Source: a virus. From it: 38,913 nucleotides of DNA. The notes below the pieces were generated by a model. That model made no database searches. It was not told the origin of the DNA and saw only the letters and a program-made list of their open reading frames with translations. Positions 1 to 38,913 of this stretch are shown here, piece by piece; the stretch's first letter is position 1; every line of letters starts with the position of its first letter. The stretch lies in IMG/VR virus record IMGVR_UViG_3300046655_001018, positions 1-38,913 of that record; one strand, written 5' to 3'. The translations under genes and the position numbers were made by a program.

Positions 1-312
1 TACGTTTCCCTTGGGAACGGTACTATGTTACATGGTCTTAAGGATAAGATATGGCCAGCATATCAAGAAGTACAAGGAAGCAATATGTCGAAGTCTTGTA
101 GCACTGAAGAAGAAGCCATGGAGACTGTCACCCTCCGCTCTAAAGAACAAGATGAGCCATGTCACTTTGAACAGGTCGAAGACCGATTCGTAGTATACAG
201 AACACGTGATCGTAAAGTAATGAAATCAATTAATTACTATAGGCCCGATTTACATCAGTTCTTTACAGGAGATGAATTACAAAAATTTCACCAAGCAAGC
301 GCCGGGATATAA
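1..312 (+). CDS. Hypothetical protein, 5' end outside window
   Basis: The frame is open from the first base of the window, so the gene probably starts upstream; the first in-window ATG is at 25 and would give 95 residues. Its stop overlaps the start of the polymerase gene as TAATG, which suggests an operon and supports this frame over a shorter competing one (11-193). The product is hydrophilic and ends in a helix-like segment rich in Q, K and H. I do not recognise the family. Confidence 0.5.
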   Translation, partial: YVSLGNGTMLHGLKDKIWPAYQEVQGSNMSKSCSTEEEAMETVTLRSKEQDEPCHFEQVEDRFVVYRTRDRKVMKSINYYRPDLHQFFTGDELQKFHQASAGI

Positions 313-2021
313 TGTATAAGAAATGCTATTCAACAAGATTAGGACACAATAAATACAAAATTCATTTATGGGACGAAGGTGGCTATAATGAAATTGAATG
401 GCATAATCCTGCTTATCAAGAATGTAATGAAGAAGAGGCAACCCACACAGGTTTAAGTGGAGAGCCTCTTCGCAAAATTTATAAGTGGGATAAAAACACT
501 CCTAATTTACATTTCCATGATATTACCCCTTACCAGAAATTTTTAATTGAAAAGTATGGTATTAATGATGAACCCTCTACAGGTCATAGGGAATTATTTT
601 TTGATATTGAATGTGAAATAGGTGGGGCTTTAACTGAAGATTATATTGAAAGAGCCCCTATGCCTATTACCACAATAGCTTATTGGGATAAAACACCTGA
701 TAGTTGGGTTATCTTAGTTCGTGATGATAAAAATGAATTAAAACGAACCAAAGCTAAGAATAAGGAAATAGTGCCTTGTAGAACAGAAGCAGAATTATTA
801 GCTAAATTTTTGGAACGTTTTAGAGAAATTGACCCTGATATTTTAATTGGTTATAATAGTGATTATTTTGATATACCTTATTTATATTATAGAATGTGTA
901 ATGTATTAGGTAAAGAGTGGGCTGATCAATTATCCCCCATTGGTAAAGTAAATGCTAAAAAGAATAATGAATATTTCTTTAAACAAAATCAATTTGTAGA
1001 TATTATCGGGGTTGAATCTCTAGACTATATCCGCTTACATAAAAAATATAGTTGGAAAGATGAACCAAGTTGGAAATTAGATGCTATTGGGGAAAAATAT
1101 GTTGGTATGGGTAAAATTGAATATGATGGTAACTTAGACCAATTATTCAAAACTGACTTACAAAAATATATTCAGTATAACTTTGTTGATGTTGAAATCT
1201 TAAAACTATTAGATGAAAAACTCCAGTATATTGCTTTAACAAAAAACTTAGCTCATAAAGGAAAACATAACTATAGTGAGGTTTATGCAAATAGTAAAAC
1301 CCAAGATGGTGCAATCTCAGCTTATTTATTATCCCAAAACATTATACCACCAGGTAAAGATCCTAATCCTAGAAGTAAAAAAGGATATGCTGGTGGTTAC
1401 CTTTTTTGCCCCAAAGCTGGATTGTACAAATATATGTTTGATGAGGATTTAACATCACTGTATCCATCTATAATTATGTCTTTAAACATAGGCCGCGAAA
1501 CATATAAGGGACGTATTATAGATGTTGATGACCGTAATAATAGATTGGGTCTTAATGATTTAAAAGAACGTGATCAAGATGAAGAATTGTTAGTTGAAAA
1601 TTCTAAAGGACAACAAACTAGAGTTAATGTTGGGAGATTAATTTCTATGGTAGAACAAAATAATCTAACATTATCCGCCAATGGTTCTATGTTTACTACG
1701 GATAGACAATCAACACTATCTACAGTACTAGACAAATGGTTTTCTGAACGTAAGTTGTATAAAGGTAAAATGAAAGAAGCATATAAAGCAGGTGACAAAG
1801 AAAAAGGTGCTTATTACCATTTAATGCAATATACAATGAAAATTTTGCTTAACAGTTTATATGGAGCTACAGCATTACCCTCATTTAGGTATGGTTTAAG
1901 TTTATCTATATTAAGTGAAGCAATAACATTATCAGGTCACCGTATTATTCAAGAATCAGCTTTAGTAGCTAATAAACATATGAATAAAGTTTTACGTAAC
2001 GAATTAAAATTAGAATTATAA
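312..2021 (+). CDS. 43A: Family B DNA polymerase, N-terminal part (exonuclease, palm motif A, fingers motif B)
   Basis: This is the N-terminal part of a T4 gp43-like replicative DNA polymerase, 569 residues. The 3'-5' exonuclease motifs are visible: Exo I DIE at 98-100, Exo II YNSDYFD at 181-187 and Exo III around YNFVDVEI 289-296. Polymerase motif A is DLTSLYPS starting at D379. Motif B is K510 to G518 (K-x3-NSLYG). The protein stops about 50 residues after motif B, and motif C (YxDTDS) is absent here and found in the gene at 2674. With that gene the total is 887 residues, close to the 898 of T4 gp43. The TAATG at its end couples it to the next gene. The two parts presumably assemble into one enzyme. 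Confidence 0.95.
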   Translation: MYKKCYSTRLGHNKYKIHLWDEGGYNEIEWHNPAYQECNEEEATHTGLSGEPLRKIYKWDKNTPNLHFHDITPYQKFLIEKYGINDEPSTGHRELFFDIECEIGGALTEDYIERAPMPITTIAYWDKTPDSWVILVRDDKNELKRTKAKNKEIVPCRTEAELLAKFLERFREIDPDILIGYNSDYFDIPYLYYRMCNVLGKEWADQLSPIGKVNAKKNNEYFFKQNQFVDIIGVESLDYIRLHKKYSWKDEPSWKLDAIGEKYVGMGKIEYDGNLDQLFKTDLQKYIQYNFVDVEILKLLDEKLQYIALTKNLAHKGKHNYSEVYANSKTQDGAISAYLLSQNIIPPGKDPNPRSKKGYAGGYLFCPKAGLYKYMFDEDLTSLYPSIIMSLNIGRETYKGRIIDVDDRNNRLGLNDLKERDQDEELLVENSKGQQTRVNVGRLISMVEQNNLTLSANGSMFTTDRQSTLSTVLDKWFSERKLYKGKMKEAYKAGDKEKGAYYHLMQYTMKILLNSLYGATALPSFRYGLSLSILSEAITLSGHRIIQESALVANKHMNKVLRNELKLEL

Positions 2022-2287
2022 TGGCATTAAGCAAACAGTCAATAAGAAAAGGAATGTATATTACTGTAGATGGTAATATTATTACTAAGGATGAACTAAT
2101 ATCTATTAGTGAGGGATGGACTGAAGTCCAAGAAAACTTTTTTAGAAAAATGTTAAAACAGGGGGGACATTTTAAATTAAAGGGAGTAAAATATATAGTA
2201 GAACTTCAAGAATCTGATAATAAAAGATCAGATGGGAGTAAAGATAGTGGCATAATCCAAATCCCAGGAGAGGATAGTAGGTTTTAA
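2021..2287 (+). CDS. Small hypothetical protein inserted between polymerase halves
   Basis: This 88-residue protein starts on the TAATG that ends the polymerase N-part. Its N-terminal half holds a basic stretch and a helix-like segment with WTEVQENFFRKM. The C-terminal third is polar and probably disordered (KRSDGSKDSG). I see no GIY-YIG, HNH or LAGLIDADG signature, so it does not look like a homing endonuclease. It lies in the same transcript as both polymerase parts. Function unknown. Confidence 0.75.
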   Translation: MALSKQSIRKGMYITVDGNIITKDELISISEGWTEVQENFFRKMLKQGGHFKLKGVKYIVELQESDNKRSDGSKDSGIIQIPGEDSRF

Positions 2288-2290
2288 ATT

Positions 2291-2677
2291 ATGAAAGTAG
2301 AAATATCAAACGGAGAACTATTAGATAAAATTACAATTCTAGAATTAAAATTAGATAAAATTAAGGATAAGGATAAATTAGTTAATATTCAAAAAGAATT
2401 TGATACCCTAAACCCCTTATGTAATGAATTATTTAAAATATATGGTGGGGAATTACAAGTCCACTATTTAGCATTGGCTAAAATTAATGGTCAACTTTGG
2501 GACATAGAAGACTGGATTAGAGATTGTGAACGTAAAAAGAATTTTGATAAAGAATTTGTAGAATTAGCCCGTTCTGTGTATATTACAAATGATAAAAGAT
2601 CTGAGGTTAAAAAAATAATTAATATTTTAACATCATCAGAGCTGGTAGAAGAAAAATCATATAAAGACTACAATTGA
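2291..2677 (+). CDS. DUF6165-like protein inserted in the polymerase locus
   Basis: This 128-residue protein resembles DUF6165 as I remember the family. It has an N-terminal GELLDKITILELKL segment (8-21), a central LWDIEDWIRDCE segment (about 72-83), then FVELARSVYITNDKRSEVKK and a C-terminal LVEEKSYKDY. DUF6165 genes usually sit beside glycosyltransferase genes in bacteria; their function is not known to me. Here the gene lies between the two polymerase genes, about 9 kb from the glycan block. Its stop overlaps the TTG start of the polymerase C-part (TTGA), so the two are likely translationally coupled. Confidence 0.82.
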   Translation: MKVEISNGELLDKITILELKLDKIKDKDKLVNIQKEFDTLNPLCNELFKIYGGELQVHYLALAKINGQLWDIEDWIRDCERKKNFDKEFVELARSVYITNDKRSEVKKIINILTSSELVEEKSYKDYN

Positions 2678-3630
2678 AACATTTAGAAGAAACACCTTGG
2701 TTTATTTGTGATAAAGAAGATGAGAATTATTGTGCCTATGTAGACACTGATTCTAATTACTTTAATGCAGAACCTATATTAAAACATTTATACCCTGATT
2801 TCGAATCATTTTCAGATGAAGAAAAAGATGAAAAATTAGAAGGTGTAGCTTTAGCATATCAAGATATTATTACTGAACACTATGATAATTTAGCTAAAGA
2901 TTGTTTTAATGTTAAACAATTTGATTGGTTTGATAAACCACATTGGCTTGAAATGAAAACAGAGTGTGTTATTCGTTCTGCCTATTTTAGAGCAACAAGA
3001 CGTTATGCACAATGGATTACTAAACAAGAGGGGATTGCTAAAGAAACTTTAGATATTAAAGGTTTAGAATTTATGAAAGCAAATTTTCCACCTATTTTAG
3101 GGGAATTTTTTAATGATATTCTTCAACAAGTATTAAAAGGGGAAGAAAAAGCTAGTATAATAGATCAAATTAAAGTATTTAAAAAACAAATATTAGGTGG
3201 TGAAATTCCATTAGCTAAATTAGGTAACCCAACAGCAGTTAAAAAATTAGAAAAATATAGTGGTAAAAGTGCTCGTGCTGGTGAAATGTTTACTGAAATA
3301 TTAAAAGGAGCACCAGCACCAGTTCGTGCTGCTATTCGTTATAATGATTTACTTAGATTGTGGCAATTGGATAAAAAACATAATTTAATTACTATGGCTG
3401 ATAAAGTTAAATGGATTTATTTAAAAGATAATCCCTATAAAATAGATGCCCTAGCTTACCAACAACACGATATCCCAGAAAAAATATCAGATTTTTTAGA
3501 GGCGTATGCTGATAGGAAAAAAGTATTCGATTCAATATTACTGAATAAACTAGAAGGATTCTTTAGTGATCTACAGTGGTCATTAGATTTAAATCCTTAC
3601 ACAAATGCATTAAGTTCGTTTGAAATTTAA
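2674..3630 (+). CDS. 43B: Family B DNA polymerase, C-terminal part (palm motif C, thumb)
   Basis: This 318-residue protein carries motif C, YVDTDS at 22-27 with metal-binding D24 and D26, and a basic RATRRYA segment in the place of the KKxY motif near residues 105-112, followed by a helical thumb region. The only usable start before motif C is TTG at 2674, because an in-frame stop lies at 2662. That TTG overlaps the stop of the DUF6165-like gene. Homology to an intact polymerase appears to resume here with little or nothing lost, so both catalytic aspartate sites survive, one on each polypeptide (motif A on the first, motif C here). Confidence 0.94.
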   Translation: MKHLEETPWFICDKEDENYCAYVDTDSNYFNAEPILKHLYPDFESFSDEEKDEKLEGVALAYQDIITEHYDNLAKDCFNVKQFDWFDKPHWLEMKTECVIRSAYFRATRRYAQWITKQEGIAKETLDIKGLEFMKANFPPILGEFFNDILQQVLKGEEKASIIDQIKVFKKQILGGEIPLAKLGNPTAVKKLEKYSGKSARAGEMFTEILKGAPAPVRAAIRYNDLLRLWQLDKKHNLITMADKVKWIYLKDNPYKIDALAYQQHDIPEKISDFLEAYADRKKVFDSILLNKLEGFFSDLQWSLDLNPYTNALSSFEI

Positions 3631-3649
3631 AATAAAATTCGTATATTAC
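3619..3649 (+). promoter_or_regulatory. Bacteroidetes-type promoter for the sliding clamp
   Basis: TTTG at 3619-3622 is followed after 19 nt by TATATTAC at 3642-3649. The -7 box deviates from TAnnTTTG, but the shared TTCGTATATT core is the same as in the stronger promoters of the window. The start codon of the clamp gene is only a few bases downstream, so the leader would be very short. Confidence 0.5.
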
Positions 3650-3653
3650 CGTC

Positions 3654-4376
3654 ATGATAAATAAGAGTACACTCACATCAGTTATTTCCAAATATTACTT
3701 AAATGGTTTAAACAACCAAGTAAAATGGAGAATTAAAGATAACCAACTTACTATTTATGCCGGTGAATCAGGTAGAGTATGTAAAATAGAACATAACAAC
3801 TTCCCATTAGAGGATGCTGAATTAGGTGTGTTTGATACACATAAATTAAGTAAACTGATATCCATTACTAATGGTGATTTGATGGTATCATTAGAAAAAA
3901 TGAAAGCGGTTTATACTAAAATCCATTTTGCTGATTCTAATTTTGATTTAACTTATTCACTAGCTGATATTCTTATTTTAGGTAAAAATACATATTATGA
4001 AGATCCTGAATCATTTGAGATGGAGTTGGATTTAGCTAGAGAAGATATTGACCATTTAATTAAGGCTAAAAGTGCATTAGCAGATGTAAATAATATGTTA
4101 ATCACTAGTAATACAGATATGGATGGTAATAACATTTGCGAATTTATATTTGGTGATAATACAGGGTTTTCTAATAAAATTACTTATCAAATCAATGGTA
4201 ATATAACTAAAAGTGATATTTCAATTCCCTTTGACTCTGATGTATTTAAAGATATCCTAAACGCTAATAAAGACATGGATAGTGGTAAACTAAAACTATC
4301 AGAACAAGGAATGTTAAAATTAAACTTTTATTCAGAAGAAGTAAATAGTGAATACTTTATTGCAAGAAATGAGTAA
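3654..4376 (+). CDS. 45: Sliding clamp (DNA polymerase processivity factor, gp45-like)
   Basis: The 240-residue product has the length (T4 gp45 is 228) and the pattern of a phage sliding clamp: two PCNA-like halves joined by a linker, an N-terminal MINKSTLTSVISKYYLNGL helix, and a C-terminal strand region ending FYSEEVNSEYFIARN. A clamp has no catalytic motif, so the call rests on overall pattern and on lying between the polymerase and the clamp-loader genes. It would form a trimeric ring that tethers the polymerase and, in T4, also takes part in late transcription. Its end overlaps the next gene as ATGAGTAA. Confidence 0.87.
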   Translation: MINKSTLTSVISKYYLNGLNNQVKWRIKDNQLTIYAGESGRVCKIEHNNFPLEDAELGVFDTHKLSKLISITNGDLMVSLEKMKAVYTKIHFADSNFDLTYSLADILILGKNTYYEDPESFEMELDLAREDIDHLIKAKSALADVNNMLITSNTDMDGNNICEFIFGDNTGFSNKITYQINGNITKSDISIPFDSDVFKDILNANKDMDSGKLKLSEQGMLKLNFYSEEVNSEYFIARNE

Positions 4377-4749
4377 GAAACCAGATATGTACGCTGAAAA
4401 TAAGGCAATTATGCCTTATGGGGATAGTGTTGCTGCCCCAAAAATAGAATTAGAAGATACTAATTCATGGGTAGCTAAACAAACAGTAGACGTAAATAAC
4501 TATTTAGCAACTAAATTTGCTGAATTAAAAGAAGAATATGCTAAGTTAATTTCATTATATAAATGGAATGAACTAGTAAATAAAGCTGATTTTAGTTTTA
4601 TTCCTGTAAAAGGACATATTTACTTTTTATATCAACGAGAAGATGGAAATTTATTTTTATCTCTTATTGAACCCGAATATTGGAACCAATTATTTGTGGG
4701 TAAAGTAAAACTAGATTCAGATAATAAATGGATAAAAGAAGAAAATTAA
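4369..4749 (+). CDS. DUF2452 family protein
   Basis: I place the start at the ATG at 4369, whose ATGAGTAA overlaps the clamp stop, rather than at the in-frame ATG at 4348, which would run deeper into the clamp gene. The resulting 126-residue protein has the DUF2452 pattern: an N-terminal NKAIMPYGDSVAAPKI segment, a central helix and a C-terminal GHIYFLYQREDGNLFLSLI stretch with EYW. DUF2452 is common in Bacteroidetes and has no known function. Clamp coupling hints at a role in replication or in clamp-linked transcription, but that is inference. Confidence 0.78.
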   Translation: MSKKPDMYAENKAIMPYGDSVAAPKIELEDTNSWVAKQTVDVNNYLATKFAELKEEYAKLISLYKWNELVNKADFSFIPVKGHIYFLYQREDGNLFLSLIEPEYWNQLFVGKVKLDSDNKWIKEEN

Positions 4750-4845
4750 TATATGTATAATAGAACATAATATTGTAGAGCTAGGGCATGCTGTTATGTT
4801 TAAATTAAATTAACCGAGAGCTACGGCCTCACAAAACTAAATGAT

Positions 4846-5262
4846 ATGAGTACATTATTCAATGAACGTACACCGTTCGACTTACTATTCCGAAACTTTT
4901 TTAAAGCAGACGGATCTTTTCAACCAACCACGTTTGACAACAAACAACCACACCCACTAGATATTTTTTATGACGAAGAAGGGCTTCACTTTGAGATTGC
5001 CTGTACTGGTCTAACTAAAAAAGACATCCAACTAGAAATAGATGGAGATCTTTTAAAAATTATCTATGATAAACCAAAAGAAGAAGAAGATTATTCTGGT
5101 TACATCTATAAAGGATTAGCTAAACGATCTTTTAACTTAGGTTATAAAGTAGCAGCTAAATTTGAACTTGAAAGTTTATCAGCTGAAATGAAGGATGGCT
5201 TACTTCATATTTTTATTCCAATTGCCGAATCTAAAAAGCCAAAAACAATTAAAATTAAGTAA
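4846..5262 (+). CDS. Small heat shock protein, Hsp20/alpha-crystallin family
   Basis: The 138-residue protein has an alpha-crystallin domain at about 36-127, including GLTKKDIQLEIDGDLLKI at 55-72 and the typical A-x-MKDGLLHIFIP end at 113-125. It also has a C-terminal IKIK, the I-x-I tail that docks into a neighbouring subunit. Small heat shock proteins hold unfolding proteins in an ATP-independent way. T4-like cyanophages also carry hsp20. Here it stands just upstream of GroES and GroEL. A 96-nt gap before it (4750-4845) shows no clear promoter. Confidence 0.93.
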   Translation: MSTLFNERTPFDLLFRNFFKADGSFQPTTFDNKQPHPLDIFYDEEGLHFEIACTGLTKKDIQLEIDGDLLKIIYDKPKEEEDYSGYIYKGLAKRSFNLGYKVAAKFELESLSAEMKDGLLHIFIPIAESKKPKTIKIK

Positions 5263-5300
5263 TAAGTTTTATTAAAAAAGCGTGTCCTAGCGCAATATTA

Positions 5301-5312
5301 TTCGTATATTCA
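5301..5312 (+). promoter_or_regulatory. Weak promoter-like element before the GroES/GroEL operon
   Basis: TTCGTATATTCA shares the core of the window's strong promoters, with a TATATTCA -7-like box at 5305-5312. No TTTG lies at the expected 19-21 nt upstream, so this may be a weak promoter, one needing an activator, or a chance match. Confidence 0.35.
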
Positions 5313-5332
5313 CGTCTAAATAAATAAGTTAT

Positions 5333-5653
5333 ATGGCTAGAAAAGCAAAATCACTCACTACAATCTCCGACCCTTTAATGGAACCCTATTTTATCACAAA
5401 AGATGAAATGTGTTTTACAGTTAACGAAAGAATAACTCCTAATAAAGATCATTTTAGATCAAAGGGGAATGGGACCGAGTATTCAAAACCTCAGGGATAT
5501 TATCCTGAATTTCAACACGCACTTATTAAAGTTGCTAAAGAAAAGTTACACACTCGAAAGGACTATGAATCTCTTTCTGAGTTTTTAAATGAATTTAAAT
5601 TAATAGAAACCAATATTAAAAATTATACAGATGGCCTTAGAAGCACTATTTGA
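5333..5653 (+). CDS. Hypothetical protein upstream of GroES
   Basis: The 106-residue product is polar, with a central RSKGNGTEYSKPQGYYPEF segment and a helical C-terminal half. It overlaps the GroES gene by 23 nt, so it likely belongs to the same operon. I do not recognise a family. Confidence 0.75.
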   Translation: MARKAKSLTTISDPLMEPYFITKDEMCFTVNERITPNKDHFRSKGNGTEYSKPQGYYPEFQHALIKVAKEKLHTRKDYESLSEFLNEFKLIETNIKNYTDGLRSTI

Positions 5654-5999
5654 TGCGGTTATAGTTAAACCGATTGAACTTGAAGAAACTACTTATGGGA
5701 ATATTATTGTCCCAGATGTAGGAAAAGAAAAAAATGAAACAGCAGAAATAATCTCAGTTGGTCCAGGTAAACCTACTATTACAGGAGAATTTATCCATAC
5801 TAAACTTAAAGTAGGAGATAAAGTTGTTTTACCAACAATGGGTTTTACAAAACTTCCATATGATGGAGAAGAGTATTATGTAGGCCCAGAAAACCAAATC
5901 CTAGCTAAAATTACTGAAACCATTGATGTTTCAGAAATATTAGAAGAAACTAAAGAATCATTAACCGAAGAAGAAATTAAAGATCTATCAAATGAGTAA
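5631..5999 (+). CDS. groES: Co-chaperonin GroES-like protein
   Basis: This 122-residue protein has the Cpn10 fold pattern: an N-terminal DAVIVKPIELEETT strand region (8-21), a mobile-loop region ending NIIVP (about 17-28), GPGKP at 44-48, VGDKVVLP at 61-68, and EYYVGPENQILAKI at 81-94. It would cap the GroEL ring. It is about 25 residues longer than a usual GroES because of an acidic C-terminal tail (98-122) rich in E. The gene overlaps both neighbours, and its last codons hold the GroEL start (ATGAGTAA). T4 brings its own co-chaperonin (gp31) but relies on host GroEL; this phage brings both. Confidence 0.95.
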   Translation: MALEALFDAVIVKPIELEETTYGNIIVPDVGKEKNETAEIISVGPGKPTITGEFIHTKLKVGDKVVLPTMGFTKLPYDGEEYYVGPENQILAKITETIDVSEILEETKESLTEEEIKDLSNE

Positions 6000-7614
6000 A
6001 CAAGTTATATTAGGTTCAAAAGCTAGAACCAATTTAGTAAAAGGGATTGATGTATTGGCAGATGCCGTAGTGTCAACCTTAGGACCAAATGGAAGAAATG
6101 TAGTAATAGCAAACGAACAAGGAGCCCCTCAATCAACTAAGGATGGAGTTACTGTTGCTAAATCAATTACATTAAAAGACCCAAATCAAGAATTGGGAGT
6201 ACAGTTAGTAAAACAAGCTGCAATTAAAACAGCAGAAAAAGCAGGAGATGGAACAACTACTTCTACTTTACTAGCTAGAGAAATGATTAAAGCTGGATTA
6301 AATGCTTTAAATAATAATGAAAATGCAGTACAAATTAAAAGAGATATTGATACTACCGTTAAAGAAGTAGTAAATAATCTTAAAAATAATATTGCAGAAG
6401 ATATTTCAGGTGAAGAACAATTAGAACAAATTGCAACAATTTCTGCTAATAATGATCCTGAAACTGGGAAGTTAATTGCTACCGCAATTGAAAAAGTTGG
6501 AATGGAAGGGGTTGTTCATATTGAGGAGTCTAAAACAGGTGAAACGTATTTAGAAACTGTTGAAGGGTTACAGTTTGATAGAGGGTATAAATCACCTTAT
6601 TTTGTTACTAATAATAACACAATGACTTCTACATTAGAAAACCCCTTAATTCTAATTGCTGACCAGAAATTGACCCAAGTAAAAGAGTTATTACCTATTC
6701 TAGAAAGTGTATCTACTCAAGCCAGGTCACTTTTAATTATTGCTGAAGATATTGATAATGAAGCTTTAGCTACTCTTATTGTTAATAAAATGAGAGGTAC
6801 AATGAAAGTATGTGCTGTAAAGGCACCCGATTTTGGAGATAGACGTAAACTGGTCCTAGAAGATATTGCCATTACAACTGGAGGTGTAGTTTTTGATAAA
6901 CAAAAAGGAATGAAACTAGATAAATTTAGTTGGGATTGGTTTGGTGAAGCTCGAACAGTAACAATAGGAAAAGAACAAACAACAATTGTAGATGGAAAAG
7001 GAGGAATTGAACCAATTGAAGCACGTATTGAGGAGTTACAACAACAAGTCAGTAAAGCAACAACGGCGTTCGAAACAGAAAAACTTCAAGAAAGACTCGC
7101 GAAATTCACAGGAGGAGTAGCGATTATTCATGTAGGTGGGAACACTGAAACTGAAATGAAAGAAAAGAAAGATAGAGTTGATGACGCGTTACACGCAACA
7201 AAAGCTGCTATTGAAGAAGGAATTGTACCCGGGGGAGGAACAGCATTATTATATGCCTCTTCAGGCTTAGAAGCTAAGACAACAGGGGCTCAAATTGTAA
7301 TTGAAGCATGTGCTAAACCATTTAACCAAATTTTAGTTAATGCTGGTTATGATGTCATTAAAGGACAAATTTTAGCAGACCAGTTGGTAAATTCAGGTAA
7401 TGATACTTGGGCTGGATATAATATTAAAACAGACGAAACAGTAGATATGAAAAAAGCTGGTATTATTGACCCAACTAAAGTGGCTAGAACAGCACTACAA
7501 AATGCAGCATCAGTTGCAGGTACAGTATTACTTACAGAATGTACAGTAGTAAATGAACCAAGTGAAGACAACGATCAACCCCAAATGGATCCATCCATGA
7601 TGGGGATGATGTAA
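5992..7614 (+). CDS. groEL: Chaperonin GroEL (60 kDa)
   Basis: The gene is full length at 540 residues. Visible ATPase signatures are LGPNGRNV at 30-37, DGVTVAKSI at 51-59, GDGTTT at 85-90, and RVDDALHATKAAIEEGIVPGGG in the second equatorial part, which contains the Asp equivalent to E. coli D398. The apical domain is intact, including VKAPDFGDRRK. The tail is MDPSMMGMM, a short Met/Gly tail like that of bacterial GroEL. It should form the ATP-driven folding ring with the preceding GroES. No frameshift or missing domain is seen, so it is probably functional. It is translationally coupled to groES. Confidence 0.97.
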   Translation: MSKQVILGSKARTNLVKGIDVLADAVVSTLGPNGRNVVIANEQGAPQSTKDGVTVAKSITLKDPNQELGVQLVKQAAIKTAEKAGDGTTTSTLLAREMIKAGLNALNNNENAVQIKRDIDTTVKEVVNNLKNNIAEDISGEEQLEQIATISANNDPETGKLIATAIEKVGMEGVVHIEESKTGETYLETVEGLQFDRGYKSPYFVTNNNTMTSTLENPLILIADQKLTQVKELLPILESVSTQARSLLIIAEDIDNEALATLIVNKMRGTMKVCAVKAPDFGDRRKLVLEDIAITTGGVVFDKQKGMKLDKFSWDWFGEARTVTIGKEQTTIVDGKGGIEPIEARIEELQQQVSKATTAFETEKLQERLAKFTGGVAIIHVGGNTETEMKEKKDRVDDALHATKAAIEEGIVPGGGTALLYASSGLEAKTTGAQIVIEACAKPFNQILVNAGYDVIKGQILADQLVNSGNDTWAGYNIKTDETVDMKKAGIIDPTKVARTALQNAASVAGTVLLTECTVVNEPSEDNDQPQMDPSMMGMM

Positions 7615-7640
7615 TAATTAATAATTAATAAATAGAAAAA

Positions 7641-7808
7641 ATGACAAAAAATGAAATCTTTGAGATTATTGAAACAAATTTCAATATCTTAGCAGCGGAA
7701 AATGATGGAACTACAAAAGCAAGTCAAGCACGAGCTAGAAAAGCAGCACAAGCTATTAAAAGAGTAATCACAGATTATAAAAAAGCATCTGTGGCTGAGT
7801 CCAAATAA
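7641..7808 (+). CDS. Histone H1-like (Hc1-type) small basic protein
   Basis: This 55-residue protein has an N-terminal helix (MTKNEIFEIIETNFNIL) followed by a basic ASQARARKAAQAIKRVITDYKKAS segment. That is the pattern of the Bacteroidetes Hc1-like histone family (x-A-x-RARKA-x2-IKKL-x-TEYRKAS). Such proteins bind and compact DNA. It follows groEL by 26 nt and is followed by a promoter-like element. The assignment rests on pattern memory in a very short protein. Confidence 0.7.
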   Translation: MTKNEIFEIIETNFNILAAENDGTTKASQARARKAAQAIKRVITDYKKASVAESK

Positions 7809-7810
7809 TT

Positions 7811-7822
7811 TCGTATATTACC
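7811..7822 (+). promoter_or_regulatory. Promoter-like element before the clamp-loader operon
   Basis: TCGTATATTACC repeats the core of the clamp promoter at 3640. The -33 position holds only TGTG at 7790, so the match is partial. The following gene starts at 7826, only a few bases away. Confidence 0.4.
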
Positions 7823-7825
7823 ACA

Positions 7826-8092
7826 ATGAAAACAGAATTAATTGAAGGTAAAGTGTTAATTGCTAATAGAAAGCCACCTGGGGACAGGTGGCAATTAGCA
7901 GATGAACCAGAAGGGAGAATTTATAAAAGTATAACTGACACCTTAGAAGCGTATATGCATAAAACAGGATTTAAAGGTCATTATAGATTAGAACCTTTAA
8001 ATAGTAAATTGTATATTATAGAACAACAAGAAATAGAAATCAAACCAGAACCAATTAAAACATATAATATATATGGGGAGTTCGGAGAATAG
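7826..8092 (+). CDS. Hypothetical protein upstream of clamp loader
   Basis: The 88-residue product has no family that I recognise. It overlaps the clamp-loader gene by 20 nt. Its codons 16-23 (KPPGDRWQ) form a strong GC-rich hairpin described separately, so part of this sequence may be constrained by RNA structure. Confidence 0.7.
   Translation: MKTELIEGKVLIANRKPPGDRWQLADEPEGRIYKSITDTLEAYMHKTGFKGHYRLEPLNSKLYIIEQQEIEIKPEPIKTYNIYGEFGE
7873..7892 (+). other. Perfect 8-bp RNA hairpin with GGGA (GNRA) tetraloop inside a coding region
   Basis: GCCACCTG at 7873-7880 pairs fully with CAGGTGGC at 7885-7892 around a GGGA loop, which fits the GNRA class of stable tetraloops. It is much more GC-rich than its surroundings and has no U-tract after it, so it is not a terminator. 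It lies about 45 nt inside the gene upstream of the clamp loader. A translational operator or mRNA processing signal is possible but unproven. Confidence 0.55.
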
Positions 8093-9017
8093 CCTATTAG
8101 TAGAAAAATATAGACCATCCAAGTTAGAAAACTATGTTGGGAATGAAAATATTAAAAAATCAATATCTAAGTATTTAGAACAGAATGATATTTTAAATTT
8201 AATATTTTATGGACCCGCTGGTACAGGAAAAACTACTTTGGCAAAACTTTGTGTTCAAAATCTTGATTGCGATCATCTTTATATCAATGCCTCTGATGAA
8301 CGAGGGATTGAAACGATTCGTGATAAAGTACAAAGCTTTGCAAGCGTTGCTTCTTTTAAACCACTTAAAGTGGTTATTTTGGATGAAGCTGATTTTCTTA
8401 CTATACAGGCGCAAGCTTCGCTCCGTAATATTATTGAAACTTTCTCACGTACGACAAGGTTTATCATGACCTGTAATTTTGTAGAGCGTATTATTGATCC
8501 TCTACAATCTAGATGTCAAGTACTTAAAATTGTGCCTCCAACTAAAAAGGATGTTGCTAAACATTTACATTGGATTTGTAATCAAGAATCAATTTCACAT
8601 GATATAAATGATTTAGTACCACTGGTTAACCAATATTATCCTGATTTACGTAAGTGTATTAATACTATACAATTATCAACTGTAGATGGTGGGGCAAATG
8701 ATTTATATCTTAGTTTAGACCAATCAATATTAGTATCATCTAATTATATAGATAAAGTAATTAATGCTTTATCAGAGGGATCTAAACATAATAAAATAGA
8801 TTGTTATAATGATATACGTCAAATTATAGCTGATGCTAATGTAGATGATTTTGATGAATTATTTAGAGCACTATATGAAAGGTCATCTGAATATTTGCAA
8901 GATAAAGAAGGTACAGCAGCTATTTTAATAAATGAACATCAATATAAAGCAAATTTCCGTATCGACAAGGAAATAAACATAATGTCGTTAATTCAAAACT
9001 TAATAAATAATAAATAA
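8073..9017 (+). CDS. 44: Clamp loader AAA+ ATPase subunit (gp44/RFC small subunit-like)
   Basis: The 314-residue protein starts with the clamp-loader signature LVEKYRP at 9-15. Walker A is GPAGTGKT at 47-54, Walker B VVILDEAD at 100-107, sensor 1 TCN at 133-135, and the SRC motif carrying the arginine finger is at 146-148. It would form the ATPase part of the pentameric complex that opens and loads the sliding clamp. T4 gp44 is 319 residues, so this is full length. It starts inside the previous gene, and the small subunit gene follows after one small unknown gene. Confidence 0.96.
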   Translation: MGSSENSLLVEKYRPSKLENYVGNENIKKSISKYLEQNDILNLIFYGPAGTGKTTLAKLCVQNLDCDHLYINASDERGIETIRDKVQSFASVASFKPLKVVILDEADFLTIQAQASLRNIIETFSRTTRFIMTCNFVERIIDPLQSRCQVLKIVPPTKKDVAKHLHWICNQESISHDINDLVPLVNQYYPDLRKCINTIQLSTVDGGANDLYLSLDQSILVSSNYIDKVINALSEGSKHNKIDCYNDIRQIIADANVDDFDELFRALYERSSEYLQDKEGTAAILINEHQYKANFRIDKEINIMSLIQNLINNK

Positions 9018-9019
9018 TT

Positions 9020-9259
9020 ATGCAACAGCAACAACAACCTCCAATTGATTTAAAAAATACTACTGAAGTTAAAAACTTTAATGGTGGGTCAATTTTTCAA
9101 CAAGGAGTAATTTTACGCAAAGTATCTAAATTTGTAGCAGGAACAGATGAAGATGCACTTATGCCCATCCCTGTATTTTACGACCCAGAAACCAATAAAA
9201 TTTTAACTGATTCAGTTCCTAAGGATTTAAGGGAAGAAATGAAAGATGAGCTTTGTTAA
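9020..9259 (+). CDS. Hypothetical protein between the clamp-loader subunits
   Basis: The 79-residue product begins with a poly-Gln stretch (MQQQQQPP). The rest is polar with a FYDPETNKILTDSVP segment. I do not recognise it. Its place between the two loader genes, 2 nt after one and directly abutting the next, suggests co-expression with the loader. Confidence 0.7.
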   Translation: MQQQQQPPIDLKNTTEVKNFNGGSIFQQGVILRKVSKFVAGTDEDALMPIPVFYDPETNKILTDSVPKDLREEMKDELC

Positions 9260-9673
9260 ATGAAAAACATCTTTGATTGGTTAAAAGCAATTAACACAAC
9301 CAAACCTCCAGTTGAATCTTTTACAGATAAAGACTGGGAGGTTTGGAATAGTTATATGGTACATAGATTTTTATCTATGAACCCTGATTATTTAGAGATT
9401 GTAAACTATGTCCAAGATTTTCCCCCCCAAGAAAAAAGAATGATCTATAATATATATAGAGAATTCATCCCCAAAAACAATAAGTGGAATAAATATGTTA
9501 AATCTAAGATAAAACAACCTAATAAAGATTTAATAAACCATATTAAAGACTATTTTAAATGTTCTTCTAAGGAAGCAAAAGAATATATAAATATATTGGC
9601 TACCCCAGAAATAAATCGTATATTAACGGATAGAGGGTTAGATAAAAAAGAAATAAAACCATTATTAAAATGA
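9260..9673 (+). CDS. 62: Clamp loader small subunit (gp62-like)
   Basis: The 137-residue protein has the pattern of phage gp62-like loader subunits: an N-terminal DWLKAIN segment, YMVHRFLSMNPDYLEIVNYVQ at about 31-52, then PKNNKWNKYVKSK and a C-terminal YFKCSSKEAKEYINIL helix. T4 gp62 is longer (187), but shorter forms occur in other T4-like phages. It would act as the non-ATPase subunit that completes the loader with the gp44-like protein. Recognition is by pattern and position, as this family varies greatly in sequence. Confidence 0.75.
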   Translation: MKNIFDWLKAINTTKPPVESFTDKDWEVWNSYMVHRFLSMNPDYLEIVNYVQDFPPQEKRMIYNIYREFIPKNNKWNKYVKSKIKQPNKDLINHIKDYFKCSSKEAKEYINILATPEINRILTDRGLDKKEIKPLLK

Positions 9674-9900
9674 CAAAAGAATTATACACTATGTTAAAAA
9701 CATCTGCTGAAGCAGATAAAGCTAAAGCATTATTATCACTTGAATTACTAGGTAATAAAGCAGTTGGTATTGGAGACCATTCAACAGAAGACTTTTACAA
9801 AAATGCTGAAGAAGCACTCATAAATCTAGTTGATGCTGATGATAGACTTGCAGTATTAAACATATATTTTTCAGACAGTAAAGAACAAATCAATGGGTGA
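9670..9900 (+). CDS. Hypothetical protein
   Basis: This 76-residue protein starts at an ATGA overlap with the gp62-like gene and overlaps the next gene by 8 nt. It is helical and acidic, with a DHSTEDFYKNAEEALINLVDA stretch. No family recognised. Confidence 0.72.
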   Translation: MTKELYTMLKTSAEADKAKALLSLELLGNKAVGIGDHSTEDFYKNAEEALINLVDADDRLAVLNIYFSDSKEQING

Positions 9901-10327
9901 TACTATAACAAAGTTTTATGAAATGGAAGAAGATGCTAAAAGGAGAAATATGAGCGATAGAGAAATTATGGATGCCAAACACCCAGATAAAGCAGCAGTA
10001 AGAGTATTCGAAAAAGAATACCCTGAATTATCTAAGGAATTTAAAAAAATCCAAAAAGAAATGTATGAAATGTTTGCCCGTAAGCATATGGACTACGGTT
10101 TAAATAACATTGCTTTAGGTGGAGATATCGTTAATAATAGCGATGATAAACAATTTTCATTAACTGGGTTGTGTATTAGGTTAACGGATAAAATATCACG
10201 TTTAAAAAATCTATTAATAAATGGTAGATCATTTGTTGAAGGCGAAGGTATGCAAGATACATTTATAGATATAGCCAATTATGGAATAATCGGCCTTTTG
10301 GTAGGTCGAGATAAATGGAAAAAATAG
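9893..10327 (+). CDS. DUF1599-like protein
   Basis: In this 144-residue protein, the region from about 60 to 140 has the DUF1599 pattern: FARKHMDYGLNNIALGGD, then LTGLCIRLTDKISRLKNLL, then DTFIDIANYGIIGLLV. The conserved K-x2-DYG, R-x2-DKISRLKNL and D-x3-D-x-ANY set resembles a helical MazG-like metal-binding arrangement. It may act on nucleotides, but no reaction can be assigned. It belongs to the replication operon. Confidence 0.7.
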   Translation: MGDTITKFYEMEEDAKRRNMSDREIMDAKHPDKAAVRVFEKEYPELSKEFKKIQKEMYEMFARKHMDYGLNNIALGGDIVNNSDDKQFSLTGLCIRLTDKISRLKNLLINGRSFVEGEGMQDTFIDIANYGIIGLLVGRDKWKK

Positions 10328-10328
10328 T

Positions 10329-11300
10329 TTGGCTAAAAAAATCCCAAAGATTATAAAGGAGATTAGAAATAATCCTCCACCACCCGTTAATTATGCATAT
10401 CAAAAGAATATATCATATTCTCAGATGTCTATATTCAGAGGGTGCCCCCATAGGTGGAAATTACAGTATAAGGATAAAATTAAACGTTTTACTTCTTCAA
10501 TTCATACTGTATTTGGGACGGCCATTCATGAAGTTATGCAACATTATTTAGATGTGGCATATGACAAATCCTTTGCTGTAGCAGATAGGGAAATTGATAT
10601 GGAAGAATTTTTCCAAGAAAAATTTATAGGTGAATATCGAAATCAATACAAGAAAAATAAAGATCAACATTTTTCCTCAGCTGAAGAAATGAGGGAATTT
10701 TTTGATGATGGAATGGGTATTTTAAATTGGTTTAAGAAAAAAAGATCCAGGTACTTTTCTAAACGTGGTTGGCACTTAGTTGGTTGCGAAATACCATTAG
10801 TAATTGCACCAAATAAAATGTATAACAACATATTATACGCGGGTTTTTTAGATGTTGTTATGTACCATGAGGAAACAGAGACATTTAAAATAATCGATAT
10901 TAAAACAAGCACCCGTGGGTGGAGGGATCAGGATAAAAAAAATGAGGATAAACAATATCAATTACTTTTATACAAACAATATTTCTCAGAACAGTATGGG
11001 ATACCTTTAGATAAAATTGAAATTGAATTTTTTATTGTTAAAAGAAAAGTAATGGATTGGGATGATGAAAAAATAATGTCACCCCATCAAGCATATAGAG
11101 TACAGCAATTTAGCCCACCAAGTGGTAAAATTAAATTAGGACGAGCTAAAAAAGCTATAAATAATTTTATAAATGAATGTTTTAATTCTAATGGAGATAT
11201 AAAAGATATAGAATATCCCAAATCCCCAAGTAAATGGAATTGTAACTTTTGTCCCTATAAAGAAGATAAAGAAAATTGTGGAGAAGGTATAATCTACTAA
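10329..11300 (+). CDS. PD-(D/E)XK nuclease with likely 4Fe-4S cluster (RecB/Cas4-like)
   Basis: The start is TTG at 10329, just after the previous stop; no ATG lies near, and the following MAKKIPKIIKE reads as a natural N-terminus. The nuclease core shows GTAIHE with H67, E154, D175 in AGFLD, D190-x-K192 in IIDIKTS and Q211 in QYQLLLY. C39 and the C-terminal C305-x2-C308 with C317 are arranged as in the iron-sulfur clusters of AddB and Cas4 nucleases. It probably degrades or processes DNA ends during recombination-linked replication. It is the last gene of the replication operon. Confidence 0.9.
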   Translation: MAKKIPKIIKEIRNNPPPPVNYAYQKNISYSQMSIFRGCPHRWKLQYKDKIKRFTSSIHTVFGTAIHEVMQHYLDVAYDKSFAVADREIDMEEFFQEKFIGEYRNQYKKNKDQHFSSAEEMREFFDDGMGILNWFKKKRSRYFSKRGWHLVGCEIPLVIAPNKMYNNILYAGFLDVVMYHEETETFKIIDIKTSTRGWRDQDKKNEDKQYQLLLYKQYFSEQYGIPLDKIEIEFFIVKRKVMDWDDEKIMSPHQAYRVQQFSPPSGKIKLGRAKKAINNFINECFNSNGDIKDIEYPKSPSKWNCNFCPYKEDKENCGEGIIY

Positions 11301-11302
11301 TT

Positions 11303-11314
11303 TTCGTATATATG
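11303..11314 (+). promoter_or_regulatory. Possible promoter before the RHH regulator and glycan block
   Basis: TTCGTATATATG carries the shared core, with TATATATG at 11307-11314 as an imperfect -7 box. No TTTG stands at the expected distance upstream. A promoter here would make sense because a new functional block begins. Confidence 0.35.
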
Positions 11315-11345
11315 TATACCTAAATAATGTTATAAAATAAAGATT

Positions 11346-11534
11346 ATGAGCGCAAAAAAAGATATGACACTAACGAGTGTTAAAGTCAAAAGCGATTTAT
11401 TCGAGAATTTTAAAATTGAATGTGTAAAACGTAAATTTTCCTTTCAAAAACTTGCCGATCGAGCTATTTATTTGTATCTTACAGATGAAGAATTCCGTAA
11501 GGCAATTAATAATCAAACTAATCTCGAACTATAA
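11346..11534 (+). CDS. Ribbon-helix-helix (Arc/MetJ-like) DNA-binding protein
   Basis: In this 62-residue protein a short strand (LTSVKVKSDLF, 9-19) is followed by two helices (ENFKIECVKRK and SFQKLADRAIYLYL). This is the order and size of a ribbon-helix-helix repressor. It opens the glycan block and could regulate it or its own promoter; the target is unknown. Confidence 0.72.
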   Translation: MSAKKDMTLTSVKVKSDLFENFKIECVKRKFSFQKLADRAIYLYLTDEEFRKAINNQTNLEL

Positions 11535-11546
11535 ATCGTAAACCAA

Positions 11547-12986
11547 ATGAATAAAAGTTTTGAACACCTTCCTAAAGATAAAAGGAAGAAAATATTATTA
11601 ATATGTGATGATATTAGAGTACATTCTGGAGTAGCTACGGTTGCCAGAGAAATTGTGATTCATACATGCCACCATTTTAATTGGGTTCAAATAGCAGGAG
11701 CAATTAAACACCCAGATAAAGGAAAAGTTTTTGACCTTAATGAAAGTGTAACAAAAGAAACTGGAGTTAAAGATCCTTCAGTTGTATTATACCCAGTTGA
11801 TGGTTATGGAAATGCTGATCTACTTAGAGGAGTATTAAAAAATGAAAATCCCGATGCCATAATGTTAATTACTGATCCTAGATATTTCGGTTGGTTATTT
11901 AATATGGAACATGAAATTAGAAAAAACATTCCCATTACCTATTTAAACATTTGGGATGATTACCCAGCTCCAATGTATAATAAACCATACTATGAAGCCT
12001 GTGATTTATTAATGGGTATTTCAAAGCAAACAGTTAACATTAATAAATTAGTATTAGGGAAAGATAAAGGTAATAGATTATTTAAATACATCCCTCATGG
12101 GTTGAATCCTGAAGTATATAAACCCATAGATAAAAATGATAAAGAATTTATTAAATTTAAAACAAACTTCTTTAAAAAAGACATTCCAGAATTTGTAGTA
12201 TTCTTTAACTCTAGAAATATTAGACGTAAACAAATCCCTGACACAATGTTAGCTTTTAGAGCCTTTTTAGATTCACTACCTAAAGAAAAAGCTGATAAAT
12301 GTAAAATGGTATTACACACTGAAGCAGTAACTGATCACGGAACGGATTTGTATAAAGTAAAAGAATATTTCTTTGATGAAAGTTATCCAAACTCCATAGT
12401 ATTTTCTCATAAAAAATTATCACAAAAAGAATTAAATTTTTTATATAATATTGCTGATGTTCAAATGTTATTAACTTCAAACGAAGGATGGGGATTAACT
12501 ATTACTGAAGCTATATTAGCTGGCACTCCTATCATAGCTAATACTACAGGTGGTATGCAGGATCAAATGAGATTTGAAGATAAAGATGGTAACTGGTTTG
12601 TACCTAGCCCTGATGTTCCTTCTAACCATAGAGGTACTTATAAAAAACATGGTGAATGGGCTTTCCCAGTTTACCCAACTTCAAGATCAATACAAGGTTC
12701 ACCTCCAACACCTTATATATTTGATGATAGATGTAGGTGGGAAGATGCTACTGAAAGGTTAATTGAAGTTTACAATTTATCTCCTCAGGAAAGATCAAAA
12801 AGGGGCTTAAAAGGTAGAGAATGGGCTATTTCAAATGAAGCTGGTTTTACTGCATCCCACCAAGCAGAAAGAGTAATGGAAGCTTTTACTAAATTATTTG
12901 AAGTATGGAAACCTAGAGAAAAATACCAAGTAATAAATGCAACTGAATATAAAGGAAAATTTTTAACTCATAAAATATATTATTAA
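11547..12986 (+). CDS. Glycosyltransferase, GT-B fold (GT4-like)
   Basis: The 479-residue protein has the two-domain GT-B pattern. The N-terminal domain starts KILLICDDIRVHSGVATVAREI, where glycine-rich loops bind the acceptor. The C-terminal domain carries the EX7E motif, E313 to E321 (NEGWGLTITEAILAGTP), which contacts the nucleotide-sugar donor in GT4 enzymes. Donor and acceptor cannot be told. It ends in a TAATG junction with a second glycosyltransferase, so the two may act in sequence on the same glycan. Confidence 0.9.
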   Translation: MNKSFEHLPKDKRKKILLICDDIRVHSGVATVAREIVIHTCHHFNWVQIAGAIKHPDKGKVFDLNESVTKETGVKDPSVVLYPVDGYGNADLLRGVLKNENPDAIMLITDPRYFGWLFNMEHEIRKNIPITYLNIWDDYPAPMYNKPYYEACDLLMGISKQTVNINKLVLGKDKGNRLFKYIPHGLNPEVYKPIDKNDKEFIKFKTNFFKKDIPEFVVFFNSRNIRRKQIPDTMLAFRAFLDSLPKEKADKCKMVLHTEAVTDHGTDLYKVKEYFFDESYPNSIVFSHKKLSQKELNFLYNIADVQMLLTSNEGWGLTITEAILAGTPIIANTTGGMQDQMRFEDKDGNWFVPSPDVPSNHRGTYKKHGEWAFPVYPTSRSIQGSPPTPYIFDDRCRWEDATERLIEVYNLSPQERSKRGLKGREWAISNEAGFTASHQAERVMEAFTKLFEVWKPREKYQVINATEYKGKFLTHKIYY

Positions 12987-14272
12987 TGAATAAACCTATT
13001 TTTATAATAAGTTCCCCTTTTGACACCTACTCAGGTTACGGGGCTCGTTCTCGGGATATAATAAAATCCATTATTAACACAGGTAAGTATGAAGTAAAAC
13101 TACTTCCACAAAAATGGGGTAATACTTCTTGGGATTTCTGTAAGGACCACCCTGAATGGGGGTATCTATATGATCACAAAATTACTCAAATAACAAGCCA
13201 ACCTGATATTTGGATGCAAATCACTATCCCTAATGAATTCCAATCAGTAGGAAAATATAATATAGGATGTACCGCGGGGATAGAAGCTACAGCTTGTAAA
13301 CCTGAATGGATTGAAGGGTTAAACAGAATGGATTTTAATTGGGTATCTTCTACTTTTGCAAAAGGGATGTTTGAAAGTATCAATTATGAAAAAAGAAACA
13401 AACAAACAAAAGCATTAGAAGGTATTATAAAAGTAGAAAAACCTATTGAAGTAGTATTTGAGGGGGCTAATTTAGACATTTATAAACCTATATCTAAAAG
13501 TGAAATTAAAACTATTAGTTTAGATGAAGTAAAAGAATCATTTTGTTTTTTAAATGTAGGACATTGGATCCAAGGAGACTTTGGTCATGATAGGAAAAAT
13601 TTAGCTTTATTAATAAAAGCTTTTTATGAAACTTTTAAAGGACCAAGTAAACCAAAACCTGCTTTAATTTTAAAAGCCTCTATGGGTGTAGCTTCTTATA
13701 TAAGTAGAGATAATATTCTAGATAAAATTAAACATATAAGGGAATCAGTAAACTCTTCGTCACTACCAAATATTTATTTACTTAATGGTGAGTTTAATGA
13801 TAAAGAAATAAATGAATTGTACAACAATCCTAAAGTTAAAGCTATGGTAAGTTTAACTAAAGGAGAAGGATATGGTAGACCCTTATTAGAATTTAGCCTT
13901 ACAGGTAAACCTATTATAGCATCTGGGTGGTCCGGACATTTAGATTTTCTCAAACCTAATTTTAGCACTTTACTCCCAGGTACATTAGAAAATGTGCATC
14001 CTAGTGCTGCTAACAATTGGTTAATAAAAGATGCTCAATGGTTTAAACCAGATGAGGGGGCTATTGGAAGAAATTTAAAAGATTGTTATAAAAAATATAA
14101 ACAGTTTTCACTTAAATCAAAACAACAAAAACAATTTAGTAAATCAAATTTTAACTATAATAAGATGGAAGAATTAATAGACAAACTATTAGAATCTTCA
14201 ATACCTAAATTCCCCCAACAAGTAGAATTTAAATTACCTGAATTGCAATTGCCTAAATTAAAAGCTTTATAA
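12986..14272 (+). CDS. Glycosyltransferase, GT-B fold (GT4-like)
   Basis: The 428-residue protein is a GT-B enzyme with IISSPFDTYSGYGARSRDI at the N-terminus. The EX7E motif E294 to E302 lies in KGEGYGRPLLEFSLTGKPII. A C-terminal tail after about 390 is rich in K, Q, P and L and is probably flexible (QLPKLKAL end). It directly follows another GT-B gene with overlapping start and stop. Confidence 0.9.
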   Translation: MNKPIFIISSPFDTYSGYGARSRDIIKSIINTGKYEVKLLPQKWGNTSWDFCKDHPEWGYLYDHKITQITSQPDIWMQITIPNEFQSVGKYNIGCTAGIEATACKPEWIEGLNRMDFNWVSSTFAKGMFESINYEKRNKQTKALEGIIKVEKPIEVVFEGANLDIYKPISKSEIKTISLDEVKESFCFLNVGHWIQGDFGHDRKNLALLIKAFYETFKGPSKPKPALILKASMGVASYISRDNILDKIKHIRESVNSSSLPNIYLLNGEFNDKEINELYNNPKVKAMVSLTKGEGYGRPLLEFSLTGKPIIASGWSGHLDFLKPNFSTLLPGTLENVHPSAANNWLIKDAQWFKPDEGAIGRNLKDCYKKYKQFSLKSKQQKQFSKSNFNYNKMEELIDKLLESSIPKFPQQVEFKLPELQLPKLKAL

Positions 14273-14273
14273 T

Positions 14274-14711
14274 ATGAATTTTGACCAATTAAAAGAATGC
14301 ACTAGATGTGGATCTGATGCTTGTTATAACCAAGAAGTAACAAAAGATATTGCTATTGAATATTGCATAGGATGTGGTTTTCAACATAATTCAGCTATGA
14401 TTAGTGGTAGTCAATTTCTCCAAGAACAACTTGAGGTTTTACCTGAACTTTATAAAGAATTAATGGATGAGGAAGTAGAATCTGGTAAAATATGGGTTCC
14501 AACTTCAGTTAATATTAATGATAAAGGGTTAATATTTGCTCATGGTACTGGGAGAGATAATTGGCATTGGGCAGCCGTAAAAGTAGTTCCTTGTACTATA
14601 GAAGAAAAAGAGAGATTAAAAAATGATTTTAAAGCAGATATGTCTACTTTAGTAAAATATGACGAAGGAGACTTTATGGATGCTTTATCATATATTGAAG
14701 TTTTACCATGA
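14274..14711 (+). CDS. Zinc-ribbon-containing hypothetical protein
   Basis: This 145-residue protein carries C9-x2-C12 and C31-x2-C34 in an N-terminal zinc ribbon. An acidic region with KIWVPTSVNINDKGLIFAHG and WHWAAVKVVPC follows. No family recognised. It overlaps the next gene by ATGA and is embedded in the glycan block. Confidence 0.75.
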   Translation: MNFDQLKECTRCGSDACYNQEVTKDIAIEYCIGCGFQHNSAMISGSQFLQEQLEVLPELYKELMDEEVESGKIWVPTSVNINDKGLIFAHGTGRDNWHWAAVKVVPCTIEEKERLKNDFKADMSTLVKYDEGDFMDALSYIEVLP

Positions 14712-15148
14712 AGTTAGGAAATTTAACAGAAAAAATAATATCTATACTTACTTTAGGTCAAGGTAAAAGGTTAGCTATGTATATAGCTAAATTAAGAGGT
14801 AAGGAAGATTGTGGTTGTAACAGAAGAAAAGAAAAATTAAATAATATAAATTTTAAATCTATGTCAATTTCCCAAAAACCTCTTAATTTAGATTGGTCAT
14901 CTAAATGGAATAAAATTAGGGGTCAAGTATCTTGTGCTTGTGAATTTAATTATGCTATTTTACAAGTTAAAGATAAACAAAATAATTTAATACATGAAGA
15001 AAAAATTATGGCTTCCCCTTATATGAGTGGTCAAATTAAAAATAAAGATATTTCCTTACCTTCATTTCTAACCCCTCATTCTTTTAGTTTAAAATTTCAT
15101 AAAAAACACGAAAATACTTTTATTAATCCTGTAAATATAGATTTATAA
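14708..15148 (+). CDS. Hypothetical protein with CGC motif
   Basis: In this 146-residue protein the N-terminal third is helical and basic with RLAMYIAKLRGKEDCGCNRRKEKLN. I recall this DCGC-x-RKE-x-LN type segment from small proteins of phages and gut bacteria, without a known role. The C-terminal part looks like a beta-rich domain. Gene ends overlap both neighbours. Confidence 0.7.
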   Translation: MKLGNLTEKIISILTLGQGKRLAMYIAKLRGKEDCGCNRRKEKLNNINFKSMSISQKPLNLDWSSKWNKIRGQVSCACEFNYAILQVKDKQNNLIHEEKIMASPYMSGQIKNKDISLPSFLTPHSFSLKFHKKHENTFINPVNIDL

Positions 15149-15780
15149 TGAAAATAAGTTATGGAATAACTGTTTGTAATGAACATCAAGAATTACTTTA
15201 TTTAATTGAATTTCTTAACCCTATTATTGATAATGAAGATGAAATTGTAGTTGTCTATGATCAGAATAGAGTTACTGAGCAAGTAATGAAAATTCTAGAA
15301 GATCATAAGGAACAAGTTAGATATTTTCCATTTAATTTTAAACAAAATTTTTTAGAAAATAAAAACTATTTAGGAAGTGAATGTAAAGGAGATTATATTT
15401 TTCAAATAGATGCTGATGAAATTCCAAATGAATTTTTAGTTAAAAATTTAAAAACTATATTAAGCTCAAATAATGTTGATATGCTAGTAGTGCCTAGAAA
15501 AAATATAGTAAAGGGGCTAACCCAGGAACATATCAATAGATGGAGATGGAATGTAAATGAAAAAGGATGGGTTAATTGGCCTGACCAACAAAAAAGAATT
15601 TATCGTAATGATCCTTTAATAGCATGGAGAGGACATCAAATCCATGGGATGGTTACTGGGTATGAAACATATGTATCACTTCCTTTAAGTGAAGAATTTA
15701 GTATTACTCATAATAAAACTATAGAACGTCAAGAAAAACAAAATAGTAGATACCATAAAATTGAAACTAACCAATTATGA
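15148..15780 (+). CDS. Glycosyltransferase, GT-A fold (GT2-like)
   Basis: The 210-residue enzyme begins KISYGITVCNEHQELLYLIEFL, the usual GT2 start. The metal/donor DxD motif is D88-A-D90 within FQIDADEIP. The C-terminus RQEKQNSRYHKIE matches the helical end of small GT2 enzymes. It overlaps genes on both sides, so it is made with the glycan block enzymes. Confidence 0.87.
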   Translation: MKISYGITVCNEHQELLYLIEFLNPIIDNEDEIVVVYDQNRVTEQVMKILEDHKEQVRYFPFNFKQNFLENKNYLGSECKGDYIFQIDADEIPNEFLVKNLKTILSSNNVDMLVVPRKNIVKGLTQEHINRWRWNVNEKGWVNWPDQQKRIYRNDPLIAWRGHQIHGMVTGYETYVSLPLSEEFSITHNKTIERQEKQNSRYHKIETNQL

Positions 15781-16604
15781 TAAAATTTAAAGTAGGAGTT
15801 ATAGGAAATGGTTTTGTAGGAGAAAGCCAGGCATTTGCTTTTTCCCCAACAACTGATTTAAGGATTTATGATATAGACCCTAATAAAGCTACCCATACTA
15901 AAGAAGAATTAGATGAATGTGACTTTATTTTTGTATGTGTTCCAACACCTATGTACAAAAATGGGTCCCAAGACATCTCATTTATAGAGAAAGTATTCAA
16001 AGAAGCAGTTGAAGGTCCTATTTATATTATCAAGTCCACAATACTACCAGGTTCAACTAAAAATCTTCAAAATCAATATCCAAATTTATCTATTATATTT
16101 TCTCCTGAGTTTTTAACTGAACGTACTGCTAAGTTAGATATGTTAACTCAAGCTAGAATTGTACTAGGGGGCAATAGTAAATTAACTAATAAAGCAGCTA
16201 AATTATTTGAACAACGTTTTATGAATAAACATATAATCAAAACCGATTCAACCACAGCTGAATTAATTAAGTATATGAATAATACATTCTTTGCTACCAA
16301 AGTTAGTATTATAAATGAATTTAAATTATTAGCTGATAAATTAGATGCTAATTGGGAAGATGCCTTATATGGGTTTGCTTCTGACGGTAGGGTAGGAGAT
16401 AGCCATTTACATGCACCCGGACCCGATGGTAAGTTAGGATATGGGGGTACTTGTTTTCCTAAAGATGTTAATGCTTTAATAACATTAGCTAGGGAGTTAA
16501 ACACTCCTCTTAATACTATAGAAGGAGGATGGACAACAAATTTACAAGTTAGACCAGAACAAGATTGGAAAACAGATAAAGGAAGGGCAGTAAGTGATGA
16601 TTAA
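15777..16604 (+). CDS. UDP-glucose/GDP-mannose dehydrogenase family protein, short form
   Basis: The 275-residue protein has an NAD-binding N-terminus (VGVIGNGFVGESQAFAF) and VPTPMYKNGSQDI. A STILPGST segment follows, then SPEFLTERTA and LIKYMNNTFFATKVS. The catalytic Cys is C226 in GYGGTCFPKDV. Typical family members have about 400-450 residues. Here the C-terminal UDP-binding domain is almost entirely missing, though the catalytic set is kept. It may oxidise a nucleotide sugar to a uronic acid in a reduced form, or may need a partner. The next gene starts inside its last codons. Confidence 0.88.
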   Translation: MIKFKVGVIGNGFVGESQAFAFSPTTDLRIYDIDPNKATHTKEELDECDFIFVCVPTPMYKNGSQDISFIEKVFKEAVEGPIYIIKSTILPGSTKNLQNQYPNLSIIFSPEFLTERTAKLDMLTQARIVLGGNSKLTNKAAKLFEQRFMNKHIIKTDSTTAELIKYMNNTFFATKVSIINEFKLLADKLDANWEDALYGFASDGRVGDSHLHAPGPDGKLGYGGTCFPKDVNALITLARELNTPLNTIEGGWTTNLQVRPEQDWKTDKGRAVSDD

Positions 16605-17235
16605 AACATACAATGATATAATAAAAAGTATTACTACCAACAAACCTTTTGCCTTTACTAGATGGGGGGACGGAGAATGGTTAAACATACGAAAATCCCC
16701 TGGAAGTAACTGTGATGGTAATTTATACTATCATGATTTAGGTGATGAATTAAAAAGTATTGTAGAGACTAAACAAAATTATATTCTAGGTGCACAAGAC
16801 AAAAAATGGAACTTGCCTTCTGATGTAGATAATTACCCAAACCAAGATTGGATTGATGCTGATATATTTCATAAAGCAAGCATGGGTAATAAAATTTTTC
16901 TACTTGAAGAAGCTCTCCAATCAAAGCATGTAGTTTATATAGGCAATAAAGATCTTAAACATTTATCTTTTATAAATGAATTTATAGAAATACCTCCTAA
17001 TAATGTTTGGTTAGAAAGAGAAGATGTGTTTAATAAAGTTACCCAAACAATAGAAAAAAATAAACATAAAGTATATTGTTTTTCTGCGGGAATGGCCACA
17101 AATGTATTCATAGATAAATTATGGCATTTTAATATGACTCAAACTTATATAGATGTGGGTAGTGTATTTGATCCTTATGTTGGTAAAATTACTAGATCAT
17201 ATCATAAAAATTTAAAAACTAAATTTAATAATTAA
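16597..17235 (+). CDS. Putative GT-D-fold glycosyltransferase (DUF1792-like)
   Basis: I choose the ATG at 16597; a GTG three bases earlier is possible. The N-terminal FTRWGDGEW motif (about 20-28) matches the RxGDGE motif of the DUF1792/GT-D glycosyltransferases. YCFSAGMATNVFIDKLWHF and YIDVGSVFDPYVG near the end also fit that fold. Length 212. It would transfer a sugar to a glycan or glycoprotein; the donor is unknown. Confidence 0.75.
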   Translation: MIKTYNDIIKSITTNKPFAFTRWGDGEWLNIRKSPGSNCDGNLYYHDLGDELKSIVETKQNYILGAQDKKWNLPSDVDNYPNQDWIDADIFHKASMGNKIFLLEEALQSKHVVYIGNKDLKHLSFINEFIEIPPNNVWLEREDVFNKVTQTIEKNKHKVYCFSAGMATNVFIDKLWHFNMTQTYIDVGSVFDPYVGKITRSYHKNLKTKFNN

Positions 17236-17243
17236 AATAAAAA

Positions 17244-17843
17244 ATGGATAGATCTCATATATTACAAAATTTTATAAATAAAAATGATTATAAATCCTAT
17301 TTAGAAATAGGAGTAGATAGTGGGTGGTTATTTAAAAAAATAAATATTCCTCTTAAAGAAAGTGTTGACCCTGCAAAAGGTCAATATGCAAATGCTAAAC
17401 CAACCTATAAGATAACCTCTGATGAATTCTTTAAAACATATAAAGACAAAAAATATGATATTATCTTTATAGATGGGTTACATGAGTCCCACCAGGTGGA
17501 TAAAGATATAAAAAATTCAATAAATGTTTTAAATGAAGGTGGAAAAATTGTAATGCATGATTGTTCACCCTCAACAAAGAGAGCAGAAACAGTACCACGA
17601 CCTGGACCTGGGGTTTGGAATGGTGATGTTTGGAAATCATTTGTTAAATTTAATTATCATAACCACCAAGATTATAATTGTTATGTTATAGATACAGACC
17701 AGGGTGTTGGGGTCATAGAAAAAGGTGTAGGACAATGTGATTACCAACTTCCAAAAGAATTAGAATATGAATGGTTAGTTGAAAATAGAAAACAGGCTTT
17801 AAATTTAATTAGTAAAGATGAATTTAGTAGAAGAATTTCATGA
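17244..17843 (+). CDS. Class I SAM-dependent methyltransferase (Methyltransf_24-like)
   Basis: The 199-residue enzyme has motif I as YLEIGVDSGWL (18-28). An acidic residue end of strand 2 follows in SVDPAKG, then YDIIFIDGLHESHQVDKDI (about 70-88) and LNEGGKIVMHDCSP. This is typical of small methyltransferases in polysaccharide gene clusters. The methyl acceptor is probably a sugar, by context only. Confidence 0.84.
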   Translation: MDRSHILQNFINKNDYKSYLEIGVDSGWLFKKINIPLKESVDPAKGQYANAKPTYKITSDEFFKTYKDKKYDIIFIDGLHESHQVDKDIKNSINVLNEGGKIVMHDCSPSTKRAETVPRPGPGVWNGDVWKSFVKFNYHNHQDYNCYVIDTDQGVGVIEKGVGQCDYQLPKELEYEWLVENRKQALNLISKDEFSRRIS

Positions 17844-18603
17844 ATTTACTTGGGATATGATTAGGGCTTTACCAAAAGCTTATTATTTACATTCTCGAGG
17901 AACCCCTGTAGAAGTACATTGTAAACCTGGTTTATCTGAATTATATTATTTTGCTGATAAAATAGTTGAATTGGATAAATTTCATGGTTATAATGATTCT
18001 ATATCATATAATAATGAAGCCCCTGATTACGCTTTAAAAGAATGGCTTCCACCACCACTAAAAGAAAGATTTAAAGGTAAAGTTGCATTTACGAAACCAA
18101 CAGTAGTTATTCAAAATAAATATGCTTTAGAATGGCTTACTGGTGTATATAATTATTTTCCAACCGAAGTATTAGGGGAATTATTTGATTACCTTAAAGA
18201 GGATTATGATATTATATATATCAGACCCAAAGGTAATACAAAGAATTATTATCAAGATGAAAATGAAATCAAACCCTTTAAAGATTATGAATTTATTGAA
18301 GAATATCATCCTTATGTTTATACCATAGATAAATTTATAAACCAATACCCAGAACTTAGTTATAATACACTCCAAATGCTACTACAGTCAACATCAGATA
18401 AACATATTACAGTTTCAGGGGGTAATGCGTGTTTAAGTGCTTATTTTGGGGGTGATGTGTTTATATTTGATAGTCCTGAGGGTAAGGGTGCAGGTAGAGG
18501 AGTATGGAAAGATAATTCTTGGTTGTCTATGTTAGGGGGAGCTAATATATTTGGGTTTAATGATTATGCAACATTAATAGATAAAGTAAAATTAAATTGG
18601 TAA
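17818..18603 (+). CDS. Possible glycosyltransferase-like protein
   Basis: The 261-residue protein begins inside the methyltransferase gene. It has AYYLHSRGTPVEVHCKPGLSEL at the start and a later HITVSGGNACLSAYFGGDVFIFDSP stretch. That reminds of the donor domain of GT-B enzymes such as heptosyltransferase-like proteins, but I see no decisive motif. Position between the methyltransferase and epimerase supports a glycan role. Confidence 0.6.
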   Translation: MNLVEEFHEFTWDMIRALPKAYYLHSRGTPVEVHCKPGLSELYYFADKIVELDKFHGYNDSISYNNEAPDYALKEWLPPPLKERFKGKVAFTKPTVVIQNKYALEWLTGVYNYFPTEVLGELFDYLKEDYDIIYIRPKGNTKNYYQDENEIKPFKDYEFIEEYHPYVYTIDKFINQYPELSYNTLQMLLQSTSDKHITVSGGNACLSAYFGGDVFIFDSPEGKGAGRGVWKDNSWLSMLGGANIFGFNDYATLIDKVKLNW

Positions 18604-18606
18604 TAT

Positions 18607-19632
18607 ATGAGTAAAACAGTATTAATAACAGGTGTAGCTGGATTATTAGGTAGTCGTTTAGCTGATTGGATAATTAATAACCAACCAAATACAACAGTAA
18701 TTGGAGTCGATGACCTCAGCGGTGGTTTTGAAGAAAATATAAATCCAAAAGTAAAATTTTGGCAAATGAATCTAATAGAACATCCTATTGAAAATATATT
18801 TGAGGCACATGATATAGATTATGTATTTCATTTTGCAGCTTATGCTGCTGAAGGATTATCACCTTTTATCCGTGCTTATAATTATGATAATAATTTAAAA
18901 GCAACTGCCCGCCTAGTTAATGAATGTATTAAAAAAGATGTTAAACGATTGGTATTTACGTCTACATTAGCTGTGTATGGTCATGGTTATGGTGGGATAT
19001 TTAATGAAACCCAACAACAAGCACCAATAGATCCTTATGGGGTTGCAAAATATGCCTGTGAGATGGATATTCAAATTGCGGGTGAACAACATGGGTTAGA
19101 TTGGTGCATTATTAGACCACATAACGTTTATGGTATAAAACAAAACATTTGGGATAAGTACAGAAATGTATTAGGTATTTGGATGTTCCAATATTTAAAT
19201 GGAATGGATATAACTGTATTTGGTGATGGTGAACAAACGAGAGCATTTAGTTATATAGATGATAGTTTAAAACCTCTTTGGAATGCTGCTATTAAACCTG
19301 AAGCTAGTAAAGAAATAATTAACTTGGGAGGTATTGAAGAAATTTCAATAAATAAGGCAGCTGAAACCTTGATTGAGGTGTTACAAAAAGAAGAAGGTAT
19401 AGATGATTTTAAAATCCCAATTAAGTATTTAGAGGCAAGGCATGAAGTAAAACATTCTATCCCAACACATCAAAAATCAATTGATATATTGGGATTTGAA
19501 CATAAAACAGATTTAAAAAAGGGATTAACTGAAATGTGGAAATGGGCTAAACAACAACCTATGCGTGAAAGATTTGTATGGCCTAACTACGAATTAGAAA
19601 AAGGAATTTATAGTTTTTGGAAAAATAAATAA
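18607..19632 (+). CDS. NAD-dependent epimerase/dehydratase (extended SDR)
   Basis: The 341-residue enzyme has the NAD-binding GxxGxxG at 9-15 (GVAGLLG), FHFAAYAAEG, a Ser/Thr in FTSTLAVYG, and the catalytic Y144-x3-K148. RPHNVYG and DITVFGDGEQTRAFSYIDD are the usual substrate-side signatures of UDP-glucose 4-epimerase-like enzymes. It would interconvert a nucleotide sugar for the neighbouring transferases; the exact substrate is open. Confidence 0.92.
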   Translation: MSKTVLITGVAGLLGSRLADWIINNQPNTTVIGVDDLSGGFEENINPKVKFWQMNLIEHPIENIFEAHDIDYVFHFAAYAAEGLSPFIRAYNYDNNLKATARLVNECIKKDVKRLVFTSTLAVYGHGYGGIFNETQQQAPIDPYGVAKYACEMDIQIAGEQHGLDWCIIRPHNVYGIKQNIWDKYRNVLGIWMFQYLNGMDITVFGDGEQTRAFSYIDDSLKPLWNAAIKPEASKEIINLGGIEEISINKAAETLIEVLQKEEGIDDFKIPIKYLEARHEVKHSIPTHQKSIDILGFEHKTDLKKGLTEMWKWAKQQPMRERFVWPNYELEKGIYSFWKNK

Positions 19633-19635
19633 TTA

Positions 19636-20658
19636 ATGAAAGTTTTAATTTGTTTTAGCACTTATTCTGAATGGATAAAATTAAAACCATTAATAAAATT
19701 AATGGATAAGAAAGAATACAAACTTTTCTTTACAGGACAATATTCAGACTTATTATCTAAGATAAAAGTAGATTATACAATTAAATTACCCAAACCTTTA
19801 GATAATAGTTTAAATTCTATAATGGCTGAATGTATGTTACAATTCCCAACATCTCAATTTGATACTGTGCTACTTCAAGGAGATAGTAGTGCTACATTAG
19901 GTTGTGCTTTAGCAGCTTATAATAAAGGCATTAGAACAATTCATTTAGAATCAGGATTAAGAACTCAGGATATAACAGGATCTTACCCTGAAGAAGGGTA
20001 TAGGCAAATGATATCTCGAATAACTGAGATAAATTTTTGCCCTACATCAACTTCATTAGGTCATCTTATTAGTGAAAGAGTAGAAGGGGATGGGTTTGTA
20101 GTTGGTAATTCAATTTTAGATAATTTAGTAGAACATGAAAGTAAAAGAGAATATACAAACCAAGTATTAGTAACTCTCCATAAAATCCAAAACCATAAAT
20201 TATTAGATATTTGGTTTAAAAAAATAAATAAAATTGCCTTAAATAACCCTAATTTAGAATTTATTTTTCCTACACACCCCTTACCTATAATTAAAAAATA
20301 CAAACATTTACTTCCAAATATAAAAATTATAAACTTCCTCCCTCATGATAAGTTTTTAAAAATTTTATTAAAATGTAAATTAGTAATTACTGATAGTGGG
20401 GGGGTAATGCAAGAAGCAAGTTATTTTAATAAAAAAGTAATAGTATGTAAAAAAACATCAGAACATCCTGAAGGTTTTTATAGTGGTCATTTACATTTAT
20501 GTTCTACCCCTGATTTTTTATCTCCTTTATTTAATAAACTAATAAAAGATTATAAAATACAAATTAGATGTCCATATGGTGAAGGAAGAACCTCAGAAAA
20601 TACATATGAAATTATAAAACGTTCAGCCCCTCAATTTAAAAATTTAAATAAATTATGA
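19636..20658 (+). CDS. wecB: UDP-N-acetylglucosamine 2-epimerase-like (WecB family)
   Basis: The 340-residue protein carries family signatures: QGDSSATLGCALAAY, IRTIHLESGLRTQD, PEEGYRQMISRITEINFCPT, VVGNSILDNLV, then FPTHPLP and LVITDSGGVMQEASYF. These match the UDP-GlcNAc 2-epimerase fold, which makes UDP-ManNAc. The N-terminus lacks the usual GTRPE signature (it has CFSTYSEWIKLKP), so substrate preference may differ. Confidence 0.87.
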   Translation: MKVLICFSTYSEWIKLKPLIKLMDKKEYKLFFTGQYSDLLSKIKVDYTIKLPKPLDNSLNSIMAECMLQFPTSQFDTVLLQGDSSATLGCALAAYNKGIRTIHLESGLRTQDITGSYPEEGYRQMISRITEINFCPTSTSLGHLISERVEGDGFVVGNSILDNLVEHESKREYTNQVLVTLHKIQNHKLLDIWFKKINKIALNNPNLEFIFPTHPLPIIKKYKHLLPNIKIINFLPHDKFLKILLKCKLVITDSGGVMQEASYFNKKVIVCKKTSEHPEGFYSGHLHLCSTPDFLSPLFNKLIKDYKIQIRCPYGEGRTSENTYEIIKRSAPQFKNLNKL

Positions 20659-21401
20659 AATTAAAAGTATATACAGCATTATTTGCGGAAGAAAATTTAC
20701 CTTTAAGTGATGTTGGAGAATTTTATCCCTTTACCCATAAAAAAGAGGATGTTAAGTACATAGCTTTTACTAATAGAGCAGATTTGGTATCAAATTTTTG
20801 GGATGTTATTTATACCCCAATTGAAAAAGGATTATCCCCTAGAATGATGTCAAGAAAAGTTAAATGGAATCCTACTCAATATTTAAATAATTTCACTCAT
20901 ACTATATGGATGGATTCACAGTGCTATTTTAAAATTGAACCTAAAGCAATTATAAATTATTTTTTACAAAGTGAATTTCATACTGCAATACATCACCATA
21001 CAGACTTACAAAGCACATATTCAGAAGGAATGTTGCAGTGTTATTATTATTGTTTAGATAAACCTTCAATTATTAACCCTCAAATGGAAAAATATTTTAA
21101 AGAAGGATTACCTTATAAATATGACCATTATGAAACAGGTATTTTAATTAGAAAAAACTGTGATGAATCAAACCAACTATCAGAAAATGTATGGAACGAA
21201 TTACAAAATCACAGTATTAGAGACCAATTAAGTACCCCCTATTGTGTATTTAAAGCTAGACAAAATGGAGATAAAGGTATAAAAACTATACCTGAGTCTT
21301 TTACAGCCCATAAAGGTGGTTTACCCTTACCTAAATCTCAAATATTTTTTACAGTACCAAAACCAACAGAAAAACTTAAAGAGAATTTGGATAGTAGATA
21401 A
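20655..21401 (+). CDS. DUF616-like glycosyltransferase domain protein
   Basis: The 248-residue protein has the pattern of the DUF616 glycosyltransferase family: SRKVKWNPTQYL, then THTIWMDSQCYF, then ETGILIRKN, and VWNELQNHSIRDQLSTPYCVFK near the end. The paired D (WMDS) and DQ positions are those conserved in the family. It closes the glycan block. Its last codons contain the TTTG -33 box of the next promoter. Confidence 0.75.
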   Translation: MKLKVYTALFAEENLPLSDVGEFYPFTHKKEDVKYIAFTNRADLVSNFWDVIYTPIEKGLSPRMMSRKVKWNPTQYLNNFTHTIWMDSQCYFKIEPKAIINYFLQSEFHTAIHHHTDLQSTYSEGMLQCYYYCLDKPSIINPQMEKYFKEGLPYKYDHYETGILIRKNCDESNQLSENVWNELQNHSIRDQLSTPYCVFKARQNGDKGIKTIPESFTAHKGGLPLPKSQIFFTVPKPTEKLKENLDSR

Positions 21402-21417
21402 ACCTTTCGTATATTTA
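21386..21417 (+). promoter_or_regulatory. Bacteroidetes-type promoter
   Basis: TTTG at 21386-21389 is followed by exactly 20 nt and TATATTTA at 21410-21417, then a 25-nt leader before the ATG at 21443. The spacing and boxes fit the Bacteroidetes primary sigma factor consensus (TTTG/TAnnTTTG). The -33 box is within the 3' end of the DUF616-like gene. Confidence 0.8.
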
Positions 21418-21442
21418 CACCTAATTTAAAGGTTATATATTT

Positions 21443-21793
21443 ATGCGACAGACTATTAAAACACCCATTAAAATGAAAATGATTCCTTGTATTAAATGCA
21501 GTTCTCCTATGCCCGAATTAAGGTTAACTAAATTTGGTTATAAAGTTTGTGTTAACTGCTCAACAGTAGGTACTAAACGTGGTATTCCCGTAATGAGGGG
21601 ATCAGGTGATCATACCTGGACTGAAACTATTATTATGGAAGAGGATCAATATGAAGAATTTGTAGTAGCATCCGCACTTGAACGTGGAGATAAAAATGCT
21701 GCTAAAGCTGAGATGTTAAATATGGATAAAGAAGACCGCAATTTACAAGGCCCATTCCAAATAATCAATAATACAGATAAAGATAGAACTTAG
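21443..21793 (+). CDS. DksA/TraR-type zinc-finger protein
   Basis: In this 116-residue protein, C16-x2-C19 and C36-x2-C39 surround PMPELRLTKFGYKVCVNC. This closely follows the zinc finger of the DksA/TraR family (CG-x2-I-x3-RL-x-CV-x-C). DksA binds in the RNA polymerase secondary channel with a coiled coil that is absent upstream here, so it may be a reduced relative or another zinc protein. Alternative starts at 21473 and 21479 cannot be excluded. It is first in the operon after a strong promoter. Confidence 0.7.
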   Translation: MRQTIKTPIKMKMIPCIKCSSPMPELRLTKFGYKVCVNCSTVGTKRGIPVMRGSGDHTWTETIIMEEDQYEEFVVASALERGDKNAAKAEMLNMDKEDRNLQGPFQIINNTDKDRT

Positions 21794-21795
21794 TT

Positions 21796-22413
21796 ATGCC
21801 TAAACCAAAACCATTATCTAAAGAAATGATAGTGGCGGCTCAAGCAAAAACTAAATCTAATATGGCCGCCGCAAGGTATTTGCATGTTTCTTATCAACAC
21901 TATAAGAGATATGCTAAAATGTATAAGGTATTTGAAGGTCATAAAAACCAAAGTGGTAAAGGTATACCTAAATTTTTAAAGGGTACGGGTAAAGAACCTG
22001 CACTTTTGGATATTATTGAAGGTAGAGTATCATCTGCTCATTTTTCCCCTGCAAAAATAAAGTATCGTTTAATAGAAGAGGGATATTTATCAGAGAAATG
22101 CTCAATGTGTGGTTTCCAAGAACGTAGGGTACTCGATTATAAAATGCCCTTATTGTTACACTTCAAAGATAATAATAAATCAAATTACACACGCGATAAC
22201 ATTGAGTTACTATGTTATAATCACTATTTTCTCACAGTTGGAGATATATTTACAGAGAAGGATGTTAAACAAATTGAATCACATCAAGAACACGTAGGTA
22301 CAACTGATAAAGTAGAATGGGAAGTAGACGATTATCACCTTCAACGTTTAAGGGAATTAGGATTAAGCAATGAAGAAGAAGATGATGTTAACCAATATAT
22401 TTCTAGAATATGA
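21796..22413 (+). CDS. HNH-like nuclease or DNA-binding protein with zinc site
   Basis: The 205-residue protein has an N-terminal helix-turn-helix-like region (8-44, with NMAAARYLHVSYQHYKRYAK). An HNH-like module follows: C102-x2-C105, LLHFKDNNKSNYTRDN (120-135), then IELLC140-YNH143. In HNH enzymes the first His, the Asn and the last His bind metal; here H122 and H143 fit. It may be a homing-type endonuclease or a catalytically changed regulator. Confidence 0.68.
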   Translation: MPKPKPLSKEMIVAAQAKTKSNMAAARYLHVSYQHYKRYAKMYKVFEGHKNQSGKGIPKFLKGTGKEPALLDIIEGRVSSAHFSPAKIKYRLIEEGYLSEKCSMCGFQERRVLDYKMPLLLHFKDNNKSNYTRDNIELLCYNHYFLTVGDIFTEKDVKQIESHQEHVGTTDKVEWEVDDYHLQRLRELGLSNEEEDDVNQYISRI

Positions 22414-22589
22414 AAAAAGCTAGACGCGCCAGGTCAATAAATAAAAAACATCATAAGATTACCCAGGATTATGATAAGCAAAAAAGTAAGCATTTAGAAA
22501 AATTAACTGATAAAATGCTCAAGAATGATGAAAAAGCAAACCAATTAAAATCAAAAACAATGAAAGGTGACTTTCTTAAAAACTTTTAA
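22410..22589 (+). CDS. Small lysine-rich hypothetical protein
   Basis: A 59-residue frame begins at an ATGA overlap with the previous gene. It is strongly basic (KKARRARSINKKHHK at the start) and likely helical, and ends 2 nt before the next gene. It probably binds nucleic acid because of its charge. No family recognised. Confidence 0.65.
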   Translation: MKKARRARSINKKHHKITQDYDKQKSKHLEKLTDKMLKNDEKANQLKSKTMKGDFLKNF

Positions 22590-22591
22590 TT

Positions 22592-22906
22592 ATGGAAATG
22601 AAATTTAAACACAAATGGGAATTTGATACTACGGAAGAAATGAATGGTATCTTCAAAGATGGGATGAAGGAATTAAATGATCTAATTGTAGATATTGCTT
22701 TAGATAATTTAAAAACAAAACGAAAGCAAATCCCTGTAGTATCAATTTATACTAAGGATGAAGATATGATTTACGATATTATGATTGATCGTCCTGATAT
22801 GGTAGAAACATTAGAACAGAATTTAACTACAATGGAAGAGTATGAAGATTATGAGCGTTGTCAAAAAATTGTTAACGCTCTAGATTATTTAAAATCAAAA
22901 TCTTAA
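22592..22906 (+). CDS. Hypothetical protein
   Basis: The 104-residue product is acidic and helical (EFDTTEEMNGIFKDGMKEL, EYEDYERCQKIVNALDYL). It stands in a tight operon, with two bases separating it from each neighbour. No family recognised. Confidence 0.75.
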   Translation: MEMKFKHKWEFDTTEEMNGIFKDGMKELNDLIVDIALDNLKTKRKQIPVVSIYTKDEDMIYDIMIDRPDMVETLEQNLTTMEEYEDYERCQKIVNALDYLKSKS

Positions 22907-22908
22907 TT

Positions 22909-23484
22909 ATGAAAAATTTATTCAAAAATCTGTTTATTATTTTAGGTTTATCCCTATTGATGGCTTTTACTAACTATACTCGTCCCAAAAATACACCTAT
23001 TAATACTATATTAAGTGCTCCTATAGTAAAGATAGATACAAAAATTAAACTAGAAGAAATTAAAATAAAAGGCCATACGGCCTTTTTAACTGCTCTAGGC
23101 CATAGGGAATCAGGCAATAGATATCATGTAGTTAACCGTTTTGGTTATATGGGTAAATATCAATTTGGTAAATCAACATTAAAAACATTAAAGATTAAAG
23201 TCACCAAAGAAGAGTTTTTAAATAACCCCAATTTGCAGGAAGAAGCAATGAGAAAACTACTTATATATAATAAAAAACGTCTTAAAAAATATATAGATAG
23301 GTTTGATGGACAAGTAATAAATGGTATATTAATCACCGAATCAGGATTATTAGCTGCGGCACACTTAGGGGGTGCTGGTAGTGTTAAAAAATGGTTCAGA
23401 ACTGGAAAAATAAAACAAGATGGTAATGGTGTAAAAATAACTCAATATATGGAGCAATTTTCTGGTTATAGCTTATATTTATAA
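22909..23484 (+). CDS. Secreted or membrane-anchored lysozyme/transglycosylase-like protein
   Basis: This 191-residue protein has an N-terminal hydrophobic segment (about 5-21, FKNLFIILGLSLLMAF) that reads as a signal or anchor. The domain after it has GHRESGNRYHVVNRFGYMGKYQFG (64-87) with a candidate catalytic Glu at 67, then ESGLLAAAHLGGAGSVKKWF. This resembles lysozyme-like lytic transglycosylase domains. It could be an endolysin exported by a signal-anchor, or a cell-wall enzyme of infection. A terminator-like hairpin lies inside its coding region (23067-23087). Confidence 0.74.
   Translation: MKNLFKNLFIILGLSLLMAFTNYTRPKNTPINTILSAPIVKIDTKIKLEEIKIKGHTAFLTALGHRESGNRYHVVNRFGYMGKYQFGKSTLKTLKIKVTKEEFLNNPNLQEEAMRKLLIYNKKRLKKYIDRFDGQVINGILITESGLLAAAHLGGAGSVKKWFRTGKIKQDGNGVKITQYMEQFSGYSLYL
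23067..23087 (+). terminator. Terminator-like hairpin inside the lysozyme-like gene
   Basis: AAAAGGCC at 23067-23074 pairs fully with GGCCTTTT at 23079-23086 around ATAC, and the run of T continues one base. The T-run on one side and A-run on the other would let it act in either direction. It sits about 160 nt into an open gene, so if active it would be an attenuator. It could also be chance, since the codons read KGHTAF. Confidence 0.4.
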
Positions 23485-23496
23485 TCAAAAAAGATT

Positions 23497-23631
23497 ATGG
23501 CAAGAGTAGTTGTAGGTGATTATAGACCAAATAAAAGAAAAAAACGACCTGGGGTACATGCAAAAAGTAAATCCAGTAAGATGAAACAAAGTAAAAACTA
23601 TGTTAAACAGTACAAGGGACAAGGGAAATAG
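23497..23631 (+). CDS. Small basic hypothetical protein
   Basis: A 44-residue frame, MARVVVGDYRPNKRKKRPG then VHAKSKSSKMKQSKNYVKQYKGQGK. Its very basic composition and Lys/Ser-rich tail are like small conserved proteins in other T4-like phages that I recall only vaguely. It starts 12 nt after the previous stop and ends just before the next ATG. Confidence 0.65.
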   Translation: MARVVVGDYRPNKRKKRPGVHAKSKSSKMKQSKNYVKQYKGQGK

Positions 23632-23632
23632 A

Positions 23633-23785
23633 ATGAATGTAACAGTAACAAGCTTATTTAATCATATGACCGATGCTGATTTTTTGGCATTACATGAAGC
23701 GGGTGAGCTAAAAAATTTCTGTTGGGCTTTATCTGTAGACTTACAATCAAAAGGCAATGAAAAAGATTACACTTACACAGCATGA
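23633..23785 (+). CDS. Small hypothetical protein
   Basis: I use the ATG at 23633, right after the previous stop, instead of an in-frame ATG at 23600 inside that gene. The 50-residue product (MTDADFLALHEAGELKNFCWAL core) is acidic and helical. No family recognised. Confidence 0.6.
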   Translation: MNVTVTSLFNHMTDADFLALHEAGELKNFCWALSVDLQSKGNEKDYTYTA

Positions 23786-23951
23786 ATGGTATGATGCCAT
23801 GAAACTTCCAACACCTCATAGGAATAAGAAAAAATACTATAGAAAAGAAAAACATAAGAAAAATGGGAACCAATTTGGTTCCCATAATTATTTTTCATAT
23901 ATTTACAGAGTAAAATTAAGGTTATGGCTCTTTGGGAATTTAGAAATTTAA
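23757..23951 (+). CDS. Small basic protein whose frame crosses a terminator
   Basis: The 64-residue frame starts inside the previous gene. The N-terminal 33 residues (ITLTQHEWYDAMKLPTPHR then NKKKYYRKEKHKK) look like a real basic protein. The rest is encoded by the terminator hairpin and the next promoter and overlaps the following gene start, so it may not be conserved. No stop codon comes before the hairpin. Confidence 0.55.
   Translation: MKKITLTQHEWYDAMKLPTPHRNKKKYYRKEKHKKNGNQFGSHNYFSYIYRVKLRLWLFGNLEI
23863..23895 (+). terminator. Rho-independent terminator, overlapping the next promoter
   Basis: ATGGGAACC at 23863-23871 pairs perfectly with GGTTCCCAT at 23877-23885 around AATTT, followed by AATTATTTTT. 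The TTTG -33 box of the downstream promoter lies at the loop and 3' arm (23874-23877), so the same DNA ends one transcript and starts another. Confidence 0.82.
23874..23905 (+). promoter_or_regulatory. Bacteroidetes-type promoter, -33 box inside terminator hairpin
   Basis: TTTG at 23874-23877, exactly 20 nt, then TATATTTA at 23898-23905. The leader to the ATG at 23924 is 18 nt and contains AAGGTT just before the start. The spacer is the 3' arm plus T-run of the terminator. Confidence 0.82.
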
Positions 23952-24364
23952 ATAAATATGGTAATTACAGAAAACGAATCATCCATACTGAAGGTGCATT
24001 AAGTATACCTGGTAGTGGGTTTGGTCCTTCTGTATTAGCCAATAGATTTAAGTATGAGTATAAGCATGTATTATTACCTCCTAGTTTATTAAGCATAGGT
24101 GGTAAAAAGTATATTGTTCCTACATGGCAAGAAGTATTACCTGAAACTGAATTAAGTGATATTAATTGGATTAAACCTAAACCTAAGGTTAAGCAAGAAC
24201 CTATTATTGAAACTCATACTAGTAGTAGCAATGTAGATAAAACGTATAAAACAGCATATTACCCCGAATCAGGTAAGTTTTATTGTGATTGTCCAGGTAG
24301 ATGGAGAGCGTTTGATAACCGTTGTAAACATATAAAAGCATTAGAATTAAAAATAAATAAATAG
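23924..24364 (+). CDS. SWIM zinc-finger-like protein
   Basis: In this 146-residue protein, the C-terminus has C121-x-C123-x10-C134-x-H136 in YCDCPGRWRAFDNRCKHIK, the CxCx(n)CxH pattern of SWIM zinc fingers. These bind DNA or protein partners. The N-terminal part (ALSIPGSGFGPSVLANRF) and a Pro/Lys linker are not recognised. First gene after a strong promoter, so probably well expressed. Confidence 0.78.
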   Translation: MALWEFRNLNKYGNYRKRIIHTEGALSIPGSGFGPSVLANRFKYEYKHVLLPPSLLSIGGKKYIVPTWQEVLPETELSDINWIKPKPKVKQEPIIETHTSSSNVDKTYKTAYYPESGKFYCDCPGRWRAFDNRCKHIKALELKINK

Positions 24365-24371
24365 AGGTTAT

Positions 24372-24782
24372 ATGGATAAATTAATTGTTAAATTTGAAGG
24401 TAAAGAAGAACCAACAGTATATAATATTGTTACTTTTCTTAAAAATAAATCAAAATCAAAAGAAGTATTATTTAGTAATGTTCAAGATTTGATTAGACAC
24501 CCTTTAACTGAATGGCATGAAATAGTACATGCTGAAGTAACTCGTGGTGAAGGTGATGGTGAATCAAAACCATATGAATCCAAATATGAAAAAGAAAATA
24601 TAGCATTACCTAAAGAAATGGCTAAAGAAATTGTTGAGGTAGCTACTTCACTTAAAGGTTGTACTATTGATTTTGTTAATAGATGTAATAAAGTATTAAA
24701 TTTTGATTTACATGAAAAACTAAATAATAAATACGGATTTACAGGTGCTAAACGTTTATATAATATATTTAAATTAAATTAA
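24372..24782 (+). CDS. Hypothetical protein
   Basis: The 136-residue product has a KLIVKFEGKEEPTVYNIVTFL start and ALPKEMAKEIVEVATSLKGCTIDFVNRCNKVL helices. The GEGDGESKPYESKYEKEN stretch is polar, perhaps a flexible loop. Family unknown. It is in the operon of the SWIM protein. Confidence 0.78.
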   Translation: MDKLIVKFEGKEEPTVYNIVTFLKNKSKSKEVLFSNVQDLIRHPLTEWHEIVHAEVTRGEGDGESKPYESKYEKENIALPKEMAKEIVEVATSLKGCTIDFVNRCNKVLNFDLHEKLNNKYGFTGAKRLYNIFKLN

Positions 24783-24784
24783 TT

Positions 24785-25168
24785 ATGGCTGAAAATAGAG
24801 GTAGACCAAGTGAAAATGTAGTTAAACTTACAAAATGGAATCTAGATACAGATGATTCTATATGGAAATATGATATGGATAAGTCAACCAATGGCCCTTA
24901 TTCAGTAGAACAAAAATTTCAAGCTGGAAGTAAACCAAAGAAGCTTAAAATTGACCAAAAATCCTATGGTAAACATCCTGTAGTGATGGTATTTAAAACA
25001 TCAAATCGTTCTAATGCTAAAACCAAAATTAAAGTATTTAATAAAAATATAGATTATATTTTAAGTGCCAAAAAGTTACCTGGTGTACCTGAGAAGGCAG
25101 AAATAATTGGTTTAGCTGTTGGTAAATCATTTATATCTAAATATAAACAAAAATATAATTTAGCTTAA
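24785..25168 (+). CDS. Hypothetical protein
   Basis: This 127-residue basic protein starts RGRPSENVVKLTKWNLD, which has an RGRP AT-hook-like patch, though one copy alone is weak evidence for DNA binding. The middle has VVMVFKTSNRSNAKTKIKVF. No family recognised. Confidence 0.75.
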   Translation: MAENRGRPSENVVKLTKWNLDTDDSIWKYDMDKSTNGPYSVEQKFQAGSKPKKLKIDQKSYGKHPVVMVFKTSNRSNAKTKIKVFNKNIDYILSAKKLPGVPEKAEIIGLAVGKSFISKYKQKYNLA

Positions 25169-25211
25169 TCTTTATATATTTATAACAAAATATTAATCAA
25201 TTAATTATCAA

Positions 25212-25493
25212 ATGAAAACAATTTTAATTATTTTAGTTTTATTAGTAGCAGCAGCTGCAGTATATTATTTCGGATTTTATAAAAAAGGAAAAATTAATGA
25301 TCGCGATGGTGATTTTATTCCTGATGAAGTAGAAGATGCAGTTGAGGATGTAAAAGAAGTTGCTAAAGAAGTAAAACGCAGAGCCAAAAACGTTAAAAAA
25401 GAACTTAAAGACGTAGTAGAACAATCTAAAGATGTAGTTGATGCTGCAAAGGGTAAAAAACGTAGGGGTAGAAAACCAAAATCTAAAAAATAA
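25212..25493 (+). CDS. Membrane-anchored protein with acidic loop and basic tail
   Basis: The 93-residue protein has one transmembrane segment at about 3-21 (TILIILVLLVAAAAVYYFG). An acidic stretch follows, NDRDGDFIPDEVED, similar to EF-hand or thrombospondin-3 calcium loops (DxDxDxxxDxxE). A long charged helix and a KKRRGRKPKSKK tail complete it. It may tether something, possibly DNA, at the membrane. It ends in TAATG with the next gene. Confidence 0.75.
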   Translation: MKTILIILVLLVAAAAVYYFGFYKKGKINDRDGDFIPDEVEDAVEDVKEVAKEVKRRAKNVKKELKDVVEQSKDVVDAAKGKKRRGRKPKSKK

Positions 25494-26419
25494 TGAGCAA
25501 ATATAATTTAATAGACATTTACGAGCAATACCAAATTGGTTCAGGTTGGACCACAGATTTTGATTATGATGGAATGTTAATGGCTGGGCTAAAAGCAGGA
25601 GTTGATACTGATATTGAAATCCTAAAGAAAATGTCTGATGATTTTGAAGATGTTAACTATCATAGAGAAAATAACCACTTACAAAATGCTATTGAGGCGT
25701 TAGAAGATGGTGCTACTAAAGAAGCAGCTATGTTTTTTGGAGATTTTCATGCTGAAATTAAACAAACTATTAAAGACCAAGGTATGGATATTGAACCAAC
25801 AGTAGGACAATTTATGGCTTCTAAAATGGAAGAGGGTGAAGATAAAGAACCTAGAGATGGAGTTAAAAGTGCTGCATCTAAATTAGGAATAAAACCAAAG
25901 CACGTAAAAGAAGTATCTTCACGTGAAGGTTCTCGTATTGAAGGTTTACTTAGTATTCCATTAAAATCTAAATTCTTAGAAGCATTTCAAGATTTATATT
26001 TTGATTTAGTTGAAGAAGATCCATTCATGGCTGAAGATGTAGTTGATCATTTAGGTATTGAAATGTTAAAACATTTAGATGCTATTCAAGCTCAAGGTGA
26101 TAAACTAGCTGGTGTAAATACAGATGCTGACTTTGAAAGAGAGCAAAGAGCACAATTAGATATGAGAGAAGAAGAATCAATAAATGAAGAATTAGCTCCT
26201 ACTGGAATTGCAATATCACAAAAACAACTTGATGACCTTGAAAAACTTGGAGCAATTTCAGGATTAGAAGTAATTGTTCAAGACAAAGATGGATCAAACG
26301 TGAGAAAAGTAGATTATACTTTAACTAATACAAACTTTGAAAAAGGTGATGATGATTATGATTATCTAGAAGAAGGTCTAAAAGAACACTTCGGTCGTTT
26401 CATGAAAGATTATCAATAA
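25493..26419 (+). CDS. Hypothetical acidic phage protein
   Basis: The 308-residue protein is acidic and mainly helical, with two D/E-rich areas (MEEGEDKEPRDGVK and EKGDDDYDYLEEG). Between them lies a basic-neutral block with IKPKHVKEVSSREGSRIEGLLSIPL. Its size and composition would suit a structural or scaffold protein, but I cannot assign it. It is the last gene before a clear terminator. Confidence 0.8.
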   Translation: MSKYNLIDIYEQYQIGSGWTTDFDYDGMLMAGLKAGVDTDIEILKKMSDDFEDVNYHRENNHLQNAIEALEDGATKEAAMFFGDFHAEIKQTIKDQGMDIEPTVGQFMASKMEEGEDKEPRDGVKSAASKLGIKPKHVKEVSSREGSRIEGLLSIPLKSKFLEAFQDLYFDLVEEDPFMAEDVVDHLGIEMLKHLDAIQAQGDKLAGVNTDADFEREQRAQLDMREEESINEELAPTGIAISQKQLDDLEKLGAISGLEVIVQDKDGSNVRKVDYTLTNTNFEKGDDDYDYLEEGLKEHFGRFMKDYQ

Positions 26420-26444
26420 AATAATTTAAAATAGATTAAAGATA

Positions 26445-26478
26445 ATGCGGTATCCATTTGGTTACCGCATTTTTTTTT
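26445..26478 (+). terminator. Rho-independent terminator, overlapping the next promoter
   Basis: ATGCGGTA at 26445-26452 pairs perfectly with TACCGCAT at 26463-26470, with an added inner CC/GG pairing, followed directly by a run of nine T. It follows the gene ending at 26419. The TTTG in its loop (26457-26460) is also the -33 box of the next promoter. Confidence 0.92.
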
Positions 26479-26488
26479 CGTATATTTA
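26457..26488 (+). promoter_or_regulatory. Bacteroidetes-type promoter, -33 box inside terminator loop
   Basis: TTTG at 26457-26460, 20 nt, then TATATTTA at 26481-26488. The leader to the ATG at 26527 is 38 nt, with TGTTGAT, TTAAGT, CATTAAA and AATAAAGGTT in the same order as in the leader after the promoter at 33557. Confidence 0.85.
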
Positions 26489-26526
26489 CCATGTTGATAA
26501 TTAAGTCAACGCATTAAATAAAGGTT

Positions 26527-26673
26527 ATGAACGAACAATTTATTAAAGCAATTACAATTGCAATTGACAAAAAAATGATTACTGCCGACCAAGGGTTTGA
26601 GATCATTAGAGAGCAAAGTACTGAGCGTACTAGTGTTATTAACGAAACTATAGGTTTCAACCAAAAAAGATAG
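26527..26673 (+). CDS. Small hypothetical protein
   Basis: This 48-residue frame starts after AAAGGTT, directly downstream of a strong promoter and terminator. The product (FIKAITIAIDKKMITADQGF and EIIREQSTERTSVINETIG) looks helical. No family recognised. It is 2 nt from the next gene. Confidence 0.68.
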   Translation: MNEQFIKAITIAIDKKMITADQGFEIIREQSTERTSVINETIGFNQKR

Positions 26674-26675
26674 TT

Positions 26676-26963
26676 ATGAAAACATTTGACGATTTAAAAT
26701 TTACAAAACATAAAGTTACTAAAAAAGCTATTATGGCATCACTTGAACTTAAACCTAATGTGTTTATATCAGTAGTTGCAGGTGAAGGAATGTACAGTAC
26801 ATCTAGAAAAGGTGTTAGAGCCGAATGTACTAAAGTTGAAGATGCTTCTTCATTTGAAGTTGCCATCATAGATGAAAATTTACCTGATGATGAGCAGCAA
26901 TGGGATGTTAATGGTTGGCAAACTAGAGAAGATATTAATAAATTAATAATTGAGAACTCATGA
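26676..26963 (+). CDS. Hypothetical protein
   Basis: The 95-residue product starts KTFDDLKFTKHKV. The VFISVVAGEGMYSTSRKG segment is probably a beta-strand pair, and the acidic C-terminal half has DDEQQWDVNGWQTREDIN. Overlaps the next gene by 4 nt (ATGA). Function unknown. Confidence 0.75.
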   Translation: MKTFDDLKFTKHKVTKKAIMASLELKPNVFISVVAGEGMYSTSRKGVRAECTKVEDASSFEVAIIDENLPDDEQQWDVNGWQTREDINKLIIENS

Positions 26964-27196
26964 GTAAAGATAAAAGATATGTAGTGACAATGGATATGTA
27001 TGTTTATGCTGATAGTGATTATATGGCTAAGAAACGTGCACATGATTTAAAATTATCAATTGAGAATAGACGCCATTCAGATCAGGTTACAGTAACTGAA
27101 ATTGGTGAGCAACCATTTGCTTCTATGGAATATAGAAAATTAGGTAGTCCAACATTCCATCCTAAAGATTGGAATAACGAACCGTTACCATTTTAA
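26960..27196 (+). CDS. Hypothetical protein
   Basis: The 78-residue product, YVVTMDMYVYADSDYMAKK at the start, has the look of a small alpha/beta domain; the tail is rich in P, W and F. It is coupled by ATGA to the preceding gene. Family unknown. Confidence 0.72.
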   Translation: MSKDKRYVVTMDMYVYADSDYMAKKRAHDLKLSIENRRHSDQVTVTEIGEQPFASMEYRKLGSPTFHPKDWNNEPLPF

Positions 27197-27197
27197 T

Positions 27198-27338
27198 ATG
27201 AAAAAAGGAGACTGGGTTATATTTGAAAATCAAAGAAAAAAATGTTTTGGTATACATTTTAATAATAATGTTTTAATAAAAATGAATGGTAACTTAGTAC
27301 AAGTACCACAAGAAAAAATAAGGTTATGGCAAAAATAA
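27198..27338 (+). CDS. Small hypothetical protein
   Basis: A 46-residue frame that starts MKKGDWVIFENQRKKCFGIH and ends VPQEKIRLWQK. This reads as a small SH3-like barrel of alternating strands. It overlaps the next gene by 13 nt. No family assignment. Confidence 0.6.
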   Translation: MKKGDWVIFENQRKKCFGIHFNNNVLIKMNGNLVQVPQEKIRLWQK

Positions 27339-27556
27339 AAAAACAAGTTTTACATTATTGCTTGGATCAGGCAAAAAGTTTTTATAAATTGGGTGAACGT
27401 GATAAAGCAAGAGACTATTGTGATATGGGAATTGGTTATGTAGCTGCAAAAAAAGAAGATGGTTGGGACGGAGAAGACCTAATTGAAGACGTTAAAATTA
27501 ACTTATGGTTAGAACGTTTTTGGATGTTTTTAGAAAATAAAAATTTAATGTTGTGA
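27326..27556 (+). CDS. Hypothetical helical protein
   Basis: In this 76-residue product the segment LHYCLDQAKSFYKLGERDKARDYCDMGIGYV resembles a single TPR-like helix pair. Only one repeat is seen, so a TPR call would be weak. The start is preceded by AAGGTT. The stop overlaps a GTG start for the next gene. Confidence 0.7.
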   Translation: MAKIKKQVLHYCLDQAKSFYKLGERDKARDYCDMGIGYVAAKKEDGWDGEDLIEDVKINLWLERFWMFLENKNLML

Positions 27557-27705
27557 GTAGAATAGAAGAATTAGTATATAGTGCCCATGAACATGGTAAA
27601 CGAACTGACTTATTTGATAAGGTTACTAGAATCAAAACCCAAAACCCAAATATGAAATTAGAGGAGGTTTATGATAGAGCATACCAACAAGTAATGAATA
27701 CGTAG
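27553..27705 (+). CDS. Small hypothetical protein, GTG start
   Basis: A GTG at 27553 overlaps the previous stop (GTGA) and opens a 50-residue frame: SRIEELVYSAHEHGKRTDLF, then DKVTRIKTQNPNMKLEEVYDR and AYQQVMNT. It is polar and helical, and ends 2 nt before the methylglyoxal synthase gene. Confidence 0.6.
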   Translation: MSRIEELVYSAHEHGKRTDLFDKVTRIKTQNPNMKLEEVYDRAYQQVMNT

Positions 27706-27707
27706 AT

Positions 27708-28082
27708 ATGAAGTTTGCATTAATAGCACATGATAACAAGAAAGCAGATATGGTAGCTTTCGTATCAAAAAGATTACCATTCTTTAATAGAAAGGATGTA
27801 CAAATTGTTACTACTGGGACCACAGGTAAAAAAGTTAAACATGCAGGAATAAAGGATGTTGAGACTGTTAATTCTGGTCCCATAGGTGGAGATGCTGAAA
27901 TTGCTGCTATGGTGGTAAGAGGAGAAATTACCGCAGTATTATTTATGAGAGACCCACTCGATAAACACCCTCATGACGTTGATATTAATATGTTAATGAG
28001 ACTCTGTGACGTTCATGATATTCCCCTCGCTACTAATTATAGAACAGCAAGTATATTAATTAAATGGTTTAAAAATAAATGA
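27708..28082 (+). CDS. mgsA: Methylglyoxal synthase
   Basis: MgsA converts dihydroxyacetone phosphate to methylglyoxal and phosphate. This 124-residue protein shows the family set: IAHDNKK at 6-12 with His8, TTGTTG at 35-40, SGPIGGD at 56-62, DPL at 82-84, and PHDVD at 88-92. D62, D82, H89 and D92 match E. coli D71, D91, H98 and D101 with a constant offset of nine. It is shorter than E. coli MgsA (152): the C-terminal region after ATNYRTAS is reduced, so the Arg near the E. coli C-terminus has no clear counterpart. It sits among tiny phage genes and overlaps the next by ATGA. Confidence 0.92.
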   Translation: MKFALIAHDNKKADMVAFVSKRLPFFNRKDVQIVTTGTTGKKVKHAGIKDVETVNSGPIGGDAEIAAMVVRGEITAVLFMRDPLDKHPHDVDINMLMRLCDVHDIPLATNYRTASILIKWFKNK

Positions 28083-28438
28083 AAATAAATAGTCTATTTA
28101 TAGGGTTAACATTATTTTGTATTGCTCATATACTTACTTTCTACCAACTTAATGGTCAGTTTTTAAAAACAACAGATTGGTTTAAAAAGAATGAATTTAT
28201 TGTAGCAGCATTTGGAATTATATTATCTTTTTTTTATATTTGGGGAACTAAATATACTGTACAAGGTATGGATGGGCTATTATGGCCTGCTCGTTTTATT
28301 GGGTTTGGAATAGGAATGGTATTTTATGCTTTATTAGTTAATTACCATTTTAATGAAGGTATTAGTACTAAAACTTGGATTAGCTTACTATTATCAGTTT
28401 TATTAATTTGTATACAAGTATTATGGAAAAACAAATAG
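28079..28438 (+). CDS. Small integral membrane protein, about four helices
   Basis: The 119-residue product has hydrophobic segments near 6-25, 40-57, 68-88 and 100-116. The size and four-helix layout recall small multidrug-type transporters, but no signature is visible, so I leave the role open. It follows methylglyoxal synthase by ATGA overlap and may belong functionally with it. Confidence 0.75.
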   Translation: MKINSLFIGLTLFCIAHILTFYQLNGQFLKTTDWFKKNEFIVAAFGIILSFFYIWGTKYTVQGMDGLLWPARFIGFGIGMVFYALLVNYHFNEGISTKTWISLLLSVLLICIQVLWKNK

Positions 28439-29070
28439 ATATAAATTTTACGTTAGTACAAGGATTATTTTATTCATGTCATACTTTAGAAATAGACCAT
28501 GATTCTATAGTTGAAGAAGTGATAGAAGCTCGGGAGTTTCCTGATAGGTATCCTATGTCTAAAAAATTTAGAGATGACTCATTCCAAAGAGGAGAAATTC
28601 ACCATACTTTTTACGAAGATACAAATATGTACGATAAAACGGTTCAAAAATTATTACCTCCTATTCAAAATCTAATAGATACTATATTTGGAGGAAATAG
28701 ATTAATGTTTGAAGAAGTATGGGGTCATATAATCCCTCCAGGTGATCAAACTATGGTCCATAATCATGGGAGTAATTTTAAAATCCCAGGATTATCATTT
28801 GCTTATTATCCTCACGTAGTTCCAGAGGGGGGTAATATATATTTTTTAGCTGAGGTTAATGGTAGTAAAACCACATATGAGCATGAAATAAAGAAAGGAG
28901 ATTTATTATTTTTCTCCCAAGAACTATGGCATTACACTCCTAGAAATGGATCAAACCAAAATAGGGTAACAGTTAGTGGGAATTTATTTGGTACTGCTCC
29001 TTTTTACCAAGAATTACAACAAGATAGCTATGCAAATAACCCGTATTGGAACTATGCTGGTAGGCCTTAA
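28423..29070 (+). CDS. 2-oxoglutarate/Fe(II) oxygenase-like protein
   Basis: I choose the ATG at 28423; an ATG at 28408 would extend further into the previous gene. The 215-residue protein has MVHNHGSNF with H113/H115, a GLSFAYYPHVVPEGGNIYF strand region, GDLLFFSQELWHYTPRNG with H170, and R181 in NRVTVSGNL. The spacing of distal His and Arg is that of the jelly-roll core of 2OG-Fe(II) oxygenases. It might hydroxylate a protein, nucleotide or sugar. Confidence 0.74.
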   Translation: MEKQIDINFTLVQGLFYSCHTLEIDHDSIVEEVIEAREFPDRYPMSKKFRDDSFQRGEIHHTFYEDTNMYDKTVQKLLPPIQNLIDTIFGGNRLMFEEVWGHIIPPGDQTMVHNHGSNFKIPGLSFAYYPHVVPEGGNIYFLAEVNGSKTTYEHEIKKGDLLFFSQELWHYTPRNGSNQNRVTVSGNLFGTAPFYQELQQDSYANNPYWNYAGRP

Positions 29071-29106
29071 AAAAATAAATTATTTTAAATCTAAAAATCA
29101 AAAGTT

Positions 29107-29277
29107 ATGAAGCAATTTTTTACAAACTGGTATCCGATTATTATAGCATTTATTTGTATGTGTTATTCAATTGGATTAGGACTAACTGGCAATACAGCTG
29201 AAGCACAATACTCAGCTCATTGGCCAGGTACAATTTTATTATTCGCAATAGCAATTAGACAAATACGAGGAAGATGA
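29107..29277 (+). CDS. Small membrane protein
   Basis: A 56-residue frame with two hydrophobic segments (IIIAFICMCYSIGLGL and PGTILLFAIAI). It overlaps the next membrane gene by ATGA. No family recognised. It could be part of a lysis or membrane remodelling set with its neighbours, by position only. Confidence 0.65.
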   Translation: MKQFFTNWYPIIIAFICMCYSIGLGLTGNTAEAQYSAHWPGTILLFAIAIRQIRGR

Positions 29278-29459
29278 GTATAGCAATGTTTATAGTAGGG
29301 TTTTTTATATTTGCAGTTTACGTAGGATTCTTAATATGGAATATATTTTATAATGCCCGTAAAAATAGAGAAGAAAATTATCCAAACTACTATGCTAGGC
29401 ATGGATACCCACATAAAAGAGTTAGTAGAATGAAGAACAAAAAAGAGGATGTAAAGTGA
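29274..29459 (+). CDS. Small membrane protein
   Basis: This 61-residue product has one N-terminal transmembrane helix (about 4-24) followed by a basic, Tyr- and Asn-rich cytoplasmic-type tail. Overlaps genes on both sides by 4 nt. Unknown family. Confidence 0.68.
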   Translation: MSIAMFIVGFFIFAVYVGFLIWNIFYNARKNREENYPNYYARHGYPHKRVSRMKNKKEDVK

Positions 29460-29728
29460 GTTTTATTATTGGTTTCAGTTTTATTATTTTATTAGCTATA
29501 TTTACAATTGTACTTTGGTTAATATCTAAACGCTTACCTCAAGAATTTATTTTATCTACTGTAATATTTATGATGGTAGGAGATGGAGTATTAGTAGGTT
29601 TATGGTATTATGGGTTATTAGAAATAGTAGAATCAATTAAACAATTTAGATTAGGAATAGCAGGAGCATTTTGTGTGAGTGCTATGGGCCGATCAATTTA
29701 TTTTTTACTACAGAATGAAAAAGTGTAA
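29456..29728 (+). CDS. Small membrane protein, GTG start
   Basis: The 90-residue product starts at GTG, whose GTGA overlaps the previous stop. Three hydrophobic segments are seen (about 3-22, 32-53, 65-84). A holin-like role would fit size and topology but there is no sequence evidence for it. Confidence 0.7.
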   Translation: MSFIIGFSFIILLAIFTIVLWLISKRLPQEFILSTVIFMMVGDGVLVGLWYYGLLEIVESIKQFRLGIAGAFCVSAMGRSIYFLLQNEKV

Positions 29729-30059
29729 CATTTGTAAAGAGCAAAGATCCGATTGGATGTTTAAAAACAATAAGAAGAAAACATGCCGCAAATGCGAGTA
29801 TAGATGGTGGCGTAATATTCTTCGAATGATGGTTAGGGATAGACGCTTAACACCCCTTGAAAGATTAGGCACTAGAGTTGGATATATGGGTGTAGGTTTT
29901 CTTATTGCGGGACAATGGACAATTAATCCCGTATTGTATATGTTGGGATTCACCTGTGTGTTAATTCAGGTTAGTATAAGAAGACAATGGAATCTAGTAG
30001 TATTACAATTAAATGGTTTAATAGCCTGGACGATACATTTTATAAATTCATTATCATGA
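29715..30059 (+). CDS. Zinc-finger membrane protein
   Basis: I place the start at 29715 rather than 29679 to limit overlap. The 114-residue product opens with KKCNICKEQRSDWMFKNN then KKKTCRKCEYRWW, a CxxC...CxxC zinc ribbon. Two hydrophobic segments follow (YMGVGFLIAGQWTINPVLYM and later). Such a soluble ribbon plus membrane segments suggests a membrane-attached protein of unknown role. Confidence 0.68.
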   Translation: MKKCNICKEQRSDWMFKNNKKKTCRKCEYRWWRNILRMMVRDRRLTPLERLGTRVGYMGVGFLIAGQWTINPVLYMLGFTCVLIQVSIRRQWNLVVLQLNGLIAWTIHFINSLS

Positions 30060-30199
30060 CACAAGAAGAAAAAAAAATCAAAGCTACTGAGCTAAGTAAA
30101 CAAATTTTAGAATTAAAAAAATTAGGTTCAACTGTTGCTACTAAAAAAACAATTCAAGGTTTACAGCAACAATTAGATAAACTAAATTATGCAACATAA
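30056..30199 (+). CDS. Small helical hypothetical protein
   Basis: The ATG at 30056 overlaps the preceding stop (ATGA) and gives 47 residues; an earlier in-frame ATG at 29987 would run through the previous gene. The product is a charged helix or coiled coil (EEKKIKATELSKQILELKK, QGLQQQLDKL). Confidence 0.6.
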   Translation: MTQEEKKIKATELSKQILELKKLGSTVATKKTIQGLQQQLDKLNYAT

Positions 30200-30422
30200 G
30201 ATTGATTTACATGGTTTATCTCATGACCAAGCAATTTCTAAAGCAGAATTATTTTTAATTGGAGCATCATTTGATAAAAATATGCATGTGGAGATAATAA
30301 CAGGAAAGTCTGGTAATATGAAAGAAAATATAATTAAAGAAATACTTGACCCCTATAAATTTGATTATTATATTCCACCACATAATACAGGCATGATAAT
30401 AGTTACACAAAATGAATTATAG
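30189..30422 (+). CDS. Smr-domain protein
   Basis: The 77-residue protein is essentially one Smr (small MutS-related) domain: IDLHGLSHDQAISKAELFL at 5-23, then VEIITGKSGNMKENIIKEIL, and a C-terminal strand. Smr domains nick DNA or cleave RNA. Here the family's HGxGxG motif appears as TGKSGN, so catalysis is uncertain. Confidence 0.85.
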   Translation: MQHKIDLHGLSHDQAISKAELFLIGASFDKNMHVEIITGKSGNMKENIIKEILDPYKFDYYIPPHNTGMIIVTQNEL

Positions 30423-31278
30423 TTTACCAAATTTTTTGATAATAGGAGTAATGAAAGGGGGAACTACCTCTTTAAATATTGCTTTGGCTCAAGGTAAAGA
30501 TAGATTTACAGTTAAAGCTAATACTAAACAAGAAACATTTAATTCCAATCCAGATATAAACCCAAATATGTTTATTGGGGGGATGGGTGCCTTAAATCAT
30601 AAAGAATTAGATTTTTTCTCTAAAGATAAAAATTATAAACATGGGATTGATATATATAAAAGATTCTTTGATGTTAATAATTCAGAAACTTGTACCCCAA
30701 ATCCTATATTAATAGGGGAATGTAGTCCTAGTTATTTTACTTTAGATGAGTACCCAGGGGATATTATAAGTAGAATTCAAAGATATTTACCAGATATTAA
30801 AATTATTTTAAGTTTAAGAGACCCTATTGAAAGAGCCTATTCCCACTTTATTCATATGAATAGAAATAATTGGCATTATGATAATCTTTATAAAAATAAA
30901 ACTTTTAGAGAAATAGTAATGGAGGGATGGAAACACAAATCACCTAATTATGTAATAACCAGATCATTTTACTCTAAAAATTTACTAAAATATAAATCAG
31001 CATTTGGTGATAACCTATTTGTAACTACACAAGAAAATCTTTTAAATGATCCAGTGTTTGAATTAAATAAAATATATGATTTTTTAGGTGTAAATAAACC
31101 CCCATATGAGGATAAACAATTTAAAGCAAATAGAAACATTGATCATAATCCTGATTATTCTATAAAAAATATGGATAAGGAAATAAAGGAATATTTAAGA
31201 GAATTATTTAGATCAGATGTAACTCAAACCGTAAAATTATTACCTCAAGTAGATTTTAGTTATTGGAATAAATATTAA
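30412..31278 (+). CDS. PAPS-dependent sulfotransferase
   Basis: The 288-residue enzyme has the 5'-phosphosulfate-binding loop IIGVMKGGTTSL (10-21). The 3'-phosphate-binding site is R136 and S144 in SLRDPIERAYSHF. FLGV near 215-225 is also typical. It would move sulfate from PAPS to a hydroxyl, most likely on a sugar given the nearby glycosyltransferases, though a host small molecule or protein is possible. Confidence 0.91.
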   Translation: MNYSLPNFLIIGVMKGGTTSLNIALAQGKDRFTVKANTKQETFNSNPDINPNMFIGGMGALNHKELDFFSKDKNYKHGIDIYKRFFDVNNSETCTPNPILIGECSPSYFTLDEYPGDIISRIQRYLPDIKIILSLRDPIERAYSHFIHMNRNNWHYDNLYKNKTFREIVMEGWKHKSPNYVITRSFYSKNLLKYKSAFGDNLFVTTQENLLNDPVFELNKIYDFLGVNKPPYEDKQFKANRNIDHNPDYSIKNMDKEIKEYLRELFRSDVTQTVKLLPQVDFSYWNKY

Positions 31279-31280
31279 TT

Positions 31281-31493
31281 ATGACTTTATACCCTAACAT
31301 AGTTTATAATAATGGCATAGCATATAAAATACTTACTATAATACCAATGCATAATTTTGCTGATAAAAATGGTAATATAAATAAACAAGTATTAGGGATG
31401 TATGTACATGAAAAAGGTGGGGATCATGTATTACAAAGACAAGACAAATTTTTAATTTGTGAAACAATAGAAGAAGCAAAAATAATAAATTAA
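31281..31493 (+). CDS. Hypothetical protein
   Basis: The 70-residue product, with PNIVYNNGIAYKILTIIPMHN and QDKFLICETIEEAK segments, looks like a small alpha/beta domain. It is tightly placed between the sulfotransferase and glycosyltransferase genes. Unknown family. Confidence 0.7.
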   Translation: MTLYPNIVYNNGIAYKILTIIPMHNFADKNGNINKQVLGMYVHEKGGDHVLQRQDKFLICETIEEAKIIN

Positions 31494-31504
31494 ATATTTT
31501 ATAT

Positions 31505-32641
31505 ATGGATAATAAAAAATTAACATTTCACGTTTTAGGTTTACCTCATACAAAAACAACTAAAGAATTTGTTGCATGTGCCTATACTCAAAAAGTTTGG
31601 AAATTTTGTAAAATGATGGGGGAGAGAGGACATACCTTGTATCATTATGGTCATGAAGAAAGTAACCCTCCATATGCTGAAAATGTTACTGTTATTACAA
31701 ATAAGATATGGGAAACAGTATATGGCACCCATGACTATAAAAGTAAACTTTTTACTTATAACACTCAAGATGAAGCATATCAAACATTTTATAAAAATGC
31801 TATAGATGAAATAAAAAAGAGAAAATCAAAAAATGATTTTATATTACCATTTTGGGGTGGAGGTGTTAGACCAATATGTGATGCTCACCCTGATTTAATC
31901 ACAGTTGAACCTGGAATTGGTTATGCTGCGGGTCATTGGGCTAAATGGAAAGTATTTGAATCATACGCAATATATCATGCTTATTGTGGTTTAAGTGCTG
32001 TAGGAACATGTAAACAGAATAACTATGATGTTGTTATACCTAATTATTTTGATTTGGATGAATTTGAATTTAATGATAAAAAAGAAGATTATTTCTTATT
32101 TTTAGGTAGGGTTTATGATGGAAAAGGAGTAAATATAGCAATGCAAGTCACTGAACATTTAGGATATAAATTAAAAATAGCAGGACAAATAGATAGTGAA
32201 GGCCCATATGCTAAAAAAGAATTCCCTCCTCATGTTGAATTTGTTGGTTATGCTGATGTGGAAAAGAGAAAAGAATTAATGAAAAATGCTAAAGGCTCAT
32301 TTTTAGCTTCTCAATATGTAGAACCATTTGGGGGGGTACAAATTGAAAATTTATTATGTGGAACCCCAACAATAACATCAGATTGGGGGGCTTTTACTGA
32401 AAATAATATTAATGGGGTTACAGGATACAGATGTAGAACATTTGATGATTATTTACAAGCTGCTATAAAAATTAACAATGGAGAAATTGATTATAATGCT
32501 TGTAGAAAATATGGTGAAAAATTTTCATTAGAAGCTATTGCTCCTAGATATGAAAAATTCTTTAGGGATATTTTAAATGTATACACTACTAATGGGTGGT
32601 ATCATACTGAAGTAAAAAAAAAAGAATTGATAACCCTTTAA
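31505..32641 (+). CDS. Glycosyltransferase, GT-B fold (GT4-like)
   Basis: The 378-residue protein has FHVLGLPHTKTT at the start. FLGRVYDGKGVNIAMQV at about 199-215 opens the C-terminal donor domain. The EX7E motif is E273 to E281 in EPFGGVQIENLLCGTPTI. Its last codons cross a run of ten A (32614-32623) right before the stop, and the following glycosyltransferase frame is open across this same run in the -1 frame, see the findings. Confidence 0.9.
   Translation: MDNKKLTFHVLGLPHTKTTKEFVACAYTQKVWKFCKMMGERGHTLYHYGHEESNPPYAENVTVITNKIWETVYGTHDYKSKLFTYNTQDEAYQTFYKNAIDEIKKRKSKNDFILPFWGGGVRPICDAHPDLITVEPGIGYAAGHWAKWKVFESYAIYHAYCGLSAVGTCKQNNYDVVIPNYFDLDEFEFNDKKEDYFLFLGRVYDGKGVNIAMQVTEHLGYKLKIAGQIDSEGPYAKKEFPPHVEFVGYADVEKRKELMKNAKGSFLASQYVEPFGGVQIENLLCGTPTITSDWGAFTENNINGVTGYRCRTFDDYLQAAIKINNGEIDYNACRKYGEKFSLEAIAPRYEKFFRDILNVYTTNGWYHTEVKKKELITL
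32614..32623 (+). promoter_or_regulatory. A10 slippery run between two glycosyltransferase frames
   Basis: Ten A in a row occur 16 nt before the stop of the upstream gene. The upstream frame reads K-K-K-E-L-I-T-L-stop, and the -1 frame leads without a stop into the next glycosyltransferase. Such runs are known sites of slippage by ribosome and polymerase. A sequencing or assembly error in the run would look the same. Confidence 0.5.
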
Positions 32642-33555
32642 AAATTCTATATTTTGGGGATTATAGTAAGGGGGCAATGGGGGTTATAACTAGAGATATG
32701 AAAACTACTCTAGAGATAAATACCCCAGAAATTATATTTGATGTTTTAGATTGGAACATTTTAGAAAATTATACTAAGTTTTATAATGAAAAATATTGGA
32801 AAAATTATGATGCTATAATAATAGATCCTCATTTAGCAAGTGTATCAGATTCAGGTTGGCCCTTAAGCGAAGAAGATAGACCCCAATTTAAAAGTAAATT
32901 AATCCCTGTATATCATACAGAATTAGATATATGTTCTAACCACTTTAATCATGGATGGTATAAAGATTGGTTTGAAACCCCAATAGGAGCTATAAATAAT
33001 TATATTTTAAATCAAATTAAGAATAAAGGTGAAAAGAATGTATTATTACCTATTGGTGTTAATACAAAAAAGTTCTTCCCCTTTAAAACTATAGATTCAA
33101 TTAAAAAAATAGGATTTATAGGAGATAATCCCAAAGATGATTGGAAATTAATTAAAAGACCTGAAATGTTCAAAGAAATTTGTAAACAGACAAATATAGA
33201 ACCAGTGATTATAAAAGGTAGAGAACATGGGTTTGAAATGTACGAAGATATAGATGCAGTAATTTGTACTTCGACCGTGGAAGGATTACCTACTGCTTTT
33301 GCTGAAGTAGTAGCTTGTAAAATACCATTTATTTCTACTAATGTTGGTATAATTAGAGATTATAATAATGTCAAAACATTTGAAACTATAGACCAAGCAA
33401 TTAAAATAATAAACGAACTAAACCAGGATCCTAAAAATATAGAAAAATATGTTGATACTCTTTATAATGACTTATTACCTTCTAGGGATTGGAAAAATAT
33501 AATAAAAGATTATTGGATTCCTCATTTTAACTATTTGAAAGAAAACCAACAATAA
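32626..33555 (+). CDS. Glycosyltransferase, GT-B fold, unusual start
   Basis: The first ATG in frame is 32677, giving 292 residues, but that start would cut off the first strand of the fold. The frame stays open upstream to 32611 and reads NPLKILYFGDYSKGAMGV, a normal GT-B beginning. No ATG, GTG or TTG is available in frame there; ATT at 32626 is the coordinate used, as a possible non-standard start. Entry by -1 frameshift on the A10 run of the preceding gene is an alternative. The C-terminal half has an EX7E motif in STVEGLPTAFAEVVACKIPF. Confidence 0.75.
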   Translation: MDNPLKILYFGDYSKGAMGVITRDMKTTLEINTPEIIFDVLDWNILENYTKFYNEKYWKNYDAIIIDPHLASVSDSGWPLSEEDRPQFKSKLIPVYHTELDICSNHFNHGWYKDWFETPIGAINNYILNQIKNKGEKNVLLPIGVNTKKFFPFKTIDSIKKIGFIGDNPKDDWKLIKRPEMFKEICKQTNIEPVIIKGREHGFEMYEDIDAVICTSTVEGLPTAFAEVVACKIPFISTNVGIIRDYNNVKTFETIDQAIKIINELNQDPKNIEKYVDTLYNDLLPSRDWKNIIKDYWIPHFNYLKENQQ

Positions 33556-33556
33556 A

Positions 33557-33588
33557 TTTGGCTACCTGGGATAGGGTTCGTATATTTA
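33557..33588 (+). promoter_or_regulatory. Bacteroidetes-type promoter
   Basis: TTTG at 33557-33560, 20 nt, TATATTTA at 33581-33588, followed by a 43-nt leader that ends in AATAAAGGTT before the ATG at 33632. The sequence from TTTG to TTTAC is nearly the same as in the promoter at 38751, differing at a few spacer positions. Confidence 0.85.
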
Positions 33589-33631
33589 CCCTGTTGATGC
33601 AGTTAAGTATCACATTAAAACAATAAAGGTT

Positions 33632-34378
33632 ATGTCAAATACAGAAACAATGCAATTAGATTTATTTCATGGAGTAGTATTAACTACTAAACAACAAGAA
33701 GAAGTTAATGATTTTGTTAAAAAAATGGCTGAAAGAGCTGTTAAATCTCAAGATGATGTTAATAGAACAATGTTATTACTTGATGAAGCAGGATTTGTTC
33801 AAGGTGTTGATTATGATAGTAGTTTTGAAGTTTACGAGGTTACTAAAGAAGCATCATTTGGTTATTCATATAATAATACAAATTATGAGCATGAAGTTAC
33901 TTACATGAATGCTGTAGGTGGTGTTTATCTTAAAGTTAATACCATTAAAGAGGGTAAAATAAAAGAATATAAAGCTTCAGTTGATAGAGAAGGTGGTAAA
34001 TTAATGTGTACTAATATTACTCAACAATATAGATATTATAAGCCAAGTTCATTGCTTACTAAATTTAATGAGCATAATGAGCGTAAAATAAATGAGCTTG
34101 AACATAATAATAAGCAAAAAATTGCTTTAGATATTATAGTTGCTAAGTACCAGAAATTATATCCTAAAGCTGAGGTTAAAATTAGTTCTGATTATTATAG
34201 AAGATCTTATCATAGTTTTCCAACTGTTAAAGTTAAATTTGAATCAGGTAGTTCAGTTGAATTTACTTTAGGTTATAGTGATGAAATGGAAAAAGAAAGA
34301 TTTCATAAAAAATATGATGCTCAACATGAAACAACAAAAGATTTATGTGATAGATTTAATAATCAAAAAGCTAAATAA
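33632..34378 (+). CDS. Hypothetical protein
   Basis: The 248-residue protein has no recognised family. The N-terminus MSNTETMQLDLFHGVVLTT contains a QLDLF-like peptide (8-12), similar in form to clamp-binding QLxLF peptides of bacteria. The rest is beta-rich with a helical FNEHNERKINELEHNNKQK linker. It follows a strong promoter. Confidence 0.78.
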   Translation: MSNTETMQLDLFHGVVLTTKQQEEVNDFVKKMAERAVKSQDDVNRTMLLLDEAGFVQGVDYDSSFEVYEVTKEASFGYSYNNTNYEHEVTYMNAVGGVYLKVNTIKEGKIKEYKASVDREGGKLMCTNITQQYRYYKPSSLLTKFNEHNERKINELEHNNKQKIALDIIVAKYQKLYPKAEVKISSDYYRRSYHSFPTVKVKFESGSSVEFTLGYSDEMEKERFHKKYDAQHETTKDLCDRFNNQKAK

Positions 34379-34379
34379 T

Positions 34380-34577
34380 ATGAAGTTATACGATGTACCT
34401 AGAAATAGTAAAATTAAAGTATTAGGGGATATTAAAATACCTCCCGCTGCTCAAAATATTGAAGAGCAAGAAGTGTTAAATTTTAGCCATGTAGATGGAA
34501 TGTATAGTTATTGTACTAATAGTAATAATGAAGTAGTACATTTAGCAGCATGGACTGAAGTAGAAATTGTTAAATAA
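34380..34577 (+). CDS. Small hypothetical protein
   Basis: The start at 34380, just after the preceding stop, gives 65 residues and is preferred to an in-frame ATG at 34278 deep in the previous gene. The product (KLYDVPRNSKIKVLGDIKIP start, HLAAWTEVEIV end) looks like a small beta-barrel. No family assigned. Confidence 0.7.
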   Translation: MKLYDVPRNSKIKVLGDIKIPPAAQNIEEQEVLNFSHVDGMYSYCTNSNNEVVHLAAWTEVEIVK

Positions 34578-34582
34578 ATAAT

Positions 34583-34891
34583 ATGAAAAATAAATTATTA
34601 AAAATTAAAAAGTATTATGATGTTGAATTCACTGAGGATTGGAAACAAGGTCTTGATTGGTATGTCTATAATGAAACCACAGCAGATGGATATGAAGTAT
34701 ATATTTCACATGATAGTAAATCCCCAATGTGTATAAATGATAATGTATTTTATTACGATAATGATTTATCAGATGAATTAGGATATAAAGTAATTGATGA
34801 TGATATATTCCAAATATACGTTGATGATATGGATTCATATTGGTTTGAAGATGCAATAAATGATTTAATTAACGCAAAAGAGGATGAATAA
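34583..34891 (+). CDS. Acidic hypothetical protein
   Basis: The 102-residue product is very acidic, with DNDLSDELGYKVIDDDIF and YVDDMDSYWFEDAIND. Such DNA-mimic-like composition is common in phage inhibitors, but nothing more specific is visible. Overlaps the next gene by 8 nt. Confidence 0.72.
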   Translation: MKNKLLKIKKYYDVEFTEDWKQGLDWYVYNETTADGYEVYISHDSKSPMCINDNVFYYDNDLSDELGYKVIDDDIFQIYVDDMDSYWFEDAINDLINAKEDE

Positions 34892-35150
34892 GGCAGATAC
34901 ATTTCAACTCCCAGATTGGTTTAATGGTGAAGTTTATGATGAAGGTGAGACCGTTACTAACCCATTTAGTGGTGAGGAGTATACATTAAATAATATTGAG
35001 CTATCAATGTATGATTTTATAGTAGGTAGTCAATATGTAATGGAAATATCTTCTAAATTTATGAGTGAAAGAAGTATAAGTGAATTTAATAAGGCATTAA
35101 CTTGGTTTAGAGAGGCTAACCCTGAAGCTTATAAAATTTTATTAGATTAA
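34884..35150 (+). CDS. Hypothetical protein
   Basis: The 88-residue product has TNPFSGEEYTLNNIELSMYDF and SISEFNKALTWFREANPEAY. I associate this type of segment with small proteins from T4-like phages, but have no function for it. Same operon as the previous gene. Confidence 0.75.
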   Translation: MNKADTFQLPDWFNGEVYDEGETVTNPFSGEEYTLNNIELSMYDFIVGSQYVMEISSKFMSERSISEFNKALTWFREANPEAYKILLD

Positions 35151-35165
35151 TTATTTAAATAAAAT

Positions 35166-35567
35166 ATGAAAAAAGGAATTATAGCAGGTAATTTTGACGT
35201 AATCCATCCAGGTTATCTTAAAATGTTTAAAGAAATAAAAGATAATTGTGAAGATGTTTATATACTTTTACACGATGATCCAACAATTGAAAGGCCTGAA
35301 AAGAAAAAACCAGTACTTTCAGTTCAAGAGCGTAGAGATATCCTCGAAAATTTTTTTGAATGTCCCATTATACTTAGCTATAATACAGAAGCAGAACTTT
35401 TGTTCCTAATTAAGAGTATTGATCCTGATGTGAGATTCTTAGGAGATGATTATATAGATAAACGATTTACTGGTGATGATCTAGGAATACATATTCATTG
35501 GATATCTCGTTCACACGGGTGGAGTACAACTAAATTTAAAAAATTAATAGGTGAAACATTAAAATAA
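35166..35567 (+). CDS. Nucleotidyltransferase (cytidylyltransferase-like, HxGH superfamily)
   Basis: The 133-residue protein starts GIIAGNFDVIHPGYLKMF, the GxFDxxHxGH motif in an HPGY form (14-17). It ends WISRSHGWSTTKFKKLI, in place of the RTxGISTT motif. These are the nucleotide-binding motifs of the glycerol-3-phosphate cytidylyltransferase group. It would activate a phosphorylated metabolite as a CDP or ADP derivative, fitting an adjoining sugar epimerase. Confidence 0.87.
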   Translation: MKKGIIAGNFDVIHPGYLKMFKEIKDNCEDVYILLHDDPTIERPEKKKPVLSVQERRDILENFFECPIILSYNTEAELLFLIKSIDPDVRFLGDDYIDKRFTGDDLGIHIHWISRSHGWSTTKFKKLIGETLK

Positions 35568-35584
35568 CCACAAATAATAAGTTA

Positions 35585-36418
35585 ATGAAACGTATATTAG
35601 TAACAGGAGCAGGTGGATTTATAGGAAGTAATTTAATGAACTACTTGGCATTAGATAAAACAATATCAATACAAGGTATAGATAATAACCCCCGTATTGA
35701 GAATGAGTACATGCTTAATTTAGATATAAAAAATATAAATAAATTAGCCTGGAAACCTGATGTGATTTACCATTTAGCAGCCCAATCTAGGGTTCAACCA
35801 TCGTTTGATGATCCAAAAGCAAGCACAGAAGATAATGTAATGGGTACTTTAGCAGTATTAGAATATGCTAAAAAACTTAATTGCAAAGTAGTATATGCAG
35901 GCTCAGCTTCCAGACATTTTGACCACTCATCTTCACCTTATGCCACTACAAAATATATGGGTGAAACACTTTGCAAAATGTATAAGAAATGTTTTGACAT
36001 GGATATAGAAATCGCCAGATTCTATAATGTATATGGTTTTAATGAATATCTACACCCAACAGAGGGCAATGTAATTGGTATTTGGAGATATAATATTAAA
36101 AATAATTTGAGATGTCAAATTGTAGGTGATGGGAATCAAGAGCGTGATTTTATCCATGTACAAGACATTGTTGAAGGACTAGTTGCTATTGGAGATGGGA
36201 TTTCAAGTCATGATGATGCTTGGGAATTAGGAACAGGTAGAACAACTAATATAAATGATTTAGCAACTATGTTTCATGAAAAATATGGAACCGAATTTGA
36301 TTGGGTTAATGACCAAAAAGGCAACGTACGCAAATCAGTATTAGTAAATAAAGATGCTTATGAAATATTAGGTTGGAGCCCTAAAAGAAAGTTAGTAGAT
36401 TATATAATGTCATTATGA
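35585..36418 (+). CDS. NAD-dependent epimerase/dehydratase (extended SDR)
   Basis: The 277-residue enzyme has TGAGGFIGSNL (GxxGxxG, about 7-17), YHLAAQSRVQPSFDDP, AGSASR as the Ser position, catalytic Y119-x3-K123 (PYATTKYMGE), FYNVYG and GNQERDFIHVQDIV. It is shorter than usual UDP-sugar epimerases (about 310-340), mainly in the C-terminal part. It lies 17 nt after the nucleotidyltransferase, so both probably act in one sugar pathway. Confidence 0.91.
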   Translation: MKRILVTGAGGFIGSNLMNYLALDKTISIQGIDNNPRIENEYMLNLDIKNINKLAWKPDVIYHLAAQSRVQPSFDDPKASTEDNVMGTLAVLEYAKKLNCKVVYAGSASRHFDHSSSPYATTKYMGETLCKMYKKCFDMDIEIARFYNVYGFNEYLHPTEGNVIGIWRYNIKNNLRCQIVGDGNQERDFIHVQDIVEGLVAIGDGISSHDDAWELGTGRTTNINDLATMFHEKYGTEFDWVNDQKGNVRKSVLVNKDAYEILGWSPKRKLVDYIMSL

Positions 36419-36555
36419 GCGGAGAAGATATAATACAACGAGTAAACGAAATCAAAGAATTAATAATTAGAAACCCAGATGGGGGTGATTTAGCATTAAA
36501 GTATTGTGATTACTTAATTGATGATATTTACCTTTATCGTAAACAATGCCTATGA
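36415..36555 (+). CDS. Small hypothetical protein
   Basis: A 46-residue frame opens at an ATGA overlap with the epimerase. It is helical (EDIIQRVNEIKELIIRNP and GDLALKYCDYLIDDIY). It ends in the start of the next membrane protein gene. Confidence 0.62.
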   Translation: MSGEDIIQRVNEIKELIIRNPDGGDLALKYCDYLIDDIYLYRKQCL

Positions 36556-36788
36556 TAAGTTGGATATTTGGAATAGTAATAATATTATTAATAATATGGC
36601 TTAAATGGTTTGCCGAAGGATGGATTGAAAAACAAGATTGGCATAAACGAGGCAAAATAAAGGGTGAAAGTAGATGGGCATGGGCAACAAGTAAACCATA
36701 TGTAACACCTAAAAAAATGCTATATTGGTTATTTGTCTTATCCATAACCAGTTTGTATATTTACATAGGATTAAATTTACCAATTTAA
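36552..36788 (+). CDS. Small membrane protein
   Basis: The ATG at 36552 overlaps the previous stop by ATGA; an ATG at 36546 adds two residues. The 78-residue product has hydrophobic ends (ISWIFGIVIILLIIWL and YWLFVLSITSLYIYIGL) with a basic, Trp-rich loop between. Unknown function. Confidence 0.7.
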   Translation: MISWIFGIVIILLIIWLKWFAEGWIEKQDWHKRGKIKGESRWAWATSKPYVTPKKMLYWLFVLSITSLYIYIGLNLPI

Positions 36789-36801
36789 AATAAAAACAAT
36801 T

Positions 36802-36915
36802 ATGATTAATAGTGGAAAAGAGTGGAGATGGATGGATGATGATGATGAATTCTTAGAACAAGGTGTAGATGATTTTATATCAACACCTAAAGAAAGTGGG
36901 GCGGTAGAAGATTAG
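36802..36915 (+). CDS. Very small acidic protein
   Basis: A 37-residue frame with MINSGKEWRWMDDDDEF then LEQGVDDFISTPKESGAVED. The start follows AATT and the stop precedes the next ATG by two bases. Small size makes it uncertain, but the tight tiling supports it. Confidence 0.52.
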   Translation: MINSGKEWRWMDDDDEFLEQGVDDFISTPKESGAVED

Positions 36916-36917
36916 TT

Positions 36918-37061
36918 ATGAGAAAAAAACGAGCATATTGGGGTTGTGAAATGGAATCACCAATCTATAGACAAGTTGCTGCCGAAATGGCTGCTAAACG
37001 AGAGGGCAAAACAGTAATAAACGAACATAAAACAAAACGAGGTAAAAGAAGCAAATTATGA
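36918..37061 (+). CDS. Very small basic protein
   Basis: A 47-residue frame with RKKRAYWGCEMESPIYRQVA and EMAAKREGKTVINEHKTK. Its basic ends (KRGKRSKL) suggest nucleic acid binding. The stop overlaps the next start by ATGA. Confidence 0.55.
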   Translation: MRKKRAYWGCEMESPIYRQVAAEMAAKREGKTVINEHKTKRGKRSKL

Positions 37062-37201
37062 ATAATCATTGGTACAACGAAGGCAAGGAAATACTTAATC
37101 AAGGTAGGTCAAAAAGGCAAATGGAAGGTAATTATAAAATAGGAGCTATAGGAATTATAGGAATGATTCTAACATTAGGATACATAATTATATTTGGTTA
37201 A
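37058..37201 (+). CDS. Small single-pass membrane protein
   Basis: A 47-residue frame with a polar start (NNHWYNEGKEILNQGRSKRQ) and a C-terminal membrane helix (IGAIGIIGMILTLGYIIIF). Overlaps the preceding gene by ATGA. Confidence 0.6.
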   Translation: MNNHWYNEGKEILNQGRSKRQMEGNYKIGAIGIIGMILTLGYIIIFG

Positions 37202-37259
37202 AAAAATAAATCAAAGCTCTTTACTACACACACCAACAATTTAATACGTATATACAATT

Positions 37260-37424
37260 ATGAGTAAATTAAAATGGTACACAATACAAATTACACCTCT
37301 AGATGAGGTTAGATCACCATATAATTTTAAAATTGAGACATCTAATTTGGATAGAACAATGGACAAATATACTCGTGATAAGGAAGGTACAATAACGGCA
37401 CTATGGGAGATAGTAAGACGTTAA
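37260..37424 (+). CDS. Small hypothetical protein
   Basis: A 54-residue frame, MSKLKWYTIQITPLDEVRS then PYNFKIETSNLDRTMDKYTRDK. It follows a partial promoter core (CGTATATACA at 37247-37256). It overlaps the next gene by 22 nt. No family recognised. Confidence 0.58.
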   Translation: MSKLKWYTIQITPLDEVRSPYNFKIETSNLDRTMDKYTRDKEGTITALWEIVRR

Positions 37425-37597
37425 ACGAATACCAATTCAGGTTTAAGAATAAGGTATACGAGTGTATAGGTGAAGATAGGGATTGGCAAATTGTCCAGTT
37501 TAAATTTGCAATAAAAGATAAACAATGGCTAACGGTCAGTAATCGAATAATAAATCAATTAAAATGGGGTCCACTAATAAAGGAGATAAAGACATAA
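37403..37597 (+). CDS. Small hypothetical protein
   Basis: The 64-residue product has NEYQFRFKNKVYECIGEDRD and QIVQFKFAIKDKQWLTVSNR. Overlaps genes on both sides by about 20-35 nt, so the start may be later than 37403, but no better ATG follows soon. Confidence 0.55.
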   Translation: MGDSKTLNEYQFRFKNKVYECIGEDRDWQIVQFKFAIKDKQWLTVSNRIINQLKWGPLIKEIKT

Positions 37598-37908
37598 ATC
37601 ATTGTGTATGGTGTGGAGCCTTAACCCCAATGGAGCAAATGCAGTTGCCTCAAACACCTATTTTGGAGCACATGGAGGAGAAAATTGATAAAATGGGACG
37701 TAAACGAATATGGGGTGATAACTCGGATTGGAGTAAGGTAAATATGGATAGTGATTTGGAGGCCGAATTGCTAGTGTATGATGAGATGTTAGCTACGGTT
37801 AGCCTTAAAACAGTGTGTGAGCGATGTATAGAGGAGGATGAACGATTATGGAAGAAATATTACGGTAATCCAGACGATGTAGATATATTCTGGGATGACG
37901 TATTTTAA
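37564..37908 (+). CDS. Zinc-ribbon hypothetical protein
   Basis: The 114-residue protein has HCVWCGAL (CxxC) near the start and TVCERCIEED (CxxC) near residue 90. These probably form one zinc site around an inserted acidic helical region. Family unknown. Base composition is richer in G than the rest of the window. Confidence 0.72.
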   Translation: MGSTNKGDKDINHCVWCGALTPMEQMQLPQTPILEHMEEKIDKMGRKRIWGDNSDWSKVNMDSDLEAELLVYDEMLATVSLKTVCERCIEEDERLWKKYYGNPDDVDIFWDDVF

Positions 37909-37911
37909 AAG

Positions 37912-38172
37912 ATGGTTGTATGTAGTCGATGTGGGGAATTAATTGAATCGGGATGGGATTATAGGTGGCATTTTGATAAACATTTGGATGAATTTGATAA
38001 TGCTGAGGATAAACAAAAGTATATAAATGAAACAACGCAAATTATGAGTAGTAAATTTTTTAGTAATAAGAACGATAATAAAACGGATAAACGGGGTAAG
38101 AAAGTAACCGGTAAGGGTAAACAAGTACACAATAAGAATATTGGTGTTAAGAAATCTGGACGGGGTAAGTAA
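37912..38172 (+). CDS. C2H2-type zinc-finger protein with basic tail
   Basis: This 86-residue protein starts CSRCGELIESGWDYRWHFDKHL with C4, C7, H20 and H24, the spacing of a single C2H2 finger. It ends in a Lys/Gly-rich tail (KRGKKVTGKGKQVHNKN). It is probably a small DNA- or RNA-binding protein. Confidence 0.7.
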   Translation: MVVCSRCGELIESGWDYRWHFDKHLDEFDNAEDKQKYINETTQIMSSKFFSNKNDNKTDKRGKKVTGKGKQVHNKNIGVKKSGRGK

Positions 38173-38192
38173 ATAATTAAACAATAAATAAC

Positions 38193-38327
38193 ATGAGTAG
38201 AAACAGTAACAAACAATTGTACACGCAAACGATGGAGTGGGTGGGTACATTAAAGCAACAACGTAAAAGACGTAGTAAACAAGGTAATTCGCGAATGGAT
38301 TATATGAAACAAAAACGTAATGGCTAA
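38193..38327 (+). CDS. Very small basic protein
   Basis: A 44-residue frame with SRNSNKQLYTQTMEWVGTL followed by KQQRKRRSKQGNSRMDY. Strongly basic; probably nucleic acid binding by charge only. Overlaps the next frame by 8 nt. Confidence 0.55.
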   Translation: MSRNSNKQLYTQTMEWVGTLKQQRKRRSKQGNSRMDYMKQKRNG

Positions 38328-38430
38328 ACGTAATAAATTAAAATCGGTTACTTGGATAACCATAGGTGCCATTACTATATTGATTTGGGTAGGTATCTTA
38401 AATTTGGTGTGGCCATGGTTAGGTAGTTAA
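38320..38430 (+). CDS. Very small single-pass membrane protein
   Basis: A 36-residue frame with a basic start (MAKRNKLK) and one hydrophobic helix (WITIGAITILIWVGILNLVW). It is the last gene before the gene-free region, whose first direct repeat begins in its stop codon. Confidence 0.52.
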   Translation: MAKRNKLKSVTWITIGAITILIWVGILNLVWPWLGS

Positions 38431-38562
38431 CCAAGTGTGTCCAACTAGGGTACAAGCCTAACCAACGGGTAGTGATGTAACCAAATGGTGTACTGTTCTA
38501 TATATAGTGTATGACCTTAACCTATGGGGTGAGTGGTCTAACCAAGGGTGGGTGTTAACCCA
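38428..38562 (+). repeat. Six TAACC-type direct repeats (iteron-like)
   Basis: TAACCAA occurs at 38428, 38459, 38478 and 38539, with TAACCTA at 38518 and TAACCCA at 38556. Several are followed within 1-3 nt by a GGGT or GGTG run, giving a loose consensus TAACCAAnGGGTG. Spacing is 31, 19, 40, 21 and 17 nt. Iteron-like repeats of this kind occur at replication origins and regulator binding sites; which applies here is unknown. Confidence 0.55.
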
Positions 38563-38639
38563 TTTACATTGCAAGCCAAGCCTTTTCGATAAACCTTAAA
38601 ATATATACGTCGAATTGCATTATCCACAATTGCCACACG

Positions 38640-38670
38640 TGAACATCTTTATATTATTGAATTATGTTCA
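38640..38670 (+). repeat. Inverted repeat TGAACAT...ATGTTCA
   Basis: TGAACAT at 38640-38646 and ATGTTCA at 38664-38670 are exact reverse complements with an AT-rich 17-nt spacer. The half-site is the same as in the closer pair at 38728-38742. Confidence 0.5.
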
Positions 38671-38727
38671 ACCTGAGTATATTAAAAATGGGCATGTGAC
38701 AAAGCCAAATGTATTTTTGATAAGGCA

Positions 38728-38742
38728 TGAACACGCTGTTCA
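38728..38742 (+). promoter_or_regulatory. Operator-like inverted repeat TGAACA-CGC-TGTTCA
   Basis: A six-base inverted repeat with a 3-nt spacer lies 8 nt upstream of the -33 box of a strong promoter. Its location and symmetry fit the binding site of a dimeric regulator that controls the gene at 38801. Confidence 0.55.
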
Positions 38743-38750
38743 CGAATAAA

Positions 38751-38782
38751 TTTGGATACGTGGGATATGGTTCGTATATTTA
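38751..38782 (+). promoter_or_regulatory. Bacteroidetes-type promoter
   Basis: TTTG at 38751-38754, 20 nt, TATATTTA at 38775-38782, with an 18-nt leader ending AAGGTT before the ATG at 38801. This leader is almost identical to that after the promoter at 23874 (GTAAAATTAAGGTTATG). Confidence 0.86.
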
Positions 38783-38800
38783 CAGGGTAAAATTAAGGTT

Positions 38801-38913
38801 ATGACACAAGCAACAATGCATTCACATTCAGTATTAGAAAAAGTAATATACCAATTACAAGATAAAGGCGCCATCGTCGATCCTTGTATTGTAGATGATT
38901 TAATCACGTGTAT
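38801..38913 (+). CDS. Partial gene cut by window end
   Basis: The frame starts MTQATMHSHSVLEKVIYQLQ and is still open at the last base, 37 codons later. Strong promoter and leader upstream support it. Too little is present for identification. Confidence 0.72.
   Translation, partial: MTQATMHSHSVLEKVIYQLQDKGAIVDPCIVDDLITC

Follow-up and report, generated by a model that had tools for sequence, protein, structure and literature searches.

Methylglyoxal synthase (MGS; EC 4.2.3.3), encoded by mgsA, converts dihydroxyacetone phosphate (DHAP) into methylglyoxal and inorganic phosphate. The E. coli enzyme is a homohexamer showing allosteric inhibition by phosphate, a property that is not claimed here for all MGSs. 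The roles of Asp71, His19, His98, Lys23, Ser65, Thr45-Gly49 and Gly66-Pro67 in MGS are described in the active-site passages of PMC7843640, where thermophilic MGSs are also described as shorter toward the C-terminus and the MGS of Oceanithermus profundus as short and active. Viral mgsA is already known. In a 2021 study of Lake Baikal viromes, the gene was listed as a viral auxiliary metabolic gene (AMG) on a 120-kb scaffold (virotype, Caulobacter phage Cr30; share of reads, up to 8.8% in a single sample; PMC8066274), and a brine-pool study named it among AMGs under methane metabolism (PMC11252502). In the sections of the Baikal study that concern it, the gene is listed without residues, phylogeny or host link, and it is likened to the present gene by description, not by sequence. 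A characterised phage MGS was not found in the open-licence literature. Added here are the existence of one main viral clade, purifying selection acting on it, its membership of a short Bacteroidota type, and its exchange with bacterial chromosomes.

The window, i.e. the whole stretch of DNA analysed, is a virus record 38,913 bases long, with a GC content of 30%. DNA polymerase, clamp loader and exonuclease genes were recognized using PHROGs, and GroEL, a GroES-like protein and many sugar-nucleotide genes are present as well. The mgsA ORF (27708..28082, + strand) encodes 124 aa, with an ATG start and a TGA stop. It is located among phage genes on a viral contig and not on host sequence, which is the location expected of an AMG. 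Its GC content (0.344) is exceeded only by that of GroEL (0.351) among 14 window genes compared, and its third-position GC (0.224) is the highest of these 14 by a small difference (others 0.132-0.205). Directly upstream lies a small ORF of 50 aa (27553..27705, + strand) without a PHROG; in 12 of 56 distinct viral loci, its relatives lie no more than five genes away from mgsA. The start of a downstream ORF of 119 aa (28079..28438, + strand), hydrophobic by its letters, shares 4 bases with the mgsA stop (ATGA, 28079-28082); it had no match in Pfam or PHROG, and its relatives occur near mgsA in 7 of the 56 loci.

Elsewhere in the window, a phage DNA polymerase (phrog_262) is carried as two ORFs (312-2021 and 2674-3630) with two small ORFs in between, covering profile positions 91-569 and 565-843, respectively; the gene is either split or interrupted. 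Hsp20-like, GroES-like and GroEL genes are clustered at 4846-7614, of which GroES and Hsp20 score under the NCBI cut-offs; GroES and GroEL are likewise adjacent in Flavobacterium phage immuto. A large set of glycosyltransferase-like, nucleotide-sugar dehydrogenase and epimerase genes (11547-21401, 31505-32641 and 35166-36418), together with a sulfotransferase gene at 30412-31278, possibly serves surface-glycan modification.

The original prediction had named the mgsA ORF a true phage MGS and had set against this a profile assignment to the MGS-like domains of carbamoyl-phosphate synthetase (CPS). Following this comparison, both profile and structure favour MGS. The protein matched the Pfam MGS profile PF02142 with 49.1 bits (cut-off 24.1) and the NCBIfam equivalog for methylglyoxal synthase, NF003559, with 146.8 bits (cut-off 84). 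For a second NCBI equivalog, TIGR00160, the score of 139.1 bits was under the cut-off of 146.9, which runs through the short MGS type: six of seven short bacterial-genome sequences passed (L350 just over) and one, from Flavobacterium (L126), was under with 144.4 bits, while of two further viral MGSs L020 was under (138.9) and L079 was at the cut-off. A sequence search of the PDB gave 11 matches at E <= 0.001, every one named methylglyoxal synthase, including 8u2v (1.2e-33) and E. coli 1b93 (3.1e-22). An AF2 model, built from a 51-row alignment, had a pLDDT of 94.7 and a pTM of 0.89. When searched with this model using Foldseek, the top 26 PDB rows were MGS (4.5e-15 to 1.5e-10), CPS following at 1e-5. 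Using VIA-align, Z was 18.6-24.5 for MGS structures (Thermus MGS 24.5, E. coli MGS 21.8), at most 13.6 for the CPS MGS domain and at most 10.4 for PurH. PF02142 is common to MGS and to the regulatory domains of CPS and PurH, and by this profile the 124-aa protein could be such a domain and not an MGS. We consider this practically negligible in probability and rejected it, as the NF003559 equivalog cut-off was passed, Foldseek and the VIA-align Z both placed the model much nearer MGS, and the protein is a stand-alone ORF carrying the catalytic Asp/His set, not part of a large CPS or PurH protein. Judged by sequence and model, the ORF thus belongs to the MGS family, with a predicted MGS fold and an apparently intact active site, and its product is very probably an active enzyme.

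Residues were aligned to E. coli MgsA from MG1655 (NC_000913). His8 (codon at 27729..27731, + strand, as for all codons below) corresponds to His19 of E. coli, which stabilises O3 of DHAP, and Lys12 to Lys23. The TGTTG loop Thr36-Gly40 (27813..27827) corresponds to the phosphate-binding loop Thr45-Gly49, with Thr36 and Thr39 at the positions of Thr45 and Thr48; Ser56 and Gly57 match Ser65 and Gly66. Asp62 (27891..27893) aligns with the catalytic base Asp71, Asp82 (27951..27953) with Asp91, His89 (27972..27974) with His98, and Asp92 (27981..27983) with Asp101; for His19, the loop, Asp71 and His98, roles are those given in the active-site passages of PMC7843640. All catalytic positions are therefore kept, as is the complete phosphate-binding set (Lys23, the TGTTG loop and Ser65-Gly66, i.e. 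phage Lys12, Thr36-Gly40 and Ser56-Gly57). In E. coli numbering, His19, Lys23, Thr45, Thr48, Ser65, Gly66, Asp71, Asp91, His98 and Asp101 were invariant in all 94 distinct viral MGSs and in all 80 short-type MGSs from bacterial genomes; Thr47 was replaced by Asn in one of the 94. The claim of a constant offset to E. coli MgsA held for Asp71, Asp91, His98 and Asp101, which all have an offset of 9, but not for the whole protein: the offset is 11 through Lys23 (His19, Asp20 and Lys23) and 9 from Thr45 onward, a shift caused by an indel of two residues ahead of the TGTTG loop.

The C-terminus had been described as shortened, and this is real: Arg150 of E. coli has no counterpart in the phage protein, in any of the 94 viral MGSs or in the 80 short-type sequences from bacterial genomes. 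A shortening by the phage was rejected since the nearest cellular MGS type is equally short; as the feature is common to the short Bacteroidota type, it alone gives no reason to suppose that the phage altered regulation. Searches of bacterial and archaeal genomes gave at least 592 relatives, the best 80 of which were nearly all from Bacteroidota, with extracted lengths of 120-139 aa, mostly 120-126 aa; Bacteroidota also own a long MGS type of about 150 aa or more. The short type, as in Flavobacterium, Algoriphagus and Winogradskyella, resembles the phage protein in length, in the insertion before the TGTTG loop and in having all catalytic residues and no Arg150 counterpart, at 51-62% identity. 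E. coli MgsA (1b93, 1egh) is 37% identical to the phage protein and alike in active site and fold (Z 21.8/21.5), but differs by its 152 aa, its C-terminal extension with Arg150 and the two-residue indel.

Compared to the short Bacteroidota type, the viral clade has Tyr111 (codon 28038..28040, + strand; Val120 in E. coli) instead of Pro, KRL at positions 21-23, and mostly Glu64 and Val91 where that type has Gln and Pro. At position 111, Tyr was found in 87 of 94 distinct viral MGSs and Pro in 64 of 80 short-type MGSs from bacterial genomes. Such signatures, i.e. Tyr111 and the KRLxFFN stretch, could mark a protein in which the MGS fold was kept and the substrate shifted to another phosphorylated sugar or to a sugar-nucleotide intermediate. 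All 58 rows of the first viral clade set have Lys21, Arg22 and Tyr111, and sugar-nucleotide genes are abundant in the window. A shifted substrate is nevertheless unlikely: all DHAP-contacting residues named in the active-site passages of PMC7843640 are kept, Tyr111 is not fixed in the wider viral set, and MGSs of the same type are found on bacterial chromosomes.

Scans of viral sequences with three queries gave 158, 324 and 177 viral relatives, the second query thus showing 324 viral stretches that encode relatives; 3 matches were obtained with E. coli MgsA as query and none with the single Flavobacterium sequence (L126). The best 80 of each of the three sets were analysed, and the viral sample therefore leans toward near relatives. 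As one contig was often fetched twice with other flanks, counts refer to distinct proteins and not to loci. In INPHARED, 22 records matched MGS, all unannotated and at <60% identity; they are named Listeria or Enterococcus phages or come from gut samples, and are likely bacterial carry-over. Flavobacterium phage immuto, a related isolate, was not among these 22. PHROGs held no family matching viral or cellular MGS, and BFVD held no MGS at E <= 0.001. Despite more than 300 viral stretches, standard phage annotation will thus tend to miss viral MGS.

In an IQ-TREE analysis of 56 viral, 80 short and 8 long rows plus E. coli, all 56 viral rows were placed on one branch (100/98) together with two sequences from bacterial genomes, L082 and L083. 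A clade made up of phages only was consequently rejected. Using FastTree on the 94 distinct viral MGSs, 89 were in one clade with L082, L083 and L142, and five (L273, L286, L310, L313 and L315) were elsewhere. In a thinned IQ-TREE analysis (60 rows, 38 viral), a 99/92 clade comprised 32 viral rows, six rows of the family of L082 and L083; six viral rows (L273, L281, L286, L287, L292 and L310) were outside and many forks were open, so the two analyses differ in detail on which viral rows fall outside. L273, which is of the E. coli-like type, had a very long branch in the thinned tree. This sequence, from an IMG/VR contig, is a long-type MGS with 62% identity to E. coli MgsA, and either was picked up separately by a virus or lies on a contig that was misclassified.

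The MGS rows of the L082 family, which consists of small-genome Bacteroidota, formed one group (97/92) nested in the viral clade in the thinned tree. Of 38 genomes of this family, 15 (L082 included) had a match to the MGS of L082, 14 at 71-100% and one at 53%. The L082 protein, from a genome titled Chitinophaga pinensis MAG, is 68% identical to the window protein, and differs from phage mgsA in its chromosomal setting. At the homologous locus L350, the neighbours are an RNase H-like gene, RuvX and peptide deformylase, and at L353 they are 3HCDH and L-PSP; these genes indicate a chromosome. The L082/L350 group has Tyr at position 111, where the other members shown carry Gln or Lys. For L083, a contig titled proteobacterium with a GC content of 0.66, the MGS was again 68% identical to the phage protein and two neighbours tested had no Pfam match. 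Three other genomes of its order had distant matches only (32-49%), and the MGS of L083 may have been acquired recently from the pool of phage-type genes. That L082 and L083 are phage contigs in bacterial bins is disfavoured by RuvX and deformylase at L350, by the GC content of L083 and by the 15 of 38 family genomes, less firmly so for L083. Since chromosomal MGSs of one Bacteroidota family fall within the viral clade, the trees indicate that mgsA was exchanged between phage and host. Transfer from phage to the L082 family would be the simplest reading, but with short alignments (126 columns) and open forks the reverse may also hold.

The mgsA frame was uninterrupted in 80 loci (best 80 of 158), L078 being cut at the contig edge. 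For dN/dS estimates, L072, L073, L075 and L080 (indel) and L078 (partial) were omitted. Of 1081 pairs, 103 were usable (dS 0.1-1.5; the other 978 were outside this range), with a median dN/dS of 0.118 and a maximum of 0.224; between window mgsA and L001, dN was 0.011 and dS 0.49. These sequence comparisons point to strong purifying selection on the viral MGS clade. A bacterial mgsA acquired by chance and useless to the phage is very unlikely and largely refuted by this selection, by the 80 loci without broken frames and by the maintenance of one clade across many divergent contigs. Agreeing with chance acquisition are the five sequences outside the main FastTree clade, which look like separate pick-ups, the varying location of mgsA, and the lack of an MGS in the nearest lineage, judged by the 14 contigs of 25 kb or more that carry the closest clamp loaders (14 of 80 loci; fragments). 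With immuto equally without a match, mgsA looks dispensable. In the lineage of the window phage, the gene appears from these comparisons to be accessory, with a varied neighbourhood.

Neighbours were counted in 56 distinct viral loci, three of the 94 entries (L220, L230 and L063) being omitted as the ORF picker gave no MGS frame. No conserved neighbour, and hence no operon partner, was found among these loci; thymidylate synthase (9/56) and an IMP-dehydrogenase-like gene (7/56; named from its letters, not by profile) were recurrent without being fixed. In L072 (2611-3953), a thioesterase-superfamily (4HBT) gene lies directly 3' of mgsA and is followed by thymidylate synthase; in L079 (5390-5803), an ORF resembling this thioesterase by letters only follows mgsA. 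In each of 20 mgsA-bearing viral records of 64-297 kb, many of them fragments, one mgsA copy was over the cut-off. ThyA was present in 12 of the 20, gp23 capsid in 13 and PhoH in 10. PhoH is frequent in large phages, and with its presence in half of these records phosphate stress is not specially indicated.

The PF00903 glyoxalase was found in none of the 20 records, many of which are fragments. This would fit a phage that uses an active MGS for its toxic electrophile, to damage host DNA and protein, to block growth, to act against competing phages or to elicit host stress responses. According to the toxicity passages of PMC7843640, methylglyoxal at millimolar concentration causes mutations and blocks the synthesis of proteins and nucleic acids. 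However, phage DNA would be damaged too, and an extra MGS would be no new poison since about half of Bacteroidota genomes own one (98 of 198 in a sample of the phylum to which Flavobacterium antarcticum belongs); in addition, among the neighbours scanned no linked immunity or toxin-like gene was present. Toxic use is therefore rather improbable, and it ranks above a shifted substrate, which in turn ranks above neutral carriage.

The nearest cellular MGSs among the matches listed, together with the 59% identity of the window GroEL to that of Flavobacterium phage immuto, suggest a member of the Bacteroidota as host, which is our best guess. A T4-related phage of Bacteroidota is the best explanation for the carrier.

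We favour, as the probable reading of these sequence data, that the phage carries a functional MGS as an AMG that frees phosphate and bypasses glycolysis. The enzyme would release phosphate from triose phosphate and, by a route that needs no phosphate and skips the phosphate-dependent lower part of glycolysis, drain the pool of the upper part, while host phosphate is being tied up by the phage in nucleotides and DNA. Methylglyoxal would be converted to lactate and then pyruvate by host enzymes. Its detoxification would be left to the host, a reliance suggested by the lack of a glyoxalase in the related records described above. Phosphate recovery, glycolysis bypass and a toxic or signalling use, all put forward in the original prediction, cannot be told apart by sequence. 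More speculatively, and with a good deal of doubt, the viral clade might be a distinct, long-maintained lineage tuned, by Tyr111, the KRL helix and the missing C-terminal arm, to work at phosphate levels that shut the regulated host enzyme, forcing a phosphate-releasing bypass of glycolysis, with at least one bacterial family having taken the phage version onto its chromosome.

If active, this MGS would give the phage a compact (124 aa) means to free phosphate and to redirect host carbon, at the cost of a toxic aldehyde. The carrier is a virus of aquatic bacteria, and related viruses share mgsA. The mixed viral and chromosomal clade to which the gene belongs provides a setting in which to study how genes move between Bacteroidota and their phages.
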